Origin: Elusimicrobiota bacterium
Lineage (GTDB): Bacteria; Elusimicrobiota; Elusimicrobia; FEN-1173
Assembly: GCA_016788905.1 (NCBI GenBank)
Contig: JAEURZ010000005.1
Coordinates: 1 to 64,000 of the forward strand
Length of the DNA stretch: 64,000 nucleotides
Reading direction: 5' to 3'
Position 1 is the first letter of the stretch. Each line of letters begins with the position of its first letter. Position numbers and translations under genes: made by a program. This document shows, piece by piece, positions 1 through 64,000 of this stretch. The notes under the pieces were generated by a model that saw nothing but the letters and a program-made list of their open reading frames with translations, was not told where the DNA came from and ran no database searches.

Positions 1-159
1 CAGAAGGTGAAAATGATTTGGCATCAAGACCCAGGCGAGACATCGGCATTTCGACTTTTCCAAACCAATTCGCAGACTGAGAGACGTCTCTTTGTTTTCC
101 CCGGTTATGCGCCATTAGAGAATCCCCAGCAAAACGTCGTAATCCCTTCCCCAGCCTAA
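1..159 (+). CDS. C-terminal end of an unrecognised gene cut by the window edge
   Basis: Frame 1 is open from the first base to a TAA at 157-159 (52 codons). It starts inside a gene, so no start codon is visible. The tail reads as a plausible soluble protein end (KMIWHQDPGE, then PLENPQQNVV) but I do not recognise the family. It lies upstream of the IS21-linked ORF in the same orientation. A chance open frame of this length is possible, so this is a weak call. The 75 bases between its stop and the next gene show only a Shine-Dalgarno-like GAGGGGG. Confidence 0.3.
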   Translation, partial: QKVKMIWHQDPGETSAFRLFQTNSQTERRLFVFPGYAPLENPQQNVVIPSPA

Positions 160-234
160 CCTGGCTGTAAAGAAACAAATCTCGACTAAATAGTGATGTG
201 GTGGCACCCTTGACTTAATGAGGGGGTGACGGCC

Positions 235-699
235 ATGAAGAGACGACGTTGCATGATTTGTGGGGAAGGGTATGTTCCGGACGCCCGTACCCGCAGGATT
301 CAAAAGGCGTGTGGAAAGCTCTCCTGCCGGCGCGCCCGAAAAAAGCTGGCCGATCAGGGGTGGCGGGCCAAAAACCCCGGTTATTGTTCAGGGCGAGTAG
401 GTAAAATGCGGACGTGGGCGCTGGAATACCCCACGTATTGGAAAGACTACCGCGCCAGCCACCCGGACTACACCCAAAGAAACCGCAATCAAACGCGCGA
501 GAGAATGCGGGTATCGCGATGTGTGTTTGCAAAGCAAGACGCGATGCGACGGGATCCCGTCGGATACTTGGCGATGTTGAGACCCCCGGCCTTGTTTGCA
601 AAACAAGACGCGATGGCGGGGTCTGTCGACGGAATTGTCTCTTTTCTGGTGGATCGGGAGGTGTTTGCAAAACCAAACGATATGGTTTCCATGGGGTAA
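235..699 (+). CDS. Small zinc-binding-like protein associated with the IS21 element
   Basis: A basic protein of about 154 residues with four cysteines near the N-terminus, CMIC then C-x4-C (CGKLSC), consistent with a small zinc ribbon. Basic and aromatic residues follow (YWKDYRASHPDY). ATG 235 is chosen because GAGGGGG lies just upstream; a GTG at 226 is also in frame. The last third is unusual. It contains three related octapeptides (VFAKQDAM, LFAKQDAM, VFAKPNDM) spaced 23 residues apart, which are the IS21 terminal repeats read in frame. The ORF therefore overlaps the left end of the element and stops 18 bases before istA. A homologous, shorter ORF lies beyond istB in inverted orientation. 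I recall similar ORFs beside IS21 elements in other bacteria, with no function known to me. DNA binding is only an inference. Confidence 0.6.
   Translation: MKRRRCMICGEGYVPDARTRRIQKACGKLSCRRARKKLADQGWRAKNPGYCSGRVGKMRTWALEYPTYWKDYRASHPDYTQRNRNQTRERMRVSRCVFAKQDAMRRDPVGYLAMLRPPALFAKQDAMAGSVDGIVSFLVDREVFAKPNDMVSMG
524..684 (+). repeat. Three 23-bp direct repeats with a 69-bp period (IS21 left end)
   Basis: Copies start at 524, 593 and 662, each beginning TGTTTGCAAA. Copies 1 and 2 differ at one position (AAGC versus AAAC) and share the tail AAGACGCGATG. Copy 3 is more diverged after the first 13 bases. The period is exactly 69 bp both times. The array sits immediately upstream of istA, where IS21-type elements carry multiple transposase binding sites. 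It is also in frame with the preceding small ORF. Confidence 0.8.
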
Positions 700-717
700 C
701 TGTGGCATCATAAACCC

Positions 718-2205
718 ATGAACGCAGAACTCTGGGCAGAAATCCGACGGCTACACAGGACCGAAAAAGTCCCCATTGCTCATATCGCCAGGCGCCTGAA
801 TCTCGACAGGAAAACCGTTCGGCGAGCGCTTCGCTCGGAGCGGGTGCCGGTGGTGACCCGCGCCTGTGGACCATCGCGGGTGGCCCCCTTCGCGTCGTAT
901 CTTGTTGAACGCCTTGTGGACTACCCCAAACTGCCGGCCCCTGTCCTTTTGCGGGAGCTTCACAATCAGGGATTCCGCGGGAGCCTTCGCATCCTCCAAC
1001 GACACCTGCGTGACCTGCGGGTGAAAGTCAAACCGGTCTTCCTCCGCATCGAAACACCCCCCGGCCAACAAGCCCAGTGCGATTGGGCGCATTGTGGCTC
1101 CGTTTTGGTTGGCAAGACCCGGCGAAACTTATCCGCGTTCGTTATGGTCCTCAGCTATTCACGATTGATGTATGTGGAATTCACTCTGTCCCAGTGCCTG
1201 GAAGATTTTGTTCAGTGCCACATCAATGCCTTCCGCGCCTTTGGCGGGATTCCCACTAAAATTCTTTATGACAATCTTCGCCAGGTTGTTCTCTCCCGCT
1301 TTGGCGCCGATATTCGGTTCAACCCGTCGTTCATGGAATTCGCAGGGGTCTTTGGATTCCAGCCTGTCCCCTGCAACATTGCCCGGGGCAATGAGAAAGG
1401 GAAAGTCGAAAATGGCATTTATTTTCTACGGGCAAACTTTCTGGCAGGTCGCATGCCAGCGTGGCCGGAGATTAATAAAGACGTTCAGAGATGGCTCGAT
1501 GACAGCGCCAATGTTCGAATCCACAGAACCACCCGTGAACGCCCTATCGATCGTCTGACCCACGAAAAGCCATTCCTTTTGCTTCTTCCCACACGGCCCT
1601 ATGATTCTCGTGTCACCCGCGCCGTCCGCTCCAGCCATCAGGCCCTCGTCCGATTTGACGCCAACTTCTATTCCGTTCCCCACAAAGACGCTTATAAAAC
1701 GTTGGTTCTTAAGGCGACCCCCACCGACGTCCACCTTTTTTTGGATTCCCAAGAGATCGCTTCACACAAACGCTCCTACGATCGCGGGCAGGTGATCGAC
1801 AATCCTAAACACTTTGAAGGCATTCTCGCCACAAAAAGAAAATATTTTCACACCATTCTCCACAAACGGTTTGCGGAATTGGGTCCCATCGCCAAAACCT
1901 TTCTCGATGGCTTGGTGGCCGCCCAGCTCCCCCCGATCCGACACCTTCGGCACATCCTGACCCTTGTCACCACCTATGGCAAAAATGAAGTCGGTTCCGC
2001 CATGGAACACGCCATCACCTGCAATGCTTTTGGTTCCTCCTACGTAGAGAACATTCTCTTGCAACGCCGCGCCGCCAACGGACTACCGGAACTTCCTACG
2101 CTAGAGATTCCGCAACAGCCAGAATGGAATGAGATCGAAACCCCGGACCCTGATTTGAACATCTATGACTTGGATTCCGATCCCACAGGAGGTCCCTCCG
2201 CGTGA
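718..2205 (+). CDS. istA: IS21 family transposase IstA
   Basis: The 495-residue DDE transposase cuts and joins element ends together with IstB. An N-terminal helix-turn-helix (about residues 18-38, AHIARRLNLDRKTVRRAL) precedes an rve integrase core. The likely catalytic triad is Asp122 in QCDWAHCG, Asp185 in LYDNLRQ and Glu231 in GKVEN. The Asp-Glu spacing and the GKVEN context are typical of IS21. A C-terminal beta-barrel-like domain and an acidic tail follow. The length is normal for the family and there is no internal stop. The start at ATG 718 lies 34 bases after the last terminal repeat. The stop TGA overlaps the istB GTG (GTGA), suggesting translational coupling. Confidence 0.95.
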   Translation: MNAELWAEIRRLHRTEKVPIAHIARRLNLDRKTVRRALRSERVPVVTRACGPSRVAPFASYLVERLVDYPKLPAPVLLRELHNQGFRGSLRILQRHLRDLRVKVKPVFLRIETPPGQQAQCDWAHCGSVLVGKTRRNLSAFVMVLSYSRLMYVEFTLSQCLEDFVQCHINAFRAFGGIPTKILYDNLRQVVLSRFGADIRFNPSFMEFAGVFGFQPVPCNIARGNEKGKVENGIYFLRANFLAGRMPAWPEINKDVQRWLDDSANVRIHRTTRERPIDRLTHEKPFLLLLPTRPYDSRVTRAVRSSHQALVRFDANFYSVPHKDAYKTLVLKATPTDVHLFLDSQEIASHKRSYDRGQVIDNPKHFEGILATKRKYFHTILHKRFAELGPIAKTFLDGLVAAQLPPIRHLRHILTLVTTYGKNEVGSAMEHAITCNAFGSSYVENILLQRRAANGLPELPTLEIPQQPEWNEIETPDPDLNIYDLDSDPTGGPSA

Positions 2206-2990
2206 GGCAGCGTTCACCGCCCATCGTTCTTAAATCCGCCCCGGATACCATCCCCACTATGCTCGACTACCTCAACCTCCCCATCAGCGCGGAATCCTAC
2301 GCCGATCTTCTGGCGAAGGCAGGGAAAGACAATTTGTCCCACGAAACTTTCTTGAAACGTTTGTTGTCCAACGAGGTGAGCGCCAAATTTGAGCGCCAGG
2401 TTCAATCCCGCCTACGCCAGGCACGGTTTCCCTCCATCAAAACCCTCGACGCCTTTGACTGGGCCCATCCCACGGCCATCCCGCGGGCCAAAATCATCGA
2501 GGCCTTTGAGCTCCGATTTGTTGAGAAATGCGAAGGGCTGGTGTTTATTGCCGGCAACGGCTTGGGCAAAACCCATCTGGCAACAGCGCTGGGTCACAGA
2601 GCCGCCCTCGCCGGGGTGAGGACCCTCTTCACCAAGGCCGTCGATATGGTCAACCATCTTCAGGCCTCCCAGGCCGACCATAGCCTCCACAAAACCATGA
2701 AGCTCTACACCCATCCCCCCTTGCTGATCATTGATGAACTGGGGAGGCTGTCCTTAGACCAAAAACAAGGCGAGTTCCTCTTCAATGTCGTCGACGCCCG
2801 CTATGAAAGAGCCTCCACGGTCATTACGACCAACCGAGCCTTCAAAGACTGGGGAAAAATATTCCACGACATGGTCTGCGCCAAAGGCATCATCGACCGC
2901 CTCGTCCACCATTCCGACGTGATCCGTATCGAAGGAACCTCCTATCGCCTCAAAAACCGTAAAACCCAGTCTCTAGCCGAATCGGAATAA
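2202..2990 (+). CDS. istB: IS21 helper ATPase IstB
   Basis: A DnaC/DnaA-like AAA+ ATPase that assists IstA in target selection and strand transfer. Walker A is GNGLGKTH (residues 118-125 from the GTG start) and Walker B is LLIIDELG (about 174-181). A sensor I-type stretch (VITTNRAFKDW) and the C-terminal region HSDVIRIEGTSYRLK match the family. The GTG at 2202 overlaps the istA stop by 4 nt. The alternative ATG at 2259 would remove 19 residues and give an N-terminus (MLDYLNLP) closer to typical IstB, so the start is not certain. The second glycine of the usual GxxGxGKT motif is replaced by Asn-Gly-Leu, which is unusual but keeps GKT. Confidence 0.93.
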   Translation: MRQRSPPIVLKSAPDTIPTMLDYLNLPISAESYADLLAKAGKDNLSHETFLKRLLSNEVSAKFERQVQSRLRQARFPSIKTLDAFDWAHPTAIPRAKIIEAFELRFVEKCEGLVFIAGNGLGKTHLATALGHRAALAGVRTLFTKAVDMVNHLQASQADHSLHKTMKLYTHPPLLIIDELGRLSLDQKQGEFLFNVVDARYERASTVITTNRAFKDWGKIFHDMVCAKGIIDRLVHHSDVIRIEGTSYRLKNRKTQSLAESE

Positions 2991-3121
2991 TTCATCCAGT
3001 GAGGTCATTCAATGGAATCCAGGTTTGTTTTTTTAAGCCTATGGAAGGATGCTCTACGCCCATCCTCGGGGGGATGGGGAACTTTCAACGACGCAAAATG
3101 AGGATTTTTGCGCGACGCCGC
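2991..3121. other. Intergenic DNA after istB with a hairpin; probable right end of the IS
   Basis: Contains a hairpin at 3059-3078 (arms CCCATCC / GGATGGG, 6-nt loop) without a T-tract. An AT-rich interrupted palindrome at about 3098-3116 (CGCAAAA ... TTTTGCG) follows. Either could belong to the right end of the IS21 element. No copy of the left 23-bp repeat is recognisable here. Confidence 0.45.
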
Positions 3122-3367
3122 TCAGTAATCTGGATGTTTTGAGCGACAGGTAGCCCAATAGTGCTTTTCCTTGGCCCAGCTTCCGTGTTTAGAGGCTCGG
3201 GCCACATCCGTTTCCCGGCCGTTTTTGCTCCACCAACGGCGGTGCGATGCCAACCGACTTTCACGGCGGTATTGCGCATGGGAACAATATTTTTGGGAAG
3301 CGGCAAAGCGGGGATCCGACTGAAACCAACGGTGACAATGATGACAACGCCTCTTCGGGATTTTCAT
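3122..3367 (-). pseudogene. Inverted, truncated homologue of the small zinc-binding ORF
   Basis: The 81-residue frame aligns along its length with the ORF at 235-699. Shared features are an RRC-x2-C start, F/Y-x2-D-x-R, a QK-x-C segment, W-x-K-N, and the terminal YW-x2-(Y/C)R-x2-HPDY. It stops at TGA right after HPDY, so it lacks the AKQDAM tail of the left copy. The fourth zinc-ligand cysteine is tyrosine here (TGC to TAC, one base). ATG 3367 is preceded by GGAGAG at good spacing, so it could still be expressed. The missing cysteine and the short tail suggest a decaying copy. It lies in inverted orientation on the far side of istAB. Confidence 0.5.
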
Positions 3368-3873
3368 GGCAGGGCTCTCCTGCCACAAGTATGTCCCCAG
3401 AACCGGCAGAGGGGGTCATGGAAGAAATTGTTGGCTTACAAATCCAGGGCAAACAACCAAAAGAGGCCTAAGAAAATAAAGTTGAAGAAATCGCCCCTAT
3501 TGCAATGGGGAAATGTCCCGGGGGAGAAACCGCCCCCGGGGTCGCGAGTTCTGCGACCGCCCGCCCCCGCACGCGGTTAAAAAATAAATCACAACCCCAG
3601 CCCTTTTTTGCCCCCTCCAAAATTCACCCCCCATTTTTTACCGTTTTGGTGAAAGGGCGTCCATCAGTCAAAGGGCCTTATCGGTTTATCTGGGGAACAG
3701 CGAGAAATGATTTTAAGGGGTAGGATCGTTGCTCCCGTTTAAGTCGACGAGAGATCGAATATGGGGGAATTAATCAGGACCTCTTTGATCCTGCTATTCC
3801 GTTAGACTCCATCAGTTCACGGCTCTTGACAGCTTTCAAAAGAATCGGCCAGGATAGGATTTAGCCTACGTCA
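3368..3873. other. 506-bp stretch without a convincing gene
   Basis: No frame here has both a plausible start and protein-like composition; the longest (3505-3723, plus) is rich in Pro/Arg from GC-rich hairpin DNA. The stretch holds three consecutive hairpins (3494-3558), a run of T-rich tracts (about 3603-3645), and a further weak hairpin (CAGGA ... TCCTG) near 3775-3795. It separates IS21-associated DNA from the 3' end of the Gld-like operon and may be remnant mobile DNA. Confidence 0.5.
3494..3558. repeat. Cluster of three consecutive inverted repeats
   Basis: Three hairpins lie almost back to back: 3494-3510 (CCCC-T-ATTGCAAT-GGGG), 3517-3540 (CCCGGGGG / CCCCCGGG, 8-nt loop), and 3540-3558 (GGTCGC / GCGACC, 7-nt loop). 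The middle stem is 8 bp of pure G/C. A T-rich region begins about 40 bases further on. The function is unknown. Confidence 0.6.
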
Positions 3874-4434
3874 TCACGGGTTGCTGGTTGTGCCTACCGC
3901 TGGAACAGAAGACGTGTTGACTTCCCAATCCGTGGGATTGGTGGATAATTCATGGGCAGAAAACTCTTCCAGAACAATCTTCTTTGAATCGGCCGGGCGC
4001 AGATGGGCTTTTCGGAATTCGGGGGAGGAACCCACGTAAACGGTTTCTTTCTCTTTTTCTTTTCTAAAAAAAACCACTTTCTTTTCAAACTCCGTCTCGG
4101 AAACCTTGAGCCGTTTTTGAGCGGAGGTTGTGTCCGCCACGGGCCAGGACTTTTTTAATCCCACAAGCTTCTCGATGGTTTGAGCCATTTTTTCGGGAGA
4201 CACAACAATACCGGCCCGTTCAGGGATCACCCATTTTCCATCGGTGTAAGTGAGCGTCAGCGGAGGTTTTAGGGGTTCGGTAATGGTGACTTTATCGTAG
4301 TCTCCCTTTTCGATACCCAACAGAGATTCGCTGGATTCGAAAGCCCCACTCCCGCGTCGATTCAAAAAGAAGACACCCGCCAGGAAAATTTGCCCAACCA
4401 GGAGACCCAACAACAGTTTCGATTTGATGTTCAT
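3874..4434 (-). CDS. DUF4340-like membrane-anchored protein, short form
   Basis: A 186-residue protein with one N-terminal transmembrane segment (about 7-24) and a periplasmic domain. The domain shows the DUF4340 pattern: a beta-rich stretch with DGKWVI, then VVADTTSAQKRLKVSE-like and VYVGSS segments. DUF4340 proteins commonly sit beside GldF/GldG-type ABC permeases. Here the start overlaps the stop of the fused permease by 4 nt (ATGA), so the two are translationally coupled. Family members are usually 300 residues or more, so this one ends early, after about one repeat unit. It ends at a normal TGA with no visible downstream continuation. It is the last gene of the operon. Confidence 0.75.
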   Translation of the reverse strand: MNIKSKLLLGLLVGQIFLAGVFFLNRRGSGAFESSESLLGIEKGDYDKVTITEPLKPPLTLTYTDGKWVIPERAGIVVSPEKMAQTIEKLVGLKKSWPVADTTSAQKRLKVSETEFEKKVVFFRKEKEKETVYVGSSPEFRKAHLRPADSKKIVLEEFSAHELSTNPTDWEVNTSSVPAVGTTSNP

Positions 4435-7313
4435 GAGGACGCCCTCCGCTCCGCAAGGATCATGGGGATTTTAGCCAAATGACGGCGACGCCGGCCACGG
4501 GTGACACCCCACAGTCCGGTTAAACCGGCCAAGGCCAGCCCGTAGTTCAGGTATTCCCAGAAAATTCGTTTGGATCGGGTCATGGGGTTTAAGACCCGGG
4601 CGAATTGGCCCCGTCCCCGAATGGTCAAAAGTCCCCGATCTTCCAGAGACCAATCCACCACATTTTCCGCAAATTGAAGAGAATTCAGATAGGGCGTTCG
4701 ACCGACCGAACTCGTAAACCGCAAGATTTCGTCGGTCATGAAATCGTTCGACCCAACGATGATCAAGCGAGCGGATTCGGCCGATTTTTCAATGACAGAA
4801 CTAAACACCACCTCTTCCGGGGGTTTGGCTTTAGGATCTTTTTTCCCTTCCGGCAGAAGCGGTGACTTTTTCCCCTTAAAGAAAGATTCGAAGGTCCCTT
4901 CCACCGTGACCCCGATGGGTTGAGCGCCACGGGGCCCGCTCGGGGTAAACCCAAAGGACTTGTTGGGTTGGGACGTGGGGAGCACACTGGTGGACGCCGA
5001 CGTCCAAGCTTCCGGTGAACTCTTCAACAGGTCCGTCACCTGTCGACCGATATTCTTTTCCTTGTCCACCAGAACAGGGGCCGCCCAGTGAACCGTCATT
5101 TGGGGAAGGCCATCGGTTACCACATTCCCGGCCAATCCCGGCCCCCGAACATCCACAAAGTAGGGATAGTTGATCAGTTGCATATCCTGGAACACAAAGG
5201 GCCCCACACGCCGTTCCACAGGAAGAGGGAAGGGTGTGTTTTGCGGGTCCAAAACCATTTGCTGATCTTGCGAGATCCCCTGGTGACCCAACCATTCCTC
5301 CAACCCACTCTTTTGAAAAGTCACCGCTAAGGGACTCGTTTTGACGTTGAACGGGGAAGTGAACAGGACCACCGTCCCCCCTTTCATGAGGAACTGATCC
5401 ACAGCAAACACTTGCTTTTCGTCCATGTCTTTGGGCGCAACCACGAACAGAAGATCCGTTTCACCCGGAACACGACCGTCTTTTAAATCCACCGGAACCA
5501 CCGAATGGTTTTGGGTTAACTTGTTTTTGAGCTGTTCAAACGTCTTTTCCGGTTTCATGGCGAACCCGTCGGCCGGGGTGTAGTGGGGTTCCGGAGGTGC
5601 CGTGACGAGGGCTACGGTTTTCAAAAAGCCCGTGGAGTAGCGTTTCAGCCCAGATTCAATGCTTTGGCGAAACCCCGCCGCGGTCAAATCTTTGGGAAGA
5701 GGAATCATCACGGCCTTTTTCCCATCGTTTAAGAGAAGTGAGAAATAAAACGTTTGGGTGTCGAAAAGCGACGCGCGTAGGGGTTGAATCCCGAACTTTT
5801 TCGCCAGGTCTTGGGCGAGAGCCCCATCCCCTTCGCGGGGATCTTTGAACAGGGGAGTAAACTTTTCTCCCGCGTCTTTCTTCATTTCTTCCAAAATCCC
5901 CACGATTTGACCACGAAATTCCCGAAAGGATTCCGGCAATTCTTTGTCGGGAGAAATGTAACAGGTCAACGTCACCGGTTGGTGAAGTGTGGCGAACAGA
6001 TCGGATTCGCTCTGGTATCCTTGAAGAACTTTTTTAATCGCCCGTGTCACATCGTATTCAGGGTTTCGCAGTTCCACATTAATTTTCGTCTCGGTCTCTT
6101 GTTTCACGTCGATCAAACTGTCAAAACCGAGCACTTCATGCCGGTCTCCATACCGAACGAGGATATTAAAATAGGAGTTCACCAATCCGGATTGGTATTT
6201 GTCGGCCACTTGGAACGGAACAGGTTTAATCCCATATTTCTCCGCCGCTTCTTTTTCCAGAGCCGGTTGTTCCATGGGGTCGATAAATTCCGAGCGCACA
6301 CGCCCGCCAGATACCGTTTGGTATTCCAAGATCAGATCCCGTATCCGCGGAACCAGGGGGGCCAAGAGAGGATGTGTTTTGGCGCTAAAATAGCCCCGAA
6401 TCAACAAGGGTTCGCGCAATTGGGAGAGAACACCTTTCGTGGCGGGTGAAATGGAATAGACCTTTCCCTTCGTCATGTCTGTGCGCAAAAAAGCGACGGG
6501 TTTCAGCCACAGGTTCGCCGCCAAAAAGTTGGCGCAAAGAAGCCCCGTGGTCAAAAGAGCCGTTTTGTGGTTCGGGCGCGCCTGTTCCCGCGACCAGCGA
6601 AGGGTTTCAAGAGCATAGGTGTTTAACGCCAAGAAAACCGCCGAAAGGCTCACGTAGTAATAGATGTCACGGATATCCAAAACCCCACGGGTGATGGACT
6701 CGAAGCGGGACCCGGTGCCCAAAAGTTTAAGGGTTTCGGACCCCTGGTTTCCCACAAACGCCGTGAGCAGGTCGGACCCCACCACATAAAACGCCGCCCC
6801 CGCTAAAACGGAGAGAATTAAACTGACGATTTGACTATCGGTTTTGCTCGAGATATAGAGTCCCACCGCCGCGTAGGCCGCCGCTAAAAAACAGGCCGCC
6901 AGATACCCACCGAGGACAGGGCCCCAATCCAACGGCCCCATAAAAGAGACGGTGATCGGAAGCGGCAAGGTGAGCGCGAGGGCGGTCACAGCCAAAAGCC
7001 AACAAGCTAAAAACTTACCCAAAACCAAATCCGTTGTTTTGACCGGCAATGTCATAAGAAATTCAAGGGTCCCCATACGCCGCTCTTCGCTCCACATCCG
7101 CATGGTGACAGCGCTCATAAGGAAAATAAGCAAAACCGGCATCCATTCAAAAAGAGGCCGAACGTCCGCCAGGTTCCGAGCGAAAAAAGTGTCCACCCAG
7201 AAAAAGGCAAAAAGAGTCACAGCCAAAAAAGCCCCTAAAAAAATGTAAGCGGTCGGCGACCCGAAAAGACTGGCCCATTCTTTCCGAGCGACGCGCACGA
7301 TATTGTTTTTCAT
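4431..7313 (-). CDS. Fused GldF-GldG type ABC transporter permease / auxiliary protein
   Basis: A 960-residue fusion. Residues 1 to about 250 form an ABC-2 permease with six membrane segments (ARKEWASLFGSPTAYIF at the start, EERRMGTLEFLMTLPV cytoplasmic motif). A seventh segment near 255-272 leads into a large extracytoplasmic GldG-like domain (ABC_transp_aux). A last membrane helix lies near 925-945 with a basic cytoplasmic tail. In Bacteroidota GldF and GldG are separate genes supporting gliding; outside that group such transporters occur without gliding and their substrate is unknown. The gene overlaps the ATPase gene upstream and the DUF4340 gene downstream by 4 nt each, so all three form one exporter operon. 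Confidence 0.88.
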   Translation of the reverse strand: MKNNIVRVARKEWASLFGSPTAYIFLGAFLAVTLFAFFWVDTFFARNLADVRPLFEWMPVLLIFLMSAVTMRMWSEERRMGTLEFLMTLPVKTTDLVLGKFLACWLLAVTALALTLPLPITVSFMGPLDWGPVLGGYLAACFLAAAYAAVGLYISSKTDSQIVSLILSVLAGAAFYVVGSDLLTAFVGNQGSETLKLLGTGSRFESITRGVLDIRDIYYYVSLSAVFLALNTYALETLRWSREQARPNHKTALLTTGLLCANFLAANLWLKPVAFLRTDMTKGKVYSISPATKGVLSQLREPLLIRGYFSAKTHPLLAPLVPRIRDLILEYQTVSGGRVRSEFIDPMEQPALEKEAAEKYGIKPVPFQVADKYQSGLVNSYFNILVRYGDRHEVLGFDSLIDVKQETETKINVELRNPEYDVTRAIKKVLQGYQSESDLFATLHQPVTLTCYISPDKELPESFREFRGQIVGILEEMKKDAGEKFTPLFKDPREGDGALAQDLAKKFGIQPLRASLFDTQTFYFSLLLNDGKKAVMIPLPKDLTAAGFRQSIESGLKRYSTGFLKTVALVTAPPEPHYTPADGFAMKPEKTFEQLKNKLTQNHSVVPVDLKDGRVPGETDLLFVVAPKDMDEKQVFAVDQFLMKGGTVVLFTSPFNVKTSPLAVTFQKSGLEEWLGHQGISQDQQMVLDPQNTPFPLPVERRVGPFVFQDMQLINYPYFVDVRGPGLAGNVVTDGLPQMTVHWAAPVLVDKEKNIGRQVTDLLKSSPEAWTSASTSVLPTSQPNKSFGFTPSGPRGAQPIGVTVEGTFESFFKGKKSPLLPEGKKDPKAKPPEEVVFSSVIEKSAESARLIIVGSNDFMTDEILRFTSSVGRTPYLNSLQFAENVVDWSLEDRGLLTIRGRGQFARVLNPMTRSKRIFWEYLNYGLALAGLTGLWGVTRGRRRRHLAKIPMILAERRASS

Positions 7314-8266
7314 CGGCGTCCTCCTTCCTCTGCGGATTCGTGTTGTGTGTTCACTTCCCGGAAAACTGTTTCAAGATCGCGTCGTTCGGGCGCAAGCGAA
7401 TACACCGCAAACCCTTTTTGGACGAGACCCCGGGCGACCGTTGGAGCCGCCTCCCTCACGGGGCGACCTTCCCGGAGCGAAAGGGCGTAGCGGTGTTCCC
7501 CCTCCTGCCCCCCCAAATGGTCAACGCCCTCGACCCCGTCCAACTCCCGTAAGGCGGGTTCGGCTTCCCGAGGCGATCGGTCCACGGTCACCAACAGGCG
7601 TTCGCTGGCTTTCAGTTCCGATAGTTTTTTGTCCATGACCAGACGGCCATTGAGCACGATGAGCACCCGGTCGCACACGGCTTCCACTTCTTGCAGAATG
7701 TGCGTGGAGAGGACCACAATGGACCCTCGCCCCAAATCCCGGATGAGAGACCGCATTTGAAGAACTTGGGAAGGATCCAACCCGTTGGTGGGTTCGTCCA
7801 AAATCAAAATCGGGGGTTTGTGGATCAGAGCTTGGGCCACGCCCACACGCTGGCGGTAGCCCCGCGAAAGGGTTTGAATACTTTGGGCGCCTTTCGCCAA
7901 AAGGTCCGTTTTCTGAAGGGCATCCCGAACGGCTTGATCGCGCCTCTCCATGGGAATTCCGCGCAGGTCGGCGGTAAAGGAAAGAAAATCCAAAACGGTC
8001 ATGTCGGGATAAAGGGGGCCGTTTTCAGGGAGGTATCCGATTTTAGATTGGGACGGTCGTCGATGGTCATCCATATCTTTTCCATCCACCAAAACTCGAC
8101 CTTCCGTGGGTTCCAGGTAACCGGTCATCATTTTCATGATGGTGGTTTTCCCCGCTCCGTTGTGGCCTAAGAGGCCCACAATCTCCCCTTGATTAATTTC
8201 AAAGGACACCCGGTCCACCGCGGTCAGGGTTCCGTATTTGCGCGTCAGTCGTTCACAAGCGATCAC
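7310..8266 (-). CDS. ABC transporter ATPase, GldA-like
   Basis: A 318-residue ABC ATPase that energises the fused permease downstream. Walker A is GHNGAGKTT (34-42), the signature is LSRGYRQRVG (133-142), and Walker B is ILILDEPTNGLD (153-164). A roughly 100-residue C-terminal regulatory domain follows, as in ABC-2 type exporters. The GTG start at 8266 is chosen because GGGAGGT lies about 7 nt upstream. Its stop overlaps the ATG of the permease gene. It is the first gene of the operon. About 90 bp separate it from the next gene upstream, including an AT-rich stretch likely to hold the promoter. Confidence 0.93.
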   Translation of the reverse strand: MIACERLTRKYGTLTAVDRVSFEINQGEIVGLLGHNGAGKTTIMKMMTGYLEPTEGRVLVDGKDMDDHRRPSQSKIGYLPENGPLYPDMTVLDFLSFTADLRGIPMERRDQAVRDALQKTDLLAKGAQSIQTLSRGYRQRVGVAQALIHKPPILILDEPTNGLDPSQVLQMRSLIRDLGRGSIVVLSTHILQEVEAVCDRVLIVLNGRLVMDKKLSELKASERLLVTVDRSPREAEPALRELDGVEGVDHLGGQEGEHRYALSLREGRPVREAAPTVARGLVQKGFAVYSLAPERRDLETVFREVNTQHESAEEGGRR

Positions 8267-8356
8267 AAGAGGTACCTCCCACTGTTAGTATCCTTTGGCC
8301 GAAAATTATACATAGTAAAAAATTGAATTTTCAATAGCATCGACGAAAAAGAGGCG

Positions 8357-9820
8357 TTACGCGCGCCCAATCCGTTTTAGCATCCCGCTAAAGATCCAGA
8401 CGTGGATGGGGAGAAGGGCATACCAATACACCAATCCCCACAGTCCCAGGGGATCAAAGATCGCTGTTTGATGGATCTCGCAGCCGGCCGGGTGAGGTTT
8501 GACTTCAAATTCCAACCAAGCTCGGCCCGGAAGCTTCATTTCCGCCCGTAACCGAACCCGTTGACCGAGCTCAATGGCTTCCACGCGCCAATAGTCCAGG
8601 GCATCCCCCACGCGCAACTCCACGGGATCCCGCCGTCCCCGACGTAGGCCCACACCGCCGACCAGGGCGTCCACCCAACCCCGCAACCGCCAGAGAAAGT
8701 TAAAGAAATACCACCCGTTTTTTCCCCCAATCCGTTGGATCCGGCCAAACGCTTGGTCAGGGGTCAACCCACTCTGGAGTTGACGGTAATCCACAATGCG
8801 AACCCCCCAAGGGGCATCGCGCCAGGCCCTTTCGTTTGATTGGCTGGACACGGCGTCGGCCCAACGGGTCATATTGAAGTGACGCTCTTCTCCCTGTAAA
8901 ACCCGTGCGAGCGATTCCTTAACCCCCAACGGACGAACACTAAAATCCCGGAGGGCGATATCGTGGTTTACTACAGTGGAATGACGAATGCTTTCCACCA
9001 ACTTCCGGCCGATGCGGGCATACACCGGGGCCACCAGATTAAGCCAAATCCCCGATAGGCGCGGGGTGAGAACGGGAACCGGAATCATCCACCGCCGAAG
9101 TCCCCGTTGGCGGGCGTATTCCCCCATGAGGGTATCGTACGACATGACGTCCGCCCCCCCAATTTCATAAACCTGGTTTTTGGTGAGGGGAATGGTCAAG
9201 GCCTGGAGAAGATACGACAACACATCATCAATAAAAATAGGTTGGGCTTTCACGCGCACCCAATGGGGGGTGACCATCACCGGGAGCCGTTCCACAAGGC
9301 TTCGAATAATTTCAAAGGAAAGGCTTCCAGACCCCAAAATGATCGAGGCCCGAAACTCCAACGTAAGGACTCCCGACGCGTGGAACAATTGCCCCACTTC
9401 CAGGCGACTGCGCAAATGGGGGGACAGATCCAGGTCCGCCGGCGGGCACAGGCCGCCCAAATAGATGATTCGTCCCACACCCGCCGCCCGGGCGGCGCGG
9501 GAAAAAATATCCGCCAATCGCCGATCTTCGTTTTCAAAATCGACCGGTGACCCCATGGCGTGAACCAAATAATACGCCGCGTCCACACCGCGCAAAGCCT
9601 CCACCAAGGTGGTGTAATCCGAAAGGTCGCTGCGAAACACCTCGGTGGTGAGTCCCGTACGCCCCTTAAGTAATTCCGGACGGCGCACCAAACAACGGAC
9701 CTGATGCCCTGCCGCTTCTAAATCTTTTAAGAGCCGTCCGCCCACATACCCTGTGGCTCCCGTCAATAAAACTCGAAGGGGTCGAGGTGTTGTTTTTAAC
9801 TCTGGGAGAGTTGTCTTCAT
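8357..9820 (-). CDS. SDR-type NAD(P)-binding protein with C-terminal DUF2867 domain
   Basis: A 487-residue protein. The N-terminal Rossmann fold begins with TGATGYVGG (20-28). It is an atypical/extended short-chain dehydrogenase of the NmrA/epimerase type, with VDAAYYLVHAMGS in the active-site region. From about residue 330 the sequence matches the DUF2867 extension seen in YtxK/YfcH-like two-domain epimerases, ending in a membrane-associated aromatic helix (WGLVYWYALLPIHVWIF). The substrate is unknown; fused SDR-DUF2867 proteins are widespread. It is a single gene: the Gld operon promoter lies just downstream, and an intergenic gap divides it from the divergent GspE-like gene. Confidence 0.82.
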   Translation of the reverse strand: MKTTLPELKTTPRPLRVLLTGATGYVGGRLLKDLEAAGHQVRCLVRRPELLKGRTGLTTEVFRSDLSDYTTLVEALRGVDAAYYLVHAMGSPVDFENEDRRLADIFSRAARAAGVGRIIYLGGLCPPADLDLSPHLRSRLEVGQLFHASGVLTLEFRASIILGSGSLSFEIIRSLVERLPVMVTPHWVRVKAQPIFIDDVLSYLLQALTIPLTKNQVYEIGGADVMSYDTLMGEYARQRGLRRWMIPVPVLTPRLSGIWLNLVAPVYARIGRKLVESIRHSTVVNHDIALRDFSVRPLGVKESLARVLQGEERHFNMTRWADAVSSQSNERAWRDAPWGVRIVDYRQLQSGLTPDQAFGRIQRIGGKNGWYFFNFLWRLRGWVDALVGGVGLRRGRRDPVELRVGDALDYWRVEAIELGQRVRLRAEMKLPGRAWLEFEVKPHPAGCEIHQTAIFDPLGLWGLVYWYALLPIHVWIFSGMLKRIGRA

Positions 9821-9936
9821 GGCCTTAAAATAGCAAACGCGGAAGCCATTGACAGGAGAACGTTATCCTCTCATACTGAATAAGACACCCCGGCACTTCC
9901 ATCAGTCACTTCGGGTCTGTTCGGAGGGACGGTTTT

Positions 9937-12126
9937 ATGACCGAAAATCATCGATTCGTCGACGAATGGCTCGCCCGCACGTTGGCGACATGTTCCTCCC
10001 TTAAACCTGAGGTGATTGACACATTGAGAAAGGAGAGGATCCCCAGCTTAGCCGACGGGCTTATTGCGGGCGCCCACGCCACGGAAGATTTCATCTGTGA
10101 AGCGGTTCACACCCATCACCAAATTCCCCCCATTCCTACCGGGACGGTGGGCACTGACCGATGGGGCAGGGTGTTCTTCCCCGAAACCCTGTGCCAACGC
10201 CTTCAGGTGTTCCCGGTGCGAACCCAAGAAAACAGAGTGGACGTCGCCATGGTCAATCCCCTTGATTTGGATGCCCAAGCCGACCTGGCCGCGATTTCGG
10301 GTCGAGAGATCGTCCCCTTTTACGGCACCCCGAACCAGATTCTCTCACTGATTTCGGCCTCTTATCAGGCGGACTTCGGTGTCTCCGCTTTGGTTGAACG
10401 GCTCGGCGTAGACAATCGATGTGAATTCGTCGACCCCGAAACCCACACGCCCCTCCTCACGGAAGAACCGGATATCTGGGCACCGGTCAACACGCTGGTG
10501 AACAGCTTGCTCACCAAAGCGATTTTAACCCGCGCCTCGGACGTTCACATTGAACAGGGGGAGCGGGGGACGGAAGTTCGTTTCCGCATCGACGGGACCT
10601 TGCGCAATGTCATGACAGTACCGCGCGACATCGGGGCGGGGCCGCTGGTTTCTCGCATCAAGAGGATGGGAAACCTGGATGGGACCGACCCGCCCAAACC
10701 CCAAGAGGGGCGGGCCCAAATCCGAGTATCGGGCAATGACATCGAGTTGCGGATCTCATGTTTTCCCAGCTCTTTCGGAGAGAAGATCGTGGTCCGCCTC
10801 TTGGACCCCCGTTCGGCGCATCGGTCACTTCTGGATATGGGATTTGGTTCCACCAACGTGGCCCGAATGGAAACCTTGCTCAACCTGCCCCAGGGCGTGA
10901 TTGTCGTCACAGGACCTCCGGGGTCCGGAAAAACCACAACGCTTTACGGTTTCCTGAACAAATTAAAATCTCCGGACATCCACATCATTACGCTTGAGGA
11001 TCCGGTTGAATATCGACTGGAAGGCATGAGCCAAGTTCACGTCAATGAGCGACAGGGAATGACCTTCGCCACCGCCCTTCAATCCGTCCTGCGGCAAAAA
11101 CCGGACGCCATTTTTGTGGGAGAAATGAGAGACGCGCAAACAGCATCCACTGTTTTCCAGGCCGCTGTGACAGGACACCTGGTTATTACAACATTGGAAA
11201 CCCACAACGCCCTTTCCGCGATCAATCGGTTAATTGATTTGGGAGTGGACCGGTTTAAACTCGCCCCCGTTCTCTTAGCCATCACCGCCCAACGACTCGT
11301 TCGACGACTCTGCGCCTCCTGCCGGAGACCCGTTCCGTATGAAGAGATCCCCCCTTTCGTCGTGCGTTGGATGCGTTATTATACGTATGAACCGACCCTG
11401 TATCATCCCGGAGGATGTTCGTTCTGCGGATTCAGCGGGTACGTGGGACAACTGGCCCTTTTGGAGTTCTTACATATGAACCGAGAACTTCGTGACCGGA
11501 TTTATCAGGGGGGCGACGCCTCCACTTTGCATTCCATCGCCGAAAACAAAGGGGATCTTAAAACGCTACGGCAAGATGCCCTTTGGCACCTGACGCGGGG
11601 GGATACCTCCCTGGAGGAAATTTCCTCTCATCTGGTTTTAAAGGAAGGGGAAAAGCCCCAACCCGTAGAAAAATTCCAATCTCCCCCTTCTCCCAGCGCA
11701 CGGCGAATTCTCATTGCGGATAACGATCCGGTACTCCGGACGATGCTTCATACCCTCCTGGCCAATTCTGGTTTTGAAGTCATCGAAGCGGCGGACGGTC
11801 GTGAAGCCTTGGTGGCCGCCAGCCAAACCAACCCGGACCTGATGATGGTGGATGTCCACATGCCCCACGTGGATGGATTTGACGTGATCAAAGGGATCCG
11901 GGGAATCGTGGGAAAAACTGGGTTACCCATCGTGGGCTTAATTGGCGACACCGGTGACGCAAATCGCTTTCAAGCCCTCGACATGGGGGCCGACGATTAT
12001 CTTCTGAAACCCATCAAACCCACGCTGGTCTTGGCGCGGATCAACGCTGTTTGGAGACGATTGGGTAAATCCGATTCCTCCCCACCGGCCCATCCCGCCG
12101 TGACCCCCAACGCAATACGCCATTGA
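9937..12126 (+). CDS. PilB/GspE-family ATPase with C-terminal receiver domain
   Basis: A 729-residue secretion/pilus assembly ATPase. The N-terminal MshEN-type domain (about 20-170) is followed by the catalytic core: Walker A GPPGSGKTTTLYG (near 326-338), Asp box, and Walker B-like DAIFVGEMRD (about 390). CxxC pairs at LCASC and CSFC (about 458-461 and 495-498) form the zinc site typical of GspE/PilB. After residue 588 there is a complete response-regulator receiver domain with acidic residues in ADND, phospho-acceptor Asp639 in VDVHMP, and Lys691 in LLKPIKP. The GGAGGG upstream supports ATG 9937. No pilin, PilC or secretin gene is nearby, so it acts with components encoded elsewhere. The fused receiver suggests control by phosphorylation (inference). 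Confidence 0.9.
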   Translation: MTENHRFVDEWLARTLATCSSLKPEVIDTLRKERIPSLADGLIAGAHATEDFICEAVHTHHQIPPIPTGTVGTDRWGRVFFPETLCQRLQVFPVRTQENRVDVAMVNPLDLDAQADLAAISGREIVPFYGTPNQILSLISASYQADFGVSALVERLGVDNRCEFVDPETHTPLLTEEPDIWAPVNTLVNSLLTKAILTRASDVHIEQGERGTEVRFRIDGTLRNVMTVPRDIGAGPLVSRIKRMGNLDGTDPPKPQEGRAQIRVSGNDIELRISCFPSSFGEKIVVRLLDPRSAHRSLLDMGFGSTNVARMETLLNLPQGVIVVTGPPGSGKTTTLYGFLNKLKSPDIHIITLEDPVEYRLEGMSQVHVNERQGMTFATALQSVLRQKPDAIFVGEMRDAQTASTVFQAAVTGHLVITTLETHNALSAINRLIDLGVDRFKLAPVLLAITAQRLVRRLCASCRRPVPYEEIPPFVVRWMRYYTYEPTLYHPGGCSFCGFSGYVGQLALLEFLHMNRELRDRIYQGGDASTLHSIAENKGDLKTLRQDALWHLTRGDTSLEEISSHLVLKEGEKPQPVEKFQSPPSPSARRILIADNDPVLRTMLHTLLANSGFEVIEAADGREALVAASQTNPDLMMVDVHMPHVDGFDVIKGIRGIVGKTGLPIVGLIGDTGDANRFQALDMGADDYLLKPIKPTLVLARINAVWRRLGKSDSSPPAHPAVTPNAIRH

Positions 12127-12185
12127 TGAAAAGGTTCTTTTGCGCCTGAGCCCAACATTTCGTGGTGGGAAGGCCTAAAATGGCG

Positions 12186-12191
12186 TATAAT
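12186..12191 (+). promoter_or_regulatory. Candidate -10 element for the fatty acid desaturase gene
   Basis: A perfect TATAAT lies 50 bases before ATG 12242 in a 115-bp gap after the GspE-like gene. No good TTGACA-like -35 hexamer is found at 16-18 bp, so the assignment rests on the -10 box alone. AAAGGA forms the ribosome site just before the ATG. Confidence 0.4.
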
Positions 12192-12241
12192 GAAACACTG
12201 GATCCCCCCGTCACAGCCATGGGCTCTCCCAAAAGGATTTA

Positions 12242-13273
12242 ATGGCCGTTCCTAATACGTTTGCACCCAAGTTGGATGTTTCTTACACGCAGGTGGATGC
12301 GCTTCCCAAAATCGCAAAACTGCACGCCTACGCACAACCCAGCACTGGAAGAAGCGTTTGGCAAATCATCAACACCGCGGTGCCCTTTGGCCTCATGTGG
12401 TTTATCGCCTATAAAAGTTTGGCCTATTCTTATTGGATCACACTTCTCTTGACGGTTCCCACCACACTTCTTGTCATCCGATTGTTCATCATTCAACACG
12501 ACGCCGGACATGGTTCTTTCTTTAGTTCACGGAAAGCCAACGATTTCGTAGGGTTTTGGATAGGTGTTTTAACGTTGTCCCCCTACCAATATTGGCAAAA
12601 AACCCACGCCATTCACCACGCCACTTCCGGAAATTTAGACAAACGGGGCTTTGGTGACATTGATTTGTTAACCGTAACCGAATACAAAGGCCTGTCCCGA
12701 TGGGGGCAATTCAAATACCGAATGTACCGCCATCCCCTCACCATGTTCATCGTGGGTCCTTTCTTACAATTTGGTCTTGTTCACCGGCTCCCCCTCAACA
12801 TTCCTAAATCCTGGAAACGTGAATGGAAAAGTGTTCACCTCACGAACCTCGCCCTCTTGGTCGTGGGACTCGTGGCCTGGCAAACCATTGGTTTCAAGAA
12901 TTTTTTATTGGTACAGGTTCCCATCACTTTCTTGTCCTGTGTGATGGGGTCGTGGTTGTTTTACATCCAACATCAATACGAAGACACCTATTGGCGACGG
13001 GACAATGAATGGGATTATTTTGAAGCGTCCGTGAAAGGAAGTTCCTACTACGTTTTACCGAAAATACTCCAATGGTTCACCGGAAGCATTGGCCTCCACC
13101 ACATCCATCACTACAACAGTCGGATCCCCAACTACCGCCTGCAAAAATGTTTTGACGAAAACCCGGAATTCCAAAACGTCACCCGCCTTACACTCTGGAG
13201 CAGCTTGAAATGCATCCCCCTCGCTCTCTGGAACGAACAAACCCAAAAACTAGTTTCCTTTCGGTCTCTGTAA
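12242..13273 (+). CDS. Membrane fatty acid desaturase
   Basis: A 343-residue di-iron membrane desaturase that introduces a double bond into acyl chains. Three histidine boxes are present: HDAGH (about 82-86), HAIHH (about 122-126) and HHIHH (about 283-287). Hydrophobic segments surround them (GLMWFIAYKSLAYSYW, and ones near 200-240). The third box lacks the Q-x2-HH form of front-end desaturases and resembles omega/Delta12-type or bacterial DesA-like enzymes; regioselectivity cannot be read from sequence. AAAGGA precedes the ATG. It stands alone between the GspE-like gene and a convergent RF1-like gene that ends 6 bp away. A second, unrelated-class desaturase lies at 41199-42044. Confidence 0.9.
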   Translation: MAVPNTFAPKLDVSYTQVDALPKIAKLHAYAQPSTGRSVWQIINTAVPFGLMWFIAYKSLAYSYWITLLLTVPTTLLVIRLFIIQHDAGHGSFFSSRKANDFVGFWIGVLTLSPYQYWQKTHAIHHATSGNLDKRGFGDIDLLTVTEYKGLSRWGQFKYRMYRHPLTMFIVGPFLQFGLVHRLPLNIPKSWKREWKSVHLTNLALLVVGLVAWQTIGFKNFLLVQVPITFLSCVMGSWLFYIQHQYEDTYWRRDNEWDYFEASVKGSSYYVLPKILQWFTGSIGLHHIHHYNSRIPNYRLQKCFDENPEFQNVTRLTLWSSLKCIPLALWNEQTQKLVSFRSL

Positions 13274-13279
13274 AGAAAT

Positions 13280-13693
13280 TCAGATTTCGGACAAATTCGG
13301 GGGGCGACGGTTTTCTTTCCGTTCGGCGGTATGCCGTTTGGCCGCGAGCATTTTTTCTTTTGAGCGACGACCCCGGCGGCGTTTTTGACGTCGAATTCGT
13401 TCGACCGCCTGACGCTTGGCGCTCGCCGCCCCCAACAGTTTCTCTTCTAAATTTTCCGCCAACCGCTGGCGGGCCCGATAACGGTTGAGCGTTTGGGATC
13501 GATCTTCCTGACACCGAACGGTGGCGCCGGAAGGAACATGGACCAACAGGACGCAACTGGAAACCTTATTGACGTTTTGCCCCCCCGGTCCCCCCGATCG
13601 GACAAACCGTTCTTCCAAATCCGCTTCAAACACCCCCAACCGTTCCAGACGGGCGTTCAACGCTTTCCAAGCACCTGAAGAAATCGGGGCCAT
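13280..13693 (-). CDS. RF1-domain GGQ protein (ArfB / MTRFR-like peptidyl-tRNA hydrolase)
   Basis: A 137-residue protein with the class-I release-factor catalytic loop, RSGGPGGQNVNKV (about 32-44). The codon-recognition domains are absent. A strongly basic C-terminal tail (RRQKRRRGRRSKEK and beyond) resembles the ArfB tail that enters the mRNA channel of stalled ribosomes. It likely hydrolyses peptidyl-tRNA on stalled or non-stop ribosomes. The length matches the small RF1-domain family. The start at ATG 13693 has no strong Shine-Dalgarno. It is convergent with the desaturase gene, with only 6 bp between stops and no visible terminator. Assignment to ArfB proper versus the MTRFR-like branch is uncertain. 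Confidence 0.85.
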   Translation of the reverse strand: MAPISSGAWKALNARLERLGVFEADLEERFVRSGGPGGQNVNKVSSCVLLVHVPSGATVRCQEDRSQTLNRYRARQRLAENLEEKLLGAASAKRQAVERIRRQKRRRGRRSKEKMLAAKRHTAERKENRRPPNLSEI

Positions 13694-13804
13694 GGGTTGA
13701 GCTTATTTCCCTACAAAATCAAAACATCGATGTTTCGTCATTTCCCGATTTTACATGATTTTGCAATTCCCTTACCGCCCTTGAACCCCGTCCCCAGAAA
13801 GACA

Positions 13805-13826
13805 CTCTCCCGATAAGCGGGGAGAG
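13805..13826 (-). terminator. Hairpin downstream of the lipoprotein gene
   Basis: Inverted repeat CTCTCCC / GGGGAGAG with a 7-nt loop, 19 bases beyond the stop of the minus-strand lipoprotein gene. The following bases on that strand (TGTCTTTCT) are only partly T-rich, so it is a probable rather than ideal intrinsic terminator. Confidence 0.55.
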
Positions 13827-13844
13827 GCCTCCTGGCGATTTCTT

Positions 13845-14471
13845 TTAGATGTTAATGGTCCACTTGAATGGGTATTGGGTGGTTCCGGTTTCAGAACCGA
13901 TGGTGTAGGACCCGTCAATGACGAGCAGATCTCCTTTGTAATTGTAGTTGTATTTATAATAATAATACCTGTATTTTAATTGGTAGTTGACGTCAGCCCA
14001 TTGCGTGTAGGAACTCCCGGTGACGGACAAGGTTCCGTAGATGGACGAGTTTTTTAGGCAGGTCCCATTTTTTTCTACAAGAAAGACCAGCGTTCCACCG
14101 GAACTCGTGTAGTTGTTGGCGGAAAAATACGTCGTCCCATTGACGGTATAGACTTGCGAAGACCCGTGCACGGCCGGTGGATAATGATACGTTGTGGAAC
14201 TAAACGTCACGTCCCCGGGCGAACAATTGGATAGCGCCGACGGGGCGGAAAGGGCGTGGATGTTGCTCCCCGTAATTTCCGCAAGAATTCCTGTGGCCAC
14301 TTTGTTCATTAACTGTTCTTCCACAGGGGCCGCTGTTAAGTTCGTGTCGGGAACCGCCGCATCACTGGACGACGGCGTATCTGTTCCGAAGAACTTGTCT
14401 TTTGAATTACGACTGCAAGCGGCCGCCGCGCCAATCAGACAGACAGCCAACAGTATTTTTAAGGTTTTCAT
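13845..14471 (-). CDS. Secreted lipoprotein of unknown function
   Basis: A 208-residue protein with a lipoprotein signal peptide (MKTLKILLAVCLIGAAAACS); the lipobox AAAC puts the lipidated cysteine at residue 19. The mature part is rich in Ser, Thr, Tyr and Asn, as expected of an envelope beta-protein, and includes a run of tyrosines (YRYYYYKYNYNYKGD). I do not recognise the family. Two adjacent ATGs are possible; the second (14471) has the better distance from GAGGAGG. It is monocistronic: a hairpin follows it, and 129 bp separate it from the response-regulator gene upstream. Confidence 0.75.
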   Translation of the reverse strand: MKTLKILLAVCLIGAAAACSRNSKDKFFGTDTPSSSDAAVPDTNLTAAPVEEQLMNKVATGILAEITGSNIHALSAPSALSNCSPGDVTFSSTTYHYPPAVHGSSQVYTVNGTTYFSANNYTSSGGTLVFLVEKNGTCLKNSSIYGTLSVTGSSYTQWADVNYQLKYRYYYYKYNYNYKGDLLVIDGSYTIGSETGTTQYPFKWTINI

Positions 14472-14603
14472 CATTCCTCCTCATGAGAATAATTTCATCC
14501 GGAAGGGTTACCCCTTCCAAGAGAATATTAATCAAACGGTCTGGAATGAGGCTGAACACCACCTGAAATATGTCTGAAAAGCGGGGACCTAAAAAAAGGA
14601 TAG

Positions 14604-15293
14604 TTAGCTCGAACGGTCGTTGAAGCGGTATCCTTCCCCCACCAAGGTTTCAATCCACTTTCCACACGACCCGAGACCAGCCCGCAGATTTTTAATGTGG
14701 GCTTCCAGTGTATTGGGGGTCACCACCACATCGTCCCCCCAGAGCGAGGAAACGAGCGCTTCCCGTGTCCAAAGTCGTCCGGGTTTTCGAATGAAGGTGA
14801 GAAGGAGTTCGTATTCCTTGCGTCGCAAGGTGATGGGACGGCCTTTAAGGGTAACCTCACGACGAGAAGCATCGACCAGGAGATCCCCCAGGCGGTAGCA
14901 CGTTTGAACCTGTCCCGCGTCACGCGAGCGCCGCAATACCGCCTCAACACGCGCCAAGAGTTCCTGGGGTTCGTAAGGTTTGGTTAAATAATCATCAGCC
15001 CCCGTTCGCAATCCCAAAACTTTTTCCTGTGTTTTTCCTAACACCGTTACCAAAATAAAGGAAAGGGAGGCGGTGGCCTTGTTCCCTTTCAAAATCTCAC
15101 ACATTTTCAGACCGGTAATGCCGGGAAGTTGAAGATCCGAAATCACCAGGTCGGGTTGGCTTTGTTGGATGAGAGAAAGGCCCTCCTCCGCCGAAACTGC
15201 AACCGTCACATGATAACCAGCCTGAACCAAAACCCGTCGCGTCATGGCCGCCATCCCCGGATCGTCTTCCACCAACAGGAGGGAGGCGGTCAC
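14604..15293 (-). CDS. OmpR-family DNA-binding response regulator
   Basis: A 229-residue two-domain regulator. The receiver has acidic residues at 10-11, phospho-acceptor Asp53 (VISDLQLPG) and Lys105 (YLTKPYEP). The C-terminal winged helix ends with the usual WIETLVGEGYRF. The GTG start overlaps the histidine kinase stop by 4 nt (GTGA), so the two form a translationally coupled two-component pair. It is the last gene of the operon that begins with the FN3 surface protein. Targets are unknown. A duty linked to the envelope proteins encoded upstream is an inference from co-transcription. Confidence 0.93.
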   Translation of the reverse strand: MTASLLLVEDDPGMAAMTRRVLVQAGYHVTVAVSAEEGLSLIQQSQPDLVISDLQLPGITGLKMCEILKGNKATASLSFILVTVLGKTQEKVLGLRTGADDYLTKPYEPQELLARVEAVLRRSRDAGQVQTCYRLGDLLVDASRREVTLKGRPITLRRKEYELLLTFIRKPGRLWTREALVSSLWGDDVVVTPNTLEAHIKNLRAGLGSCGKWIETLVGEGYRFNDRSS

Positions 15294-16717
15294 GTGGGGT
15301 GACTCTGGGGAAGTGTAAAACGAAAAGTGGTTCCTTGATCCTGCTCTGAACTAACGGTCAACTGGCCCCCTTGGGCTTCGGTGAGGGAGAGGGCAATGGC
15401 GAGGCCCAACCCGGTACCCTGTTGTTTTTTCACATCCCTTCCAGCGTTCTCGGCGGTTTTGAAACGATGGAACAAATGGGGAAGGTCCCGGGCCGGAATA
15501 CCGGGACCGGTATCGGAAACCGTCACGGTCACGGCCCCGGGAGGGGTCGCCTCGGCCGACAGGGTGATGGCATCTCCTGAGGAGGTGAACTTAAACGCAT
15601 TGGACAAGAGATTAGACAATATTCGGTAGGTTTGGGATTCATCCCCCCGAACCAGAGGCAAATCGTCCGTGGTCACCAATCGAAAATCTCTATCAAATTC
15701 TTCCGCCTGGGACCGAAAAAGATCGCGGAGTTCTCGAATCACTTTGTTCATTGAGAAATCCTCAGTTAAAGAGTCCAAAAGACCCTGTTTGATTTTAGCG
15801 GCGTCTAAAATATTATCGACCATGTTTCGAAGTCGAGCGGTGCTCACGAGAATCGTGGCCAATATTTGTTGGTGGGATTCTTTAGAAAGGGGCGCCGGCG
15901 GGTCCATCAGATACTTCGTGGCCATCGTGATGGCCCCCAAAGGATTGCGTAAATCATGGGAGACCGTGGCCACAAATTCGTCCTTCAACTCGTCAAGTTT
16001 GGCCAAGCGGCGGGACATTTCTCTGAAAGCCGAAGCCAACTCGCCTATTTCATCCCGCCGGGTCACAGAGGGTTTCGCCCCCCAATCCCCCCTCCCCAAT
16101 CGACGGACAGCGAGGGTGAGCTCATTTAAAGGCCACACCAAACCCCGCGCCACTCCCATGGAAACCAAAACACCAATGACCAAACAGACAACCGTGGCCC
16201 CCCCGAACCGTTGCAACGAGGCCGCCAACGCCGTGTGGACACGGTCTTTCTGGCCCCGACCATCAAACGCCAATAGGGCCACGCCCACCCGTTCCCCCCC
16301 CCGGTTCACCGGTCCCGCGTAAACCACCAGGGGCGTCCCTTCCGTCTCAGGAAAAACGCGGTGGCCAGGACGGTCCAACCCGCGGGCCCAATGACTGATC
16401 GCATCGATCGCCACGCTATTTTTCAAGCTTAATTCCGTATGCATCATCACCCGCCCATCCGTCGCGAGAAATGAAGCCCAACGGACATCGTCCGAATGAA
16501 GAAGTTCACGAACGTAATGAATGAGCGTAATTTCATCTTTAGAAAGAACCGATTGTTCGCACAGGAGAGTCCACCGTCCGCTTTCTTCGCGGTTGGCACG
16601 ATCCTGTTCTTGCTCTAAAATTTCCCGTTGGGTCCAGGACAAAGCCCCCGCGTAAAGAACGAAAGATCCAACCGTCAATCCCGCCACGTAGAGCATGAAC
16701 CGCGTCCGGAGAGTCAC
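15290..16717 (-). CDS. Membrane sensor histidine kinase
   Basis: A 475-residue kinase. Membrane segments lie near 8-27 and 175-197 and flank a periplasmic sensor of about 145 residues. A HAMP linker (GLVWPLNELTLAVRRLGRGD) follows, then HisKA with the phospho-accepting His in VSHDLRNPLG (about 255). The ATPase domain has N-box ILSNLLSNAFKFT, G1 VSDTGPGIP and G2 GTGLGLAI. Start GTG 16717 overlaps the upstream TPR gene stop (GTGA), and its own stop overlaps the regulator gene. The signal is unknown. It is encoded directly after outer-membrane and TPR proteins, so it may sense an envelope state (inference). Confidence 0.93.
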   Translation of the reverse strand: MTLRTRFMLYVAGLTVGSFVLYAGALSWTQREILEQEQDRANREESGRWTLLCEQSVLSKDEITLIHYVRELLHSDDVRWASFLATDGRVMMHTELSLKNSVAIDAISHWARGLDRPGHRVFPETEGTPLVVYAGPVNRGGERVGVALLAFDGRGQKDRVHTALAASLQRFGGATVVCLVIGVLVSMGVARGLVWPLNELTLAVRRLGRGDWGAKPSVTRRDEIGELASAFREMSRRLAKLDELKDEFVATVSHDLRNPLGAITMATKYLMDPPAPLSKESHQQILATILVSTARLRNMVDNILDAAKIKQGLLDSLTEDFSMNKVIRELRDLFRSQAEEFDRDFRLVTTDDLPLVRGDESQTYRILSNLLSNAFKFTSSGDAITLSAEATPPGAVTVTVSDTGPGIPARDLPHLFHRFKTAENAGRDVKKQQGTGLGLAIALSLTEAQGGQLTVSSEQDQGTTFRFTLPQSHPT

Positions 16718-17946
16718 GGGGTCGGCCTTCTTTCCTCATGGACACGTTCGAGCGCTTTACGGGCGTAGGCGTGCCCCGGGTTGACCTTTAAACACGCCAG
16801 AAATCGGTCGGCCGCTCCAGACAGGTCCCCCTCGGCGTAACGGATGAGCCCAAGGGTGTATAATTTTTCTGCCGTTTCCGCGGCGTCTCCCGCCAGAACG
16901 GGGTCCTCTGTTTCAACAAGGCGGCCCAACCGGTTCCCCACGCGCACTCGGATACGTTCAATTTCGTCCCGGGCCTGAGGGTCCAACGGATCTTCCTGGA
17001 GCACCGCCAGCCACCCTTGGGCGGCCGAGATCCATTGGCCCGCCCGTTGTGCTTTGAGTGCTTTTTCACGATGAAAGAGGACCAGCTTTTCGCGAGCCTC
17101 ACGAGACACCCGTTCTTGCGTTTTTTCAAAAAGGAGAATTAATCGTTTGTCTCCCGGAGCGGCCTTCATGGCGCTTTGCAACAGGGAAAGAGCGTCTTTG
17201 TCTCTTTTTTCTTTAATCGCGGTTTCCGCCTTCGCCAATCCCTGTTCTATTTCTTTTTCTGTTTGATCTTTTTCAAACCGATCCTGGGCTTCAACCCACA
17301 GGTCCCGCAGAGGACCGTCGTCCGGCCTGAGCGATAAGGCTTCTCCCCACGATCGGGAGGCTTCCTCCCAATCCGATTTGCAAAAAGCCACATAGCCCAT
17401 GACTCGTTTTTCGTCCGATGGGTTAAGGAGAACTCCCGCGTGCAAGGCGGCCTCCAAATTGGAACAAACCGAATGGAGATAATCCCGAAACTTTTGGCTG
17501 GCAGGATCATCCCCCAACGTGACCTCCAACATCAGGTCCACACCGCGACAGGCCCGCAAGGTTTCTTTGGGGGTGCGTTTATGGCTTGCCCGTTCGGCGA
17601 TTTTCAACTCCGCCAGCGCCCGGCGAAGATCCCGTTGTCTTTCCTCCAAAACATTTTCAGCCTGATCAATGATCTGTTGGAGATCTTTGGCGGGGATTCG
17701 ATCGATCTTGTTTCCGTCAATTACTTTTTGTCCCGCCGACAACAAAAGTCGGGATACCCGCCTGTCCCGCGGCGTGTGAATCAACGCCTCCGTTAAAAGG
17801 TTGACGGCCGCGGCGTATTCCCCGCGATCATAAGCCGCTTGTCCCTCCTGAAAATAGGACTTGGGCGTTTCTTCACCTGCGAAAGCACTCCCCAATAATA
17901 AGACCAGCGCCCCTGCTGGGACCCCCATTCTAAAAACCCATTTCAT
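16714..17946 (-). CDS. Exported tetratricopeptide-repeat protein
   Basis: A 410-residue protein with a signal peptide (KWVFRMGVPAGALVLLLGSAFAG) and several TPR-like units. One lies near the N-terminus (YFQEGQAAYDRGEYAAAVNL) and one near the C-terminus (YTLGLIRYAEGDLSGAADRF). Between them is a charged alpha-helical region. Such proteins scaffold periplasmic or outer-membrane assemblies. It overlaps the PorV-TPR gene upstream and the kinase gene downstream by 4 nt each, so its product is probably made in step with both. The C-terminal TPR resembles the one fused to the PorV-like protein, which may reflect duplication or a shared partner. Confidence 0.82.
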   Translation of the reverse strand: MKWVFRMGVPAGALVLLLGSAFAGEETPKSYFQEGQAAYDRGEYAAAVNLLTEALIHTPRDRRVSRLLLSAGQKVIDGNKIDRIPAKDLQQIIDQAENVLEERQRDLRRALAELKIAERASHKRTPKETLRACRGVDLMLEVTLGDDPASQKFRDYLHSVCSNLEAALHAGVLLNPSDEKRVMGYVAFCKSDWEEASRSWGEALSLRPDDGPLRDLWVEAQDRFEKDQTEKEIEQGLAKAETAIKEKRDKDALSLLQSAMKAAPGDKRLILLFEKTQERVSREAREKLVLFHREKALKAQRAGQWISAAQGWLAVLQEDPLDPQARDEIERIRVRVGNRLGRLVETEDPVLAGDAAETAEKLYTLGLIRYAEGDLSGAADRFLACLKVNPGHAYARKALERVHEERRPTP

Positions 17947-19037
17947 GGGGTAAGGGTGATGTTCTGTTTTTGGAGGAGGGCGTTGGCGTCCCGCAGACCA
18001 ATAAGCGCGCGCCGATGGTCTGGATTTTTAGAAATGGCCCGGGCAAAATGGATCACGGCTTGGGCGTAATCTTTGGATTGCAAACTAACCACCCCGCGAG
18101 CGTAATGTTTTTCCGCCATGTTTCCAAAGCGATACGTTATCCCCAGGTGATGAATTTCACCCAGTGCCCCAAGGGGAACATACCCATAGTCAACGTCCAA
18201 GTCCCAAGCCCGAAAACCTAACCCGAGGGTCACCCCACTGCCTTCGCGAGCCTCACGCCCATTAAATCCCACCCGGAACGCCGCCGCATCACGCGCCCAA
18301 TATTCCACCCCCGCGACCAGGGACGGACTCTGCCCCGCCGGAAAGAGCCCATCCACGGAAACGCTTAGCCCTTCAAAAAAGGGTCGAAAATTCACTCCGG
18401 CTTGAAGGGAACGGGGCAAAGACTCATTTTTACCCTGGAATTTTGGATTTTGCCCCCAATGACGAAAGGCAGCTCCGAACGTTAACGTCTTCAAGGGCCC
18501 CTGACGGGCGGGAGACCAAAGACCTCCCCCATCTAAAACAAGCGCGTGGGCACTGGTGCCCGCCAATTGTTCCTGGGCGTAGGTTCCCTGAACTCCCCAC
18601 GCCCAACGGGACCCAAAGTTCCTCCCATACCCCAATCGAGTGGCGGTATCCCGGGCGTTCACATTCCCTTCGGACCCCCCGGTGGGGCTATACCCAGGGA
18701 TGTCCCCATAACTCAGGGTGGTCAGTCCTCCCGCCAGAGCCCCACCGGCCATAAAGGGATGGGCGAATCCCAGATTCTGAACGTCCACATCGTCGATCCA
18801 TCGGGCCCCGCTCAAGGAAACTTCGTCCCGCCATATTCGGCCCAGGCCCGCCGGATTGATTTGAATCCCCGCCAAACCCGTAGCCTCTGCCACACCCGCA
18901 CCGCCCAGAGCGGAGGTACGCGCGCCCGTAGGAAGCCGTAGAAATTCAAACGAGTCGGTTCGTCCCGCCTGAGCCAGGGAACCAAAGCCACCCACCCAAC
19001 CGATGACCATGGACACGAGAAGGATTTCTTTTTTCAT
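17943..19037 (-). CDS. PorV/PorQ-like outer-membrane protein with C-terminal TPR
   Basis: A 364-residue protein. The signal peptide (MKKEILLVSMVIGWVGGFGS, cleaved near AQA) is followed by a start typical of PorV/UPF0164 proteins: FLRLPTGARTSALGGAGVA, then INPAGLG. A FadL-like beta-barrel follows. The last 55 residues form a TPR pair (ARGVVSLQSKDYAQAVIHF). ATG 19037 is chosen because it lies 4 nt after the stop of the preceding gene and begins the signal peptide; a longer frame to 19181 would overlap that gene. In Bacteroidota PorV shuttles type IX secretion cargo; PorV-like proteins in other phyla are not characterised. The gene upstream encodes a surface protein with a sorting-like C-terminus. 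Confidence 0.85.
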   Translation of the reverse strand: MKKEILLVSMVIGWVGGFGSLAQAGRTDSFEFLRLPTGARTSALGGAGVAEATGLAGIQINPAGLGRIWRDEVSLSGARWIDDVDVQNLGFAHPFMAGGALAGGLTTLSYGDIPGYSPTGGSEGNVNARDTATRLGYGRNFGSRWAWGVQGTYAQEQLAGTSAHALVLDGGGLWSPARQGPLKTLTFGAAFRHWGQNPKFQGKNESLPRSLQAGVNFRPFFEGLSVSVDGLFPAGQSPSLVAGVEYWARDAAAFRVGFNGREAREGSGVTLGLGFRAWDLDVDYGYVPLGALGEIHHLGITYRFGNMAEKHYARGVVSLQSKDYAQAVIHFARAISKNPDHRRALIGLRDANALLQKQNITLTP

Positions 19038-19041
19038 GGGA

Positions 19042-20727
19042 TCACCGGAGAATAACGAGTTTCCCGCGTTTCTTGTCGGTGGGACTTTCAATGAGATAGA
19101 AATAGACGCCACTGGAGAGAGGATCCCCTTCCTCATCACGCACATCCCACACCAGCTCACCGTCCCCATCTTTTTCTTCAAGGGTTTTGATCAACCGCCC
19201 CGGCAAACTAAAGACACGGACGGTAGCGACTTCAGCCAGGTCCCCAAAAGTGATCGCGGAGTCTCCCCGTTCCCCTCGAAAAGGGACCGGATAAGCGTAC
19301 GCCGTTTCTAAACGGGTATCCATTTGACCCGAAACAGAGAACACACCCAACCCAGGGGCGCTCACGGTAACAGACCGAGCGTTAAGATCCACGCGAGAGG
19401 AGGGCAATCGGACCCAGAGAGCCTTTTCTTCATTTAATCGGTAAACGGAAAGGGTTCGCGCTCGAAGTTTCGTGCCAGACCCCACATCCACATTTTCACC
19501 GTCAGCGGACGGATAGAGAAACCGCACTTCCACATTCCCGTGGGGTGAAAGGAAGGCCCCTCCTATGTCCATGGCCCGAATTTCCGCGACGGCGCCCGGG
19601 AGAGGGGTGCGGGGAAGAGTCGGGTTTTGTTCCAACTTGGATTCAGCGGAAGCAATCAGGCTGGGAAGCTCCAGAGACCCCAACGGCGTGAGAATCGGAG
19701 TGGTGGAAAGCACAAGACGATAGTCCTCCGCGAATGTTCCAGACGACACCGTGAAACGCACAGCGCCGTCAGGACTTTGAATCGATCCAGAGGACCCCGA
19801 GGTGTTATAGAAAGGGAGTGTGCCCGTGGAACCAAAATATTGATACGAGGTGACCAGAGCCTCCCGATTAACCGCTCGAACACGGGCGAAATAGGTCGTT
19901 CCTTCCGCCAACCCATTAAAATCCGCGTAAAGCTGGGCGGTTGACGTGGAAACAAGACCATGGCTGAATCCGGACACGGGGGAAAGTTGCGCCTCATAGA
20001 CAGTGTCGGGTGGATTTCCTATCACCGCTCCGGAGGTCCAGTGAAGACGGAAACCCTGTACAGTCAAATGGGAATACCTGGGGACGGTCATTCCCGGAAC
20101 CTCTGCCGCGGTGGCTGTGGATCCCAACGAAACGAAGGAGGTTTGATTCCCGTCAGTGTTAACAGCACGAACCTGAAAGCTGTAGGTGGTGTTGGGAGAA
20201 AATCCGTTAAAGATGATGTCCGTGTTCATTGTGGCGGTCGTCTCAATAACTGTCGTAAAACCGTCCGAAGTGGTTTGAATTTCATAGAGAGTGCCCAGGG
20301 GATTCCCGTTCTGTCCCCACTGAGGTTGCAGTTGAGTGGTGGAAACAACAGACACTGGAAGCGCCAAGGGAAGATTGGCCAACGTACGAGTAGAGCCCAG
20401 CGCGACGCTGCCCGCCATGGACGCCAGGGTGGACACTTGAGCGTAATAGAGGGTGTTGGGGAGAAGCGGGATCGTTGAACCGAAAACGGTGGGCGGGTTG
20501 AAAGTCGCCAGGGTGAACGGAGAAAGGAAAGCCGGGTCGTCATCCACCTGACTGTATTGGACAGTACCCGTGCTGCACAAGGAACCCCAATGAAGCGTTA
20601 GGCCCATTTCGTTCACCAACGAAAATGGGGCTGTTGAAAGATAGACACAACTTGCCGCTGGGGTCGTCAACAAAATTCCCAGGACAAAAGCGCCTAGAAG
20701 GACCTGACCCTGCCTTATTCTTTTCAT
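19042..20727 (-). CDS. Surface protein with fibronectin-III-like repeats and FlgD/sorting-like C-terminus
   Basis: A 561-residue exported protein. A signal peptide (ending near TTPAASC) precedes about three FN3-like repeats of roughly 95 residues. These share the pattern W-x-NGNP/IGNP, TxYE, NTTYxFxVRAVN and SLGSTAT. A beta-rich region follows. The last 85 residues have the FlgD Ig-like / type A sorting-like form (VRVFSLPGRLIKTLEEKDGD, then SSGVYFYLIES and KLVILR). Such C-terminal domains serve as secretion signals in type IX systems; here that is an inference. It is the first gene of the five-gene operon ending in a two-component system. The cysteine at the end of the leader could also suggest lipidation. 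Confidence 0.82.
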   Translation of the reverse strand: MKRIRQGQVLLGAFVLGILLTTPAASCVYLSTAPFSLVNEMGLTLHWGSLCSTGTVQYSQVDDDPAFLSPFTLATFNPPTVFGSTIPLLPNTLYYAQVSTLASMAGSVALGSTRTLANLPLALPVSVVSTTQLQPQWGQNGNPLGTLYEIQTTSDGFTTVIETTATMNTDIIFNGFSPNTTYSFQVRAVNTDGNQTSFVSLGSTATAAEVPGMTVPRYSHLTVQGFRLHWTSGAVIGNPPDTVYEAQLSPVSGFSHGLVSTSTAQLYADFNGLAEGTTYFARVRAVNREALVTSYQYFGSTGTLPFYNTSGSSGSIQSPDGAVRFTVSSGTFAEDYRLVLSTTPILTPLGSLELPSLIASAESKLEQNPTLPRTPLPGAVAEIRAMDIGGAFLSPHGNVEVRFLYPSADGENVDVGSGTKLRARTLSVYRLNEEKALWVRLPSSRVDLNARSVTVSAPGLGVFSVSGQMDTRLETAYAYPVPFRGERGDSAITFGDLAEVATVRVFSLPGRLIKTLEEKDGDGELVWDVRDEEGDPLSSGVYFYLIESPTDKKRGKLVILR

Positions 20728-20942
20728 TTTTGGCGATCACTCTCCATACTCAAGCTTACCTGGAACCCCTGACTTCTGCCTGCTCGCGAACTGAAATCAT
20801 CCTGAAATATCACTCTTCCTTGATTCCTTTTCATAGATATACTGCCCCATTCCACCCCTTGTCAATGGCAAGGTTGTGCCGCAATTCTGACTCACTAAAT
20901 AGTACTATAAGCACATACGTAACATCACACCGAGGCGTTAAA
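20728..20942. promoter_or_regulatory. Divergent intergenic region between the FN3 operon and the ATPase-MscS operon
   Basis: This 215-bp AT-rich region must carry the promoters of both divergent operons. Candidate -10-like hexamers include TATAAG near 20910 (plus). No pair of hexamers with standard spacing is convincing. Confidence 0.4.
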
Positions 20943-23369
20943 ATGTCGTTTGTCCAAACCAAATTGAATTATCTTCAAGAATTCTATTTTTCTCACTATC
21001 CCCCTTTCATTGACCAAACCTGGGTTTGGGTGGGAGCTTGGGTCCTGGCTGTTTTGGGGGCGACTTGGCTCTTTACCTTAATGGTTCGGGGCGTTGGGGT
21101 CTTTCTAGGGGGGACTTATGTTCCGGTCGATCAAGCCAAAGATCAAGGGACCCCTTTGGACGAACAAATGAACGGTTTGGCCCTTTGGTTAACAAAAACT
21201 CTAATGGATTTATCCAAAAACATCCAAACTGAAGTTCAGGAAAATATTGCCAAACATGTGGAACAACTCTCCACCGACCTCATTAAAGAGCAGGCCGGGG
21301 TTTTGGCTGTTTTTGAAATGCCCACCCCTTCTCTGAACTTACGGACGTTCATCGGAGAGGAAGAAAACCGCGTGGGGGATCTGGTTCTCACGGTTCACCG
21401 GCGTGTGTCACGATTGGCCCGCCGCACGGACTTAGCCGCGGCGTTTCGCGAACGACTCACCCAATCGGTGGACGCCATTGTTCGCGTGGCCCCTCCCCAC
21501 TATGTGGTGGTTCACACCAATGAAAATCTTAAATTCGAAGAAGGAGATTCGCTCACTATAAAAATCGCCAAAGTCTTGAGACGCGGACACCGGTGGGTGG
21601 AACGGCGACTCTCGTGGCTCTCTCAGCCCCTCTCTTTGGGCGAACGCGAGTGGCCTGTTCGCGTCAGAAAGATCCCGTGGCAATCGATTTTACAGGCCCG
21701 ATTGGGCAACGACCTCCCCCTGTCCATCCGGCAAGGGTTAACGCGAACGAACGGGATGGCCCACAAAGTGCAAGAAGTTCTTCGCGAATCAGCCCGTGTG
21801 GTCCAGTTCAACTTAGAATCGGCGTCAGCAGAACTCAAGGAAGATGCCCAGGGATCGATCCCCCCCTCCGCCCTGACCTCAGCCCGGGCCACAGCCGAGG
21901 GAGGGATGGACCGGGTTGTAACCCGCCTCAAAACCCTGCTGGATGAAATGGCCCAAGAACACAAACAAATCGAAGCCGATTTGGTTTCCCAAGCCGAGAA
22001 CGTTCTCCAACGCATTCGCAAGGACATAGACGTCGCCGATACTGTGGGAGCCATCGTCACCCAAAAAATGGAAAATTTCGTTCTTGCCAGCCAAGAACGG
22101 TGGTCGCGAATGAAAAAACGCTCCCGGATTGCCGTTTCTCTTTTGGGACGCCAATGGGTAAAATGGCGGGAGAAATTAAGCCAAGCCAGGGCTCACTTGG
22201 GACTCAAACCTTCCGACACCCAATTGTGGCTGGACTCGTTGGACGGAGCGACCGTTTCCCAACCCTTGGCAAAGGTTCCGCCTTTGTATCGACGGGTTTT
22301 CCGTTTTGAACCGTTGGACGATGAAGATTTTTTTGTTAGCCGAGACGAATCTCTGGAAGTTCTGAAGTCCGCCCGGGATCGTTGGCAACAAGGATTTCCA
22401 TCTTCTATCGGAATCTTTGGTCCCGTGGGAAGCGGAAAAACAAGTTTGATCCTTTGTGGACAACAACGGTTTTTTTCCGATGTTCCCTTTCATTTCATTA
22501 CATTGAAGGACATTCAAGATGACATCCCGGGTCTTTTTCAGTTTCTAACGGAGGCTTTAAAGCTCAGCAAACTCCCCAAAGAACCGACCCTGGGGGACAT
22601 CTCCCAAGCCCTTCAAGAACAAATAGGGAAAGCTGTGGTGGTTTTGGAAGGGGCCAACCTTCTCTTTAGTCGTCGCATTGGAGGGTTTGAGGCCTTGGAT
22701 GCCTTTATTCATCTCATGAGCGCCACCCGTCCAGAAATTCTTTGGGTGGTCAGTCTGGGAGAAACAGCCTGGAAATATCTGGATCGCGTCCGTTCTTTTT
22801 CCCGGCATTTTTCCTACACCATTAACGCCAGAAACATGGATCGTGAAGATCTCGAACGGGTCATGACGGTGCGGCATGAAATCACAGGCTACGATTTAGT
22901 TTTTGTCGCTCCCGACGGGTTTATCCCTAAAAAAGTTTTATCCTGGAAAAAGCAAACCTCTGAAAAAGACACCCAACCGAACATTCGGAACCGTTTTTTT
23001 CAAGACCTGAAAGAGGCCTCTGATGGAAACACCTACTCGGCCTTGTTCTATTGGTTGTCTTCTGTGGATTTCTCGGACGATAAACAAGTGTTGGTTCATC
23101 CTCTTAAACCCCTGGACACCGGGGTCATCCGCATGTTAAGTCCATTGCATCGGATGACGCTGCTGGCCACTTTGCAACATGGGATCATGACGCCTCTTCT
23201 TTACTCAAAAATTTTTCGATCGACTCTTTCTCATGGCGAAATACTGCTGCGTGAGCTTTCGGACAAAAAGTTACTCCTGGAAACCCCTCTGGGGAGATAC
23301 CAGCCCAACCCGATTTTAGTCCCCGCAATCATTAAAGTTTTACGGGAAGGAAACCTCATTTATGATTAA
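20943..23369 (+). CDS. Membrane-anchored P-loop ATPase coupled to an MscS channel gene
   Basis: An 808-residue protein. One transmembrane segment (about 22-52) precedes a long helical region of about 400 residues with coiled-coil character. The P-loop is at 493-500 (GPVGSGKTS), with a Walker B-like VVVLEGANLLF (about 566-577) in which Glu stands where Asp is usual. A winged-helix-like C-terminus follows. It resembles STAND/AAA-type ATPases but I cannot name a family. ATG 20943 is chosen over longer frames because it starts right before the membrane segment. The stop overlaps the mscS start by 8 nt, so the two proteins are probably made together and may work together; a gating or assembly role is inference. 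Confidence 0.75.
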   Translation: MSFVQTKLNYLQEFYFSHYPPFIDQTWVWVGAWVLAVLGATWLFTLMVRGVGVFLGGTYVPVDQAKDQGTPLDEQMNGLALWLTKTLMDLSKNIQTEVQENIAKHVEQLSTDLIKEQAGVLAVFEMPTPSLNLRTFIGEEENRVGDLVLTVHRRVSRLARRTDLAAAFRERLTQSVDAIVRVAPPHYVVVHTNENLKFEEGDSLTIKIAKVLRRGHRWVERRLSWLSQPLSLGEREWPVRVRKIPWQSILQARLGNDLPLSIRQGLTRTNGMAHKVQEVLRESARVVQFNLESASAELKEDAQGSIPPSALTSARATAEGGMDRVVTRLKTLLDEMAQEHKQIEADLVSQAENVLQRIRKDIDVADTVGAIVTQKMENFVLASQERWSRMKKRSRIAVSLLGRQWVKWREKLSQARAHLGLKPSDTQLWLDSLDGATVSQPLAKVPPLYRRVFRFEPLDDEDFFVSRDESLEVLKSARDRWQQGFPSSIGIFGPVGSGKTSLILCGQQRFFSDVPFHFITLKDIQDDIPGLFQFLTEALKLSKLPKEPTLGDISQALQEQIGKAVVVLEGANLLFSRRIGGFEALDAFIHLMSATRPEILWVVSLGETAWKYLDRVRSFSRHFSYTINARNMDREDLERVMTVRHEITGYDLVFVAPDGFIPKKVLSWKKQTSEKDTQPNIRNRFFQDLKEASDGNTYSALFYWLSSVDFSDDKQVLVHPLKPLDTGVIRMLSPLHRMTLLATLQHGIMTPLLYSKIFRSTLSHGEILLRELSDKKLLLETPLGRYQPNPILVPAIIKVLREGNLIYD

Positions 23370-24357
23370 GCGTCGAATCGTCGTGGCGGTCATCCTGGGT
23401 ATCGGTCTGTGGGGAGGGACACTGGCCTGGGGTGGAAAATCCGGATCAGCGGAACCGGTCGAAATCACACACAAAGAAGAATCCCTCTCCATGAACATCG
23501 CCGTTGCTTCTCAATCCTTAAAAGAACCGTTGGGAGAAGTGCGTCAACGGGCATCTAACTTAGGGATTAAAATAGCGTTTTCTATCGCGCTGGTCATGGG
23601 GGCCTTCCTCGCTATTCGATTGGGTCTCTTCATTTTAAACACGTTATCGGAACGAGCCGCGCGATACCGTTTCTTAAAAAAAGCCGGACCCGCGTTCCAA
23701 GTTTTGGTTTGGAGCGCGACAATTTATGTGGTCGTTGTTTGGGTTTTTCATCCTCAACGGGAGACTCTTCTCGCGTTCATGACCGCGTCTGGGGTGGCCA
23801 TCGGGTTCGCCTCCCAGGACATGTTGAAAAATATTTTTGGTGGGTTAATGATTGTCTTGGATCGACCGTTTCAGGTTGGGGATAAAATAAAAGTTGGGGA
23901 GTTTTACGGAGAAGTGGTTGAAATTGGACTTCGAACCACACGCATCGTTACGCCGGACGACAACACCGTCTCGGTTCCCAACATGGAAATCGTGAACAAA
24001 TCCGTTTCCAACGCCAACTCCGGGGCGTTGGATTGCCAGGTGGTTACCGAGATTTATCTCCCGCCCCAAGCGGACATTCTGATCGCCCGAAAGATCGCCT
24101 GGGAAGCCGCCATCACGTCGCCCCACGTCTACCTCAAAAAACCAGTGACCGTTGTCGTTGTGGAAAAACCGATCGAACGGAGGGTTCTGACTCAATTAAA
24201 AATAAAAGCCTACGTCTTAGACACCCGTCTCGAATTCGCGTTCTCCTCCGACGTGACGGAGGCCATCCTCAATGAGTTCAAGAAAAGAGGTTGGGGCCAA
24301 AATGAAATTGTTCTCACCCCAGAACCTTTTGAAGAAAGGCCCTCCACAGGGGCGTAA
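23362..24357 (+). CDS. MscS-family mechanosensitive channel
   Basis: A 331-residue channel. A hydrophobic leader (about 5-25) is followed by membrane helices near 75-95 and 110-130 and a pore-lining helix near 135-165 (VAIGFASQDMLKNIFGGLMI). The MscS beta-domain (FQVGDKIKVGEFYGEVVEIG, then TPDDNTVSVPNMEIVN) and the C-terminal alpha/beta domain complete it. It likely opens under membrane tension to release solutes. It is the second gene of an operon with a P-loop ATPase, overlapping it by 8 nt, with GGAAGG as ribosome site. It is distinct from the second MscS protein at 44041-44925. Confidence 0.92.
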   Translation: MIKRRIVVAVILGIGLWGGTLAWGGKSGSAEPVEITHKEESLSMNIAVASQSLKEPLGEVRQRASNLGIKIAFSIALVMGAFLAIRLGLFILNTLSERAARYRFLKKAGPAFQVLVWSATIYVVVVWVFHPQRETLLAFMTASGVAIGFASQDMLKNIFGGLMIVLDRPFQVGDKIKVGEFYGEVVEIGLRTTRIVTPDDNTVSVPNMEIVNKSVSNANSGALDCQVVTEIYLPPQADILIARKIAWEAAITSPHVYLKKPVTVVVVEKPIERRVLTQLKIKAYVLDTRLEFAFSSDVTEAILNEFKKRGWGQNEIVLTPEPFEERPSTGA

Positions 24358-24369
24358 ATCTCCTATTTG

Positions 24370-25002
24370 TTATTTTTGGGATACCTTAGGATCAAGCTCA
24401 CCGGCCCCCGCCTGAACCTCCACTGCCCCCGCTGAAAAAGAAAGAAGAACCGTTCCCAGGCGAGAGTTGTAGCCCATCACCGGGGCCACCACCTGATAGG
24501 ACTCCTCGGCCGCGCCCTTCAAAACTTGCACGCTGGAAACCGCCACGATCTCTTGAGCAATTAGGCCGGTGAGGGGCTGGCCTTCCCATTTTTTATCTGT
24601 GGCCACCACAATTTTTCCCGCCGCGTTCGCCACGGCGACAAACCCGACCCCCGGTTGTCGAACAAACGAGCGGGTGTACCCGTCCACCTGTTCCATGTTT
24701 TCACGCAACATCTCGGAACGAATAGCCCAAACGAAGGGGATGGCGGTCAATTGAAGAAATCCTTCCGTCCTCTTCGACAATTCCAATTGAGTTTTGGCCA
24801 CAACGGCTTCTTCCCGTTGGGCACTTTCATTTATAACTTTCCGTACAGAGAGCTCTTTCCATAAATACAAACCACCCCCGATCAAGACCAACAGACCTAG
24901 ATTGATGAGGGTTACTTTAACCGCTGTCCCGTAGGTCTTTTGGGGACGGTTGGTCTCAATGGGCGTTGCCGGTGAAACAGAATCTGGTGTTTGTTCCGTC
25001 AT
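24370..25002 (-). CDS. Membrane-anchored Cache-like sensor protein
   Basis: A 210-residue protein with one transmembrane helix (about 30-48) and an extracytoplasmic domain. It resembles a single Cache/PAS-like sensor: a long helix, then VGFVAVANAAGKIVVATDKK and a final beta-hairpin with LGTVLLSFSAG. It has no output domain, so it may bind a small ligand or modify a partner. AAGGAG lies just before the ATG. It is convergent with the MscS gene, with 12 bp between stops. It is 24 bp downstream of a coiled-coil protein gene and probably co-transcribed with it. Confidence 0.65.
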   Translation of the reverse strand: MTEQTPDSVSPATPIETNRPQKTYGTAVKVTLINLGLLVLIGGGLYLWKELSVRKVINESAQREEAVVAKTQLELSKRTEGFLQLTAIPFVWAIRSEMLRENMEQVDGYTRSFVRQPGVGFVAVANAAGKIVVATDKKWEGQPLTGLIAQEIVAVSSVQVLKGAAEESYQVVAPVMGYNSRLGTVLLSFSAGAVEVQAGAGELDPKVSQK

Positions 25003-25026
25003 GGTTTTCTCCTTAAAAGCGTGGAA

Positions 25027-25383
25027 TTATTTATCCTTGGAAGATTTCTCTTTCGTCCCGTCGTTTTTGGGACGCAATCGGTCCCACGCCAAGTTCAAAC
25101 CGGATTTCAGATCGTGCCAGGCGGCCTCAACCCCAACTTTTAATCCGTCCCAGGCTTCCCCAGAATCGTTTTTCAAGGCGCCCAGTTTCTCCCTCAATTG
25201 GGATTGTTTTTCTTTCAAATGAGCGACTTGTTTTTGGAGGTCCGCTTTCGCATCCCCCGTGGCTTGATCCACCTTCCCTAAAAGCTCATCCAAACGGGCT
25301 CCCCACTTTCTAAATTCATCCTCCATCCCTGAACGAAATTTCTCTTTTTCCGGTTGTTCACCTTTAGGTGTCACTGGATCCAT
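25027..25383 (-). CDS. Small soluble coiled-coil protein
   Basis: A 118-residue, highly charged, alpha-helical protein with heptad character across about 20-85. Amphipathic 11-mer-like segments near the C-terminus (AWDGLKVGVEAAWHDLKSG) recall apolipoprotein-like or stress-associated helical proteins such as the sll1863 type. There is no signal peptide or membrane segment. ATG 25383 is chosen because a strong AGGAGG lies 4 nt upstream; an in-frame ATG at 25416 would extend it by 11 residues. It is upstream of and probably co-transcribed with the Cache-like gene. Function unknown. Confidence 0.65.
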   Translation of the reverse strand: MDPVTPKGEQPEKEKFRSGMEDEFRKWGARLDELLGKVDQATGDAKADLQKQVAHLKEKQSQLREKLGALKNDSGEAWDGLKVGVEAAWHDLKSGLNLAWDRLRPKNDGTKEKSSKDK

Positions 25384-25639
25384 AGGGCCTCCTGGGGGCA
25401 TTGAGTGGAACGACACTCCTATTATGACCTATAAAAGGGCTCATGAGGAGGGAGGGTGGGTGTAAAAAGAAGCATCTGTTGCGGTAAACTCCTTATTCAC
25501 AAGGTAAGAGGGCCGCACCAGATGCCAGCCTGTCACGCTCCGCCTGGCCTAACGGGCAGTGGAATTTGCAAGGTGATGACGAACAAAAGCGTCGGCACTT
25601 GTAGTCTTTGCGCCGGGTCAATGCGATCAACAAACGGGC
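25384..25639. other. Upstream region of the coiled-coil gene and non-coding relic DNA
   Basis: Holds the ribosome site and presumed promoter of the minus-strand coiled-coil gene, then DNA next to the ISL3 fragment. No intact gene is seen. An inverted match GCATCTG ... CAGATGC-type (25470-25476 and about 25517-25523) encloses 40 bases and may be part of the old element. Confidence 0.4.
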
Positions 25640-25852
25640 ATGGCCAAGGTCCAAGAGGGCCAACCCTTGGACCCGATCAGGGGCTTGGGTGTTGAAGAGA
25701 TTGCCATTGGAAAGGGGCCGACCTATTGGACAATGCTCAGCGCCGTGAAAAGCCCCCGCGGGCCAGAACTCTTGATTGTGGTGAAAAACCGTGGGGAGAA
25801 GAACCTCAAGAAGTTCTGGAAGTGGTTTGGCAAAGAGAGAGAGCGCATTTAA
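25640..25852 (+). pseudogene. Fragment of an ISL3-family transposase
   Basis: The 70-residue frame contains LGVEEIAIGKGPTYWTML and a continuation into LLIVVKNRGEKNLKKFW. This matches the first catalytic region of ISL3 transposases (typically IGIDEIAIRKGHRYLT...), where the Asp of the DDE triad lies; here it is Glu. The N-terminal zinc-finger part and the C-terminal half are missing, and upstream DNA (25456-25640) carries no continuous frame. This looks like a decayed insertion between the coiled-coil gene and the end of the exopolysaccharide operon. The frame runs 4 nt past the stop of the convergent glycosidase gene, so insertion or deletion defined that operon end. Confidence 0.55.
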
Positions 25853-27483
25853 GGTTTTGTGACTTGGACCGACACGTCAAAGGTTGTCCCCGTGATTTCC
25901 AACACCCGGGCGCCCAGCGTATGAACCCCTGATTCAACGGTGGCCGGATCCCACTGGAATTCAAAGGGATGATAAGTATCGGTAGCCACAAACACCCCGT
26001 CCACCGAGAATTCAACTCCGGTGATCCCCCTATTGGACTCAGGATCCACCTGGACCACCGTCGGGTGGCGAAGAACAGCCTCGTTCGCCGGGGAACGAAT
26101 GGTTCCCCCCAAGGGGTTCGGGGTACGATAGACCTCGGCCATGGCCACGGCTGCCGATTCCCAGGAGGGCGGAAACGTTTGAGAGTTTCCGGAAGCCGTG
26201 GGGAGGTATCCGGAAGGAAAAACCAGAACACGGAATTTGAGCGCGAACCGGTCCATTCCACCCGATGAAGGCAAAAGATCCCATGAACCATCAGGCTGAA
26301 TTATATTAACGCGACGAGCGTATGTGGGTTTCGCCCACCAGTTGTTGATCACATAAATAAAAAGAGAAACGGTATAGGCATCGGGAGAGACGTGCAGAAC
26401 TCGGCCATAGACGGATGAAGCGGAGTCCTCATAGGGAGGCACCTGCGTGATCACGACTTTCGGGGCCCCCGGACCGTCCACGGGAGGAAGGCCACTCCAG
26501 ATATTGGGTGCCTTGCTTCCCGAAAAGAAAGATTCAAAACCAGGTTTAAGAATCCCCTCTTTGTCCCAGACACCCCAACAAGCCCCCCGCGATCCTTCCT
26601 CGGTGTTGGCTTTCCAGGTTTCATCATAGGCCTCAAAATAAAAAGCCGGGATATTCTCAGATTGAACCATGGTCTGAACACTAAAAAAATAGGAAGCGGC
26701 ATTGGAGAGAGAGACAACGGCCCCGCCGCGGTCATCCCCACAGCTCGGCCACCCCGTCTCGGAAAGATACACCGGCTTGCCCTCCGCCAGTGTTTCCATG
26801 CGACGGAACCGAGCCAAAAGGGGATACACCGCTGATTCGAGAGGAACCCCTTCCCAAAACGGGTAGATATTTACCAACAACACGTCCGCCGCGGCCGTCA
26901 CGAGAGGGGCATCCAACAGGGCATTATCAACTTCAGCCACAGCCACCGGGACCCCCGGGACAGAGGTCTTCACCTGGTTCAAGTATTCCGCCAATCGCGT
27001 GGAAGTGAGATCTCGCCTCAGTAAAACCTCACTTCCCACGATCAACAGATCCGCTTCCCCCCGCTGGCCCGCCGCTATCAGATTGGCAATGTTGAGTTGA
27101 TTCGCCGCCAATCCCGCCGCCGAAGATTCAGGTCCGAGCCAAGCGCCCAAGGCCGCTTTTAGACCCAGATCATGAGCGATGGCCCCCGATTTCTCAAGCC
27201 CATCCACCATGCTAAACGTACGCACCCACTGGGTGTAGGGCGCCACCAATTCCATGCGGGCCCGAATTTGAGATTCGCTGATGGAGACACTCGTTCGCGG
27301 GTCCTGCCCATCCATGTAGGGGCTGAAATTAATCCCAAACATTTGAGTCGGAGCTGGAGGGAAAGGAACTTCAGCGCTCACGGGCACATAAGAATCATGG
27401 GCCGTTCCCTCCGAATTAATCCAAGATATTAAACATGACGATATCGCGGCAAGGAAAAAGACTTTCACCCTGTGATTCTCCAT
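25849..27483 (-). CDS. Secreted GH17-like glycosidase with Ig-like C-terminal domain
   Basis: A 544-residue exported protein with a signal peptide (VKVFFLAAISSCLISW). The TIM-barrel part matches family GH17 (beta-1,3-glucanase-like): FGINFSPYMDGQDP at the first strand, acid/base Glu152 in IVGSEVLLR, and nucleophile Glu242 in YLSETGWPS, followed by YFEAYDETWK. The usual VGNE is VGSE here. A beta-sandwich domain of the Bacterial Ig / Big type ends it (GITGVEFSVDGVFVATDTY). ATG 27483 follows GGGGGGG and clears the preceding gene; an in-frame start at 27528 would overlap it. It is the last gene of the exopolysaccharide locus, so it may trim the polymer during or after export (inference). Confidence 0.82.
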   Translation of the reverse strand: MENHRVKVFFLAAISSCLISWINSEGTAHDSYVPVSAEVPFPPAPTQMFGINFSPYMDGQDPRTSVSISESQIRARMELVAPYTQWVRTFSMVDGLEKSGAIAHDLGLKAALGAWLGPESSAAGLAANQLNIANLIAAGQRGEADLLIVGSEVLLRRDLTSTRLAEYLNQVKTSVPGVPVAVAEVDNALLDAPLVTAAADVLLVNIYPFWEGVPLESAVYPLLARFRRMETLAEGKPVYLSETGWPSCGDDRGGAVVSLSNAASYFFSVQTMVQSENIPAFYFEAYDETWKANTEEGSRGACWGVWDKEGILKPGFESFFSGSKAPNIWSGLPPVDGPGAPKVVITQVPPYEDSASSVYGRVLHVSPDAYTVSLFIYVINNWWAKPTYARRVNIIQPDGSWDLLPSSGGMDRFALKFRVLVFPSGYLPTASGNSQTFPPSWESAAVAMAEVYRTPNPLGGTIRSPANEAVLRHPTVVQVDPESNRGITGVEFSVDGVFVATDTYHPFEFQWDPATVESGVHTLGARVLEITGTTFDVSVQVTKP

Positions 27484-27505
27484 ATTCCCCCCCCTAAAGG
27501 ATGAA

Positions 27506-28201
27506 CTAGTTTTTAATGGCTTCCACATAGAGCGTCTCTTCCGGACGGTTGTCCAGAAACGCCAAATCCGGTGTCTTCCCCTCTTGAAAACGACATTGCT
27601 TTATTTGCGAAAAACCCGCTTTTTCTAAATGGGAGAAAAGCATTTCAAAATCATACATGCTCTTGTGATGAAGCAGAGGGCCAAAATGGGGCGGAACAAA
27701 GAAATAAGACAACGCTTGTTCCTTTTCCCCCCCGTGATAGAGTCGAAAGACATATTCCAAATCAGGCACACAGATTCGAACGCGCCCTTTCGGTCGAAGA
27801 ACCCGGTGAATTTCCTTGAGCAACACCAAGCCATCGTTTGAGTTCAAATGTTCCAAAAAATGGGAAGAGTAGACATTCTCTAACGAGTTATTCTCAAAAG
27901 GGAGCCCATAGTGGACGTCATGATGGACAAACCGATGACTCTTTAGGATCTCTTCAAAAGTTGCAAAAGAATGGTTTTCTCGTTCACCGGATACCCTGTA
28001 AACAAGCCGCAACACCACGCGCGGGAACCGGGCAAAAAAACTATTCAGACTCGCGTCCATGTGAATCCATCCTTTGGCCACCTGAAACCCGGATCCCAGA
28101 TTCACCTTTCGTTCGGAATCCCTCACAACCACTGTCTGCCACCGATGAGTCCAGGCCACCAAGCGAGTCACGAATTGAATCGTCCATTGACGCAAACTCA
28201 T
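27506..28201 (-). CDS. Class I SAM-dependent methyltransferase
   Basis: A 231-residue cytoplasmic methyltransferase. Motif I is KVNLGSGF with the acidic ribose-binding residue in IHMDAS. A post-I motif with YSSHFLEHLN and a late LRPKGRVRICVPDLE are typical of Methyltransf_11 proteins in polysaccharide loci. It probably methylates a sugar or the growing glycan. Its start overlaps the stop of the second methyltransferase gene by 4 nt (ATGA). The substrate cannot be read from sequence. Confidence 0.82.
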   Translation of the reverse strand: MSLRQWTIQFVTRLVAWTHRWQTVVVRDSERKVNLGSGFQVAKGWIHMDASLNSFFARFPRVVLRLVYRVSGERENHSFATFEEILKSHRFVHHDVHYGLPFENNSLENVYSSHFLEHLNSNDGLVLLKEIHRVLRPKGRVRICVPDLEYVFRLYHGGEKEQALSYFFVPPHFGPLLHHKSMYDFEMLFSHLEKAGFSQIKQCRFQEGKTPDLAFLDNRPEETLYVEAIKN

Positions 28202-29508
28202 GAACGCACCTGGGGTTTCCGTGCCAACACAAAAAGAGAGTCATTTAAAGTGTGCAGAAAAGGAATACGTTCTAGTTTTTTCCGGAATCGCTTTCCCGGA
28301 CCGCGATAAGCCTTAATTCCCACCCAATCGATAAGAAATCCAGCGCGCGTCAGCATCGTGGTCAATTCTTTTTGAGAGAAAGACGTGTGAAAGAAAATGA
28401 AATCCCGATGCCGACACATGAGTTCCAAAGGAGGGAGCGTTGAAGGATAAAAGTGGCCCAACACCCCTTGAAAGAATAGGAAAGGGTTTACAAAACCCAG
28501 GCCACGACGAGCCCGACATCGATTGGGCGTGATGAGGAGGAGCCCCCCCCCGGGACGCAATACCCGCCAATTTTCCTCTAAAAAACGAAAGGGGTCGTGG
28601 ACGTGCTCGATAATGTCCGTCCCATTGGAAAAATCGAATTGTTCGTTCCGGAAAGGAATTCGCAACGCTTCCGCCAAAACCCCTTCACTCTTAAATCGTT
28701 TTTTAAACGTTTTAAGCCCCGGGGCGAAAACATCCAAACCCGTTAATTTAGCACCACGATTTAAATACACCGAATTGATATCCCCCTCGTTTTCACCCCC
28801 ACACCCCACATGAAGGACCTCTTTCCCCTGAAAGGGCCAGCCCGTGAGAACGGATTCGATCTCTTCCGTTCGATTTTCAACCCGCCCATGAAAATCCGGC
28901 TCGGCGGCATCAGGGATGGAGACCGTGATATCCTTTTCATGCAAAACTCCTTTCCGAGCGAAAGCCAGGAGTTGAGCCAATTCGAATTTATATTGACGCC
29001 GCTTGGAATAGGCCATCAACACGAAATCAAGAACAAATCCTGATCCAAAGAAGAAAAGAAGCGGCGTATCCCCTAGGAACAAAGCCGCCACCACCCCGAA
29101 CCAAAGGAAGAGTCGAAGAATCGTTAAGGGCGTTTGGAGTTTCCGGTGAAAGAAGCCTCTTGGATCAATCGTGCGAGAGAGAACGATCCTGTCCGCGCCT
29201 ACCTTTTTCGCCCGCTCTTGAAGATGTGCCGGGGAAAGAAGATACTGGGGAAAGGGATGATCGCTCCCGGGTGCAGGTAAAACCCATTCCACAAACAAGT
29301 GCGGTATCCCGTCCTCAATCGGATAGTTTCGACCGCAGGGAGAGCATCCCAACGAACCCTTAGAAACGCACGCCCCTTTCGCCACAGAAGAATGAAACCC
29401 CAATGCACCTTGACAAACAGGACATCGAAGTGTGTTTAAAAACTTTTCCGAAACCCCATGTTCAAAATCCATGACATGTTCCATAAAAGAATCAGTAGGC
29501 TCCGTCAT
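28198..29508 (-). CDS. Membrane-associated methyltransferase with N-terminal Trm112-like zinc domain
   Basis: A 436-residue protein with three parts. First is a zinc-ribbon region (LRCPVCQG then CSPCGRNYPIEDGIPHL) like the Trm112/UPF0434 family. Next are two hydrophobic helices (about 140-180, LFLWFGVVAALFLGD and FFFGSGFVLDFVLMA). Last is a class I methyltransferase domain (VLHVGCGGEN, GTDIIEHVHDP, VLRPGGGLLLITPN). ATG 29508 overlaps the sugar transferase stop by 17 nt; ATG 29484 is an alternative with no overlap. The membrane helices suggest action on a lipid-linked glycan. It precedes the other methyltransferase gene, and the two may act in sequence. Confidence 0.8.
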   Translation of the reverse strand: MTEPTDSFMEHVMDFEHGVSEKFLNTLRCPVCQGALGFHSSVAKGACVSKGSLGCSPCGRNYPIEDGIPHLFVEWVLPAPGSDHPFPQYLLSPAHLQERAKKVGADRIVLSRTIDPRGFFHRKLQTPLTILRLFLWFGVVAALFLGDTPLLFFFGSGFVLDFVLMAYSKRRQYKFELAQLLAFARKGVLHEKDITVSIPDAAEPDFHGRVENRTEEIESVLTGWPFQGKEVLHVGCGGENEGDINSVYLNRGAKLTGLDVFAPGLKTFKKRFKSEGVLAEALRIPFRNEQFDFSNGTDIIEHVHDPFRFLEENWRVLRPGGGLLLITPNRCRARRGLGFVNPFLFFQGVLGHFYPSTLPPLELMCRHRDFIFFHTSFSQKELTTMLTRAGFLIDWVGIKAYRGPGKRFRKKLERIPFLHTLNDSLFVLARKPQVRS

Positions 29509-30226
29509 GTTTAATGACCGCAAGAAAGGTTTTAAGAAGAATATCAAGATCCATGGCCCAGCTCCCTTCACGCACATAGCGTAAATCTAAATGAATTCGG
29601 TACGCCAACGCCAAATTATTGCGACCACTGATTTGCCAGAGGCCCGTCATTCCTGGTCGCACCTGGTGTCGGTCCACTACCCAAATGGCTTTTAGGGGTT
29701 CATCCTCAAAGGGTCTTTCAAAGTTGGCCATGCTGTGGGGGCGGGGGCCCACCAAACTCATGTCCCCTAAAAGCACATTAATCAATTGGGGGAGTTCATC
29801 CAAACTGAATTTTCGAAGGAACCCCCCAAGGCGAGTCAACCGCGGGTCTTTTTTCAATTTAAAATCTAAACCCGCATCTTCCAACTGGCGAAAGGTATCC
29901 GCCCGTTTTCCTTCGGCCCCGTGGACCATCGTTCTGAATTTCATCATCCAAAACGGACGTCGTTTCCATCCCACACGGCGATGACGAAAAAGAGGCATCC
30001 CAGGCGAATCAAGAACAATGGCCAGTGTGATTATTCCCAAAAAAGGACTTAAGAGGATCAACAAAAGAGTAGACACCACGACATCGAAAAAACGTTTACC
30101 GTAAAAAGTGGCGCCGTTCGGACGAAGGGAGACCCTCCCAGTAGGATTCCCTTGATCTCCCTTTGATTTGATCCTGGGAAAAGGAATCCCGGGCTTCTCC
30201 TTTGTTTTCACGGGATGGGAATTCAT
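29492..30226 (-). CDS. Initiating undecaprenyl-phosphate sugar-1-phosphate transferase
   Basis: A 244-residue bacterial sugar transferase of the short WbaP/PglC-like core type. A basic N-terminus and a single membrane helix (FFDVVVSTLLLILLSPFLG) precede the conserved core: WMMKFRTM, the Leu-Asp-Glu-Leu motif SLDELPQL, SLVGPRP, and RPGMTGLWQISGR. It transfers a sugar-1-phosphate to undecaprenyl phosphate and starts repeat-unit assembly. It lies 2 bp after the stop of a GT2 gene within the polysaccharide operon. Position and motifs make it the priming transferase for this locus; which sugar is used is unknown. Confidence 0.93.
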   Translation of the reverse strand: MNSHPVKTKEKPGIPFPRIKSKGDQGNPTGRVSLRPNGATFYGKRFFDVVVSTLLLILLSPFLGIITLAIVLDSPGMPLFRHRRVGWKRRPFWMMKFRTMVHGAEGKRADTFRQLEDAGLDFKLKKDPRLTRLGGFLRKFSLDELPQLINVLLGDMSLVGPRPHSMANFERPFEDEPLKAIWVVDRHQVRPGMTGLWQISGRNNLALAYRIHLDLRYVREGSWAMDLDILLKTFLAVIKHDGAY

Positions 30227-30228
30227 GA

Positions 30229-31416
30229 TTAACCTAGATTTCCGTCCTTAGGCGTCCGAACCGGACCAACGGATTCGTGTTCAGTCCGGTCCCAGACACC
30301 GTATTTCCGTGCCACGAGAAACCACGAAACCAAAGCCGCTCCATTCAGAGTCACAAAGAATGCCGGAAAAGCCGCCCACCGATAAAGAGGACGACCTCGC
30401 CACTTAAAGAGTATCCCCAGTCCAGCGAAACCATAGAAAATGATTTGGGAATAAAAGAGCCCCTGAATCCAAGGCGAGGGGGCCCCAGCGCTGGCACCCA
30501 GAATGAACACCAGAAGAACAGGAACAATCCATCGGAGAAGGCGGTGAGATATGTTTTGCCAGAAATAGGCTGGGTGTTTGATGGGATTCAATAAATATCC
30601 AAAAGCGAATAAAGCCCGTATCCCCCGCACACAGACGCGAATACGGCGCCGGAATTCCATGAGCATATCCTGGGCAGAGGCTTCGAACGCCACAGCCTGG
30701 GAATCAAAGCGATTGATCAATCCGCGTTCGTAAATACGACAACACATGGAATAATCCTCGGCCAAATCATCTCCAAAATCCAAATCATAGTTTGACTTTC
30801 GGACAGCAGTGATCGTTCCTTCACACCCCACCCAAGAGCCGCCCGTTCGGCTTTCCCATTCACGAAGAAGAGCGTCATAGTGCCAATAAGACCCTTCCGC
30901 AGCAGCCAAAGAAGTGCCAGTACGGAGAATCCCCTTTCTCCCCACCACAGAACCCACCCGGGGATCTTGAAAATGCCGCAAAAGATTTCGAACAGCCGAA
31001 GGTGCAAAAAGACTACTCGCGTCAGCCAAAACAATGAAATCACGGTTCGTCTGATGAACCCCCTCGCGGAGGGCCTTCGTTTTTCCGCCCCGCCTGGGCA
31101 TTTGGTGCCAGCGCACGCGCGGATCATGAAGAGACCGAACCATCTCCTCGGTCCTGTCCGTGGAAGCATCGGAGACCACCACGATATCCAACAGATCCGC
31201 AGGATAATCCGAATTCAATAACGACCGAAGGGTCGGTTCAATCCATTTCTCTTCATTGTGCGCGGCAATTAAGACCGTGGCCGCGGGGGTGTAAGGAGCC
31301 TGTTTTTTCTCCCGTGGTTTAAATCGAGACAACACCCACAGAAGAAAGGGGTATCCCAAATAGGTATAGAACACAACGCCAAAGGCCGCCAGGATCATTC
31401 CTTCTCTCAAAGACAA
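30229..31416 (-). CDS. Membrane GT2 glycosyltransferase
   Basis: A 395-residue processive-type glycosyltransferase. An N-terminal membrane helix and two to three C-terminal helices (from about 295) flank a GT-A fold with VLIAAHNEE, VVVSDASTDRT, a DxS-type metal site (VLADASS) and the RRRIRVCVRG region in the place of the QxxRW motif. It adds a sugar to a lipid-linked acceptor or polymer. The start overlaps the AsnB gene stop by 10 nt. The QxxRW variant makes a true processive synthase less certain. Confidence 0.85.
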   Translation of the reverse strand: MSLREGMILAAFGVVFYTYLGYPFLLWVLSRFKPREKKQAPYTPAATVLIAAHNEEKWIEPTLRSLLNSDYPADLLDIVVVSDASTDRTEEMVRSLHDPRVRWHQMPRRGGKTKALREGVHQTNRDFIVLADASSLFAPSAVRNLLRHFQDPRVGSVVGRKGILRTGTSLAAAEGSYWHYDALLREWESRTGGSWVGCEGTITAVRKSNYDLDFGDDLAEDYSMCCRIYERGLINRFDSQAVAFEASAQDMLMEFRRRIRVCVRGIRALFAFGYLLNPIKHPAYFWQNISHRLLRWIVPVLLVFILGASAGAPSPWIQGLFYSQIIFYGFAGLGILFKWRGRPLYRWAAFPAFFVTLNGAALVSWFLVARKYGVWDRTEHESVGPVRTPKDGNLG

Positions 31417-33308
31417 GTCGACACCTCACTTCCTTCAAACCACGTTTGGAAACAAATCAGGTTCCACAGTTGACGATTCATGTCGCGATCTCCCCGCGCG
31501 TGGCGCTGGGCCACCTCGCTCACGAATTTAGGATTTAATATCCCTGATTTTCCCAGACGTTCCGGGCGAAGCATATTTTCCGAAAACACTTTGGCGGGGC
31601 CCTTCAGCCAAGAAGCGAGGGGAACAGCAAATCCTTTCTTAGCTCCAGTCAGGACTTCCGATGACAGTCGCCCTTTCATAATCTTTCTCAATAACACTTT
31701 TGTTTGCCACCCCTGAACCCTGTGGCTCGAAGCCATGCGGCGCGTGGCTTCAATAACACGGAGATCCAAAAAGGGAACGCGCACTTCCAGCGAATGGGCC
31801 ATGCTCATTCGATCCACTTTCGTTAAATTATTATCCACCAGAAATGTTTTTATATCCAAATTTTGATACGCATGGACCGATGAGCGAACCGTCGGATCGA
31901 AAAGACCCTTCCACTGATCAAAGACAGGTTGATTCAAAACAGAAGCGACCTCCTTTTTAAATGTTGTGGAATAGAGGCTTTGTTTATCCTGAGGTGTGAA
32001 AATGAATTTCCAGGCCGCGTGACGCTCTAACGGAGGGAGTTCGCACCCATCCATGAATTTTTTTATCTTGTAATCAAAACTCACGCGCCCGTGGGATACG
32101 GGCATCCGGTGAGCACACCAACGGAGAAATTCCCGTCCTGCCCATGGGAGTCTCCCCACACGATCGGCCAACAGGGAGGCCACATAGGTCAAATAGCCCC
32201 CCAAAATCTCATCGCCCCCATCACCGGAAAGAGCCACGGTGACATGGCGCCGCGCCAACCCCGACACCAGATGAGTGGGGATTTGGGAAGGATCCGCGAA
32301 GGGTTCTCCAAAGGACGACATGGTTTCGGGTAAAAGACGTATATCTTCCGGACGTGCCCATATTTCGTGGTGTTCCGTACCCAACCGTTGGGCGGTTTCA
32401 CGGGCCAGGAGCCCCTCATCAAAAGAAGATTCATCGTAACGAACCGAAAAGGTTTGGATGGGCCGGGCACTGTGAGCGGCCATGTGGTAAACCACCGTAC
32501 TAGAATCCAGTCCTCCACTTAAGAAAGCACCTAGGGGAACATCACTTCGCATCATATCCTTCACAGAAGAGGAGAGGGCCCTGTCCAAGGCCCCCCCTGC
32601 CTCCACCGGGCCCAGAGCTGGAAGATTTTCTGGAAACGTCCAATAAGGAATTTCCTTAAACCGTCCCTCCTCCACACAGAGCAAATGACCTGGTTGAAGT
32701 TTGCGGATATCGCGATAGACCGAACGGGGGTGAAGAATATAGGAAAGCGTAAAATATTGGTCGAGGGCAATGGGATCCCATGTTTTAGAAACAGTGGGCA
32801 ACCCCAACAAGGGACGTAGTTCCGATGAAAACGCGAATTCCCCGTCAGGCCGGGGAACGGTAAAAAACAACGGTTTAATCCCAAATCGGTCCCGCCCCAC
32901 AACCAACCGTTTCCGATTCTGGTCCCAAAGAGCAAAGGCGAACATGCCATCCATGTGTTCAAAAAGATCCAATCCATACTCCTCATACAGATGAACAAGG
33001 ACTTCCGTATCAGAAGTAGAACGGAACACATGCCCCTGTGCCTGAAGGTTATCCCGAAGCGCGTCGTGACCATAAATTTCGCCATTGAACACCACATGAA
33101 CGCTACCGTCCTCATTGGCGATGGGTTGAGATCCCGTGGTAAGATCGATCACATTCAACCGACGCATGCCCAGAGAAACGGAGGGGTTCTCATAGAACCC
33201 GTCTTCATCCGGACCACGGTGGGTCATGGCCCCGGTCATTTGTCGTAATAACCGCGAACGATTGTTGGGGATGTGATGCGGATGATAAATTCCACTGATG
33301 CCGCACAT
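31407..33308 (-). CDS. asnB: Asparagine synthase (glutamine-hydrolysing), EPS-locus type
   Basis: A 633-residue enzyme. The N-terminal class II glutaminase has the catalytic cysteine directly after Met (MCGISGIYH). The C-terminal synthetase domain has the PP-loop SGGLDSSTV (about 262-270). AsnB-like enzymes are frequent in exopolysaccharide and exosortase-type loci, where they may amidate a uronic acid or glycan-linked carboxylate rather than make asparagine; that role is an inference here. The stop and the next start overlap by 10 nt. It lies 1 bp after the preceding GT2 gene, deep within the operon. No exosortase gene is in the window. Confidence 0.92.
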   Translation of the reverse strand: MCGISGIYHPHHIPNNRSRLLRQMTGAMTHRGPDEDGFYENPSVSLGMRRLNVIDLTTGSQPIANEDGSVHVVFNGEIYGHDALRDNLQAQGHVFRSTSDTEVLVHLYEEYGLDLFEHMDGMFAFALWDQNRKRLVVGRDRFGIKPLFFTVPRPDGEFAFSSELRPLLGLPTVSKTWDPIALDQYFTLSYILHPRSVYRDIRKLQPGHLLCVEEGRFKEIPYWTFPENLPALGPVEAGGALDRALSSSVKDMMRSDVPLGAFLSGGLDSSTVVYHMAAHSARPIQTFSVRYDESSFDEGLLARETAQRLGTEHHEIWARPEDIRLLPETMSSFGEPFADPSQIPTHLVSGLARRHVTVALSGDGGDEILGGYLTYVASLLADRVGRLPWAGREFLRWCAHRMPVSHGRVSFDYKIKKFMDGCELPPLERHAAWKFIFTPQDKQSLYSTTFKKEVASVLNQPVFDQWKGLFDPTVRSSVHAYQNLDIKTFLVDNNLTKVDRMSMAHSLEVRVPFLDLRVIEATRRMASSHRVQGWQTKVLLRKIMKGRLSSEVLTGAKKGFAVPLASWLKGPAKVFSENMLRPERLGKSGILNPKFVSEVAQRHARGDRDMNRQLWNLICFQTWFEGSEVSTCL

Positions 33309-33309
33309 G

Positions 33310-34524
33310 TTAAGGGTTCTCCTTCACGTGGGAGGCGGGGGTAAATCGATTGGATTTTACGGCAAAGGGCGCCTGAAGCAAAGAAATAAACCTCACCCCG
33401 CAATAAATAACAAGACCCCGCACGTCCCGGGCTCTCAAGGAACGCCCCCCCCTTGAAAGGGACCAAAGGAGGTAGACCACATGGGCCCCTGTCACCAATA
33501 GAGTGACGCTGGCCAAAACAAAGAATGGTCCGTACCAAAAACCCAAGAAACCAAACAACAACGATAACCCCGCGGATAGGAAAAGCAGGGTGGAGAACGC
33601 CGGGATCAACAAAACACCGAACAGCATCGCCCAGGCCCCTTGATCTCCACGCAGTGCCCGGAGGAAGAGCGGCCAGGCGTAACGGGGGATCAAATTCAGA
33701 CTGGATTGGCTCCATCGCCGACGTTGGCGCTGAAGGATCTGGGCGCCCGGCACAACCTCATTGGCAACGGCAATGTCGGGAGCGTAAGAGAAGGGGATCC
33801 CTTTAAGAAAACAAAGGAACCCAAGCTCTGCGTCATCAGCTAATTGATCGGTGTTGGTCCGCCATTCCAAAAGGTCCAAAGTTTTTCGACTCAGAACCAC
33901 CCCGTGACTACCGATGATGAAAGGGGCGTTTCCTCGCAAAGAGAGCCCCCGTTGATGGTTTCGGATCAACACCTGAATCAAATCACCCACCTGTGACAAA
34001 GAAGATTCCGTTGGGTTTTTTGTCCGGGTGGCGCATTGCAAGGCGGGGATCCCTGCGATTAAATACCGTTCCACACGTGTGAGAAAATCAGGCTCCACTT
34101 GCGCGTCCACGTCTAAAAGAACTAGCCCATCAAAGGTTTCGTTGATCAAGTGGGTGGACAGGACATCGTTCACCGCCGCTCCACGCCACGAGCGAGGTCC
34201 GTCACAGCGTTCAACCACCCGCATCCCTAACGACCGGGCAACCTCCGCCGTCCGATCCGTGCAATGATCGGCAATGATGACCACTTCAAATTGATCATGG
34301 GAATAATCTTGCCGAGAAAACGTTTCCGCTAACGCCTTCAGATTCGGTTCTTCGTTGTGACAAGGAACCAGCACCAAAAAATAGAGGCCAGGGGCCATTT
34401 TAGGGGGCACAGGTGGCCCCGAAAGGGTCGGGTTATTCAACAAGGCAACAAAAGGCTCCCAATATAAATAAGCAGAGAGGACGACCCAGAAAGACAGAAG
34501 GATTCCAGGGATGAAGAAGATCAA
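33310..34524 (-). CDS. Membrane GT2 glycosyltransferase (cellulose synthase-like)
   Basis: A 404-residue enzyme with an N-terminal membrane helix (IFFIPGILLSFWVVLSAYLY) and C-terminal helices from about 300. The GT-A core has VLVPCHNEEPN, VVIIADHCTDRT, the DVDAQV metal site, an acidic ADDAE site, and QRRRRW as the QxxRW signature. This is a cellulose-synthase-like or capsular polymerising/adding enzyme. The start is TTG 34524, which overlaps the flippase stop as TTGA, with CAGG a few bases upstream. A longer frame reaching 34869 runs inside the flippase gene and has no protein-like N-terminus. Confidence 0.86.
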   Translation of the reverse strand: MIFFIPGILLSFWVVLSAYLYWEPFVALLNNPTLSGPPVPPKMAPGLYFLVLVPCHNEEPNLKALAETFSRQDYSHDQFEVVIIADHCTDRTAEVARSLGMRVVERCDGPRSWRGAAVNDVLSTHLINETFDGLVLLDVDAQVEPDFLTRVERYLIAGIPALQCATRTKNPTESSLSQVGDLIQVLIRNHQRGLSLRGNAPFIIGSHGVVLSRKTLDLLEWRTNTDQLADDAELGFLCFLKGIPFSYAPDIAVANEVVPGAQILQRQRRRWSQSSLNLIPRYAWPLFLRALRGDQGAWAMLFGVLLIPAFSTLLFLSAGLSLLFGFLGFWYGPFFVLASVTLLVTGAHVVYLLWSLSRGGRSLRARDVRGLVIYCGVRFISLLQAPFAVKSNRFTPASHVKENP

Positions 34525-35924
34525 GCGAAGACCTGTCGCTGGCGAAAATAGAGATCCGGACGGACCACAAAAAAGAGGACCAGAAGCAAGACCAAAGCTC
34601 CCCCGCTCTGGGTAAACAGGGACCCGTGGCCCAGCCCCCCCCACAACGACATCCCCGCCAGCGCTCCACCTGTGGTGCCGAGAAACAGAATCCGTGGTGA
34701 AACGGAGATATGCTGTCTGACCCCATGAGCCTGGACATAAAAGCCCATCGCATCGGAAACCAATTTGGTCCACGGAGCGGCAAGAGCACCAACGGTCGGA
34801 ATCAAGAGAATATTGAGAACCGCGTTCAACCCCAAGGCCACACCCATCCCCTTCCAAATGGTGGCCCAATCACTTTTCGCGTAAAGGATTCCGATCAACA
34901 ACTGGGTCCCGAAAACAAAAACAGAACCCCACGCCAAAGGACGAAAATAGAGGGCGCTCTCACGATACGTCTTGCCCAAAAGACCAGAGAACAAGGGACC
35001 CGCAAATATTGAACCGAACAAAGCAATCATCACAGAAACGCTTAATAGGATCAAAAAAACATCGGTAAATTTCTGGGCCAATTGTTCTCGGTGAATTCCC
35101 AGCGCAGAGAAAACGGGCATAAACGCGGCATACGCCGCTGTGGGAATCAGACGAAACGCGTCGTTTAAACGCGAAGCGCATCCCATCAAACCCACTTGAT
35201 CGGCGGGGCTAAATCGGTTGACCAAAAGAACATCCAGTTTTAGGTAGAAAATACCCACCACCAAAAGAGCTCCCAGTTTATAAACTTCCGCCAGGGGCCC
35301 AACGAAAAATTGTTTGGGAAGAGGCAACAGACGGATTTGCCCCAAATGCCGTTTTGCTAGGAAATAGGCAACTACCGCCGTGAGGAGTCCTCCCACCCCA
35401 TAGGCCGCAGCAAACCCCAGCAATCGATCCGACCCGACCAACGCCACCAGACAGAAAAGGAGTAAGAGACCCCGTGTCCATAATTTGAATTGGGCTGCCA
35501 AAAGAGGTTGTTTGGCACCCTTCAACATCCAACAAAAGAAATCTCCTAGCCCGAACAAAAACAATCCAGCTGTGAGGCTATACACAACCGTGTTCGGCAA
35601 AGGGGAGGCCAAAACCCATTTGGATGCAAGAGGAAACACCATACAAACCGCGCCCAATAGGATCATCCGCCAAGTCAACAGTTCGTTGGTCAACCGGTGA
35701 TGGAGGTCCCGGCCCGCGGCCAGTTCTTTGGCCACCAAATGACCCATCCCCACATCCAAGAAAACAGCGAAAATCTGCGCTAAGGAATAGGCGGCCACAA
35801 ACCAGCCAAAATGTTCGACATCCAAGGTTCGGGCCACCAACAAACCCGCCCCAGCAAAAAGAACACCCGAAATTCCTTCCGAAGCAAAGAGAAAAAAGCT
35901 GTCCCGGGAATACGTATTTTTCAT
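34521..35924 (-). CDS. Polysaccharide repeat-unit flippase (Wzx-like)
   Basis: A 467-residue integral membrane protein of the MATE/PST superfamily with about 12-14 hydrophobic segments. It begins SYSRDSFFLFASEGISG-like with small-residue-rich helices and LDVEHFGWFVAAYSLAQ, typical of Wzx. It moves undecaprenyl-linked repeat units to the periplasmic face. The stop overlaps the TTG of the next glycosyltransferase, and the start overlaps the polymerase gene stop by 4 nt. Its place between Wzy-like and glycosyltransferase genes supports the assignment. Confidence 0.88.
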   Translation of the reverse strand: MKNTYSRDSFFLFASEGISGVLFAGAGLLVARTLDVEHFGWFVAAYSLAQIFAVFLDVGMGHLVAKELAAGRDLHHRLTNELLTWRMILLGAVCMVFPLASKWVLASPLPNTVVYSLTAGLFLFGLGDFFCWMLKGAKQPLLAAQFKLWTRGLLLLFCLVALVGSDRLLGFAAAYGVGGLLTAVVAYFLAKRHLGQIRLLPLPKQFFVGPLAEVYKLGALLVVGIFYLKLDVLLVNRFSPADQVGLMGCASRLNDAFRLIPTAAYAAFMPVFSALGIHREQLAQKFTDVFLILLSVSVMIALFGSIFAGPLFSGLLGKTYRESALYFRPLAWGSVFVFGTQLLIGILYAKSDWATIWKGMGVALGLNAVLNILLIPTVGALAAPWTKLVSDAMGFYVQAHGVRQHISVSPRILFLGTTGGALAGMSLWGGLGHGSLFTQSGGALVLLLVLFFVVRPDLYFRQRQVFA

Positions 35925-37384
35925 GACTGGATTCCCATGGCCAAGAGGGGTGCCACCGCCAAATTAAGTCCCAGCATGGAGAACGGAACTTGGGATTCGA
36001 AAAGACCAAAGACCAAGAACCCCATCACGGACGAAGATGTAGCGATTCGGATCGCGCGTCCCGGGGAAAACAAGCCCGCCTGAGGGACAGGGCGTTCCAA
36101 GAAAAAAACGAGTCCCAGGGCCCCCGCCAAGAAGAGAAGCGGTCCCAGAACCCCCATCTCCGCCCATAATTGCAAGTAAAGGTTATGCATATGAAAACGA
36201 TGGGTGGTTTCCTCCCCCTTCTTTTGGAGTGTTTCCATCAACATATTTTGTTCCTCAACCGTGTTGTAAACGAAATAGCCAAATTCAGACACGTAGGATT
36301 TAGAAAGGTTTCCCGGCCCCACCCCCAACCAGGGAAACCGAGCGATCAACGAAATCCCCTCACGCCAAATGCGTTCACGACCGGAAAGACGCGTTTCAAC
36401 TCGCAGCATTCGATTCAGACCATCTTCCAGGGGTCCTGGAAAAAAGGGGTACACCGACATCGCAACCAAAACTCCAGCGAACACCAGACCCCACAACCAC
36501 CGAAAACCTTGATGCAAGCCCACCGTCCCCATCCCCACCGCGCACGCCAACAGACCCGCCCTGGAATTGGTGGCCGCCAACCCCAACAACATCAAAATCA
36601 TTAGGCCCCAAAAAAACCATTTATGCGGTTTGGATTGGGTTCGATCCAATGCCAAAACCAAGGAAAAAGGGATGAGCAGGGCTATATATATCCCCAAGTG
36701 ATTGGAATGGGAAAAGGTCCCCGAAGCACGGAATTGATACGTGGCATTGATGATGTTAGGGCCCTGAGAGTAGAATGTTCGATCCCCAGGAGCAATGATG
36801 AACCGCCAGAAGGGTTGACCCACATTTTGAGTTACAAAGATATATTGAATGAGTGCCAAAGCCGCCACAGCACCCGCCACACAAAGGATGAGGGTTAACC
36901 AAAAACGATGCTTTTCGACAGGAAGTCGATAAAAAATTAGAAAAAATGCTAATCCCGCTAATGGGCCGATCAGGTAATACAGCGACAATACGATGTCCTG
37001 GGAGGTGTACACAGACAATAGGGTTAAAGACAACCATGCCCCCCAAAAGAGCTTAAGGCCGGATGGGAAGCGTAGGGGTGATGATTGATGCAAATGTTTG
37101 AGGTAAAAGACGGCGAAGAGAATGAGGACCAGAAAGGATTTTAAAAGTGCCAAAGACTCAGGCGTCAGACCAAACCCTTCTGGAAAACGACAAAGGGGGG
37201 TCAATAAGATCAGCGAAAACAGAACGCCCATGGGATGGACCCAGGCCAGACCAACCGCCACGACACTCACGGGACCCCAAAGAGAGCTCCCCCCGACCCA
37301 CGCGGACAAAAAAGCTACCGGCGCCACGAAGAGCGCAAGCGCGAGAGAACTTTGTCCTGTCCGAGCGGTTAGTGGCGCAACCAT
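35921..37384 (-). CDS. O-antigen polymerase/ligase family protein (Wzy/WaaL-like)
   Basis: A 487-residue protein with about 11-12 membrane segments and a large periplasmic loop (about 350-410) typical of the Wzy_C superfamily. The loop includes GVGPGNLSKSY and HMHNLYLQLWAEMGVLG, a signature of polysaccharide ligases/polymerases. It joins lipid-linked repeats into chains or transfers chains to an acceptor. The 3' end overlaps the flippase start (ATGA). Its start overlaps the Wzz-like gene by 16 nt. Whether it polymerises or ligates cannot be decided. Confidence 0.85.
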   Translation of the reverse strand: MVAPLTARTGQSSLALALFVAPVAFLSAWVGGSSLWGPVSVVAVGLAWVHPMGVLFSLILLTPLCRFPEGFGLTPESLALLKSFLVLILFAVFYLKHLHQSSPLRFPSGLKLFWGAWLSLTLLSVYTSQDIVLSLYYLIGPLAGLAFFLIFYRLPVEKHRFWLTLILCVAGAVAALALIQYIFVTQNVGQPFWRFIIAPGDRTFYSQGPNIINATYQFRASGTFSHSNHLGIYIALLIPFSLVLALDRTQSKPHKWFFWGLMILMLLGLAATNSRAGLLACAVGMGTVGLHQGFRWLWGLVFAGVLVAMSVYPFFPGPLEDGLNRMLRVETRLSGRERIWREGISLIARFPWLGVGPGNLSKSYVSEFGYFVYNTVEEQNMLMETLQKKGEETTHRFHMHNLYLQLWAEMGVLGPLLFLAGALGLVFFLERPVPQAGLFSPGRAIRIATSSSVMGFLVFGLFESQVPFSMLGLNLAVAPLLAMGIQS

Positions 37385-38766
37385 GGAGGAAGTGGGTCTT
37401 TATAGGAATTAAGAATAAAGAACAACCGTTGGCGGTCGCTTTTAGAAAAACGATCTTCTAAAGCTCTCACCAACGCGCGGGGGGTCCTCCCGGCCGAAAG
37501 CACCGCGCATGTTATATCCGCTGTTAAATCCAATTGATTCCAAAGAATATCGTCCGCGTGAGCGTCCATATCTAAAATGCGAACGGATGGACGCCCCCCC
37601 TCCTCTGAATGAAAAGACCGAACAGAACCGGCCGCTCCGGAAGACACCTTTTCCCCAGGGACCGGGGTCACGACGGCCGATAGGCCGGCCGCACTAAGGA
37701 TGTCGGCCAAGTGGTTGGCCAAGGTAGTTTTCCCATCCCCTGAAAAAGCACTAACCATTTGAAGCACAACCGTATTTTTTTCTTTCAAATAAGAGCGGAT
37801 GTGGTTGAGCAGGGACCGAAACTCTCCCTTGTCCCGTTCGCGTGCGGAGAGACCATCGGCCCATCGGTTGACTGTCATGACAGGGAAAGAAGAAGACGTT
37901 GAAGAGTAAACATCCCCCGCACGACGAACAGAAGAGTCAACGCTTTCCATCAACACAATCGCGCCCAAAGCGAGCAGAAGACTTAACACCAGGGCCAGGC
38001 CCCGATAGTGCACGCGTGTCATCCGCGGATGAGAAGACGCCAACGGAGGGGTCACCACCTGAATTTGACTAATGGGGTCACCATCCAAACGCCGTTGCAC
38101 TTGCTCTTTTTCAGCCAACAGGGAATCCATCATCCGTTCCCGAGCGTGAAGATCGGATTTGATCCGTTCGGCGTCAGCGGACCCCGACAAATCCAAACCC
38201 CGCTCCTTCTTGATTCCCTGCAGTTCTCGTCGAGCCGAAGCCATTTTTTTTTGAAGCAACGCCATCCGACGGTCCAACAATCCAGCGGCGTCGCGAGACT
38301 GAGCGTCGGACTGGGCCAAATTCCATTCCCGATAGACCTGGGTCAAAGCCTCAGCACGTTTCTGAGCTTGATCGGGGGTCGGCCCCAGGATCTTGACGAT
38401 AAACAAATCAGTAAAGCTTACCGGTCGAACGCTTAAAGATTTCTGAAGGGTTTTCATCCGCCGCTCCCGAGCGTCTGAATCGATGAGAGCTCCATCCAAG
38501 GCGTCCCCCCAAGCGTTCAGGAAGTAACGACTTTTCAAAAGGGTGACGGTTTTCTCGGATTCCGAGGTCAAGCGCGTCATGTCATACTCTTTGTTTGTAA
38601 TGGAGGGAGAAAGGGACGTGTGTTGCCGTTCCAATATGGTCTCGGCCTGATAACTTAGGGGAATTCTTTGAGAGACGACAAGCCCCACCACTAAAAAACC
38701 ACTAAAAACCAGCCCTCCCGCCCACCAGCGACGAAATACGATGCGGAGCAACCCCTGGAGTGTCAT
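37369..38766 (-). CDS. Wzz/Wzc-like chain-length protein with degenerate P-loop domain
   Basis: A 465-residue protein. Two membrane helices (about 12-32 and 245-265) bracket a periplasmic helical Wzz/GNVR-type region. The cytoplasmic C-terminal domain has Walker A SAFSGDGKTTLANHLA (about 341-356) and a Walker-B-like VRILDMDAH. The second acidic motif expected of BY-kinases (Walker A', usually LIDADLR after the GlyLys helix) reads AVVTPVPG here, and there is no C-terminal tyrosine cluster. It likely still couples chain-length control to the export machinery, but BY-kinase activity is doubtful. It lies 1 bp after the Wza-like gene. Confidence 0.85.
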   Translation of the reverse strand: MTLQGLLRIVFRRWWAGGLVFSGFLVVGLVVSQRIPLSYQAETILERQHTSLSPSITNKEYDMTRLTSESEKTVTLLKSRYFLNAWGDALDGALIDSDARERRMKTLQKSLSVRPVSFTDLFIVKILGPTPDQAQKRAEALTQVYREWNLAQSDAQSRDAAGLLDRRMALLQKKMASARRELQGIKKERGLDLSGSADAERIKSDLHARERMMDSLLAEKEQVQRRLDGDPISQIQVVTPPLASSHPRMTRVHYRGLALVLSLLLALGAIVLMESVDSSVRRAGDVYSSTSSSFPVMTVNRWADGLSARERDKGEFRSLLNHIRSYLKEKNTVVLQMVSAFSGDGKTTLANHLADILSAAGLSAVVTPVPGEKVSSGAAGSVRSFHSEEGGRPSVRILDMDAHADDILWNQLDLTADITCAVLSAGRTPRALVRALEDRFSKSDRQRLFFILNSYKDPLPPWLRH

Positions 38767-38767
38767 T

Positions 38768-39487
38768 TCAATTCACTCTCCCCGCAATATAAACACCGGT
38801 GGCCACACTGATCACGGAAAGAAGAAGCATGAGGGTGGACGATTCAAGCCCCCGCTTTCGCGGTACAACAATCGTGTCGTGGGGCTGAAGTTTAATTCCA
38901 AGTGAATCCTGATTGAATTCCGACTCCGCCACGTGCCGAAGGAGGGAAAGATCGAGGGACACGCTGGGGGATCCCTGGCGCAGAATTTGAACTTTTTTTA
39001 GACGCGCGAAAGATGTGGGTCCCCCCGCCGAAGCAACCGCTTCCAAGACTGTCATGGGCCGGAGCATCACGTATCGTCCCGGATGCCCCACTTCCCCTGT
39101 GACAAAATAAGCGGAATGGGCCGGCTGAAGAAGGGATACCGTAACGGCCCCCGGGACATCTCGAGAACAACAAAGAGATCCGACGGCCTTTTCAATTTCG
39201 GTTAAAGTCATCCCACTGACCACGAGGGAATGAACCGTTGGTAAACTGATCGCGCCGTCCGGCCCCACCCGAACATCGTGTTGGGAATAGACCCCATCCC
39301 CCAACACGGTCAACGAACTATTGACCGGCAACTTACCCAGGTCATCCAACCCGCCGCGCAACCGAACGCTCACGCGCAATTCGTCCGATGGGCCCGCGCG
39401 GTAGGAGTCCGCCCCTGCAAACCGAGGGAGTGCCAAGTGGACCGCCAACCCCACACACAGTATTCTCAGGAGCCCCTTCCTTTTCAC
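38768..39487 (-). CDS. Polysaccharide export protein (Wza-like, short)
   Basis: A 239-residue exported protein with signal peptide (LLRILCVGLAVHLALPRFAG). A Poly_export domain (YRAGPSDELRVSV, VRVGPDGAISLPTVHSLVVSGMTLTEIE) and one SLBB-type domain (YFVTGEVGHPGRYVM, LEAVASAGGP) follow. A C-terminal hydrophobic helix (STLMLLLSVISVATGVYIAG) could span a membrane. There is no lipobox cysteine. It forms the polymer exit path with the Wzz-like protein encoded 1 bp downstream. At 239 residues it is shorter than E. coli Wza, with one SLBB domain instead of two. Confidence 0.88.
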   Translation of the reverse strand: MKRKGLLRILCVGLAVHLALPRFAGADSYRAGPSDELRVSVRLRGGLDDLGKLPVNSSLTVLGDGVYSQHDVRVGPDGAISLPTVHSLVVSGMTLTEIEKAVGSLCCSRDVPGAVTVSLLQPAHSAYFVTGEVGHPGRYVMLRPMTVLEAVASAGGPTSFARLKKVQILRQGSPSVSLDLSLLRHVAESEFNQDSLGIKLQPHDTIVVPRKRGLESSTLMLLLSVISVATGVYIAGRVN

Positions 39488-39491
39488 GCGC

Positions 39492-40772
39492 TCAATTCCT
39501 CCAAAGTTTTTGATACATAAAATATACTGGACGAAGTTGCCGAAGCCACGGGCTGTTTTTTCCGTCCCCCTGGGAAGCGAGTCCCATATACTCCTCGTTC
39601 CAAGGGGAAGGCGAAGAATCTACCCCCTGCTGATGGGGGCTCCCATTATACCACCAGTTATCGGTCCATTCGAAAACAAATCCCCCCAGGGCATTGGCCG
39701 GGGACCTTTGATCCCTGGAATGGGAGTAGATATCCTGCCACGCGTTGGCATGAATAACGCTTTGGGCTGTTTCATCCAGAACCCCTTCTTCGACTGGGGC
39801 AGGGCCGGCTCCCATTTCTGTCAGGAGTAGGGGACGATCGAAAACCTGCGCCACATCCGCCCACAAATTCCCAAAATCGGGGGTTCGGTAAGAATTAATG
39901 CCGACAAGGTCATAGGCGGGTTCCGGGGGGACGAAAGGAAGGAAATCCAAAACATCCCCGTAAACCACACAAACCGGGTGATGGGGGTCCAACCGATGAA
40001 TGAGCTCCGCGGCTTCGTTGACGAACCGGGCATAGACGCCAGGGAAAGACTTGGCGTTGGTATGCGTTTTTTCAGGGAAGTTGTTTTCATTTCCAAGAAC
40101 CCACATCAACAGATAGGGTTCATCTTTGTGATCCAGAACCATTTTTTCAACACTTTTTAGCATGCGTTTCCGCTGCATCCGGTCACGGTAGTCCGTCCCC
40201 TTCCCCCACTCCGCCCCCGAGCCCACGGTGTAGGCCCCCAGCAGATCCCCCATGGCCACGCGAATCCCATAGGTAGCAAACAAGTCCCGAAGCAGTGGCT
40301 TGTTTGACACCAGATTGCCAGATTGAGCGGAAGGGTTTTCCCCATGGGGCAATGGAGGAAAGATCGCAGAGGAGGGCGCGTGGTGATAAATCCGAAGAGT
40401 ATTGCATCCCATGTCCCGTAAAAGTTGAAAATCCCCCACGGAAACATCAGAAGGGTCTTGAACGTTGTTGCGGTTGACGTCGACCCAGGTTTGGTAGGGG
40501 GTGTCAATTCTTCCGTCATGATCATCATCAACAGTCATCCAATCCCGTTGACTTCCCTGGGCGGGATCCTCACCCACACGGGTCGGCTGATAACAGACCC
40601 CTTTAACAAAATAAGGGGTCCCATCCACCCGCAACTCCCACCCGTTAGTCTCTCGATGGACAGAAACAACGGAACCAACGACGGGAGGAACAAAGAAACC
40701 CATCACCACTGCAAAAAGAAATCCCCGCCAAAACTTTCCTGGATCTCGAAATGACAAAAATCCCCCGTGCAC
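39492..40772 (-). CDS. Exported glycoside hydrolase of GH2/GH5-like TIM-barrel type
   Basis: A 426-residue protein with an N-terminal hydrophobic signal (FWRGFLFAVVMGFFVPPVVG). The TIM barrel shows FVKGVCYQPTRVG near the first strand, acid/base Glu229 in WVLGNENN, YDLVGINSYR and nucleophile Glu319 in LLLTEMGAG, like GH2 catalytic domains without their usual beta-sandwich domains. An insert near 82-110 (VDDDHDGRID, then VDVNRNNVQDPSD) resembles calcium-binding EF/dockerin-like loops. The GTG start at 40772 is uncertain; a TTG at 40757 is possible. First gene of the exopolysaccharide operon, 4 bp before the Wza-like gene. Confidence 0.78.
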   Translation of the reverse strand: MHGGFLSFRDPGKFWRGFLFAVVMGFFVPPVVGSVVSVHRETNGWELRVDGTPYFVKGVCYQPTRVGEDPAQGSQRDWMTVDDDHDGRIDTPYQTWVDVNRNNVQDPSDVSVGDFQLLRDMGCNTLRIYHHAPSSAIFPPLPHGENPSAQSGNLVSNKPLLRDLFATYGIRVAMGDLLGAYTVGSGAEWGKGTDYRDRMQRKRMLKSVEKMVLDHKDEPYLLMWVLGNENNFPEKTHTNAKSFPGVYARFVNEAAELIHRLDPHHPVCVVYGDVLDFLPFVPPEPAYDLVGINSYRTPDFGNLWADVAQVFDRPLLLTEMGAGPAPVEEGVLDETAQSVIHANAWQDIYSHSRDQRSPANALGGFVFEWTDNWWYNGSPHQQGVDSSPSPWNEEYMGLASQGDGKNSPWLRQLRPVYFMYQKLWRN

Positions 40773-41198
40773 ATGGTTTAGGATAAAGTTTCAATGACGG
40801 AAGGGGACGTCGTCGACCCAAGAAACGACGGATAACGGCCCCCGATCCTTTGAGTATGCACCATGGAGAGAAACAGCTTCCTTGCTGTCATCGAAAAACA
40901 CACACCAAGATGACTCTACCATAAAAATCAAACCCCTTTAGATTAAAAAACGGAAAAAAGCTTGGATTTTTTTATGAAAGCCCCCATTCTTTTGTATACT
41001 CAAGCGGTCGTTTCCATGGCGCTGATCGTCTCTAAACTGAAAATCCTCGTAACGGCCACAAACGTTTTTTACCTTTGTGCTTGAAGGCCACCCGGGTGTT
41101 GGATTTCTTTTAGGACTCCCTTCAAAACACATCGGCCTCCCACAGGGCCCGTCATCAGAACTTTCGAACCTCATGAACGAAGGAGTGACAACGCTTCC
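40773..41198. promoter_or_regulatory. 426-bp intergenic region with divergent promoters
   Basis: This gap must carry the promoters of the leftward exopolysaccharide operon and the rightward desaturase gene. A TATACT-like -10 for the rightward side is at about 40996-41001, without a good -35. A very small frame (40974-41114, MKAPILLYTQAVVSMALIVS...) has a hydrophobic N-terminus but no ribosome site, so it is not called. Nothing else is recognisable. Confidence 0.4.
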
Positions 41199-42044
41199 AT
41201 GAATTTGAATAACAGTCAAAATCCCACACGCTTTGAGGGCCTGATCAATGTATCCGCCTTTGCCTTGGTTCACCTTGTTTGTCTGGCGGCTTTTTGGACA
41301 GGCGTCACGAAAGGGGCGTTGGCGCTATTTGCGGCGTCCTTTTTGCTTCGAAAATTTGGCATCACCGCTGGGTACCACCGTTATTTTTCCCACCGGACTT
41401 TTAAAACCAACCGAATAGGGCAATTTGTCTTAGCCTGGCTGGCCTGTTCGGCGGCGCAAAAGGGACCCTTGTGGTGGGCCGGACACCATCGGTCGCACCA
41501 TCAATATTCAGACACACCAGAAGACATGCATTCTCCCATGCAAAAAGGGGTCTGGTATGCCCACATGGGTTGGATCCTGGACACTAAATTCGATGAAACT
41601 AATTTTAAAACCATTCCCGACTTCGCCCGTTACCCAGAGCTCCGATGGCTCAACAAATTTTTTCTGGTACCCCCCATTCTCTGGGCAGGGGTTTGCCTCC
41701 TCATCGGAGGCTGGCCCGGCTTGATTTGGGGTTTTTTCATTAGCACAACCGTTTTGTGGCATACGACGTTTCTCATTAATTCGGCCTGTCACCTTTTCGG
41801 ACGACGACGGTTTCAGACCCGTGACCAAAGCCGCAACAGCTTTCTTTTGGCTTTGGTGACATTGGGGGAAGGGTGGCACAACAATCACCACTATTACCCT
41901 TCTTCAGTCAATCAGGGATTCTACTGGTGGGAAGTGGACATCACGTATTACGTTCTACGCTTCTTCAACCTTTTTGGGATCGTTTGGAATTTACGCCTCC
42001 CCCCCAAGAAAGTCCTCGACGAGGGATTACTCGCCCGCAACTAA
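41199..42044 (+). CDS. Acyl-CoA/acyl-lipid Delta9-type fatty acid desaturase
   Basis: A 281-residue integral membrane di-iron desaturase. Histidine boxes are HRYFSH (about 63-68), HHRSHH (about 100-105) and HNNHH (about 227-231, in EGWHNNHHYYPSS), the set typical of stearoyl-CoA/Delta9-type enzymes. Four membrane segments lie between them. It probably makes monounsaturated membrane lipids. GAAGGAG lies 14 nt before ATG 41199. It stands alone; the next gene is convergent, 25 bp away. Its class differs from the desaturase at 12242-13273. Confidence 0.92.
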   Translation: MNLNNSQNPTRFEGLINVSAFALVHLVCLAAFWTGVTKGALALFAASFLLRKFGITAGYHRYFSHRTFKTNRIGQFVLAWLACSAAQKGPLWWAGHHRSHHQYSDTPEDMHSPMQKGVWYAHMGWILDTKFDETNFKTIPDFARYPELRWLNKFFLVPPILWAGVCLLIGGWPGLIWGFFISTTVLWHTTFLINSACHLFGRRRFQTRDQSRNSFLLALVTLGEGWHNNHHYYPSSVNQGFYWWEVDITYYVLRFFNLFGIVWNLRLPPKKVLDEGLLARN

Positions 42045-42069
42045 ATACATTAAGCCCCCCCCTTTGCTT

Positions 42070-43104
42070 TTAAGAACCAAGACGGCCTGAGCCAAGGGCT
42101 TCAATGACCCCATTCCTTGCATCACGAACCGCCGGAAGTGTCTTCGCATGCTCAAAAGGAATTTCCAAAGCCTTGGAAAGCGGGGCGAGGGCGGCCACTG
42201 TCACTCCGTCCGCGAATCGAATGGAGGCGGGAATGAACCCGTGCCTTTCAATGGAACCCAAGATGACATCCGTCAACATTTGAGGATCCGAAAGGGAAGG
42301 GCCACCCACCTGGATATTGAACATGAACCCCGACGAAGCCTGACACACCACACAAACTCTTGAGAAATAAGGACGCCCGCCTTCCGAAACGGGCTTGGGA
42401 ATAAAAAACACCCCAGCTTCCCAGGGACTGTCTGGTTTTTCACCTTGAGCACGAGCGGTCCGGGCACGGGGGTAATCCAGCAAAAGAGGCGGGTAGGGTT
42501 CGGGCCGGTGTATGGGCCACGGTTCCCAAAGACCCGCATAGGCCTTTTTGTCCGGACGGTAGACCAGGATGCCCCCGTCTTTTACGGAAGGGACTTTCTG
42601 GAATTTCTGGATTTGGCTGAAATGATAGCAAGCCACGTCCACTCCGAACGTCAAGAATCGAGCTTCAGCTTCGTCTAAAAACCACGGGAAATACCCCGGC
42701 AATAAACCTCGAAATTGGGGCCAAGCATGGACCCCTTTTCGTTCAAGACCTAACCCCTGAACAACCTCCAGATCTTCTGGTTCCAATTCCGATTTATTGC
42801 CAAAATCTATTTTTAAACAATTTTGGATAAAGAGGGGCTCTATGGATTCCGGATCGAATTCCCCCTCCATAAGACGACGATAGGAATCAAATCCTTCCGA
42901 ACCACGATATAGACATAGGCCAAAAACAGTCCCCGCGCTGCCCATAATACAAGCGTATCCCATTTCTCCTGTGGTCGGATCACAAACCCCAATCAAATCC
43001 CTGTCGTCCAATACTTTCCATGGTTTAAGAGAGCGAAATCGTTCCGCAGCGGTGTAGAGGTTTCCCCAAACGGGGAGTGGGACAACAGGGGCAATAGGTT
43101 TCAT
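42070..43104 (-). CDS. Soluble DUF7309/DUF6930-like protein of unknown function
   Basis: A 344-residue cytoplasmic protein with no signal or membrane segment. The N-terminal part (PWKVLDDRDLIGVCDPTTGE, then CIMGSAGTVFGLCLYRGSEG) matches a pattern I associate with DUF7309. The C-terminal part (GRPYFSRVCVVCQASSGFMF) resembles the DUF6930 pattern. No catalytic motif is known to me. ATG 43104 is chosen because GGAAAGGAT lies 6 nt upstream; the longer frame to 43224 overlaps the potassium channel gene end by 31 nt and has no ribosome site. About 90 bp separate it from the channel gene, so it may be a separate unit. Confidence 0.6.
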   Translation of the reverse strand: MKPIAPVVPLPVWGNLYTAAERFRSLKPWKVLDDRDLIGVCDPTTGEMGYACIMGSAGTVFGLCLYRGSEGFDSYRRLMEGEFDPESIEPLFIQNCLKIDFGNKSELEPEDLEVVQGLGLERKGVHAWPQFRGLLPGYFPWFLDEAEARFLTFGVDVACYHFSQIQKFQKVPSVKDGGILVYRPDKKAYAGLWEPWPIHRPEPYPPLLLDYPRARTARAQGEKPDSPWEAGVFFIPKPVSEGGRPYFSRVCVVCQASSGFMFNIQVGGPSLSDPQMLTDVILGSIERHGFIPASIRFADGVTVAALAPLSKALEIPFEHAKTLPAVRDARNGVIEALGSGRLGS

Positions 43105-43193
43105 GGATGATCCTTTCCTTGTCCGAAAATGATCCACCATTTTACTTACCCAGAACCGAATGGCAACGGGGTCGAACCGGATATCGCTATCCG

Positions 43194-44048
43194 CTAAGAA
43201 ATATCCACTAAAGCACTCCCGCACTGTTTACAAAAACGAGCGTCTCGGTCGTGGTTACTGAACGAACACTGCGGACAGGGAGATCGCACAGGGGGAGCGG
43301 TGGCACGAGTCATTTCCGCTGTAACGATCCCTGTGGGCACCGCGATAATTCCGTATCCCATGATCATCACCCCCGAAGCAATGGTTTTTCCCAAAACCGT
43401 TGACGGGGTGAGGTCACCGTAGCCCACGGTGGTCATGGTCACGATCGCCCAATAGATGCTCTGGGGAATGCTGGTAAACCCGTTTGATTCCCCCTCAACC
43501 AGATACATTACCGTGCCAATGATCACAATCAGTGTGAGCACGGTCCCTACAAAAACCGTGATTTTAGCCCGGCTGGCCTGAAGAGCTGTAATTAATATTC
43601 TGGCTTCCCCAATGTACCGTCCCATCTTAAAAACCCGAAAGACACGCAGGAGTCGCAGGGCCCGAACCACGAGAAGCGATTGCGCCCCAGGAACGAAAAG
43701 AGACAAATAGGAAGGCAGAACAGCCAAAATATCCACGACACCAAAAAAACTGAGCGCGTAGCGCCAAGGCCGGCGCACGCTCGCCAGTCGGAATAAATAT
43801 TCAACCGAAAAGAGAGCGGTAAATCCCCATTCCACACGCCGGAGATGGGGTCCAAATTGGGTTCTCATATAGCCCACGCTATCAAACATGACCGCCAACA
43901 CACTAAGAATAATGGTCCACAACAAAAGCACATCAAAGAACCTCCCGGCCGGGGTTTCTGTCCCGTAGATAATGTCGTATAACCGTCCGCGCAACAAGGA
44001 GAGTGGCCGTTGGTTGTTGTATTCCAAATGGGGAGGAAGGTTATCCAC
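43194..44048 (-). CDS. Voltage-gated-type potassium channel with C-terminal zinc ribbon
   Basis: A 284-residue six-helix ion channel. The S4-like helix has regular arginines (VVRALRLLRVFRVFKMGRY, about 128-146). The pore loop has the K+ filter TTVGYGD with TMTTVGYGDLTP (about 200-211). After the last helix (MIMGYGIIAVPTGIVTAEM) a short tail carries two CxxC pairs, CPQC (258-261) and CKQC (273-276), forming a predicted zinc ribbon, like the tail of a Kch/KvAP-like bacterial group. The GTG start at 44048 overlaps the MscS gene stop by 8 nt, so both channels are produced from one transcript. Confidence 0.9.
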   Translation of the reverse strand: MDNLPPHLEYNNQRPLSLLRGRLYDIIYGTETPAGRFFDVLLLWTIILSVLAVMFDSVGYMRTQFGPHLRRVEWGFTALFSVEYLFRLASVRRPWRYALSFFGVVDILAVLPSYLSLFVPGAQSLLVVRALRLLRVFRVFKMGRYIGEARILITALQASRAKITVFVGTVLTLIVIIGTVMYLVEGESNGFTSIPQSIYWAIVTMTTVGYGDLTPSTVLGKTIASGVMIMGYGIIAVPTGIVTAEMTRATAPPVRSPCPQCSFSNHDRDARFCKQCGSALVDIS

Positions 44049-44925
44049 GGGGAAACATTTTCTCGTTCGTTCGAAGGCGGGAAAGAACGTCCACCCCTGG
44101 ACTCATTTGCAGATGGATGTCCCTTTGAGGAAACGGGATTTTAATATTGTGTTCCCGAAACTTCTGATAAATTAAAAAATTCAATTGACTCCCGATCAGG
44201 TATTGACGGTCGGGTCGACTGGTCCACGCTAATAAGGAAAACTGGAGCGCGGAATCTCCGAACGACATAAAACGCACTTCCGGCGCAGGGTCCGCCTGCA
44301 CATCGGGATGCGAACGAGCCGCTTCGAGCAAAGCCTGAACCACCAACTCAGGCTCCGATCCGTAAGCGACCCCCACCGGCGCGTGAAGTCGAACCAAGGT
44401 GTCTCCATGGGTCCAATTCACCACCGGCTCGCTGACAAATCGCGAGTTGGGAACAATCAACCGAACCCGATCGCGGGTCTGGATCACCGTTGATCGCATA
44501 TTGATAGACAAAACCGTCCCCGATTGATCTCCGATCGAAACGAAATCCCCAACGCTGACCGGGCGCTCAAAAAGGATGATGATTCCCGAAATAAAGTTGG
44601 ATGTAATGTTTTGAAGACCGAACCCAATTCCGACACTCAGAAACCCGAGAACAACTGCCAAACTCGTTAAATTAAGACCCAAAGTTTGAAGCGCAACAAC
44701 AAACCCCAAAAAGACCAGGGTATAGTGGAGAATACGCTTTAACGCATAGGCCGCTCCAGGAGGGATTCCGAATCGAGAAACGATATGCCGGCCCATCAAC
44801 CGTTGCAAGATCCAAGAAATCCCCCAAAAGACCCCCAAGAACCCCAACGCCGTCAGAAGATGCAAAGCCGTGACCCCATTCCCTCCAATGGAAAACAATT
44901 GACGCTCTAGAATAGTTAGGGACAT
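44041..44925 (-). CDS. MscS-family mechanosensitive channel
   Basis: A 294-residue channel. Membrane helices are near 18-38, 60-85 and the pore helix near 95-125 (AVVLGFLSVGIGFGLQNIT). The beta domain follows (RPVSVGDFVSIGDQSGTVLS, then DRVRLIVPNSRFVSEPVVNW), then a C-terminal alpha/beta domain. ATG 44925 is chosen because GGAGGT lies 11 nt upstream; the frame continues to 45009 without a start signal. Its stop overlaps the potassium channel gene. It is a different MscS subtype from the one at 23362-24357, with a VGD-type motif but no long N-terminal leader. Confidence 0.92.
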   Translation of the reverse strand: MSLTILERQLFSIGGNGVTALHLLTALGFLGVFWGISWILQRLMGRHIVSRFGIPPGAAYALKRILHYTLVFLGFVVALQTLGLNLTSLAVVLGFLSVGIGFGLQNITSNFISGIIILFERPVSVGDFVSIGDQSGTVLSINMRSTVIQTRDRVRLIVPNSRFVSEPVVNWTHGDTLVRLHAPVGVAYGSEPELVVQALLEAARSHPDVQADPAPEVRFMSFGDSALQFSLLAWTSRPDRQYLIGSQLNFLIYQKFREHNIKIPFPQRDIHLQMSPGVDVLSRLRTNEKMFPRG

Positions 44926-44984
44926 CGTTGTCTTCCACCTCCTCAGAATAACGAGAACCAACACACCGACGAAATCGACCTCAT

Positions 44985-45056
44985 CCCTCAAAAACAAATC
45001 CCCCGCCAAGATTTTTCAACGAGGGATTTGCTTTCGCAAATAGCGGGATCGACGGA
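44985..45056 (-). repeat. Degenerate copy of the tRNA-Asp 3' end plus terminator
   Basis: Read on the minus strand, this stretch reproduces the tRNA-Asp 3' end and following DNA: CCGTCGATCCCGCTATTT here versus CCGTCGACCCCGCCATTT at the true gene. A hairpin at 44996-45029 (AAATCCC ... GGGATTT with CG extension) and a T-rich run follow, like the tRNA-Asp terminator at 45175-45204. Another tRNA-like remnant, with a TTCAAATCCCG motif, is at about 45139-45164. The copy starts about 170 bp from the true gene. Confidence 0.65.
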
Positions 45057-45174
45057 ACTTTTCCTCCCCCATCGCTTCGCTCCTCCATGGGAACCCGCCG
45101 CCCTCGCTTCTTCTGCCATTCATGGTAGCGCTCGGGTCGGCTTCAAATCCCGTAGCACGACCCCATAAAAAACA

Positions 45175-45204
45175 AAACCCTCGCGACTTCTTCAACGAGG
45201 GTTT
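45175..45204 (-). terminator. Intrinsic terminator of the tRNA-Asp transcript
   Basis: Hairpin with arms AAACCCTCG / CGAGGGTTT and a 12-nt loop. On the minus strand it is followed by TTGTTTTTT. It starts 11 bases past the tRNA-Asp CCA end and ends the tRNA-Val / tRNA-Asp transcript. Confidence 0.8.
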
Positions 45205-45215
45205 CGTTTTATAAA

Positions 45216-45293
45216 TGGCGGGGTCGACGGGATTTGAACCCGCGGTCTCCGCCTTGACAGGGCGGCGTGTTAACCGAGCTACACCACGACCCC
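45216..45293 (-). tRNA. tRNA-Asp (GTC)
   Basis: A complete 78-nt cloverleaf with encoded CCA. The acceptor stem is GGGGTCG / CGACCCC, the anticodon stem is CCGCC / GGCGG with loop CTGTCAA (anticodon GTC), and the T-arm loop is TTCAAAT. It lies 83 bp downstream of tRNA-Val on the same strand. Anticodon GTC reads aspartate codons. Confidence 0.95.
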
Positions 45294-45376
45294 AAAACAA
45301 TAACGCGCCGCCACCAGTCGGCATGGCGCCGCGTGTCGCGCACATTCTACATTATGATGGGTGAAACGGAAAGATC

Positions 45377-45448
45377 TGGGCGGTACAGGATTTGAACCTG
45401 TGACCCTTCGCGTGTAAGGCGAACGCTCTACCGCTGAGCTAACCGCCC
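45377..45448 (-). tRNA. tRNA-Val (TAC)
   Basis: A 72-nt tRNA with acceptor GGGCGGT / ACCGCCC, an anticodon stem TTCGC / GCGAA and loop CTTACAC (anticodon TAC). The T-loop is TTCAAAT. The 3' CCA is not encoded (the bases after the discriminator A are GAT). It is probably co-transcribed with the tRNA-Asp. Confidence 0.95.
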
Positions 45449-45573
45449 TGCGGGGACTTCACGTCTCCGGGGCCCCTCACAAAACCGTAAAAACACTTTG
45501 TCTGTGCTGAAGTTACCATTTTGGGGCGGGAGAAGGAATCATTCAAAAGGAGAATTTATTATTTATCGACCGT

Positions 45574-46476
45574 TTACCCCTCGAATATTTCAACGGGAGT
45601 AAGGATATTATGTTCTCGGATTAGGATTTTATTTACGGGATCGCACGCTTCTGAAAAAAGGAGAGCCAAACCCAGCCATGTATGATATCGGGAGGAATGG
45701 ACTTGGCTTGTTAAATGCCCAACAACCTGTTCACCCCAACAAACGAGACTCCCTAACTTCTGTTCTGAGGGAAGCTTTAAACGAACCAGCTGTCGCCTGG
45801 GCTGGCCTTTGTTTGATAAACGGGCGATAACCTCCTGCCCAAGATAGCAGCCCTTGTTGGGATGAACAGCACTTTGAAGGTTGGCTTCAACAGGAAAAAC
45901 AGTGTCGTCCACGTCCGTCCCTAAACGGGGGAAGCCCGCTTCCACACGCCATGTTTCAAGATCAGAAAATTTCAAAAGGTTCACCCCCTTGCTCATGAGA
46001 ATATCAAGAGTTTCGGTTAAAGAGTCCCCTTGACCAGGAAGCAACAAACACGATTTACCTAAGAATTCTTTATCAATAGGGAAGGCTAAACCCATTTCTT
46101 CCAAAGGAGGAGAAACGGCCCCGGGCAGGAAAGCGGCCAGACATTTCCAATCGGGAATTTCTTCCAAAACAGATTCAGAAACCATTAAATATTTATTCAG
46201 CGTTCCTTTTAAGATTGAAAAGTTTTCCCGGGGGCAAAGTCCGAGGAGGTCTTCTCCTCTATTTTGGAGAAAAAGGTGGGCCTTCAATTTCCCCTGGGAG
46301 GAGAGAAGACAGGCGTGCACCCCATGCTGGGGGGCCAAGGATTTAATTTCGTTTGTCAGGAGACCGTTCAAAACTTCATGACGATCCGGGCCATGAAAAC
46401 GAAAAACGGAAAGGGGAGCAAACCCCGCGTAGGCACCGTTAAAAGAATACGGCGAGAGGGGTTCAATACCCGACAA
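45574..46476 (-). CDS. ygfZ: YgfZ/GcvT-like folate-binding protein
   Basis: A 300-residue protein of the aminomethyltransferase-fold family involved in iron-sulfur cluster enzyme maintenance. The family signature K-G-C-Y-x-G-Q-E is visible as KGCYLGQEVIARLSNKGQPR (about 206-225). The start is TTG 46476 (SGIEPLSPYS), which overlaps the metallo-hydrolase gene end by 14 nt. It is the last gene of a three-gene operon with an MBL-fold hydrolase and a HAD phosphatase. The weak start and the absence of a clear ribosome site fit translational coupling. YgfZ acts in the cytoplasm with MiaB-type enzymes in E. coli; the same role here is inferred. Confidence 0.85.
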   Translation of the reverse strand: MSGIEPLSPYSFNGAYAGFAPLSVFRFHGPDRHEVLNGLLTNEIKSLAPQHGVHACLLSSQGKLKAHLFLQNRGEDLLGLCPRENFSILKGTLNKYLMVSESVLEEIPDWKCLAAFLPGAVSPPLEEMGLAFPIDKEFLGKSCLLLPGQGDSLTETLDILMSKGVNLLKFSDLETWRVEAGFPRLGTDVDDTVFPVEANLQSAVHPNKGCYLGQEVIARLSNKGQPRRQLVRLKLPSEQKLGSLVCWGEQVVGHLTSQVHSSRYHTWLGLALLFSEACDPVNKILIREHNILTPVEIFEG

Positions 46477-47131
46477 GGCGAAGGAAATCTTCCAACCGAT
46501 GGGCGTTCAAAAAACGGTTGTTCTTTTTTTCATCCCCCAAAGTGCTCTGCAACGCACGGGTGGAATAATTATGTCCTGGAAAGAGCACCGTATTGACCGG
46601 AAGTTTCCCAATCACGTTATTGAGGCTGGCGAACAAATCGCTGGGATTGGACCCCGGCAAATCACACCGGCCACAGGACCCCAAAAACAAGGTATCTCCA
46701 GACAAAAGACTTCCGTTCACCAGAAAACATTGGGACCCTGGTGTGTGGCCCGGAGTGTGGAGAAAGGTCAATTCTGTCGATCCCAGCTGCAGAGTATCCC
46801 CCCCTTTAACAGGTTTAACAGCGTCCTTGGGCAAATCTAAAAACAACCCTCGCGGAGCCCCCTTATCCAAATAGTCCATTTCCAGGGGGTTCACATAGAT
46901 GGGGATGTTTCGCTTGGCCAACAGCGTATCAACGGCGTTGCAATGGTCAAAATGTCCGTGTGTGAGCAGGGCCCCTTCCACGGTGTAACCGTCTTTTTCG
47001 GCGGCGGCAATGGCGGTATCGATTTCCCAGGCGGGGTCAACGATCACACATTTTTTAACATCCGTGTCCCCCACCAGATAAACAAAGTTTTCCATGGGAC
47101 CCAATGGCAATTGACGGAGATAGAGACTCAT
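46463..47131 (-). CDS. Metallo-beta-lactamase-fold hydrolase (glyoxalase II-like)
   Basis: A 222-residue protein with the metal-binding motif THGHFDH (about 58-64), further ligands in HTPGHTPGS and LSGDTLF, and FPGHNYS near the end, the pattern of glyoxalase II-like or YcbL-like hydrolases. It probably hydrolyses a thioester. There is no signal peptide. The start overlaps the HAD gene stop by 4 nt (ATGA) and its stop lies inside the next gene. The 222-residue length matches the YcbL group better than classical GloB, which is usually longer. Confidence 0.9.
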   Translation of the reverse strand: MSLYLRQLPLGPMENFVYLVGDTDVKKCVIVDPAWEIDTAIAAAEKDGYTVEGALLTHGHFDHCNAVDTLLAKRNIPIYVNPLEMDYLDKGAPRGLFLDLPKDAVKPVKGGDTLQLGSTELTFLHTPGHTPGSQCFLVNGSLLSGDTLFLGSCGRCDLPGSNPSDLFASLNNVIGKLPVNTVLFPGHNYSTRALQSTLGDEKKNNRFLNAHRLEDFLRLVGY

Positions 47132-47745
47132 CGAAGGCCTACCTTTTTCAAAAGTTTAACGAGTGGTGTTTTTCCATTGTAACACACCGCCTGAATACCT
47201 AACCCCTTCGCCGCGCGAACAAAACCCGGATGATCGTCAATATAGATCATATCCTGAAAGGAGAAACCCGTTTTCGTGGACACAGCTTGGTACACGCGGG
47301 CGTCTGGTTTCATCGCTTTCAGGAGATGGGATGCAAACTTCCATCGGGCGATACGGAGATCCGGGTAGGTTTTAAATAAGTGGCGCCAATGGACTTCGCT
47401 CGTGTTGGAAAGAAGCGCCGTGGGATAACGCTGGGCCAACCGAACCAACAAGCGGATATTGGGCAAGAGGGGTGTAAAAATGTCTTGAAATGCCCGACAA
47501 AAAGACCGATACCCCATCCGCACCCCGGCCTTTCTCCCGGCCAAACGCAAAAACTCACGGCCAGAAATCCGCCCCCTCTCCAAATCCACCCCCAGCCGAG
47601 TTTCCCACATGGCGCGCACAAGAGGTAACCCGGCTCCTGGCTCAATCCGGTCAAAGTTGAGACGAGCCCGTTCTTTACTGAAACGCAGCAACACATTCCC
47701 GATATCAAAAACAATCAGTGGGTTCTTCTTGATTTTCAAGGTCAT
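47128..47745 (-). CDS. HAD-superfamily hydrolase (YihX-like)
   Basis: A 205-residue HAD-like hydrolase with the nucleophile motif IVFDIGNVLLRF (motif I), a threonine/serine motif II (ALLSNTSEVH), lysine in ASHLLKAMKPD, and the acidic DDHPGFV motif. The residue two after the nucleophile is Gly as in YihX-type sugar phosphatases rather than Asp. ATG 47745 is chosen over the longer frame that reaches 47877, which would overlap the divergent prenyltransferase gene. It is the first gene of the three-gene operon. A TATAAT is exactly 6 nt before the ATG. Confidence 0.85.
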   Translation of the reverse strand: MTLKIKKNPLIVFDIGNVLLRFSKERARLNFDRIEPGAGLPLVRAMWETRLGVDLERGRISGREFLRLAGRKAGVRMGYRSFCRAFQDIFTPLLPNIRLLVRLAQRYPTALLSNTSEVHWRHLFKTYPDLRIARWKFASHLLKAMKPDARVYQAVSTKTGFSFQDMIYIDDHPGFVRAAKGLGIQAVCYNGKTPLVKLLKKVGLR

Positions 47746-47751
47746 AGGGAG

Positions 47752-47757
47752 ATTATA
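47752..47757 (-). promoter_or_regulatory. TATAAT immediately before the HAD gene start
   Basis: A perfect -10 hexamer (minus strand) ends 6 nt before ATG 47745, so transcription would start at or next to the first codon. No good -35 is present at 16-18 bp. On the opposite strand TAAAAT (47774-47779) stands 11 nt before ATG 47791. Confidence 0.4.
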
Positions 47758-47790
47758 CCATCTCCCGATTTGGTAAAATGCATTCATCCC

Positions 47791-48678
47791 ATGAACACGG
47801 TTTCTTCCCATCGATCGAGGGTGGTGGTTTGGTCGGATCGCCTCAAGTCCTACGCGCGATTCCTGAAATTCGAACACACGCTATTCTCTTTACCCGTCCT
47901 GTTCGCGGGAAGCTTGCTGGCCGAGGGGGGCTGGCCGGGATGGCGCCTTTCGGGACTCATCCTTCTGGCGGGAGCCGGGGCACGCACGTTGGCCCTTGCC
48001 CTAAACCGATTGATCGATTACCGCGTCGACGCTAAGAATCCCCGAACCGCCACACGCGAATTGGTGACCGGCGCTCTCAGCCTCTTTGACGCGATTCTCA
48101 TTGCCCTGCTCGGCCTCTGCGTGTATGTGTGGGCCACGCGATCCATCAACAGTTTTTGTCTCTTGTGGAGTTGGGTCCCCGTTTTAGCCTTTGTGGTGTA
48201 TCCCATGCTGAAACGGTTCACCTGGCTTTGTCATTTTGGATTGGGGATCACATGGGCGTTAGCGCCATTGGCCGGATGGTTTGCCATTCGGCCCGGTTTT
48301 GAGGGAAGTTGGCCGGCGTGGATCTTGGCGCTTTTTAGCTTTTTTTGGACGGCGGGGTTTGACATCGTTTACGCTACAATGGACGAGCAATTTGATCGGC
48401 AAGCGGGGCTATTCTCCCTTCCGGCACGGATGGGCCGTCGCCCCGCCTTACGCGTGGCAGCCCTCACCCACGTGTTCGCGTTCATCACTCTAATGGCCCT
48501 ATTCTTTTTCACGCTGACGGGATCAAAAGCGGCTTTCCTCTGTTTGTTCGCCGGAGTGCTTTTCCTTTTGGAACACATCCTGGTGGACCACGTGGATCTA
48601 GCCTTTTTTAAAATAAACGTGCTGGTGGGTTTTGTGGTGTTGACCATGGTATTCGTGGGCCTTCGGTCCGAGTTTTAG
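47791..48678 (+). CDS. mqnP: UbiA-family prenyltransferase, MqnP-type
   Basis: A 295-residue integral membrane prenyltransferase. Two acidic motifs, NRLIDYRVDAKNPRT (about 72-86) and DIVYATMDEQFDR (about 190-202), bind prenyl diphosphate and Mg2+, with about eight membrane helices between and around them. In the futalosine menaquinone pathway such enzymes prenylate the naphthoate intermediate; this is supported here by the adjacent ubiX-, ubiD- and mqn-type genes. ATG 47791 is chosen; an in-frame TTG at 47770 is possible but neither has a strong ribosome site. It is the first gene of the menaquinone cluster. Confidence 0.87.
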   Translation: MNTVSSHRSRVVVWSDRLKSYARFLKFEHTLFSLPVLFAGSLLAEGGWPGWRLSGLILLAGAGARTLALALNRLIDYRVDAKNPRTATRELVTGALSLFDAILIALLGLCVYVWATRSINSFCLLWSWVPVLAFVVYPMLKRFTWLCHFGLGITWALAPLAGWFAIRPGFEGSWPAWILALFSFFWTAGFDIVYATMDEQFDRQAGLFSLPARMGRRPALRVAALTHVFAFITLMALFFFTLTGSKAAFLCLFAGVLFLLEHILVDHVDLAFFKINVLVGFVVLTMVFVGLRSEF

Positions 48679-48693
48679 CCCAAGGAGGATTCG

Positions 48694-49245
48694 ATGCGAA
48701 TAGTTCTAGGCGTGACAGGAGCATCCGGTTCGATTTTTGCGGTGGAATTTCTGCGGCGGGTTTCTGAGGAGGAAACCTATCTCATTCTCTCCCGCTGGGG
48801 CCGATCGGTGTTGCACCAGGAAACGGGTCTCACGGCAGAAAATCTCGCGAATTTTGCAAAGAAGATTTTTTCCAATGATGATTTAAACTCTCCGTTGGCG
48901 TCAGGCTCCAACCCTTTTGACGCCTTTGTCATTTTGCCCTGCTCGGTGACCACCTTGGGAAAGATCGCCCATGGGATCGGCGACAACTTGATCACCCGTT
49001 GCGCCGCCGTGGCCTTGAAAGAAAGGCGCAAACTGATCATTTGCGTTAGGGAAACCCCGCTCTCCACCATTGACCTGGAAAACGCCCACAAACTTTCCAT
49101 GGCGGGTGCCATCATCATGCCAGTCTCCCCGCCCTTCTACCAAAAACCCCAATCACTCCCCGACCTCATCAACGGGTTTGTGGATAAAGTGCGCGGGTCC
49201 ATTGGATTACCGGTTGACGCGGGCTGGCGGGCGAAAGAGCTCTAA
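48694..49245 (+). CDS. ubiX: UbiX-like flavin prenyltransferase
   Basis: A 183-residue flavoprotein that makes the prenyl-FMN cofactor for UbiD-type decarboxylases. The N-terminal VLGVTGASGSIFAVEFLRRV binds the flavin; later motifs include ILPCSVTTLGKIAHGIGDNLITR-type residues and the Arg-Glu-x-Pro (RETPL) near 120. It is 15 bp downstream of the prenyltransferase gene, with AGGAGG before the ATG, and 4 bp upstream of ubiD. In menaquinone clusters this pair is called MqnM/MqnL-like; which carboxyl group is removed depends on the pathway branch. Confidence 0.92.
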   Translation: MRIVLGVTGASGSIFAVEFLRRVSEEETYLILSRWGRSVLHQETGLTAENLANFAKKIFSNDDLNSPLASGSNPFDAFVILPCSVTTLGKIAHGIGDNLITRCAAVALKERRKLIICVRETPLSTIDLENAHKLSMAGAIIMPVSPPFYQKPQSLPDLINGFVDKVRGSIGLPVDAGWRAKEL

Positions 49246-49249
49246 GAAG

Positions 49250-51007
49250 ATGCGTCGCGTGTTAAACGATTTACCCGCGTTTCTTTCAGCCCTTGAAGCC
49301 GAAGGACTCTTGCAACGGGTTTCTGTTGAAGTGGATCCATTTCTCGAGATAACCGAAATCACAACACGCGTTGTCAAAGCCGGCGGACCCGCTTTGCTTT
49401 TCGAGCGCGTAAAAGGGTCCCCCTACCCTGTCGCCATCAACCTGTTTGGTACCGCCCGCCGCATGGAGATAGCCCTCGGGCGGCCCCCCGCGGAGATCGG
49501 TGAAGAACTGTTCAACGCGGCGAAAGACTTTTTCCCTCCCTCACCCGCCACGCTCTGGCGACAACGGGAATTGTTGATGCGGGCCACCAAGATGCCACCC
49601 AAAAAAGTCTCCGGCGGACCCGTAACCGAAATCACCGAACCTCCGAATTTGGACCCGTGGCCCATCTTAACCTGTTGGCCAAAAGATGGCGGGCGATTTT
49701 TCACATTGCCCCTCGTGATTACCCAAAACCCCGCCGGAAAATCGAACGTGGGCATGTACCGTTTGCACACGTACGACAAATCCACCACCGGCATGCACAT
49801 GCAAATCGAGCGCGGCGGTGGTGCCCATTACGCGGAATGGGAAGCGCTCAATAAACCCATGCCCGTGGTGGTGGCCTTGGGCGGCGATCCCATCAGCCTT
49901 TTGGCGTCAATTCTCCCCCTTCCCGAGAACATGGACGAATTCGCTTTTGCGGGATTTCTTCGGGGAAAATCCGTTCCATTGGTCCAACTCTCAAACGGCA
50001 TTCAAGCCCCTGCGAACGCAGAATTTTTGCTTGAGGGCCACATCCCTTCGGGAGAACGACGCCAAGAAGGCCCTTTTGGGGACCACTTTGGCCACTACAG
50101 CCACGCCGCCCCCTATCCCGTTTTCCACATTCAAAAAGTCCATCGACGTAAAAACCCCATTTACCCGGCCACTGTCGTGGGGATTCCCCCCCAGGAAGAT
50201 AAATTCATGGGGAACGCCATTAATGAAATGCTGATTCCCCTCCTCCGCGCCATGCGGCCCGAACTGGTCAACCTATGGACATACCAAGAAGCGGGGTTCC
50301 ACAATTTGGCTGTAGCCTCCGTGAACCAACGGTATGCCAAAGAAGGAATTAAAACCGCGCTAGGTCTCATGGGCCAGGGGCAAATGTCCCTATCTAAATG
50401 TGTGGTGTTGGTGGACCCCAAAGTCAATGTGCGTAACTTTTCGGAAGTCTTAGACGCCCTCCGCGACAACTTTGATCCAGCGGAAGATTTCATTTTGTTG
50501 CCCGGAACAGCTCAAGACACATTGGACTTCACCAGTTTCAAGATGAACCTGGGGAGCAAAATGATTTTAGACGCCACCCGTGGAAAAAAGACTCCCGATC
50601 GAAAACCCGTGCCCTCGGAAGGGCCTGGGCCCGACGGGACCATCCTCCGCTCGCGCAATTTACGGGACAGCCTCCTGGTCGTCCAGGTGAAAGGAAACGG
50701 CCGAGCGGTTGTGGAACGGTTGGTGAAGGATCCTTCCTTAGCGGGCTTTACGCTCATTGCGGCCGTGAGCGACGATGTGCCTTTAGACGACGAAGAACGG
50801 CTCATCTGGGGTCTCTTCACTCGGTTTGACTGTGCCCGAGATCTCCATCCGGCCTCCTCTCGAATCGAGGGCGCCTGGCCCAAGATTTCGGGTCCGCTGG
50901 GCATCGACGCCACATGGAAACCGGGGTATCCCGAACCCCTGGTGATGACCCCTGAAATTATCCAACGAGTGGACACGCGCTGGAAAGAGTATGGAATTGT
51001 CCTATGA
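49250..51007 (+). CDS. ubiD: UbiD-family prenyl-FMN decarboxylase
   Basis: A 585-residue decarboxylase. It has the UbiD core: LLFERVKGSPYPVAINLFG, then PVVVALGGDP and PFGDHFGHYS, with the Glu/Arg residues that hold prenyl-FMN. ATG 49250 is chosen 4 bp after the ubiX stop; a frame starting at 49070 would run inside ubiX and is rejected. At 585 residues it is longer than E. coli UbiD, typical of the MqnL-type group in futalosine organisms. The stop overlaps the mqnE start by 4 nt (ATGA). Confidence 0.92.
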   Translation: MRRVLNDLPAFLSALEAEGLLQRVSVEVDPFLEITEITTRVVKAGGPALLFERVKGSPYPVAINLFGTARRMEIALGRPPAEIGEELFNAAKDFFPPSPATLWRQRELLMRATKMPPKKVSGGPVTEITEPPNLDPWPILTCWPKDGGRFFTLPLVITQNPAGKSNVGMYRLHTYDKSTTGMHMQIERGGGAHYAEWEALNKPMPVVVALGGDPISLLASILPLPENMDEFAFAGFLRGKSVPLVQLSNGIQAPANAEFLLEGHIPSGERRQEGPFGDHFGHYSHAAPYPVFHIQKVHRRKNPIYPATVVGIPPQEDKFMGNAINEMLIPLLRAMRPELVNLWTYQEAGFHNLAVASVNQRYAKEGIKTALGLMGQGQMSLSKCVVLVDPKVNVRNFSEVLDALRDNFDPAEDFILLPGTAQDTLDFTSFKMNLGSKMILDATRGKKTPDRKPVPSEGPGPDGTILRSRNLRDSLLVVQVKGNGRAVVERLVKDPSLAGFTLIAAVSDDVPLDDEERLIWGLFTRFDCARDLHPASSRIEGAWPKISGPLGIDATWKPGYPEPLVMTPEIIQRVDTRWKEYGIVL

Positions 51008-52104
51008 ACTTTTCGGATCCCCACTTAATCCCCTTATGGAAAAAGGTGGAATCCGGCGATCGCCTGTCGCTGGCCGACGGCCGCGCCCTCTTTGCCAGTC
51101 AAGATTTATTGGGCTTAGGCTGGATGGCGAACCATATCCGTGAACAGCGCCACGGTCGCCAAGCCACCTTTGTCTTTAACCGGCAAATCAATCCCACCAA
51201 CATTTGCGTTCTTTCCTGCAAGTTTTGTGATTACGCCACCAAAGAAGGCAAACCCAACGCCTATGTTCTATCGGAAAAAGACATTCTGGACCGCCTTTCT
51301 CCCGAGTTGCGGGAAGTGCATATTGTGGGAGGTCTTTACAGTAAATGGTCTTTTGACGATTACCTCAACGTTCTTCGCGTCATTCGACGGGCGTACCCCC
51401 ATATCCAATTAAAAGCCTATACGGCCGTGGAAATCGATTATTTTTCTCGCAAAGAAAAAATATCGATCCGCGAGGTGCTTCAGCGCTTGCAAAACGAAGG
51501 GCTTGTTTGTCTTCCCGGTGGTGGCGCCGAGATTTTCAGCGAACGGATCCGTAAAGCCCTTTTTCCCTTTAAAATTGGTTGGTCGAAATGGTCCGAAGTT
51601 CACCGGACCGCCCATGAGTTGGGCATTCGTTCCAACGCCACCATGCTCTACGGCCACATCGAAACCCTAGAGGAGCGTCTGGACCATATCCTAAAACTCC
51701 GCGACCTCCAAGACCAAACCAAAGGGTTCCTTTCTTTCATCCCCCTCGCGTTCCAGCCCGGTCTTACGGGGATTGTCGAACGGCAAACCTCTTCCGTTGA
51801 CGACCTAAAAACCATCGCCGTTTCCCGGCTTTTGTTGGACAATTTCGACCACATCAAATCCTATTGGGTCACCGTGGGGGAAGAGACGTGTTCCATGGCG
51901 CTCCGCTTCGGCGCCGACGATGTGGATGGCACCATTTTGGAGGAACGCATCATGCACGCGGCCAAGGCCGAAACACCCGTGGGCATGGCCCGGGACCGCC
52001 TCGTGCGGATCATTCGAGAAGCCGGTTGTATTCCGGTGGAACGGGACGCGCTCTACAACGTGGTTCAGATCTTTGAAGAGAAACCCCACGCCCTCATCGC
52101 ATGA
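51004..52104 (+). CDS. mqnE: Aminofutalosine synthase MqnE
   Basis: A 366-residue radical SAM enzyme that joins 3-enolpyruvyl-benzoate with the adenosyl radical to form aminofutalosine. The iron-sulfur motif C-x3-C-x2-C is CVLSCKFC (about 70-77). The family has VEIDYFSRKEK and GGGAEIFSERIRK, both present. It is fused tightly into the operon: ATG overlaps the ubiD stop, and its own stop overlaps mqnA by 4 nt. It is distinguished from MqnC by the Asp-Tyr-Ala after the cluster (CDYATKEG). Confidence 0.93.
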   Translation: MNFSDPHLIPLWKKVESGDRLSLADGRALFASQDLLGLGWMANHIREQRHGRQATFVFNRQINPTNICVLSCKFCDYATKEGKPNAYVLSEKDILDRLSPELREVHIVGGLYSKWSFDDYLNVLRVIRRAYPHIQLKAYTAVEIDYFSRKEKISIREVLQRLQNEGLVCLPGGGAEIFSERIRKALFPFKIGWSKWSEVHRTAHELGIRSNATMLYGHIETLEERLDHILKLRDLQDQTKGFLSFIPLAFQPGLTGIVERQTSSVDDLKTIAVSRLLLDNFDHIKSYWVTVGEETCSMALRFGADDVDGTILEERIMHAAKAETPVGMARDRLVRIIREAGCIPVERDALYNVVQIFEEKPHALIA

Positions 52105-52871
52105 AATCGTCCCCCTCCCTTCGAATCGGCGAATTGTCTTTTACCAACACCGTGCCTTTTCGTCTGCCCGCACAGTGGAACCCCATCCCCTGCCCGTCCC
52201 CACGACTCTTGGCCGCCTGGGCGGAGGACGACCGAATTGACGCGGGGGTTCTCCCCGTGGTGGAAGCGTGGCGCTTGGAAGACCGGTTTGACGTGTTGGG
52301 CCCCTATGGGATCGCTGTAAAACGGAAGGCCGGAAGCGTGCTCCTCTTTTCCAAAAGGCCCTGGAAAGATCTGGAAGGCGCCACCGTAGGTGTCACAGAC
52401 CAAACCTCCACCTCGGTAAAATTACTTAAAGTTCTGTTGGAAGCCCGGGAAGGATTTTCCGTTCAACTGAGAGAAGGGTTCCACCCTTCAGACGAATCAC
52501 GATTGGTCATTGGGGACGACGCCTTAGCCCCCCAGGAAGACCTGATAAAAACATTTCCCCACGTCACCGATCTGGCGGAAAAGTGGTCCCAATGGCACGG
52601 CGGGCCTTTTGTCTTCGCCCGCTGGATGGTCCGCCGAAACACCCCGCCCTATTTGAGGGACGAACTGGCCGAAGCCCTGGAAACCGCCTTAGACCAGTTC
52701 GCCAAAAACAATATCCATCGTTCCCGTCAATCGGCCCAGTTCCTTAAAATACCGACCGCCCAGATGACCAACTATTTCAATGGATTCGTGTATCGACTCG
52801 GCCCTCAGGAAGAGAGAGCGGAATCCTTGTTCCGCGATCAAGTGACAGGCCGCAAACGGATGTATTGCTAA
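52101..52871 (+). CDS. mqnA: Chorismate dehydratase MqnA
   Basis: A 256-residue enzyme with the type II periplasmic-binding-protein fold that turns chorismate into 3-enolpyruvyl-benzoate, the first step of the futalosine route. The N-terminal RIGELSFTNTVPF and later VGVTDQTSTSVKLLKVLL segments are typical. There is no signal peptide, so it is cytoplasmic. The start overlaps mqnE (ATGA), and the next gene, mqnC, starts 4 bp after its stop. A longer product would be MqnD, which is absent from the window. Confidence 0.9.
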   Translation: MKSSPSLRIGELSFTNTVPFRLPAQWNPIPCPSPRLLAAWAEDDRIDAGVLPVVEAWRLEDRFDVLGPYGIAVKRKAGSVLLFSKRPWKDLEGATVGVTDQTSTSVKLLKVLLEAREGFSVQLREGFHPSDESRLVIGDDALAPQEDLIKTFPHVTDLAEKWSQWHGGPFVFARWMVRRNTPPYLRDELAEALETALDQFAKNNIHRSRQSAQFLKIPTAQMTNYFNGFVYRLGPQEERAESLFRDQVTGRKRMYC

Positions 52872-52875
52872 CCCT

Positions 52876-53958
52876 ATGACGTGGAAACAAATCGAAGAAT
52901 CCGTCATGAGCGGGAAACGATTATCGTCCTCCCAGGGCCGCTTTCTCCTGTCGGAAGAAGCCCCCCTTCTGGAATTAGGGGCATTGGCCCAGGGCGTCCG
53001 GGCAAAGAAAACGAACGCCCATCAGGTCACTTTCGTGGTGGATTCAAACCCCAACTACACCAACATTTGCGACACAGATTGTCTCTTTTGTGCTTTTTAT
53101 CGAAGAAAGAAAGACGCCGACGCCTACGCGCTAACGTTGGACCAGGTCATGGAAAAGGTCCAAAACGCGGTAAACCAAGGGGCCACAACGATCCTTCTGC
53201 AGGGAGGCCACAACCGGGATCTCCCTCTATCGTATTACACCGACATCGTCCGAGAAATGCGCAAACGATTTCCTCAGGTGACCCCCCACTGCTTTACAGC
53301 GTCGGAAATTCAAACCATGGCCCAGGTTTCTGGTTTAAGCCTCGACGGGGTTCTTCTGGCCCTCTGGGACGCCGGACAACGCACTCTCCCGGGGGGTGGG
53401 GCGGAAGTCCTTTCCGATCGCGTGCGGGAAAAATTGGCCCACAAAAAAGGCGGGGCAGAAAAGTGGTTGGAGGTCCATCGCGCGGCCCACAAATTAGGTT
53501 TTAAAAGCACCGCCACGATGATGTATGGTCACGTGGAAACCATTGAAGAAATTGTGGAACATTGGGACCATATACGGTCGCTTCAAGACGAAACGATGGG
53601 CTTCACGGCCTTCATCCCCTGGAGTTTCAAACCCCAAAACACCGTTCTGGAAAAGCGCCACCCCTCGCGGACAGGGCCGGTTCCCTACCTCCGAATGCTC
53701 GCCGCGTCACGTGTTTATCTCGACAATTTCGATCATATCCAAGCGTCGTGGTTTTCGGAGGGGAAGAAAGCCGGGCAGGTTTCCCTCTATTTCGGGGCCG
53801 ACGATTTCGGCGGCACGCTCATCGATGAAAATGTTCACGCCGCCGCAGGGTTCATCAACAAAGCCACCACAGACGATGTGGCGCGACTCATCCAAGAGGC
53901 GGGTTTCACCCCCCGCCAACGAACCACGCTCTACGAACCCGTTCGGAGGGGCTCCTGA
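52876..53958 (+). CDS. mqnC: Cyclic dehypoxanthinylfutalosine synthase MqnC
   Basis: A 360-residue radical SAM enzyme that cyclises dehypoxanthine futalosine. The cluster motif C-x3-C-x2-C is CDTDCLFCAFYRRKK (about 66-80). Also present are TILLQGGHNRDLPLSYYTD and LPGGGAEVLSDRVR. It is homologous to mqnE (51004-52104), and both carry GGGAE motifs and similar C-termini. It lies 4 bp after mqnA, and the TGA overlaps the ferredoxin ATG by 1 nt (TGATG). Confidence 0.93.
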   Translation: MTWKQIEESVMSGKRLSSSQGRFLLSEEAPLLELGALAQGVRAKKTNAHQVTFVVDSNPNYTNICDTDCLFCAFYRRKKDADAYALTLDQVMEKVQNAVNQGATTILLQGGHNRDLPLSYYTDIVREMRKRFPQVTPHCFTASEIQTMAQVSGLSLDGVLLALWDAGQRTLPGGGAEVLSDRVREKLAHKKGGAEKWLEVHRAAHKLGFKSTATMMYGHVETIEEIVEHWDHIRSLQDETMGFTAFIPWSFKPQNTVLEKRHPSRTGPVPYLRMLAASRVYLDNFDHIQASWFSEGKKAGQVSLYFGADDFGGTLIDENVHAAAGFINKATTDDVARLIQEAGFTPRQRTTLYEPVRRGS

Positions 53959-54257
53959 TGGAACAATCTCCCCCCCCATTTGAAACCCTAATTTTTGTGT
54001 GTACCCACCAGCGCGCTCCCGGCGAACGAATCGCCTGCGCCAACGCGGGGAAACAAGGAATTGAAATGATGGAAGGCCTTCGGAAGACCATCAAAGAAAA
54101 AGGCTTGGAAGAAAAAATCAGAATCTGTAAATCCGGATGCCTGGACCGCTGCGAAGTCGGTCCCAACATCCTGATCTACAAATCAAAAACAGAAGGCCAA
54201 TGGATTAAAAACGCAACCGTAAAGGAAATCCCCGACATTCTAAATCTAGCGCAATAG
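53958..54257 (+). CDS. Thioredoxin-fold [2Fe-2S] ferredoxin
   Basis: A 99-residue protein of the 2Fe-2S thioredoxin-like ferredoxin family. Four cysteines are visible in the expected pattern: Cys in FVCTHQR, Cys in RIAC about 12 residues later, and the pair in GCLDRC (C-x3-C). It likely carries electrons; as the last gene of the menaquinone cluster it could supply electrons for the radical SAM enzymes MqnE and MqnC (inference). ATG overlaps the mqnC stop. A hairpin follows 0-20 bp after its stop. Confidence 0.87.
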   Translation: MEQSPPPFETLIFVCTHQRAPGERIACANAGKQGIEMMEGLRKTIKEKGLEEKIRICKSGCLDRCEVGPNILIYKSKTEGQWIKNATVKEIPDILNLAQ

Positions 54258-54276
54258 GAAGTGGGTTCCCTCTTCC
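54257..54276. terminator. Possible bidirectional hairpin between convergent genes
   Basis: GGAAG-T-GGG / CCC-T-CTTCC inverted repeat right after the ferredoxin stop, with a T:T mismatch and a very short loop. There is no strong T-tract on either strand. It lies between two convergent units, so it could end transcription of either. Confidence 0.35.
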
Positions 54277-54331
54277 GCCTGTTCTAGCGCCACATCCCCC
54301 CACTCCCTAGCGAGCTTGTGCGACTTGCCTT

Positions 54332-57300
54332 CTATTTCGGCTTTTGGAGCGGGCTTCCTGATACATCGCGTTTTAACGATTCCACAACCAGCGGTCCCCG
54401 GGGCAATTTCATATCTGCGGGCAAAACCATCGCGTTGTTCACCAATTGAGCCCCGACCACCCCTTCCATAGCTTGGCGGAGCATCCATCCCGCGGCTCCC
54501 GTATACCCATGCCATATCATCCGCCCCTGATCGTAGGTGGTAAGCATATCCGCGGACTGCTTGTTGGGTTGCCCCCCATAGAGTTCGATTTCCGTTGGGG
54601 AAAGATGCGACAACGGGGAGATCTTCATCCACAAACGATACGCCGCTTCCCGGTATTCTTTCGCTCGAGCCACATCCTGATCCAACTCCGCCCGTTCGAC
54701 CAAAAGTCTCGCGGCGCGAACAAGCCATTGGACCCCGTGACAATACATTCCGTTTTCACGGACGCCTTCGGGGTAATGACTGGACCGACCCAAATAGGGT
54801 TTCGTCCCTTCCCGCAACGCGGGCCATCCCAGAAGAATCACGTTATCCCGTTCGAGGACTTTCAGCGCGGTTTGAAACACGATACGGTTCCGCTCCGGGT
54901 TGATCCCCGCATACACAGCCCAGGCGGCCGTTAACGCGTCAATTTCCCACACGCCGCTGTCTTTCAATCCGATCTCTGTGCCGTCATCGTGGATGGCGCG
55001 GAGGTAACGATCGTCACGCCACGTACGTTCCAGTGCCGCTTCCAACTCGTTCAACCGGCGAAGGTAATATTCTTTCCGGTCACGGCCGTCTATTTTCTCA
55101 ATAGGATCCACCATGTTTTTGAGAATGTAATGGAGGAAGAAACCCAACCACACACTTTCCCCTCGACCTTCACTGCCAATCTCATCAAGACCATCGTTCC
55201 AGTCTCCGGTCCCGATGAGCGGAAGACCGTGGGCTCCCATCCGTTTTTCCAGCACCAGATCAATGGATTTCATGCAATGACGATAAACAGAATCTTCAAC
55301 GACCGATCGAAGGTAGATGGTCCCCCACCCGTGCTTGTTCTTCGGAAGAGGAAGGAAAGGGTTTTCCCCCTTAAGATAAGTCGTCCGCTCATCCAGAAGA
55401 GACTCATCCCCCGTCATGCGCACGTATTCACCCGCGCCCCAAGCCAACCACAGCAAGTTATCGGAGGCGTGAGACCGGTTGGAAAAAGCGCTCCGACCAT
55501 CGTGCAACGTGTGGAACCAATGGACAACGTCGCCTTCTAAGAACTGCTGAGAAGCGTGCAAAAGGATCTGTTTGCGGGCCAACGCAGGGTCCACCCAAAT
55601 AAGGTTTACGGAATCCTGCAGCTGATCGCGGAACCCGTAAGCACCGCTCGTTTGATAGAACCCACGCCGGGCCCAAATCCGTTCCGCCAGTCCTTGATAT
55701 TTCAACCAATTCTGGAAGCGATCAAATTCCGGTTGATTGGTTTTTACCTGGGTGGTAGACATCAGACCCAACCACCACCGCCGGGTCTCTTCAAGGCCGA
55801 TCCGGGCGGCCTCAACGGTTTTGTATTTACGAATAATCGTCCCAGCTTTTTTCTTGGAATCTGTTTGGCCCAAGAGAACCACAACGGTCCTCTCCCCTTG
55901 GGGTGGGATTTCAAGAGTTCCTAAGAACCCCGCAATCGGACGGTCGTCCCAATGGGGCGTCTGATCCGGCTCTCCCTTTTCTACCATGAAGGGACGCGCG
56001 ACCCCTCGCCCTTTCCCCATGAAGCGACCCCGTTTCGTCTCCACCTGATCCCACGGGAGGGACATGGCCACAAAGGCTGGCCCCGCCCGGAAAGCGTTTC
56101 CAGGGTTTTCGAAAAACACCGCGTTCAGTTCCGAATCTTTATGAATTTGGAGCGCGGGCCGACGCGGTTCACCCTGACTGGCCAGCGTGATTTGGAAATA
56201 GGGCGCCAAACGAAGACGCCGAGGTTTTGCGGAATTGTTTTTGACCGTTAAGAGGTAAACACCTGTGGGTTCTGAGGGAGGAACGAACACCACCAGTTCT
56301 GTTGACAGATCTCCCCGGTTCATCTGAAAGGTGGCTGTGCCATCCACACCAAAGCGGCACTCGTGCTTCGCCGATAGATCGTTCAACGGGTGGTGGGTCG
56401 GCGAATACCATTCCTTGCTGTCCGTGTCATAGAGATAAATGGCCTCGCCTGGCAGTTCGCGCGTCACGGTATCGGCCCAGTCCGTGGTGATGGGATTCTG
56501 TTGCGAGTTCCCATTGGCGGTCATGTGAAGCCCTCGATTGGTCACCATCACGTAATGCCCCACATCGTTGGAAAGAGCGTGATCGTAAGGCCGTGGCGTA
56601 AAGGGCGTGTGGACCACCAAGGTGTTTCCATCCTCAGTGTAACTGGAATAAGGAAGTGGTGTTCCGGGAAGAATTTCCCCATGCCCCACCAAATGTCCCG
56701 TCTTTTTGACAACCGCTTTGGCCCCCGGGGAAGCCGAGGCGCCGCGCGGATTGAGGTGTTTTTTCACCAACCCCAAAGCCCCGTCCCGATCCTTTGCGTA
56801 ACCCACTAAAAAGTTTACCGTCCGGGAGGATTTAGGTTCCACACGAACCCCCAACAAGAGACTCCCGATGGGATCAAAAGTGGGATAAGCCGATGTGTCT
56901 TTCGGATCAAGAAACGCCAAGGTCTCCAACAAACGGGGAGCCCATAGGCTGCGCGCCCGGCCGATAAAATCCATGCGCGACGAGTGAAACCCTTCCGTGG
57001 GGATATCCGACGCTAAGAAACCCATACTCTTTGTTTTTTTCTGGTAAGCCAAGAGGGTGTTTTCCGCCTGCAGGTATTCCATTTCCGGAAACAAACGGCC
57101 GTATTGCGTGTGCCCGCGATCCGATTGGGGATTGTCCATCACCCATTCGAGATAAGGAACAACCTTCACGTTCCGAACAGTCTCCGACATATTTTCAACT
57201 TGCACCGTCCACCGTTCCGCGGCGCTGTTCACATCAGGAAGTTTAATTTCCAGAGTGGTACGCAAACCGTTTTCAGTGTTCACCACCCAAATGGAATCGG

Positions 57301-60300
57301 TTCCTTGTTCCACTTGGGACGCCTTGATCCGGTCGGTTGGGAAATTCCCTAAAACAGGCCAGTTTTTCACTGCGGCACCAGTCGATGGGGACGTGTCCAC
57401 CACAAACAACGCTCGCCCCGCGGGGTCAAGAATGTCATACGACCGCCGTGTTAAATCGTATCCTTTGGCCAAAATCTCGCTGTGCGCGGCGCCATCCGAT
57501 TGAACCACAACCTTGTATTCCCGGTTGGCCAATTCGTGTTTGGCGGGCCGTCGTTTGGCGTTCCGTTGCGAAAAACCCTTCAATGCGGCTGAAACAAGAG
57601 CCACCAACAGCACCCCACTTCCTCCCCAAAGAAGAATTCGATCCCAAGGCATTTCGAGAAGTTTCCCCGAAAAGCCAATAGCGCTGGCCCCGGCTTTCTG
57701 TAATTCCTGCGATTTGGTCCAGGCAAAATCCCAGTCCGCGCCGCGGGGGATGTAGAAGGGGATCAACAACGGACCCCATGTGGTGAACCGCTTGACGCTT
57801 TCAGGGAGGTACCGCTGAGCGGCGGAGGGCCCAATATAGCGCGCGATCTTTTCGTCCAACTTGTCCATCCCAATAAAGCTCAAGTTGACCAACGTCGCGA
57901 CGCGAAGACCCATATGGTCAATCCAGATTAAGACCCGAACCAAATCCACCGCCAAGAGAGAAACAAATACCCCCAAACTCCAGGCTTGGAAGTCCCCCGG
58001 GCTCAACGTAAGGTTTTTGAAAATGGCGTAAAGCGTCCGAATGGCCCCGTCTTGGTTGTACCACGTGGCCTTGGCCATCATGTGAATCCCCGTGTTAATG
58101 ATGGGCGACATCCAAAGTCCCCATCGCATCACGTGGATCAGATTGACCACCAATTCGGAAGCACCGGCCTTCGAGAAAAAATACTTAATGGGCGCTTTGT
58201 CCCTTTGAAAGTAGGCGGTCATAAAAACCCGGTTAATCGCAAACAAAGGCGCGGCAATGGACCAGGTAATCAGGCCCGCCAAAGCTTCGTCAAACAGCAA
58301 TTTAACCCCGCCCGTGTAGCCCCCCAGATCGATTCGGCCCCATTTGCTCACCAGGGAGTAAACGGTGAAATTGGTTTTTTCAAGCCCCACCGATGTGTAC
58401 GCCCCAAACTTTTCAATAATCGCGGTGACCTGAACCGCGTCCAAGTAAAAAGCCACCAGAGAACCGATAAACACACCCACGAGAGAATCAACGATATAGA
58501 CCCGTAACGTTTGAATACGTCCCTTATTCCGAAGACCGTTCAAAAGATCGCGAAGCAAACTGACCCCACTCGAACACATCAGTCCCGCCATGAGACCGAA
58601 GAACAAACGGTCCTCCGTTTCCATGTACATCATTCCGCTGGTCAACCCATAAGCGAAAACACCGCCCACAACAATTCCCCGTAAATACAGTGTCCATTGA
58701 CGGTAACCGTAACGGGCCCGCACAAGGAAAGGCATACTGCCGTCAAAACTTTCAATAATCGTTTTGATTAAAGGGAAAATCAACGCCCCGAACAACATCC
58801 CCCCGATAATCGGGGACGACAGGAAGAACAATCGAGCGCTGTCCCACAAAACCAACCCTTTGATCCCGTAAAGAAACCCCATAAAGAGTCCGCTGTAGGC
58901 CATGCCTTTCTTGAAACCCGTCCTCCCGTGGCGGGCCACCGCATCCCCATTGGGCGCGTATCCCAACATCCCATCCAAAATCATGCCCGTGATGAGGTAG
59001 GCTTCCATCCAAAGCCCTCCCTGGGACAGCATGGCCGTCAGAAGAGCAATCGGAATTCGCAAATAATCGGGAAGTGTTGCCACGGAAAAACTGGCTCCCC
59101 AATCCGCAATCGAAGGAGCCAAAACGACGCACAGAGTCACGAGGGCAATCCACGCGTGAGCCTTTTTAGTTTTGAGGCCAATTCCTTTCGTGGCATACCC
59201 AATGGCATGGGCAACCAATTGATTAAAAACAAAAAGGAGAACAAATCGACCAAGGAACTCTTGCAAAGCGGGCCACCCGCTCCCCGCTCCCACCATAAAG
59301 AATGCCCCGATGGATTGGAGAAGGGGAACAGTTTCCAACATTAATAACCATCCAAAAAGGAAGGGAGACCCAACAATCATCGCCGCGGAAATCGGCCGCA
59401 AATGCTTACCGGAAGACGAGAGGCGAACCCCGTTGGCCACGTGATAGATCGCGCAAACCAACCCCGCTGTAATATGGCTTTTCATTAACACGTGCGTCCA
59501 CGCCGTCGGCGCCTGCCACAACACCTGGGTGCTGGCCGTGGCCCACAAAAATCCCGTCACAAAAAAGTTCTGAAAGATTTCACCCGACGTGAGATGGGTT
59601 TTCGTGCGGGTGAATTTATACAACTCCGCAATCAACACGCCCGCCGCCCCAATCCAAATCCCCGAAGAAAGCGCGGACACGGGAACCGTTCCCAGCGCGT
59701 AGATGGCCAAAGAAGTTGCCGCCGTTAAAACCAACGCCAGCCCGGTTAAGAAATGAAACCGCATGCGCGAAAAGGTGGTTTCCTGCCGTTCCTCTTCTCC
59801 CAAAAGGTCCTCAAGCTCCTTTTCTTGGCCCCAAACTTTTTTGGCCCATTTCCCCACTCGCTTAAAGAAGAAAGACACCCCCAACGCCAGCAACAGGATC
59901 CAGAGAGTCTTTTGAGCCCCCGACGGACCCGTTTCTTTGACAGGAAGCTCCCCCTTAAAGAATTCCAGATCCAGAGAAACCGTTCCCGTGCGCTCCCCCC
60001 CACTCAAAGGAGTCAAGACAAAAACCGCTTCTTTCAAATTTCCAATCAAAGCCCAATCAATGGCTTCTTCGATAACATGGACTCCCGGCTGAAGGACCAA
60101 GGGAATGGTTTGAATTTTCTCGCCCTTCAGTTCCAGTTTAAGCTCAATTTCTGAAACGATGGCGGGGTTGGTCAAGTTCGCCGAAACGCGAACACCATTG
60201 ACTGACTTTTTCGATAACCCAGCCGGATAATCTTTAGACCAAATTCCCACCACAGCCCCCGGAGCGCATCGATACGTAAACCGAAGAACTTCTTTCTTCA

Positions 60301-61987
60301 AATCCGGATCAACGGAACGATCAATAAGACCTTCAGAATCTTTAATGTTGAACACACCGATCGCCCCAGCCTGGCCAATCCCATAATGAGAAAGAAGAGG
60401 CGCGTCTTCTCCCTCGCCCGGAGTTCCTTCTGCCGGGGGACTGGGAACAGCGGCCACCGTTTTAGGGAAATCCCCCTTAGAAAACTCCAAATCGAATGAA
60501 ACCGTGGTGAGAACGGGTTTGGACTTAACGGCAGGTTTGAGAACAAAAACGGCTTCCTTCAATTGGCCAATTAAAACCCAATTCACCTCGTGGCGAACCG
60601 TGTTCCATCCCGCCTTGATGGGGATGGGAATCGTCTGAAACTCTTTGTTGCTTCCCTTCAGCTCAAGAGCCGCGGTAAGTTCGCCCACAGACGATGCCGG
60701 AACAAACAAAGAGGCGGTCACGCCGTTCACAGAAGAAGGCAAAAGCGTCGGGGGGTAATCTTTCGTCCACAATCCCACAATCACTTTGGGTGGGAACGAG
60801 GCCGCCAAGGTCACCACTTCTTTACCCAGGGAATCATCAAAAGCCGAACCAACGGACAGGGTCGCGGGACCCGTGTTAAACGCGCCACGCCCTCGCGCAT
60901 CGCTCAGAGTAAAAGTCCCCTCGACCACAGGAGCAACTTTCGGGAATTTGACGAAAGTCAAATCCACCCAAAAGGTTCCCTTCCTCTCTGGCCCAATGGG
61001 GGCAAGGACGAACACCACTTCACGCAAATCTCCGATTAATTTCCAATCAATCAAATGGGGAACGGCCTTCCAACGGGAATCCACGTGAAGAGGGATTTTC
61101 TGTACATCGCGCGACCCCTTGATTTCAAGAACCACCTGCACTTCTTTGGCCTGTTGGGCCGAAGAGCCCTTCACAGAAACTTTCACCCCATTAAAGTTCT
61201 CAGCGTTTAGAGTAGAAGGGTAGCCTTTCGTCCAAATTCCAACGAAGCTCCCCGGGGGAGCTTTATACTCAAATTTAAAGACCTCTCGCTTAAGGGAGGA
61301 ATCCAGGAGAGGGGTCACTTTCCCTTCCGACCCTTTGATGTTAAAAATCCCCTTGGAACCCGCCTGAGCGATGGTCAGGCCCCCTAATTTTTTTGAAACG
61401 ACCGCTCCCGTTTTGAGAAATTCAAGGTCAAACAGCAGGGTCCCTTTTCGATCCCCACCTATCGGGGAAACAACAAAAACGACTTCCTTAAGAGGTCCCA
61501 CGCGATCCCATTCAATCGGAACGTCCATGGTCACCCAACCCGATTGAAGCGCAACCGAAATCTTCTGCACTTCCCGTTCCCCTTTAATTTCCACCGCCAC
61601 ACTCGCTTCTCGAGCGAGTTGATCCGAGGCACTTTTTACAGAAATTCTAACCGCTTTGGCCGTTTTATCTCCCAATTCGGAAGGATAGCCTTTGGTCCAA
61701 ACCCCCACGTGGGACCCCGACGGCGCATCGAACACCAATTGCAAGACCCCGGATCGTCCCGGTTCCGTGTTCACTGGAGAAACCGACCCCTTGGACGGTC
61801 CGATATTAAAGACCCCTTTCCCGGCGGCATCTTTCAGTGAAAACGAACGTTCCGCACCCTGGAGAAGTGTTCCCGAAAAGAATCCAAAAACGACAAGAAG
61901 GGCCGTGAGAGATCGCCCCATTCCCCGAACCAGGCGATTTTTTTCTGTCAAAGAGGTCATGAACAAAAAGGCTATTTTTTCCAACAT
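54332..61987 (-). CDS. Giant membrane protein with tandem N-terminal beta-domains and a C-terminal GH94-type catalytic domain
   Basis: A 2551-residue protein, the longest in the window. A signal-type leader (about 23-45) is followed by four tandem beta-sandwich repeats of roughly 160-180 residues (starting near 48, 203, 360 and 540). These share FNI/FNT-G, VGIWTKxYP and LKEAVFVLxP. A polytopic membrane region spans about 700-1480. The rest is a GH94-like module: two beta-sandwich segments and an (alpha/alpha)6 barrel with GTGDWNDGLDEIG near 2260, whose Asp is the catalytic residue of cellobiose-phosphorylase-like enzymes. The C-terminal half resembles that of cyclic beta-1,2-glucan synthase (NdvB), but I do not see the GT84 synthase part. 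ATG 61987 is preceded by GAGGGAG. Confidence 0.85.
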   Translation of the reverse strand: MLEKIAFLFMTSLTEKNRLVRGMGRSLTALLVVFGFFSGTLLQGAERSFSLKDAAGKGVFNIGPSKGSVSPVNTEPGRSGVLQLVFDAPSGSHVGVWTKGYPSELGDKTAKAVRISVKSASDQLAREASVAVEIKGEREVQKISVALQSGWVTMDVPIEWDRVGPLKEVVFVVSPIGGDRKGTLLFDLEFLKTGAVVSKKLGGLTIAQAGSKGIFNIKGSEGKVTPLLDSSLKREVFKFEYKAPPGSFVGIWTKGYPSTLNAENFNGVKVSVKGSSAQQAKEVQVVLEIKGSRDVQKIPLHVDSRWKAVPHLIDWKLIGDLREVVFVLAPIGPERKGTFWVDLTFVKFPKVAPVVEGTFTLSDARGRGAFNTGPATLSVGSAFDDSLGKEVVTLAASFPPKVIVGLWTKDYPPTLLPSSVNGVTASLFVPASSVGELTAALELKGSNKEFQTIPIPIKAGWNTVRHEVNWVLIGQLKEAVFVLKPAVKSKPVLTTVSFDLEFSKGDFPKTVAAVPSPPAEGTPGEGEDAPLLSHYGIGQAGAIGVFNIKDSEGLIDRSVDPDLKKEVLRFTYRCAPGAVVGIWSKDYPAGLSKKSVNGVRVSANLTNPAIVSEIELKLELKGEKIQTIPLVLQPGVHVIEEAIDWALIGNLKEAVFVLTPLSGGERTGTVSLDLEFFKGELPVKETGPSGAQKTLWILLLALGVSFFFKRVGKWAKKVWGQEKELEDLLGEEERQETTFSRMRFHFLTGLALVLTAATSLAIYALGTVPVSALSSGIWIGAAGVLIAELYKFTRTKTHLTSGEIFQNFFVTGFLWATASTQVLWQAPTAWTHVLMKSHITAGLVCAIYHVANGVRLSSSGKHLRPISAAMIVGSPFLFGWLLMLETVPLLQSIGAFFMVGAGSGWPALQEFLGRFVLLFVFNQLVAHAIGYATKGIGLKTKKAHAWIALVTLCVVLAPSIADWGASFSVATLPDYLRIPIALLTAMLSQGGLWMEAYLITGMILDGMLGYAPNGDAVARHGRTGFKKGMAYSGLFMGFLYGIKGLVLWDSARLFFLSSPIIGGMLFGALIFPLIKTIIESFDGSMPFLVRARYGYRQWTLYLRGIVVGGVFAYGLTSGMMYMETEDRLFFGLMAGLMCSSGVSLLRDLLNGLRNKGRIQTLRVYIVDSLVGVFIGSLVAFYLDAVQVTAIIEKFGAYTSVGLEKTNFTVYSLVSKWGRIDLGGYTGGVKLLFDEALAGLITWSIAAPLFAINRVFMTAYFQRDKAPIKYFFSKAGASELVVNLIHVMRWGLWMSPIINTGIHMMAKATWYNQDGAIRTLYAIFKNLTLSPGDFQAWSLGVFVSLLAVDLVRVLIWIDHMGLRVATLVNLSFIGMDKLDEKIARYIGPSAAQRYLPESVKRFTTWGPLLIPFYIPRGADWDFAWTKSQELQKAGASAIGFSGKLLEMPWDRILLWGGSGVLLVALVSAALKGFSQRNAKRRPAKHELANREYKVVVQSDGAAHSEILAKGYDLTRRSYDILDPAGRALFVVDTSPSTGAAVKNWPVLGNFPTDRIKASQVEQGTDSIWVVNTENGLRTTLEIKLPDVNSAAERWTVQVENMSETVRNVKVVPYLEWVMDNPQSDRGHTQYGRLFPEMEYLQAENTLLAYQKKTKSMGFLASDIPTEGFHSSRMDFIGRARSLWAPRLLETLAFLDPKDTSAYPTFDPIGSLLLGVRVEPKSSRTVNFLVGYAKDRDGALGLVKKHLNPRGASASPGAKAVVKKTGHLVGHGEILPGTPLPYSSYTEDGNTLVVHTPFTPRPYDHALSNDVGHYVMVTNRGLHMTANGNSQQNPITTDWADTVTRELPGEAIYLYDTDSKEWYSPTHHPLNDLSAKHECRFGVDGTATFQMNRGDLSTELVVFVPPSEPTGVYLLTVKNNSAKPRRLRLAPYFQITLASQGEPRRPALQIHKDSELNAVFFENPGNAFRAGPAFVAMSLPWDQVETKRGRFMGKGRGVARPFMVEKGEPDQTPHWDDRPIAGFLGTLEIPPQGERTVVVLLGQTDSKKKAGTIIRKYKTVEAARIGLEETRRWWLGLMSTTQVKTNQPEFDRFQNWLKYQGLAERIWARRGFYQTSGAYGFRDQLQDSVNLIWVDPALARKQILLHASQQFLEGDVVHWFHTLHDGRSAFSNRSHASDNLLWLAWGAGEYVRMTGDESLLDERTTYLKGENPFLPLPKNKHGWGTIYLRSVVEDSVYRHCMKSIDLVLEKRMGAHGLPLIGTGDWNDGLDEIGSEGRGESVWLGFFLHYILKNMVDPIEKIDGRDRKEYYLRRLNELEAALERTWRDDRYLRAIHDDGTEIGLKDSGVWEIDALTAAWAVYAGINPERNRIVFQTALKVLERDNVILLGWPALREGTKPYLGRSSHYPEGVRENGMYCHGVQWLVRAARLLVERAELDQDVARAKEYREAAYRLWMKISPLSHLSPTEIELYGGQPNKQSADMLTTYDQGRMIWHGYTGAAGWMLRQAMEGVVGAQLVNNAMVLPADMKLPRGPLVVESLKRDVSGSPLQKPK

Positions 61988-62027
61988 AATTTGTCTCCCT
62001 CAATAGGAAAGATGAATAAACCCGGAT

Positions 62028-62055
62028 TTTATATTAGGACGCGGCATTCAACCAA
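62028..62055 (-). promoter_or_regulatory. Candidate promoter of the giant GH94 gene
   Basis: On the minus strand, TTGGTT (62050-62055) and TATAAA (62028-62033) are 16 bp apart, a normal sigma70-like spacing. The -35 matches the consensus only in its TTG. The leader would be about 35 nt with a good GAGGGAG ribosome site. Confidence 0.4.
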
Positions 62056-62298
62056 GGATGCCGGACTATTTCTTCCTCAAAACATTCAACACGTACCCCG
62101 ACATCGCTACCGAATCAAGCCCCCGGCTCTCAGACCGTGGCCATTGATCCTGTCTCCGTTTAACCAAAACACAAAGTTATTGAAGCAAACCGCGGCCCCA
62201 ATAGTAACAATTTTCAACCAATTTTTCAGATCGATTTCAAGGGACAAAATGTCTCTTTCGTCGTCGCGTCTTCACAACCTTCAAAAACCAGAACCAAT

Positions 62299-62329
62299 AA
62301 AAAAACCCGCCCTAAAATCAAGGCCGGGT
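62299..62329 (-). terminator. Intrinsic terminator after tRNA-Met
   Basis: On the minus strand, GACCCGGCC and GGGCGGGT arms form an imperfect stem with an 11-nt loop, followed by seven T residues. It lies 11 bases past the tRNA-Met 3' end. Confidence 0.75.
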
Positions 62330-62339
62330 CTTGAAAAAA

Positions 62340-62413
62340 TAGCGGGGGAGGGACTTGAACCCTCGACCCCACGCTTATGAAGCGTGTGCTCTAACCAGCT
62401 GAGCTACCCCGCC
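62340..62413 (-). tRNA. tRNA-Met (CAT), elongator-type
   Basis: A 74-nt tRNA with anticodon stem CACGC / GCGTG and loop TTCATAA (anticodon CAT), T-loop TTCAAGT and acceptor GGCGGGG pairing with CCCCGCT. The first pair is G1-T72, not the unpaired C1-A72 of bacterial initiators, so it is elongator Met. A CAT anticodon modified to read Ile (lysidine) cannot be ruled out from sequence. CCA is not encoded. Confidence 0.92.
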
Positions 62414-62433
62414 AATTGCGGAATATTAGCACT

Positions 62434-63222
62434 TTATCCGGCCATCCGCACGAGTTGGCCATTTTTTCGCCCCCGTTCAAGCATGCGAAGACAAAACCAA
62501 CCGAACAAAAATGTCACGACAATATTCAACCCCACCGCGGCCCACAAAGAGCTCCAAGGGAAAACCCCATGGTCAATCACACTTCGCATCGCCTCAAAAA
62601 CATGTGTGCTGGGAAGGAGGAGAACGAGGGGTTTTAACCACGCTGGATAAACAGAAACCGGATAAAATATCGCTGAAAAAGGCTGGATGAGAAAAGGGAC
62701 TCCCCAAATCAACGCTTCCGCGGCATGCCCCCACCGCAAAAGTAATCCGGTCGTGAACAACCCCGTGGCAAAACCAAAAAGGAGGAGGTTGAGGGCCAAC
62801 GGAACAAAATAAAACCCAAGGGAGAAAACATTAAAGGCGTAACAGAGGGCCGCCAGAAAGAGAAGAATGATAACGATAATCCCGGTTTTAATCACCCCGT
62901 AAATATACGCCCCGATCACCCACTCTTTAATTCGCAGGGGAGAAATCAAGAGATTGAGGACATTGCGGGTCCACAGCTCTTCCATAAAAGCCAAACTGAG
63001 GGATTGTTGGGATCGATAGAGAATGTCCCAGAAGACAAGCGCGTTCAAGAGAGTCACCATCAAGCGCCCTGTGGCGTCCAGGTTCTGCCCTTTCAAATAA
63101 ACCGCAAAAAAACCCCAGACAAAAAGTTCCATGACAGGCCAAAAAAAGATGTCCAACAGGCGCGCCGGACTTCGCAGATGGATCAGAACGTAACGTCGAA
63201 CGATGGTCAAGATCCGATTCAT
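62434..63222 (-). CDS. ABC-2 type transporter permease
   Basis: A 262-residue membrane protein with about six hydrophobic helices, ending in a basic tail (RMLERGRKNGQLVRMAG). The RNVLNLLISPLRIKEW motif and layout match the ABC2_membrane family, which exports drugs, lipids or polysaccharides. Its start overlaps the ATPase stop by 4 nt (ATGA). The substrate is unknown. It is separated from the downstream tRNA-Met by only 20 bp. Confidence 0.88.
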   Translation of the reverse strand: MNRILTIVRRYVLIHLRSPARLLDIFFWPVMELFVWGFFAVYLKGQNLDATGRLMVTLLNALVFWDILYRSQQSLSLAFMEELWTRNVLNLLISPLRIKEWVIGAYIYGVIKTGIIVIILLFLAALCYAFNVFSLGFYFVPLALNLLLFGFATGLFTTGLLLRWGHAAEALIWGVPFLIQPFSAIFYPVSVYPAWLKPLVLLLPSTHVFEAMRSVIDHGVFPWSSLWAAVGLNIVVTFLFGWFCLRMLERGRKNGQLVRMAG

Positions 63223-63980
63223 CGGGGAATCTCCGCATCCACCACATCCCCTGTACGAACCAAATGGATAAACACTTTTTCAAGGGAATCTTGTTCAAAT
63301 CGCTCAGCCACTTCTTTAGGGGTCCCCTCCGTGATCGCTTTTCCTCGATGAAGGAACAACACCCGATCACACAACGCCTCGACTTCCGCCATGTTGTGCG
63401 ATGTGTAGAGCACGGTGAGATGGAGACGACGTTGAATATCCTGAAGGACGCGGCGCACCAAATCCGCAATATCCGGGTCGAGACTTGCGGTGGGCTCATC
63501 TAAAAAAAGGAGTTCCGGATCGTTGAGCAGTGCCTTACAAAGATTCAAACGGGTCTGTTCCCCAGAAGAGAGGGAGCCGGTCCGGCTTTTGGCTTTATGG
63601 GTAAGCTTAAAGGCTTCCAAGAGAGAATCAATTTTTTCCGCACGCGAGGGGATTCCATACAGACGAGCAAAGATATCCAAATTCTCCCGGGTGGTCAGGT
63701 TAAACGGCATTTGTACATAAGCCGAAGAAAAATTGACCCGGGGAACAACTTTTTCGCGGTCCGTGAACGGAGAGAGGCCAAACACCTCCACACGACCGGA
63801 GGTGGGGGTTAACACCCCCATGAGAACATGGAGAGCGGTTGTTTTGCCTGCCCCGTTGGGCCCCAACAACCCGTAAATATCGCCCCGCTGAACGCGCAGG
63901 CTGAGATGATCCACAGCCACAACATCCTTGTATCTTTTCGTCAGACCTTCAACGACAACGATCGTCTCTTTCAAGAACAC
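63219..63980 (-). CDS. ABC-2 type transporter ATPase
   Basis: A 253-residue ABC ATPase pairing with the permease at 62434-63222. Walker A is GPNGAGKTTALHV (about 39-51), the signature is LSSGEQTRLNLCKALL (about 138-153) and Walker B is LLFLDEPTASLD (about 157-168). The H-loop His is in TSHNMAEVEAL. The start at 63980 is 20 bp from the window edge, and its promoter would be outside the window. The product is cytoplasmic and drives export of an unknown substrate. Confidence 0.92.
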   Translation of the reverse strand: MFLKETIVVVEGLTKRYKDVVAVDHLSLRVQRGDIYGLLGPNGAGKTTALHVLMGVLTPTSGRVEVFGLSPFTDREKVVPRVNFSSAYVQMPFNLTTRENLDIFARLYGIPSRAEKIDSLLEAFKLTHKAKSRTGSLSSGEQTRLNLCKALLNDPELLFLDEPTASLDPDIADLVRRVLQDIQRRLHLTVLYTSHNMAEVEALCDRVLFLHRGKAITEGTPKEVAERFEQDSLEKVFIHLVRTGDVVDAEIPR

Positions 63981-64000
63981 CGACCCGTGCGTCTGTTCAC

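Follow-up and report, generated by a model that had tools for sequence, protein, structure and literature searches.

The window, by which we mean the whole 64,000-nucleotide stretch of DNA analysed here, opens contig C5 of a 2.5 Mb genome and carries a transposable element, the features of which are collected in Table 1. The element is filed under the IS21 family on its predicted IstA and IstB proteins, with istB (start at 2202) directly after istA (end at 2205), and from its sequence it appears to span about 78 to 3124. Ahead of istA there is a small zinc-finger (zf) open reading frame (ORF), listed mechanically as 226-699; translation more likely begins at the ATG at 235.

Table 1. Features of the element and of the repeat array within it (window positions).
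Feature	Position	Strand	Remarks
IS21-type element, ~3.05 kb	78..3124	+	ends predicted
Putative left terminal inverted repeat (TGAGAGACGTC...)	78..116	+	weaker than the left repeats of relatives
Small zinc-finger ORF, 154 aa	235..699	+	C-x2-C...C-x4-C, Arg-rich helices
Repeat R1	524-546	+	inside zf ORF
Repeat R2	593-615	+	inside zf ORF
Repeat R3	662-684	+	abuts putative -35 of istA promoter
Putative -35 hexamer TGGTTT	683..688	+	weak, 2/6
Putative -10 hexamer CATCAT	706..711	+	39 bp after R3 core start, 6 bp before istA start
istA, IS21 transposase, 495 aa	718..2205	+	NF033546, E=1.9e-82, 277 bits (cut-off 160)
istB, IS21 helper ATPase, 262 aa	2202..2990	+	NF038214, E=8e-73, 245 bits (cut-off 200)
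Putative right terminal inverted repeat (TGAGCGGCGTCGCGC..., minus-strand reading)	3080..3124	-	

The C-x2-C and C-x4-C pairs are invariant throughout the zf family, which also shares Arg-rich stretches. The protein is predicted to be mostly helical by AlphaFold2 (4 sequences; mean pLDDT 73, with residues 119-154 below 50); the loci L082-L084, which duplicate the records L034, L045 and L055 and are counted once, were used only for this structure model. No family scored above its cut-off when the zf proteins were tested against Pfam, NCBIfam and PHROGs, a Foldseek search of the model against the PDB returned nothing at E<=0.001, and the hits of a PDB sequence search were confined to short stretches of zinc finger (best E 0.0027). 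The protein falls in no recognised DNA-binding family. According to PMC3281130, extra ORFs in such elements, for which IS21 and IS66 are typical, have a mostly unknown and probably regulatory role.

Within this ORF the original prediction had described three 23-bp repeats with a 69-bp period, in frame with the coding sequence, and this description is confirmed. R1, R2 and R3 are 23 nt each, spaced 69 and 69 bp apart, and are read in the zf frame as VFAKQDAM, LFAKQDAM and VFAKPNDM; identity to copy 1 is 96% for copy 2 and 78% for copy 3. The pattern TGTTTGCAAARCAAGACGCGATG, allowing up to three mismatches, matches nothing but copies 1 and 2 in the whole window and nothing at all in 100 dinucleotide shuffles of it, and the region scores 20.5 for repeats, more than any of 100 codon shuffles (maximum 11.0). 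No copy of the array motif was found elsewhere in the window, the right end of the element included. The array lies about 450 bp inside the element, and its copies are direct, not inverted; it is thus internal, not terminal.

The ends of the element were located separately. The right end, 3124, is where the window ceases to match a relic on contig C24, just past ...CGCCGCTCA; the relic (L002, ~1500-1540) is itself the right end of a related element, and it matches the window as far as the terminal CA. The left end, 78, gives the best match to the right end among the TG positions in 1-220 (18/38, the next being 13/38), and matches the left ends of relatives at 22/38 (L041) and 21/38 (L065) positions. 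No target-site duplication is seen at 78/3124 in the window, where the ends are predicted and the copy may be rearranged. Among the relatives, whose ends were placed with the help of identical Caballeronia copies and by inverted-repeat comparison among loci, TG...CA terminal repeats with several units are clear in L038, L040, L043, L048, L049 and L058, among others, whereas the match of 18/38 gives them moderate support in the window. In relatives the terminal inverted repeats are found ~125-190 bp ahead of the zf start on one side and ~150 bp behind istB on the other. The Caballeronia element of L077 (~4756-8179), with its left end 233 bp before the zf start, has CCACC on both sides, and the L049 element (2246-5269) has AAAGG on both flanks; the ends of L038, L040, L043, L048, L058 and others were placed similarly, with no clear duplication. 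The terminal units (e.g. GTGTACAGTTTTCGCCG, ~20-24 bp apart) are unlike the internal arrays.

Two further observations concern the flanks. On the minus strand at 3104-3388 a second zf ORF survives as a remnant (33% identity, one TGA inside the match) that touches the right end of the element, is convergent to istAB and is perhaps the stump of another such element. On the other side, a minus-strand frame in positions 1-77, hence within 77 bp of the contig edge, contains MPNHFHL, which we take for a motif known from REP-associated tyrosine transposases.

The small ORF has relatives in 28 of 340 genomes of the phylum at E<=0.001, and in 31 of 340 by a profile search at 1e-5, the window's genome being included both times. 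A few plasmids carry relatives as well, and plasmid searches added few more; a search of viral contigs and phages for zf relatives gave none. For comparison 45 loci were oriented: besides the window, 39 came from the phylum and five (L074-L078) from plasmids, so that 40 of the 45 represent one phylum; L070, in which the zf domain was not matched, was left out. An open zf ORF with two to three copies of the repeat is present at 38 of the 45 (window counted; the second copy of L054 was added by eye). At L051 and L060 the copies are present and the zf ORF is broken, and no clear array was found at L057, L063, L069, L072 and L073. When 27 of the arrays were classed by the genes that come next, 13 stand before IstAB, seven before a ParB/KorB-like gene followed by IstAB, one (L034) before a ParB/KorB-like gene only, two before a tyrosine recombinase, one before an rve-type DDE recombinase and three before a serine recombinase with ParB/RepB, the ParB/KorB label being based on the annotation of L078, weak Pfam scores and sequence resemblance. 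The other 11 of the 38 arrays, at contig ends or next to other genes, fall outside this classing. At six IstA loci that have no zf ORF (L095-L099 and L101, with L099 covering 130 bp upstream only and the istA of L101 partly matched) there is no array at the corresponding position.

Some of these cassettes deserve a separate mention. The Caballeronia locus L077 (4600-8300) holds an IS21-type element with a zf ORF and an in-frame 69/69 array, and near-identical copies of the element occur on several replicons of SBC1 and SBC2; it is a possible live test system. In genomes G007 and G008 (L042, L044 and L059, oriented ~2400-8000), open zf cassettes precede very large Fn3/Kelch proteins that look secreted. 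At L059 the spacing from the start codon to the -10 box is the same as elsewhere, and the start of the protein is somewhat like that of IstA (MYSEAW). A literature search, which extended to titles and the starts of abstracts, with most subscription papers and ISfinder beyond reach, brought up no paper that we recognised as describing such a cassette.

The original prediction had called the repeats IS21 terminal repeats and a transposase-binding array, and the reading behind these names, that IstA assembles the transpososome on them as terminal or subterminal repeats, now seems to us highly improbable. It is true that the ends of IS21 elements carry repeated IstA sites, as PMC10122671 describes; in IS5376 these are L1/L2 and R1/R2, 23 bp apart. 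There is also L095, an IS21 element with no zf ORF, which has upstream units (~165-255 bp before istA) with the core TTGCAAAG, like the internal array motif; it shares with L098 strong upstream repeats in 24-bp steps, at another distance from istA than the arrays, and has an additional 64-bp step of its own. However, the relatives possess separate terminal repeats of unrelated sequence, right ends yielded no copy, and the spacing in the arrays is 54-82 bp against ~23 bp. A scan of 42 loci found no second array at the right end, and weak single matches to the motif outside the arrays at 8 of them (forward in L034, L042, L044, L067, L075 and L076, reverse in L051, L071 and L078, those of L078 and others being far from the array). 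Moreover, the same kind of repeats precedes tyrosine, serine and other DDE recombinases. As terminal repeats, the segment 524-684 was rejected on the grounds that it is not at both ends, is not inverted and differs from the true termini. The suggestion of a protein array on one face of the DNA fared no better: spacings of 54-82 bp show no helical phasing.

How the repeats evolve as part of a gene was followed in seven groups of related elements, the pairs within which are non-independent. Fourfold-degenerate sites differ at 293 of 494 positions in the zf part, at 67 of 170 in the spacers and at 8 of 88 in the repeats (R1 4/36, R2 3/38, R3 1/14), and the share of differences that fall on third codon positions is 0.48, 0.43 (0.41 and 0.45 in the two spacers) and 0.32, respectively. 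The repeats are thus near-frozen at synonymous sites, and the spacers evolve like coding DNA; the excess of third-position variation that the original prediction proposed to look for is found in the spacers and not in the repeats, where synonymous change is almost nil. The spacing tells a similar story. The distance between the first two copies is a multiple of three in 26 of 26 arrays, representing 18 zf clusters and six lengths (60, 63, 69, 75, 78 and 81 bp), which looks like genuine selection on the reading frame. The expectation that all spacings would be multiples of three holds for this first one but not for the last, which takes values such as 67, 68, 70, 71 and 82 bp and is a multiple of three in 15 of 22 arrays with both copies inside the ORF and in 7 of 16 with the second copy past the stop codon. 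Similarly, a frame through the repeats is not universal, since some copies lie beyond the stop codon and the array DNA of L055 is read as VCKTR rather than FAK.

These non-multiple spacings, the copies past the stop codon and the frame of L055 indicate that it is the DNA sequence, not the peptide, that is kept in the repeats. Taken with the first spacings and with the fourfold and third-position data, they lead us to regard the ORF as truly coding through R2 and the repeats as DNA sites. The opposite view, that a peptide (A-K/N-Q-D...) is selected and the similarity of the DNA is a by-product, can point to the in-frame repeats of the window and to the usual reading AK or AN, but it is already contradicted by third positions that are not free. 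The fourfold sites are frozen (8/88), codon-position bias is absent, L055 and L064 use another frame, and copies continue past the stop codon; we give this view almost no credence. Protein repeats as such were rejected on the frozen synonymous sites and on last spacings that are often not multiples of three. Of the proposal that the same DNA both codes and binds, the dual part stands, as there is coding plus non-coding sequence constraint, and the transposase as the binding partner finds no support.

The position of the last copy relative to the gene behind it provides a further clue. In 28 of 35 loci the best -10-like hexamer lies 39 or 40 bp from the core of the last copy, with the anchors of eight GATATACAA/TTACAA-type loci set partly by eye and L037, L053 and L066, which have too little downstream sequence, outside the 35; shuffled regions reach this distance in 9.2 loci on average and 16 at most (2000 trials). 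With one locus per 55%-identity cluster the count is 20 of 22, against a maximum of 11 in 5000 shuffles. A -10-like box at the same place is found after R1 in 0 of 26 arrays, after R2 in 1 of 26 and after R3 in 22 of 25, and -35-like hexamers directly behind the last copy have a mean match of 3.4/6, the shuffled means being 2.69 or lower. The window's own -10 (CATCAT) and -35 (TGGTTT) are poor. Among the 35 loci examined, 30 have a start codon within 40 bp of the -10 box, and in 22 of these it comes 6-7 bp past the box, an arrangement that would make their mRNAs leaderless; the serine-recombinase loci have no ATG right after the -10, and one of the three has an ATG within 40 bp, at 38 bp. At 10 of the 35 loci (L035, L036, L040, L041, L043, L046, L047, L054, L055 and L056) the zf stop codon falls inside the -10 hexamer. 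The sites are therefore at a fixed place before the predicted promoter of the transposase gene.

This geometry bears on two other explanations. Small basic zinc-finger proteins can bind RNA, and control at the RNA level, with the zf protein acting on the repeats of its own mRNA, would be expected to produce the same synonymous freezing. However, the recombinase transcript is predicted to start only after the last copy, and the distance from this copy to the -10 box is constant even where the start codon is farther away (L061, L074, L077 and L078), which makes such control rather unlikely. In phage Mu, the operator doubles as an enhancer. By analogy, a recombinase or a regulator might engage the array during transposition, besides or instead of any promoter role, and three internal sites ~450 bp from the left end, together with the comparison of IstA with MuA in PMC10122671, would fit this. 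But the array is common to elements with tyrosine and serine recombinases, and the fixed promoter distance already accounts for its position; we regard a Mu-like enhancer, too, as unlikely.

If the recombinase does not dictate the repeats, the neighbouring zf protein may. Over 248 pairs of loci with different recombinase classes, motif similarity rises with zf identity (rho 0.43, equalled in 0 of 1000 permutations). The same 21-nt motif is found, letter for letter, at L046 (IstAB) and L056 (tyrosine recombinase), and L036 and L041, whose recombinase modules are different, have zf domains 60% identical and motifs 81% identical. Since motif similarity tracks zf identity across recombinase classes, the repeats travel with the zf gene, their sequence going with the zf protein rather than with the recombinase. 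Shared descent could be partly behind this co-variation.

The reading we favour, with a probability of roughly two in three, is that the array consists of regulatory DNA sites for the promoter that drives the transposase genes, placed inside the zf gene's own coding sequence. It draws on features computed directly, namely position, frame, dual constraint, distance to the -10 box, co-variation with the zf protein and internal location. The three repeats, within the 3' third of the zf gene preceding istA, would act on the istA promoter, with R3 abutting its -35 region and R2 and R1 as auxiliary sites farther upstream. The -10-like box would then be the promoter in use, and the istA mRNA would start at or beside its own start codon and so probably be leaderless, with leaderless translation presumably to follow. 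Judging from the sequences, the likeliest ligand would be the zf protein itself, in which case the gene carries its own operators and the element its own transposition control; the array is most likely the operator set of the recombinase promoter, putatively bound by the zf protein. Protein-level selection on the C-terminal tail of the zf protein, between R1 and R2 and after them, would account for a frame that stays open through both copies and for spacings that are multiples of three. As to the sign of regulation, known element-borne transposase regulators mostly repress, and for this reason our guess is that repression is likelier than activation; an activator could equally well use the place of the last copy, about -57 to -37 relative to the predicted start.

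A broader proposal, on which we are evenly divided, is that the small zinc-finger proteins are regulators of an undescribed family and come as a portable cassette, made up of the gene, its self-embedded operators and a leaderless promoter at the last operator. This cassette would have been recombined ahead of no fewer than four recombinase types unrelated to one another, and in one genus would now precede large Kelch/Fn3 proteins that look secreted. The array shows how one DNA stretch can hold two codes in separate slots, the repeats for (putative) DNA binding and the spacers for protein. It also points to a common regulator of mobile elements with unrelated recombinases, and the same regulator before different recombinases would offer a natural test of modular transposition control.

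Three known systems may be compared. Phage Mu, with its operator and internal activation sequence, resembles the present element in having three internal sites near the left end, an IstA-related transposase and sites tied to transposase expression. To our knowledge, however, the Mu sites are not in the coding tail of a regulator and there is no zf repressor, and the cassette described here also serves non-DDE recombinases. The IS21 family (IS21, IS5376) is matched by the istA-istB pair, which scores above the curated cut-offs, and by the TG...CA ends, several terminal repeat units and 5-bp duplication of the relatives; the difference is the zf gene ahead of istA, with its internal array. CvkR, which represses type V-K CAST transposons, is a MerR-type protein whose inverted-repeat site lies in promoter regions (PMC9938897). 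It is likewise borne by the element, with sites at the promoters of transposition genes and leaderless mRNAs (in our case predicted). It differs from the system here, which would use a zf protein and direct repeats with the sites in the regulator's own coding sequence; functionally CvkR is the closest analogue known.

What the first reader, a model, noticed from the sequence alone, without database searches (positions are those of the whole stretch)
14604..20727. Surface protein, PorV-TPR, TPR protein and two-component system in one coupled operon
Five genes run without gaps (4-nt overlaps or 4-bp spacing). The first encodes an FN3-repeat protein with a sorting-like C-terminus, the second a PorV-like barrel with TPRs, the third an exported TPR protein, then a kinase and regulator. 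In Bacteroidota PorV handles cargo with such C-termini. This could be a dedicated cargo-export-sensor module outside that phylum, in which the kinase monitors surface delivery.
Basis: partly seen in the sequence, partly recalled or inferred. Interest (0 to 1): 0.62.

Follow-up and report, generated by a model that had tools for sequence, protein, structure and literature searches.

The report
Dedicated PorV secretion operons in Elusimicrobiota
A little-known bacterial phylum carries a relative of the Bacteroidota "type IX" protein-export machine, with about twenty surface proteins each encoded beside its own outer-membrane carrier; this operon is one such pair with its own sensor kinase and regulator, next to DNA repeats the regulator probably binds.

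Summary
In detail: five coupled minus-strand genes encode an exported FN3 protein with a T9SS-type C-terminal domain (CTD), a PorV-family barrel with one C-terminal TPR unit, an exported TPR protein, a histidine kinase and a PhoB-like regulator. The genome is an Elusimicrobiota MAG. It has a SprA (T9SS translocon) homologue, as do 93 of 100 sampled Elusimicrobiota genomes. It has 22 PorV genes, 18 beside a gene with the same type of CTD. PorU (C25) is absent; GldL and GldM were not found. A paper in the library states that T9SS genes are absent outside the FCB phyla. The five-gene order recurs exactly in a relative's orthologous operon and in a paralogous operon of the same genome; permuted or fused versions occur elsewhere. 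A repeat, ATTTCA-N5-ATTTCA, occurs once in the 2.5-Mb genome, upstream of the cargo gene; among 232 fetched loci its only other match lies upstream of the orthologous cargo gene. Four-unit 11-bp arrays lie just beyond both regulator genes. Best reading: a dedicated cargo-shuttle unit of a SprA/PorV secretion system, autoregulated by its own two-component system. That the kinase monitors surface delivery is possible but untested.

The parts
19042..20727 (-). cargo: exported FN3-repeat protein, 561 aa, with T9SS-type C-terminal sorting domain
   Evidence: fn3 1.6e-12; TIGR04183 23.6 bits over cut-off 23; N-terminal hydrophobic signal segment 7-31
19042..19293 (-). C-terminal domain (CTD) of the cargo
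   Evidence: TIGR04183 match; model with pLDDT above 90 in much of its core; closest solved folds are the PorZ CTD, PorU CTD and T9SS-bound NucA CTD, then FlgD
17943..19037 (-). PorV-family outer-membrane shuttle, 364 aa: plug, 14-strand barrel, C-terminal TPR helices
   Evidence: NF033709 149.8 bits; AF2 model with 14 strands; Foldseek best hits PorV 8gl6_F 1.7e-14 and 6h3i_F 4.3e-13, ahead of FadL
16714..17946 (-). exported TPR protein, 410 aa, probably periplasmic
   Evidence: TPR_2 2.1e-12; signal segment 4-22
15290..16717 (-). sensor histidine kinase: TM 7-26, periplasmic domain about 27-162, TM about 166-197, HAMP, HisKA, HATPase_c
   Evidence: in a 100/99 clade with the kinases of three other cargo-PorV modules
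14604..15293 (-). PhoB/OmpR-type response regulator
   Evidence: Response_reg 8.9e-25, Trans_reg_C 4.2e-20; 50% identical to the regulator of the orthologous operon
20792..20808 (-). putative regulator box 1: ATTTCA-N5-ATTTCA, 65 bp upstream of the cargo start
   Evidence: only exact match in the 2.5-Mb genome; only other match in 232 loci is 47 bp upstream of the orthologous cargo
14542..14580 (-). putative regulator box 2: four units with 11-bp period (TTTTCA, ATTTCA, TGTTCA, ATTCCA) between the regulator and the next gene
   Evidence: only array scoring at least 21/24 in 418 kb of this genome; none at this score in shuffles or at other periods
13845..14474 (-). small exported, possibly lipoprotein, gene of unknown family (209 aa), downstream of box 2; probable sixth member
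   Evidence: ORF; no Pfam match; no homologue in the loci fetched

Best explanation
The operon is a self-contained cargo-shuttle unit of a SprA/PorV-based (T9SS-like) secretion system that is widespread in Elusimicrobiota. The FN3 protein crosses the inner membrane by Sec, folds its CTD, crosses the outer membrane through the single SprA-like translocon and is withdrawn and held at the surface by its own PorV-family protein (inferred from homology). The periplasmic TPR helices of PorV and the separate TPR protein form the periplasmic face of this pair (inferred; in some modules they are one polypeptide). The kinase-regulator pair switches its own operon on: the PhoB-like regulator binds 11-bp-period direct repeats in front of the cargo gene and in front of the next downstream gene (predicted from conserved sites). 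Shown by computation: gene content, order, family membership, folds, SprA presence, recurrence, conserved repeats. Not shown: secretion, shuttle specificity, DNA binding, and what the kinase senses.
For: PorV and CTD family and fold matches. SprA homologue C13:12579-18029: profile against PDB SprA 6H3I 5.2e-29; single copy; 93/100 genomes of the phylum. 22 PorV genes in this genome, 18 with a same-strand CTD gene within two ORFs (plus the window); by my count 19 of 24 CTD genes lie next to a PorV gene. PorV expansion of 11-35 matches per genome in most of 31 class members. Same five genes in the same order in L190 (all five homologous, 34-50% identity) and in paralogue L052; permuted in L229/C3 and L224, fused PorV-TPR in L050 and L193. 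P0004, L190, L229 and L052 kinases form a 100/99 clade, all PorV-linked. PorV density near sensor-family kinases of other genomes 5.6 times background, P about 2e-5. Conserved boxes at equivalent places in window and L190.
Against: PorU/C25 absent and GldL/GldM not found, so energisation and surface anchoring would have to differ from known T9SS. PorV-CTD co-divergence is weak (Mantel r 0.26, p 0.02), so strict one-to-one specificity is unproven. Two thirds of the related sensor kinases in other genomes are not near PorV or CTD genes within 5 kb. Box 1 in the window lacks a good -10 element at the expected distance.
Confidence: 0.62

Rival explanations
1. Delivery-monitoring module: the kinase periplasmic domain, through the TPR protein, reads whether PorV is loaded or the cargo has reached the surface, and the regulator adjusts cargo and shuttle supply.
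For: Kinase, TPR protein, shuttle and cargo stay together across paralogues and relatives; TPR and PorV fused in L050 and L193 with the kinase gene immediately downstream; precedent: the P. [quoted passage not shown]
Against: The sensor is weakly Cache/CHASE8-like, a fold usually used for small ligands (own knowledge), and the same sensor family occurs in kinases far from any PorV. No contact was modelled or tested.
Confidence: 0.25
2. The PorV-like protein is a FadL-type pore for hydrophobic compounds and the FN3 protein reaches the surface by another route; the two-component system regulates uptake.
For: FadL is the next-best fold after PorV.
Against: PorV structures outrank FadL; PorV/PorQ model clearly over cut-off; most PorV genes are paired with CTD genes; SprA present.
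Confidence: 0.07
3. Loose neighbourhood: a surface-protein operon that happens to sit next to an unrelated two-component system.
For: The sensor-kinase family is found in several other contexts.
Against: Coupled reading frames, same order in orthologue and paralogue, and regulator-type boxes at the cargo promoter in both window and orthologue.
Confidence: 0.04

Closest known systems
Type IX secretion system (SprA/Sov translocon with PorV and type A CTD cargo), Bacteroidota
   Same: SprA-homologous translocon, PorV-family shuttle, Ig-like CTD matching TIGR04183
   Different: No PorU/C25 sortase, GldL/GldM not found, many PorV genes instead of one, organism outside the FCB group
PorP/SprF shuttles paired with type B CTD cargo (F. 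johnsoniae, PMC12618676)
   Same: Cargo gene adjacent to the gene for its own shuttle; several pairs per genome
   Different: There the paired shuttles are PorP/SprF and type A CTDs all share one PorV; here the multiplied shuttle is PorV-family and the CTD is type A-like
PorXY-SigP and PorA regulation of T9SS (P. gingivalis, PMC7712824)
   Same: Two-component system tied to T9SS, with a CTD surface protein proposed to act upstream of the kinase
   Different: There one global system controls the machine; here a local PhoB-type pair is encoded inside each of several cargo operons and the predicted sites are at the cargo promoter
PhoB box / OmpR-PhoB family direct-repeat operators (own knowledge)
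   Same: 11-bp-period direct repeats; in L190 both boxes end 11 nt before TATACT
   Different: Unit is WTTTCAg rather than CTGTCAT; binding untested

Membership tests
Type IX secretion system | SprA/Sov translocon | tested here: met
   Homology by profile to 6H3I SprA 5.2e-29; TIGR04189 hits in 21/21 relatives but below its 200-bit cut-off; 93/100 phylum genomes
Type IX secretion system | PorV/PorQ-family shuttle | tested here: met
   NF033709 over cut-off; fold
Type IX secretion system | CTD-bearing cargo (TIGR04183) | tested here: met
   23.6 bits over cut-off 23; seven own-genome matches over cut-off; fold
Type IX secretion system | PorU C25 sortase | tested here: not met
   None in own genome; found in 1 of 100 phylum genomes at 1.2e-31, which shows the search works
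Type IX secretion system | GldL/GldM motor | tested here: inconclusive
   No credible GldM in 60 genomes, no GldL in 21, but no positive-control genome was available
Type IX secretion system | GldK/GldN ring, PorT, Plug, SprE/PorW | not tested
PorV/PorQ family (NF033709) | Score over family cut-off and PorV-like 14-strand barrel with N-terminal plug | tested here: met
   149.8 against 90 bits; 14 strands
T9SS_OM_PorV equivalog (NF033710) | Score over 250-bit cut-off | tested here: not met
   56.9 bits
PhoB equivalog (TIGR02154) | Score over 296.2-bit cut-off | tested here: not met
   188.6 bits; member of the OmpR/PhoB-type class only
OmpR/PhoB-type response regulator | Receiver plus Trans_reg_C domains | tested here: met

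The most novel reading that the evidence does not exclude
Elusimicrobiota run a type IX-like system without the GldLM motor and PorU, in which one SprA translocon serves some twenty dedicated PorV shuttles, and several cargo-shuttle pairs carry their own kinase that reads shuttle loading through periplasmic TPR domains: a private delivery-feedback loop per surface protein.
Probability: 0.2. Interest if true: 0.85.

Novelty: new variant of a known kind. Interest (0 to 1): 0.66.

Why it matters
A 2024 paper held in the library states that T9SS genes are absent outside the FCB phyla (PMC11285876); here a SprA homologue is found in 93 of 100 sampled Elusimicrobiota genomes, with expanded PorV in most class members sampled. 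If the system works without PorU and the GldLM motor, it is a natural minimal version that would separate what SprA and PorV do alone from what the motor and sortase add, and it puts cargo-specific shuttles in the PorV family. The built-in two-component modules offer a test of whether bacteria sense delivery of single surface proteins.

Tried and rejected
Complete T9SS: rejected as a filing because C25 is absent. Sensor-family exclusivity: rejected, since only 11 of 33 sensor-family kinases of other genomes lie within 5 kb of PorV or CTD genes. The paralogous module on contig 3 (L229) has only a 2-mismatch box upstream, within chance, and L052 has none in front of its cargo gene, so the box is claimed only for the window operon and its orthologue. 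Literature: no paper pairing SprA with Elusimicrobi as a whole word (a narrow query that would miss 'Elusimicrobia'); papers holding T9SS or type IX secretion together with Elusimicrobi gave no report of the system in the phylum in the three I opened, where some hits were reference-list entries only. Structure jobs used only window proteins plus loci from the search for related loci, to stay inside the stated rule. The M6 peptidase as a PorU substitute is a lead only.

Full report
Observation. The five genes are real and tightly coupled on the minus strand. Cargo 20727-19042 ends four bases before the PorV ATG at 19037; the next three junctions overlap by four bases. Pfam and NCBIfam assign fn3 and Por_Secre_tail (23.6 bits, cut-off 23), PorV/PorQ family (149.8, cut-off 90), TPR, a HAMP-HisKA-HATPase kinase and a PhoB/OmpR-type regulator. 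Cargo, PorV and TPR protein start with a hydrophobic signal segment; the kinase has two transmembrane segments around a periplasmic domain of roughly 135 residues.

Folds. An AlphaFold2 model of the PorV protein (mean pLDDT 79) shows an N-terminal plug, 14 strands and a C-terminal TPR helix set; the C-terminal helices are modelled with lower confidence than the barrel. Its best solved matches are PorV in the T9SS translocon (8gl6_F 1.7e-14, 6h3i_F 4.3e-13), ahead of FadL. The cargo CTD model (mean pLDDT 76, core mostly above 90) is closest to the CTDs of PorZ and PorU, then the NucA CTD bound in the T9SS complex, and FlgD follows. Only the PorZ match is below E 0.001. So the C-terminus resembles known sorting domains in both sequence score and fold, though neither score is strong on its own.

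Genome. The window lies in a 2.51-Mb, 99.85% complete genome. Named hits of the SprA scan place the group in Elusimicrobiota. A SprA homologue of 1816 aa sits on contig 13 next to two genes I read as lptF/lptG-like; its family profile matches F. johnsoniae SprA 6H3I at 5.2e-29 over three stretches. The profile finds it in 93 of 100 phylum genomes, 85 of 90 good ones. Peptidase C25 (PorU) is absent here and in 99 of the 100 phylum genomes searched (the single hit is a positive control). GldM and GldL gave no credible match but without a positive-control genome.

Expansion and pairing. PorV-family hits number 24 in this genome, which I count as 22 genes, and 11-35 matches in most of 31 class members, falling to 3-4 in one family with small genomes. 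Of the 22, 18 have a CTD gene on the same strand within two ORFs (for 17 of 21, plus the window). A profile of CTDs built from these loci finds 26 places in the genome; leaving out one inside a PorV protein and one inside a TPR-OmpA protein, I count 24 CTD genes, 19 of them beside a PorV gene. PorV and CTD distances correlate weakly (Mantel r 0.26, p 0.02). In F. johnsoniae, paired shuttles are PorP/SprF for type B CTDs, whereas type A CTDs share one PorV (PMC12618676). The arrangement here is therefore different.

Recurrence of the module. In G001 (same family) locus L190 has all five genes in the same order, 34-50% identical. In this genome L052 is a full paralogue in the same order, its regulator fused to a methyltransferase-like domain. 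L229 on contig 3 holds kinase-regulator-PorV-TPR-cargo; L050 holds cargo, PorV fused to TPRs, kinase, regulator; L048 has cargo, PorV, a TPR-FlgD-OmpA protein and a different, dCache kinase. L224, L203, L196 and L197 in other genomes show the same set rearranged or in part. The window kinase clusters at 100/99 with those of L190, L229 and L052, all PorV-linked, and the PorV-linked label is more clustered on the tree than in any of 500 shuffles. Outside this genome, PorV genes are 5.6 times denser near kinases of this sensor family than genome background (P about 2e-5), yet 22 of 33 such kinases have no PorV or CTD gene within 5 kb.

Regulatory sites. Inspecting upstream regions of six modules gave ATTTCA-N5-ATTTCA in front of the window cargo gene and of its orthologue in L190. 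It is found once in the whole genome, at 20792-20808, and once more in 232 loci, in L190. The pattern was chosen after seeing it in both, so its joint rarity is somewhat flattered; my rough estimate of chance sharing is about 1 in 1000. An extended four-unit scan, also designed after seeing the sites, then found one array of at least 21/24 in 418 kb of this genome, at 14542-14580 between the regulator and the next gene, and one in L190, between its regulator and a second PorV-CTD pair; neither 64-kb window shuffles (at 22) nor L190 shuffles (at 21) produced any, and other periods gave none in the window. In 2.8 Mb of loci only one further, AT-rich hit reached 20. In L190 both boxes end 11 nt before TATACT, the geometry expected of a PhoB-like activator; in the window box 2 is followed by TAATAT at the same distance, while box 1 has no good -10. 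The simplest reading is autoregulation by P0005 and its orthologue.

Mechanism. Secretion through SprA with withdrawal by PorV is inferred from homology. The role of the TPR parts as the periplasmic face of the shuttle is inferred from their fusion to PorV in some modules. What the kinase senses is open: the domain is Cache/CHASE8-like by weak scores only. A CTD surface protein acting upstream of a two-component system has a proposed precedent in P. gingivalis PorA (PMC7712824).

Novelty. PMC11285876 states that T9SS genes are absent outside the FCB phyla. My library searches found no report of SprA in Elusimicrobiota, but they cover open-licence papers only, one query was a narrow whole-word match, and several hits were read only around the search terms. 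I file this as a new variant: a T9SS-like system, not a type IX system in the strict sense.

Noticed in passing
L044:11288-13015 and 13048-14352; also L081, L083, L097, L127, L139, L066, L070: The CTD proteins encoded near sprA in several genomes are M6 metallopeptidases with the sorting tail (S8 subtilase in L144), often next to a PorV gene: a possible stand-in for the missing PorU.
   Followed up: partly
window 9937-12126: GspE/PilB-type secretion ATPase with a C-terminal response-regulator receiver domain fused on.
   Followed up: no
L048:4296-5747: Third gene of a related module combines a TPR-like stretch, a FlgD-like domain and an OmpA peptidoglycan-binding domain, recalling PorE architecture.
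   Followed up: no
G007:C28:53631-54455: PorV-family match inside a 7398-aa open frame, perhaps a cargo-shuttle fusion.
   Followed up: no
G044:C1:953509-953793: sprA remnant with two in-frame TAG stops in a small genome; all seven phylum-sample genomes without any sprA match belong to the same family, f15.
   Followed up: no
L153, L144: SprA homologues in bins titled Sumerlaeota and Clostridia; either misnamed bins or wider spread.
   Followed up: no
window 54332-61987: 2551-aa GH94-family protein, cyclic beta-glucan synthase-like.
   Followed up: no
L052:3459-4853: Response regulator of the paralogous module is fused to a methyltransferase-like domain instead of a DNA-binding domain (judged from the sequence).
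   Followed up: no
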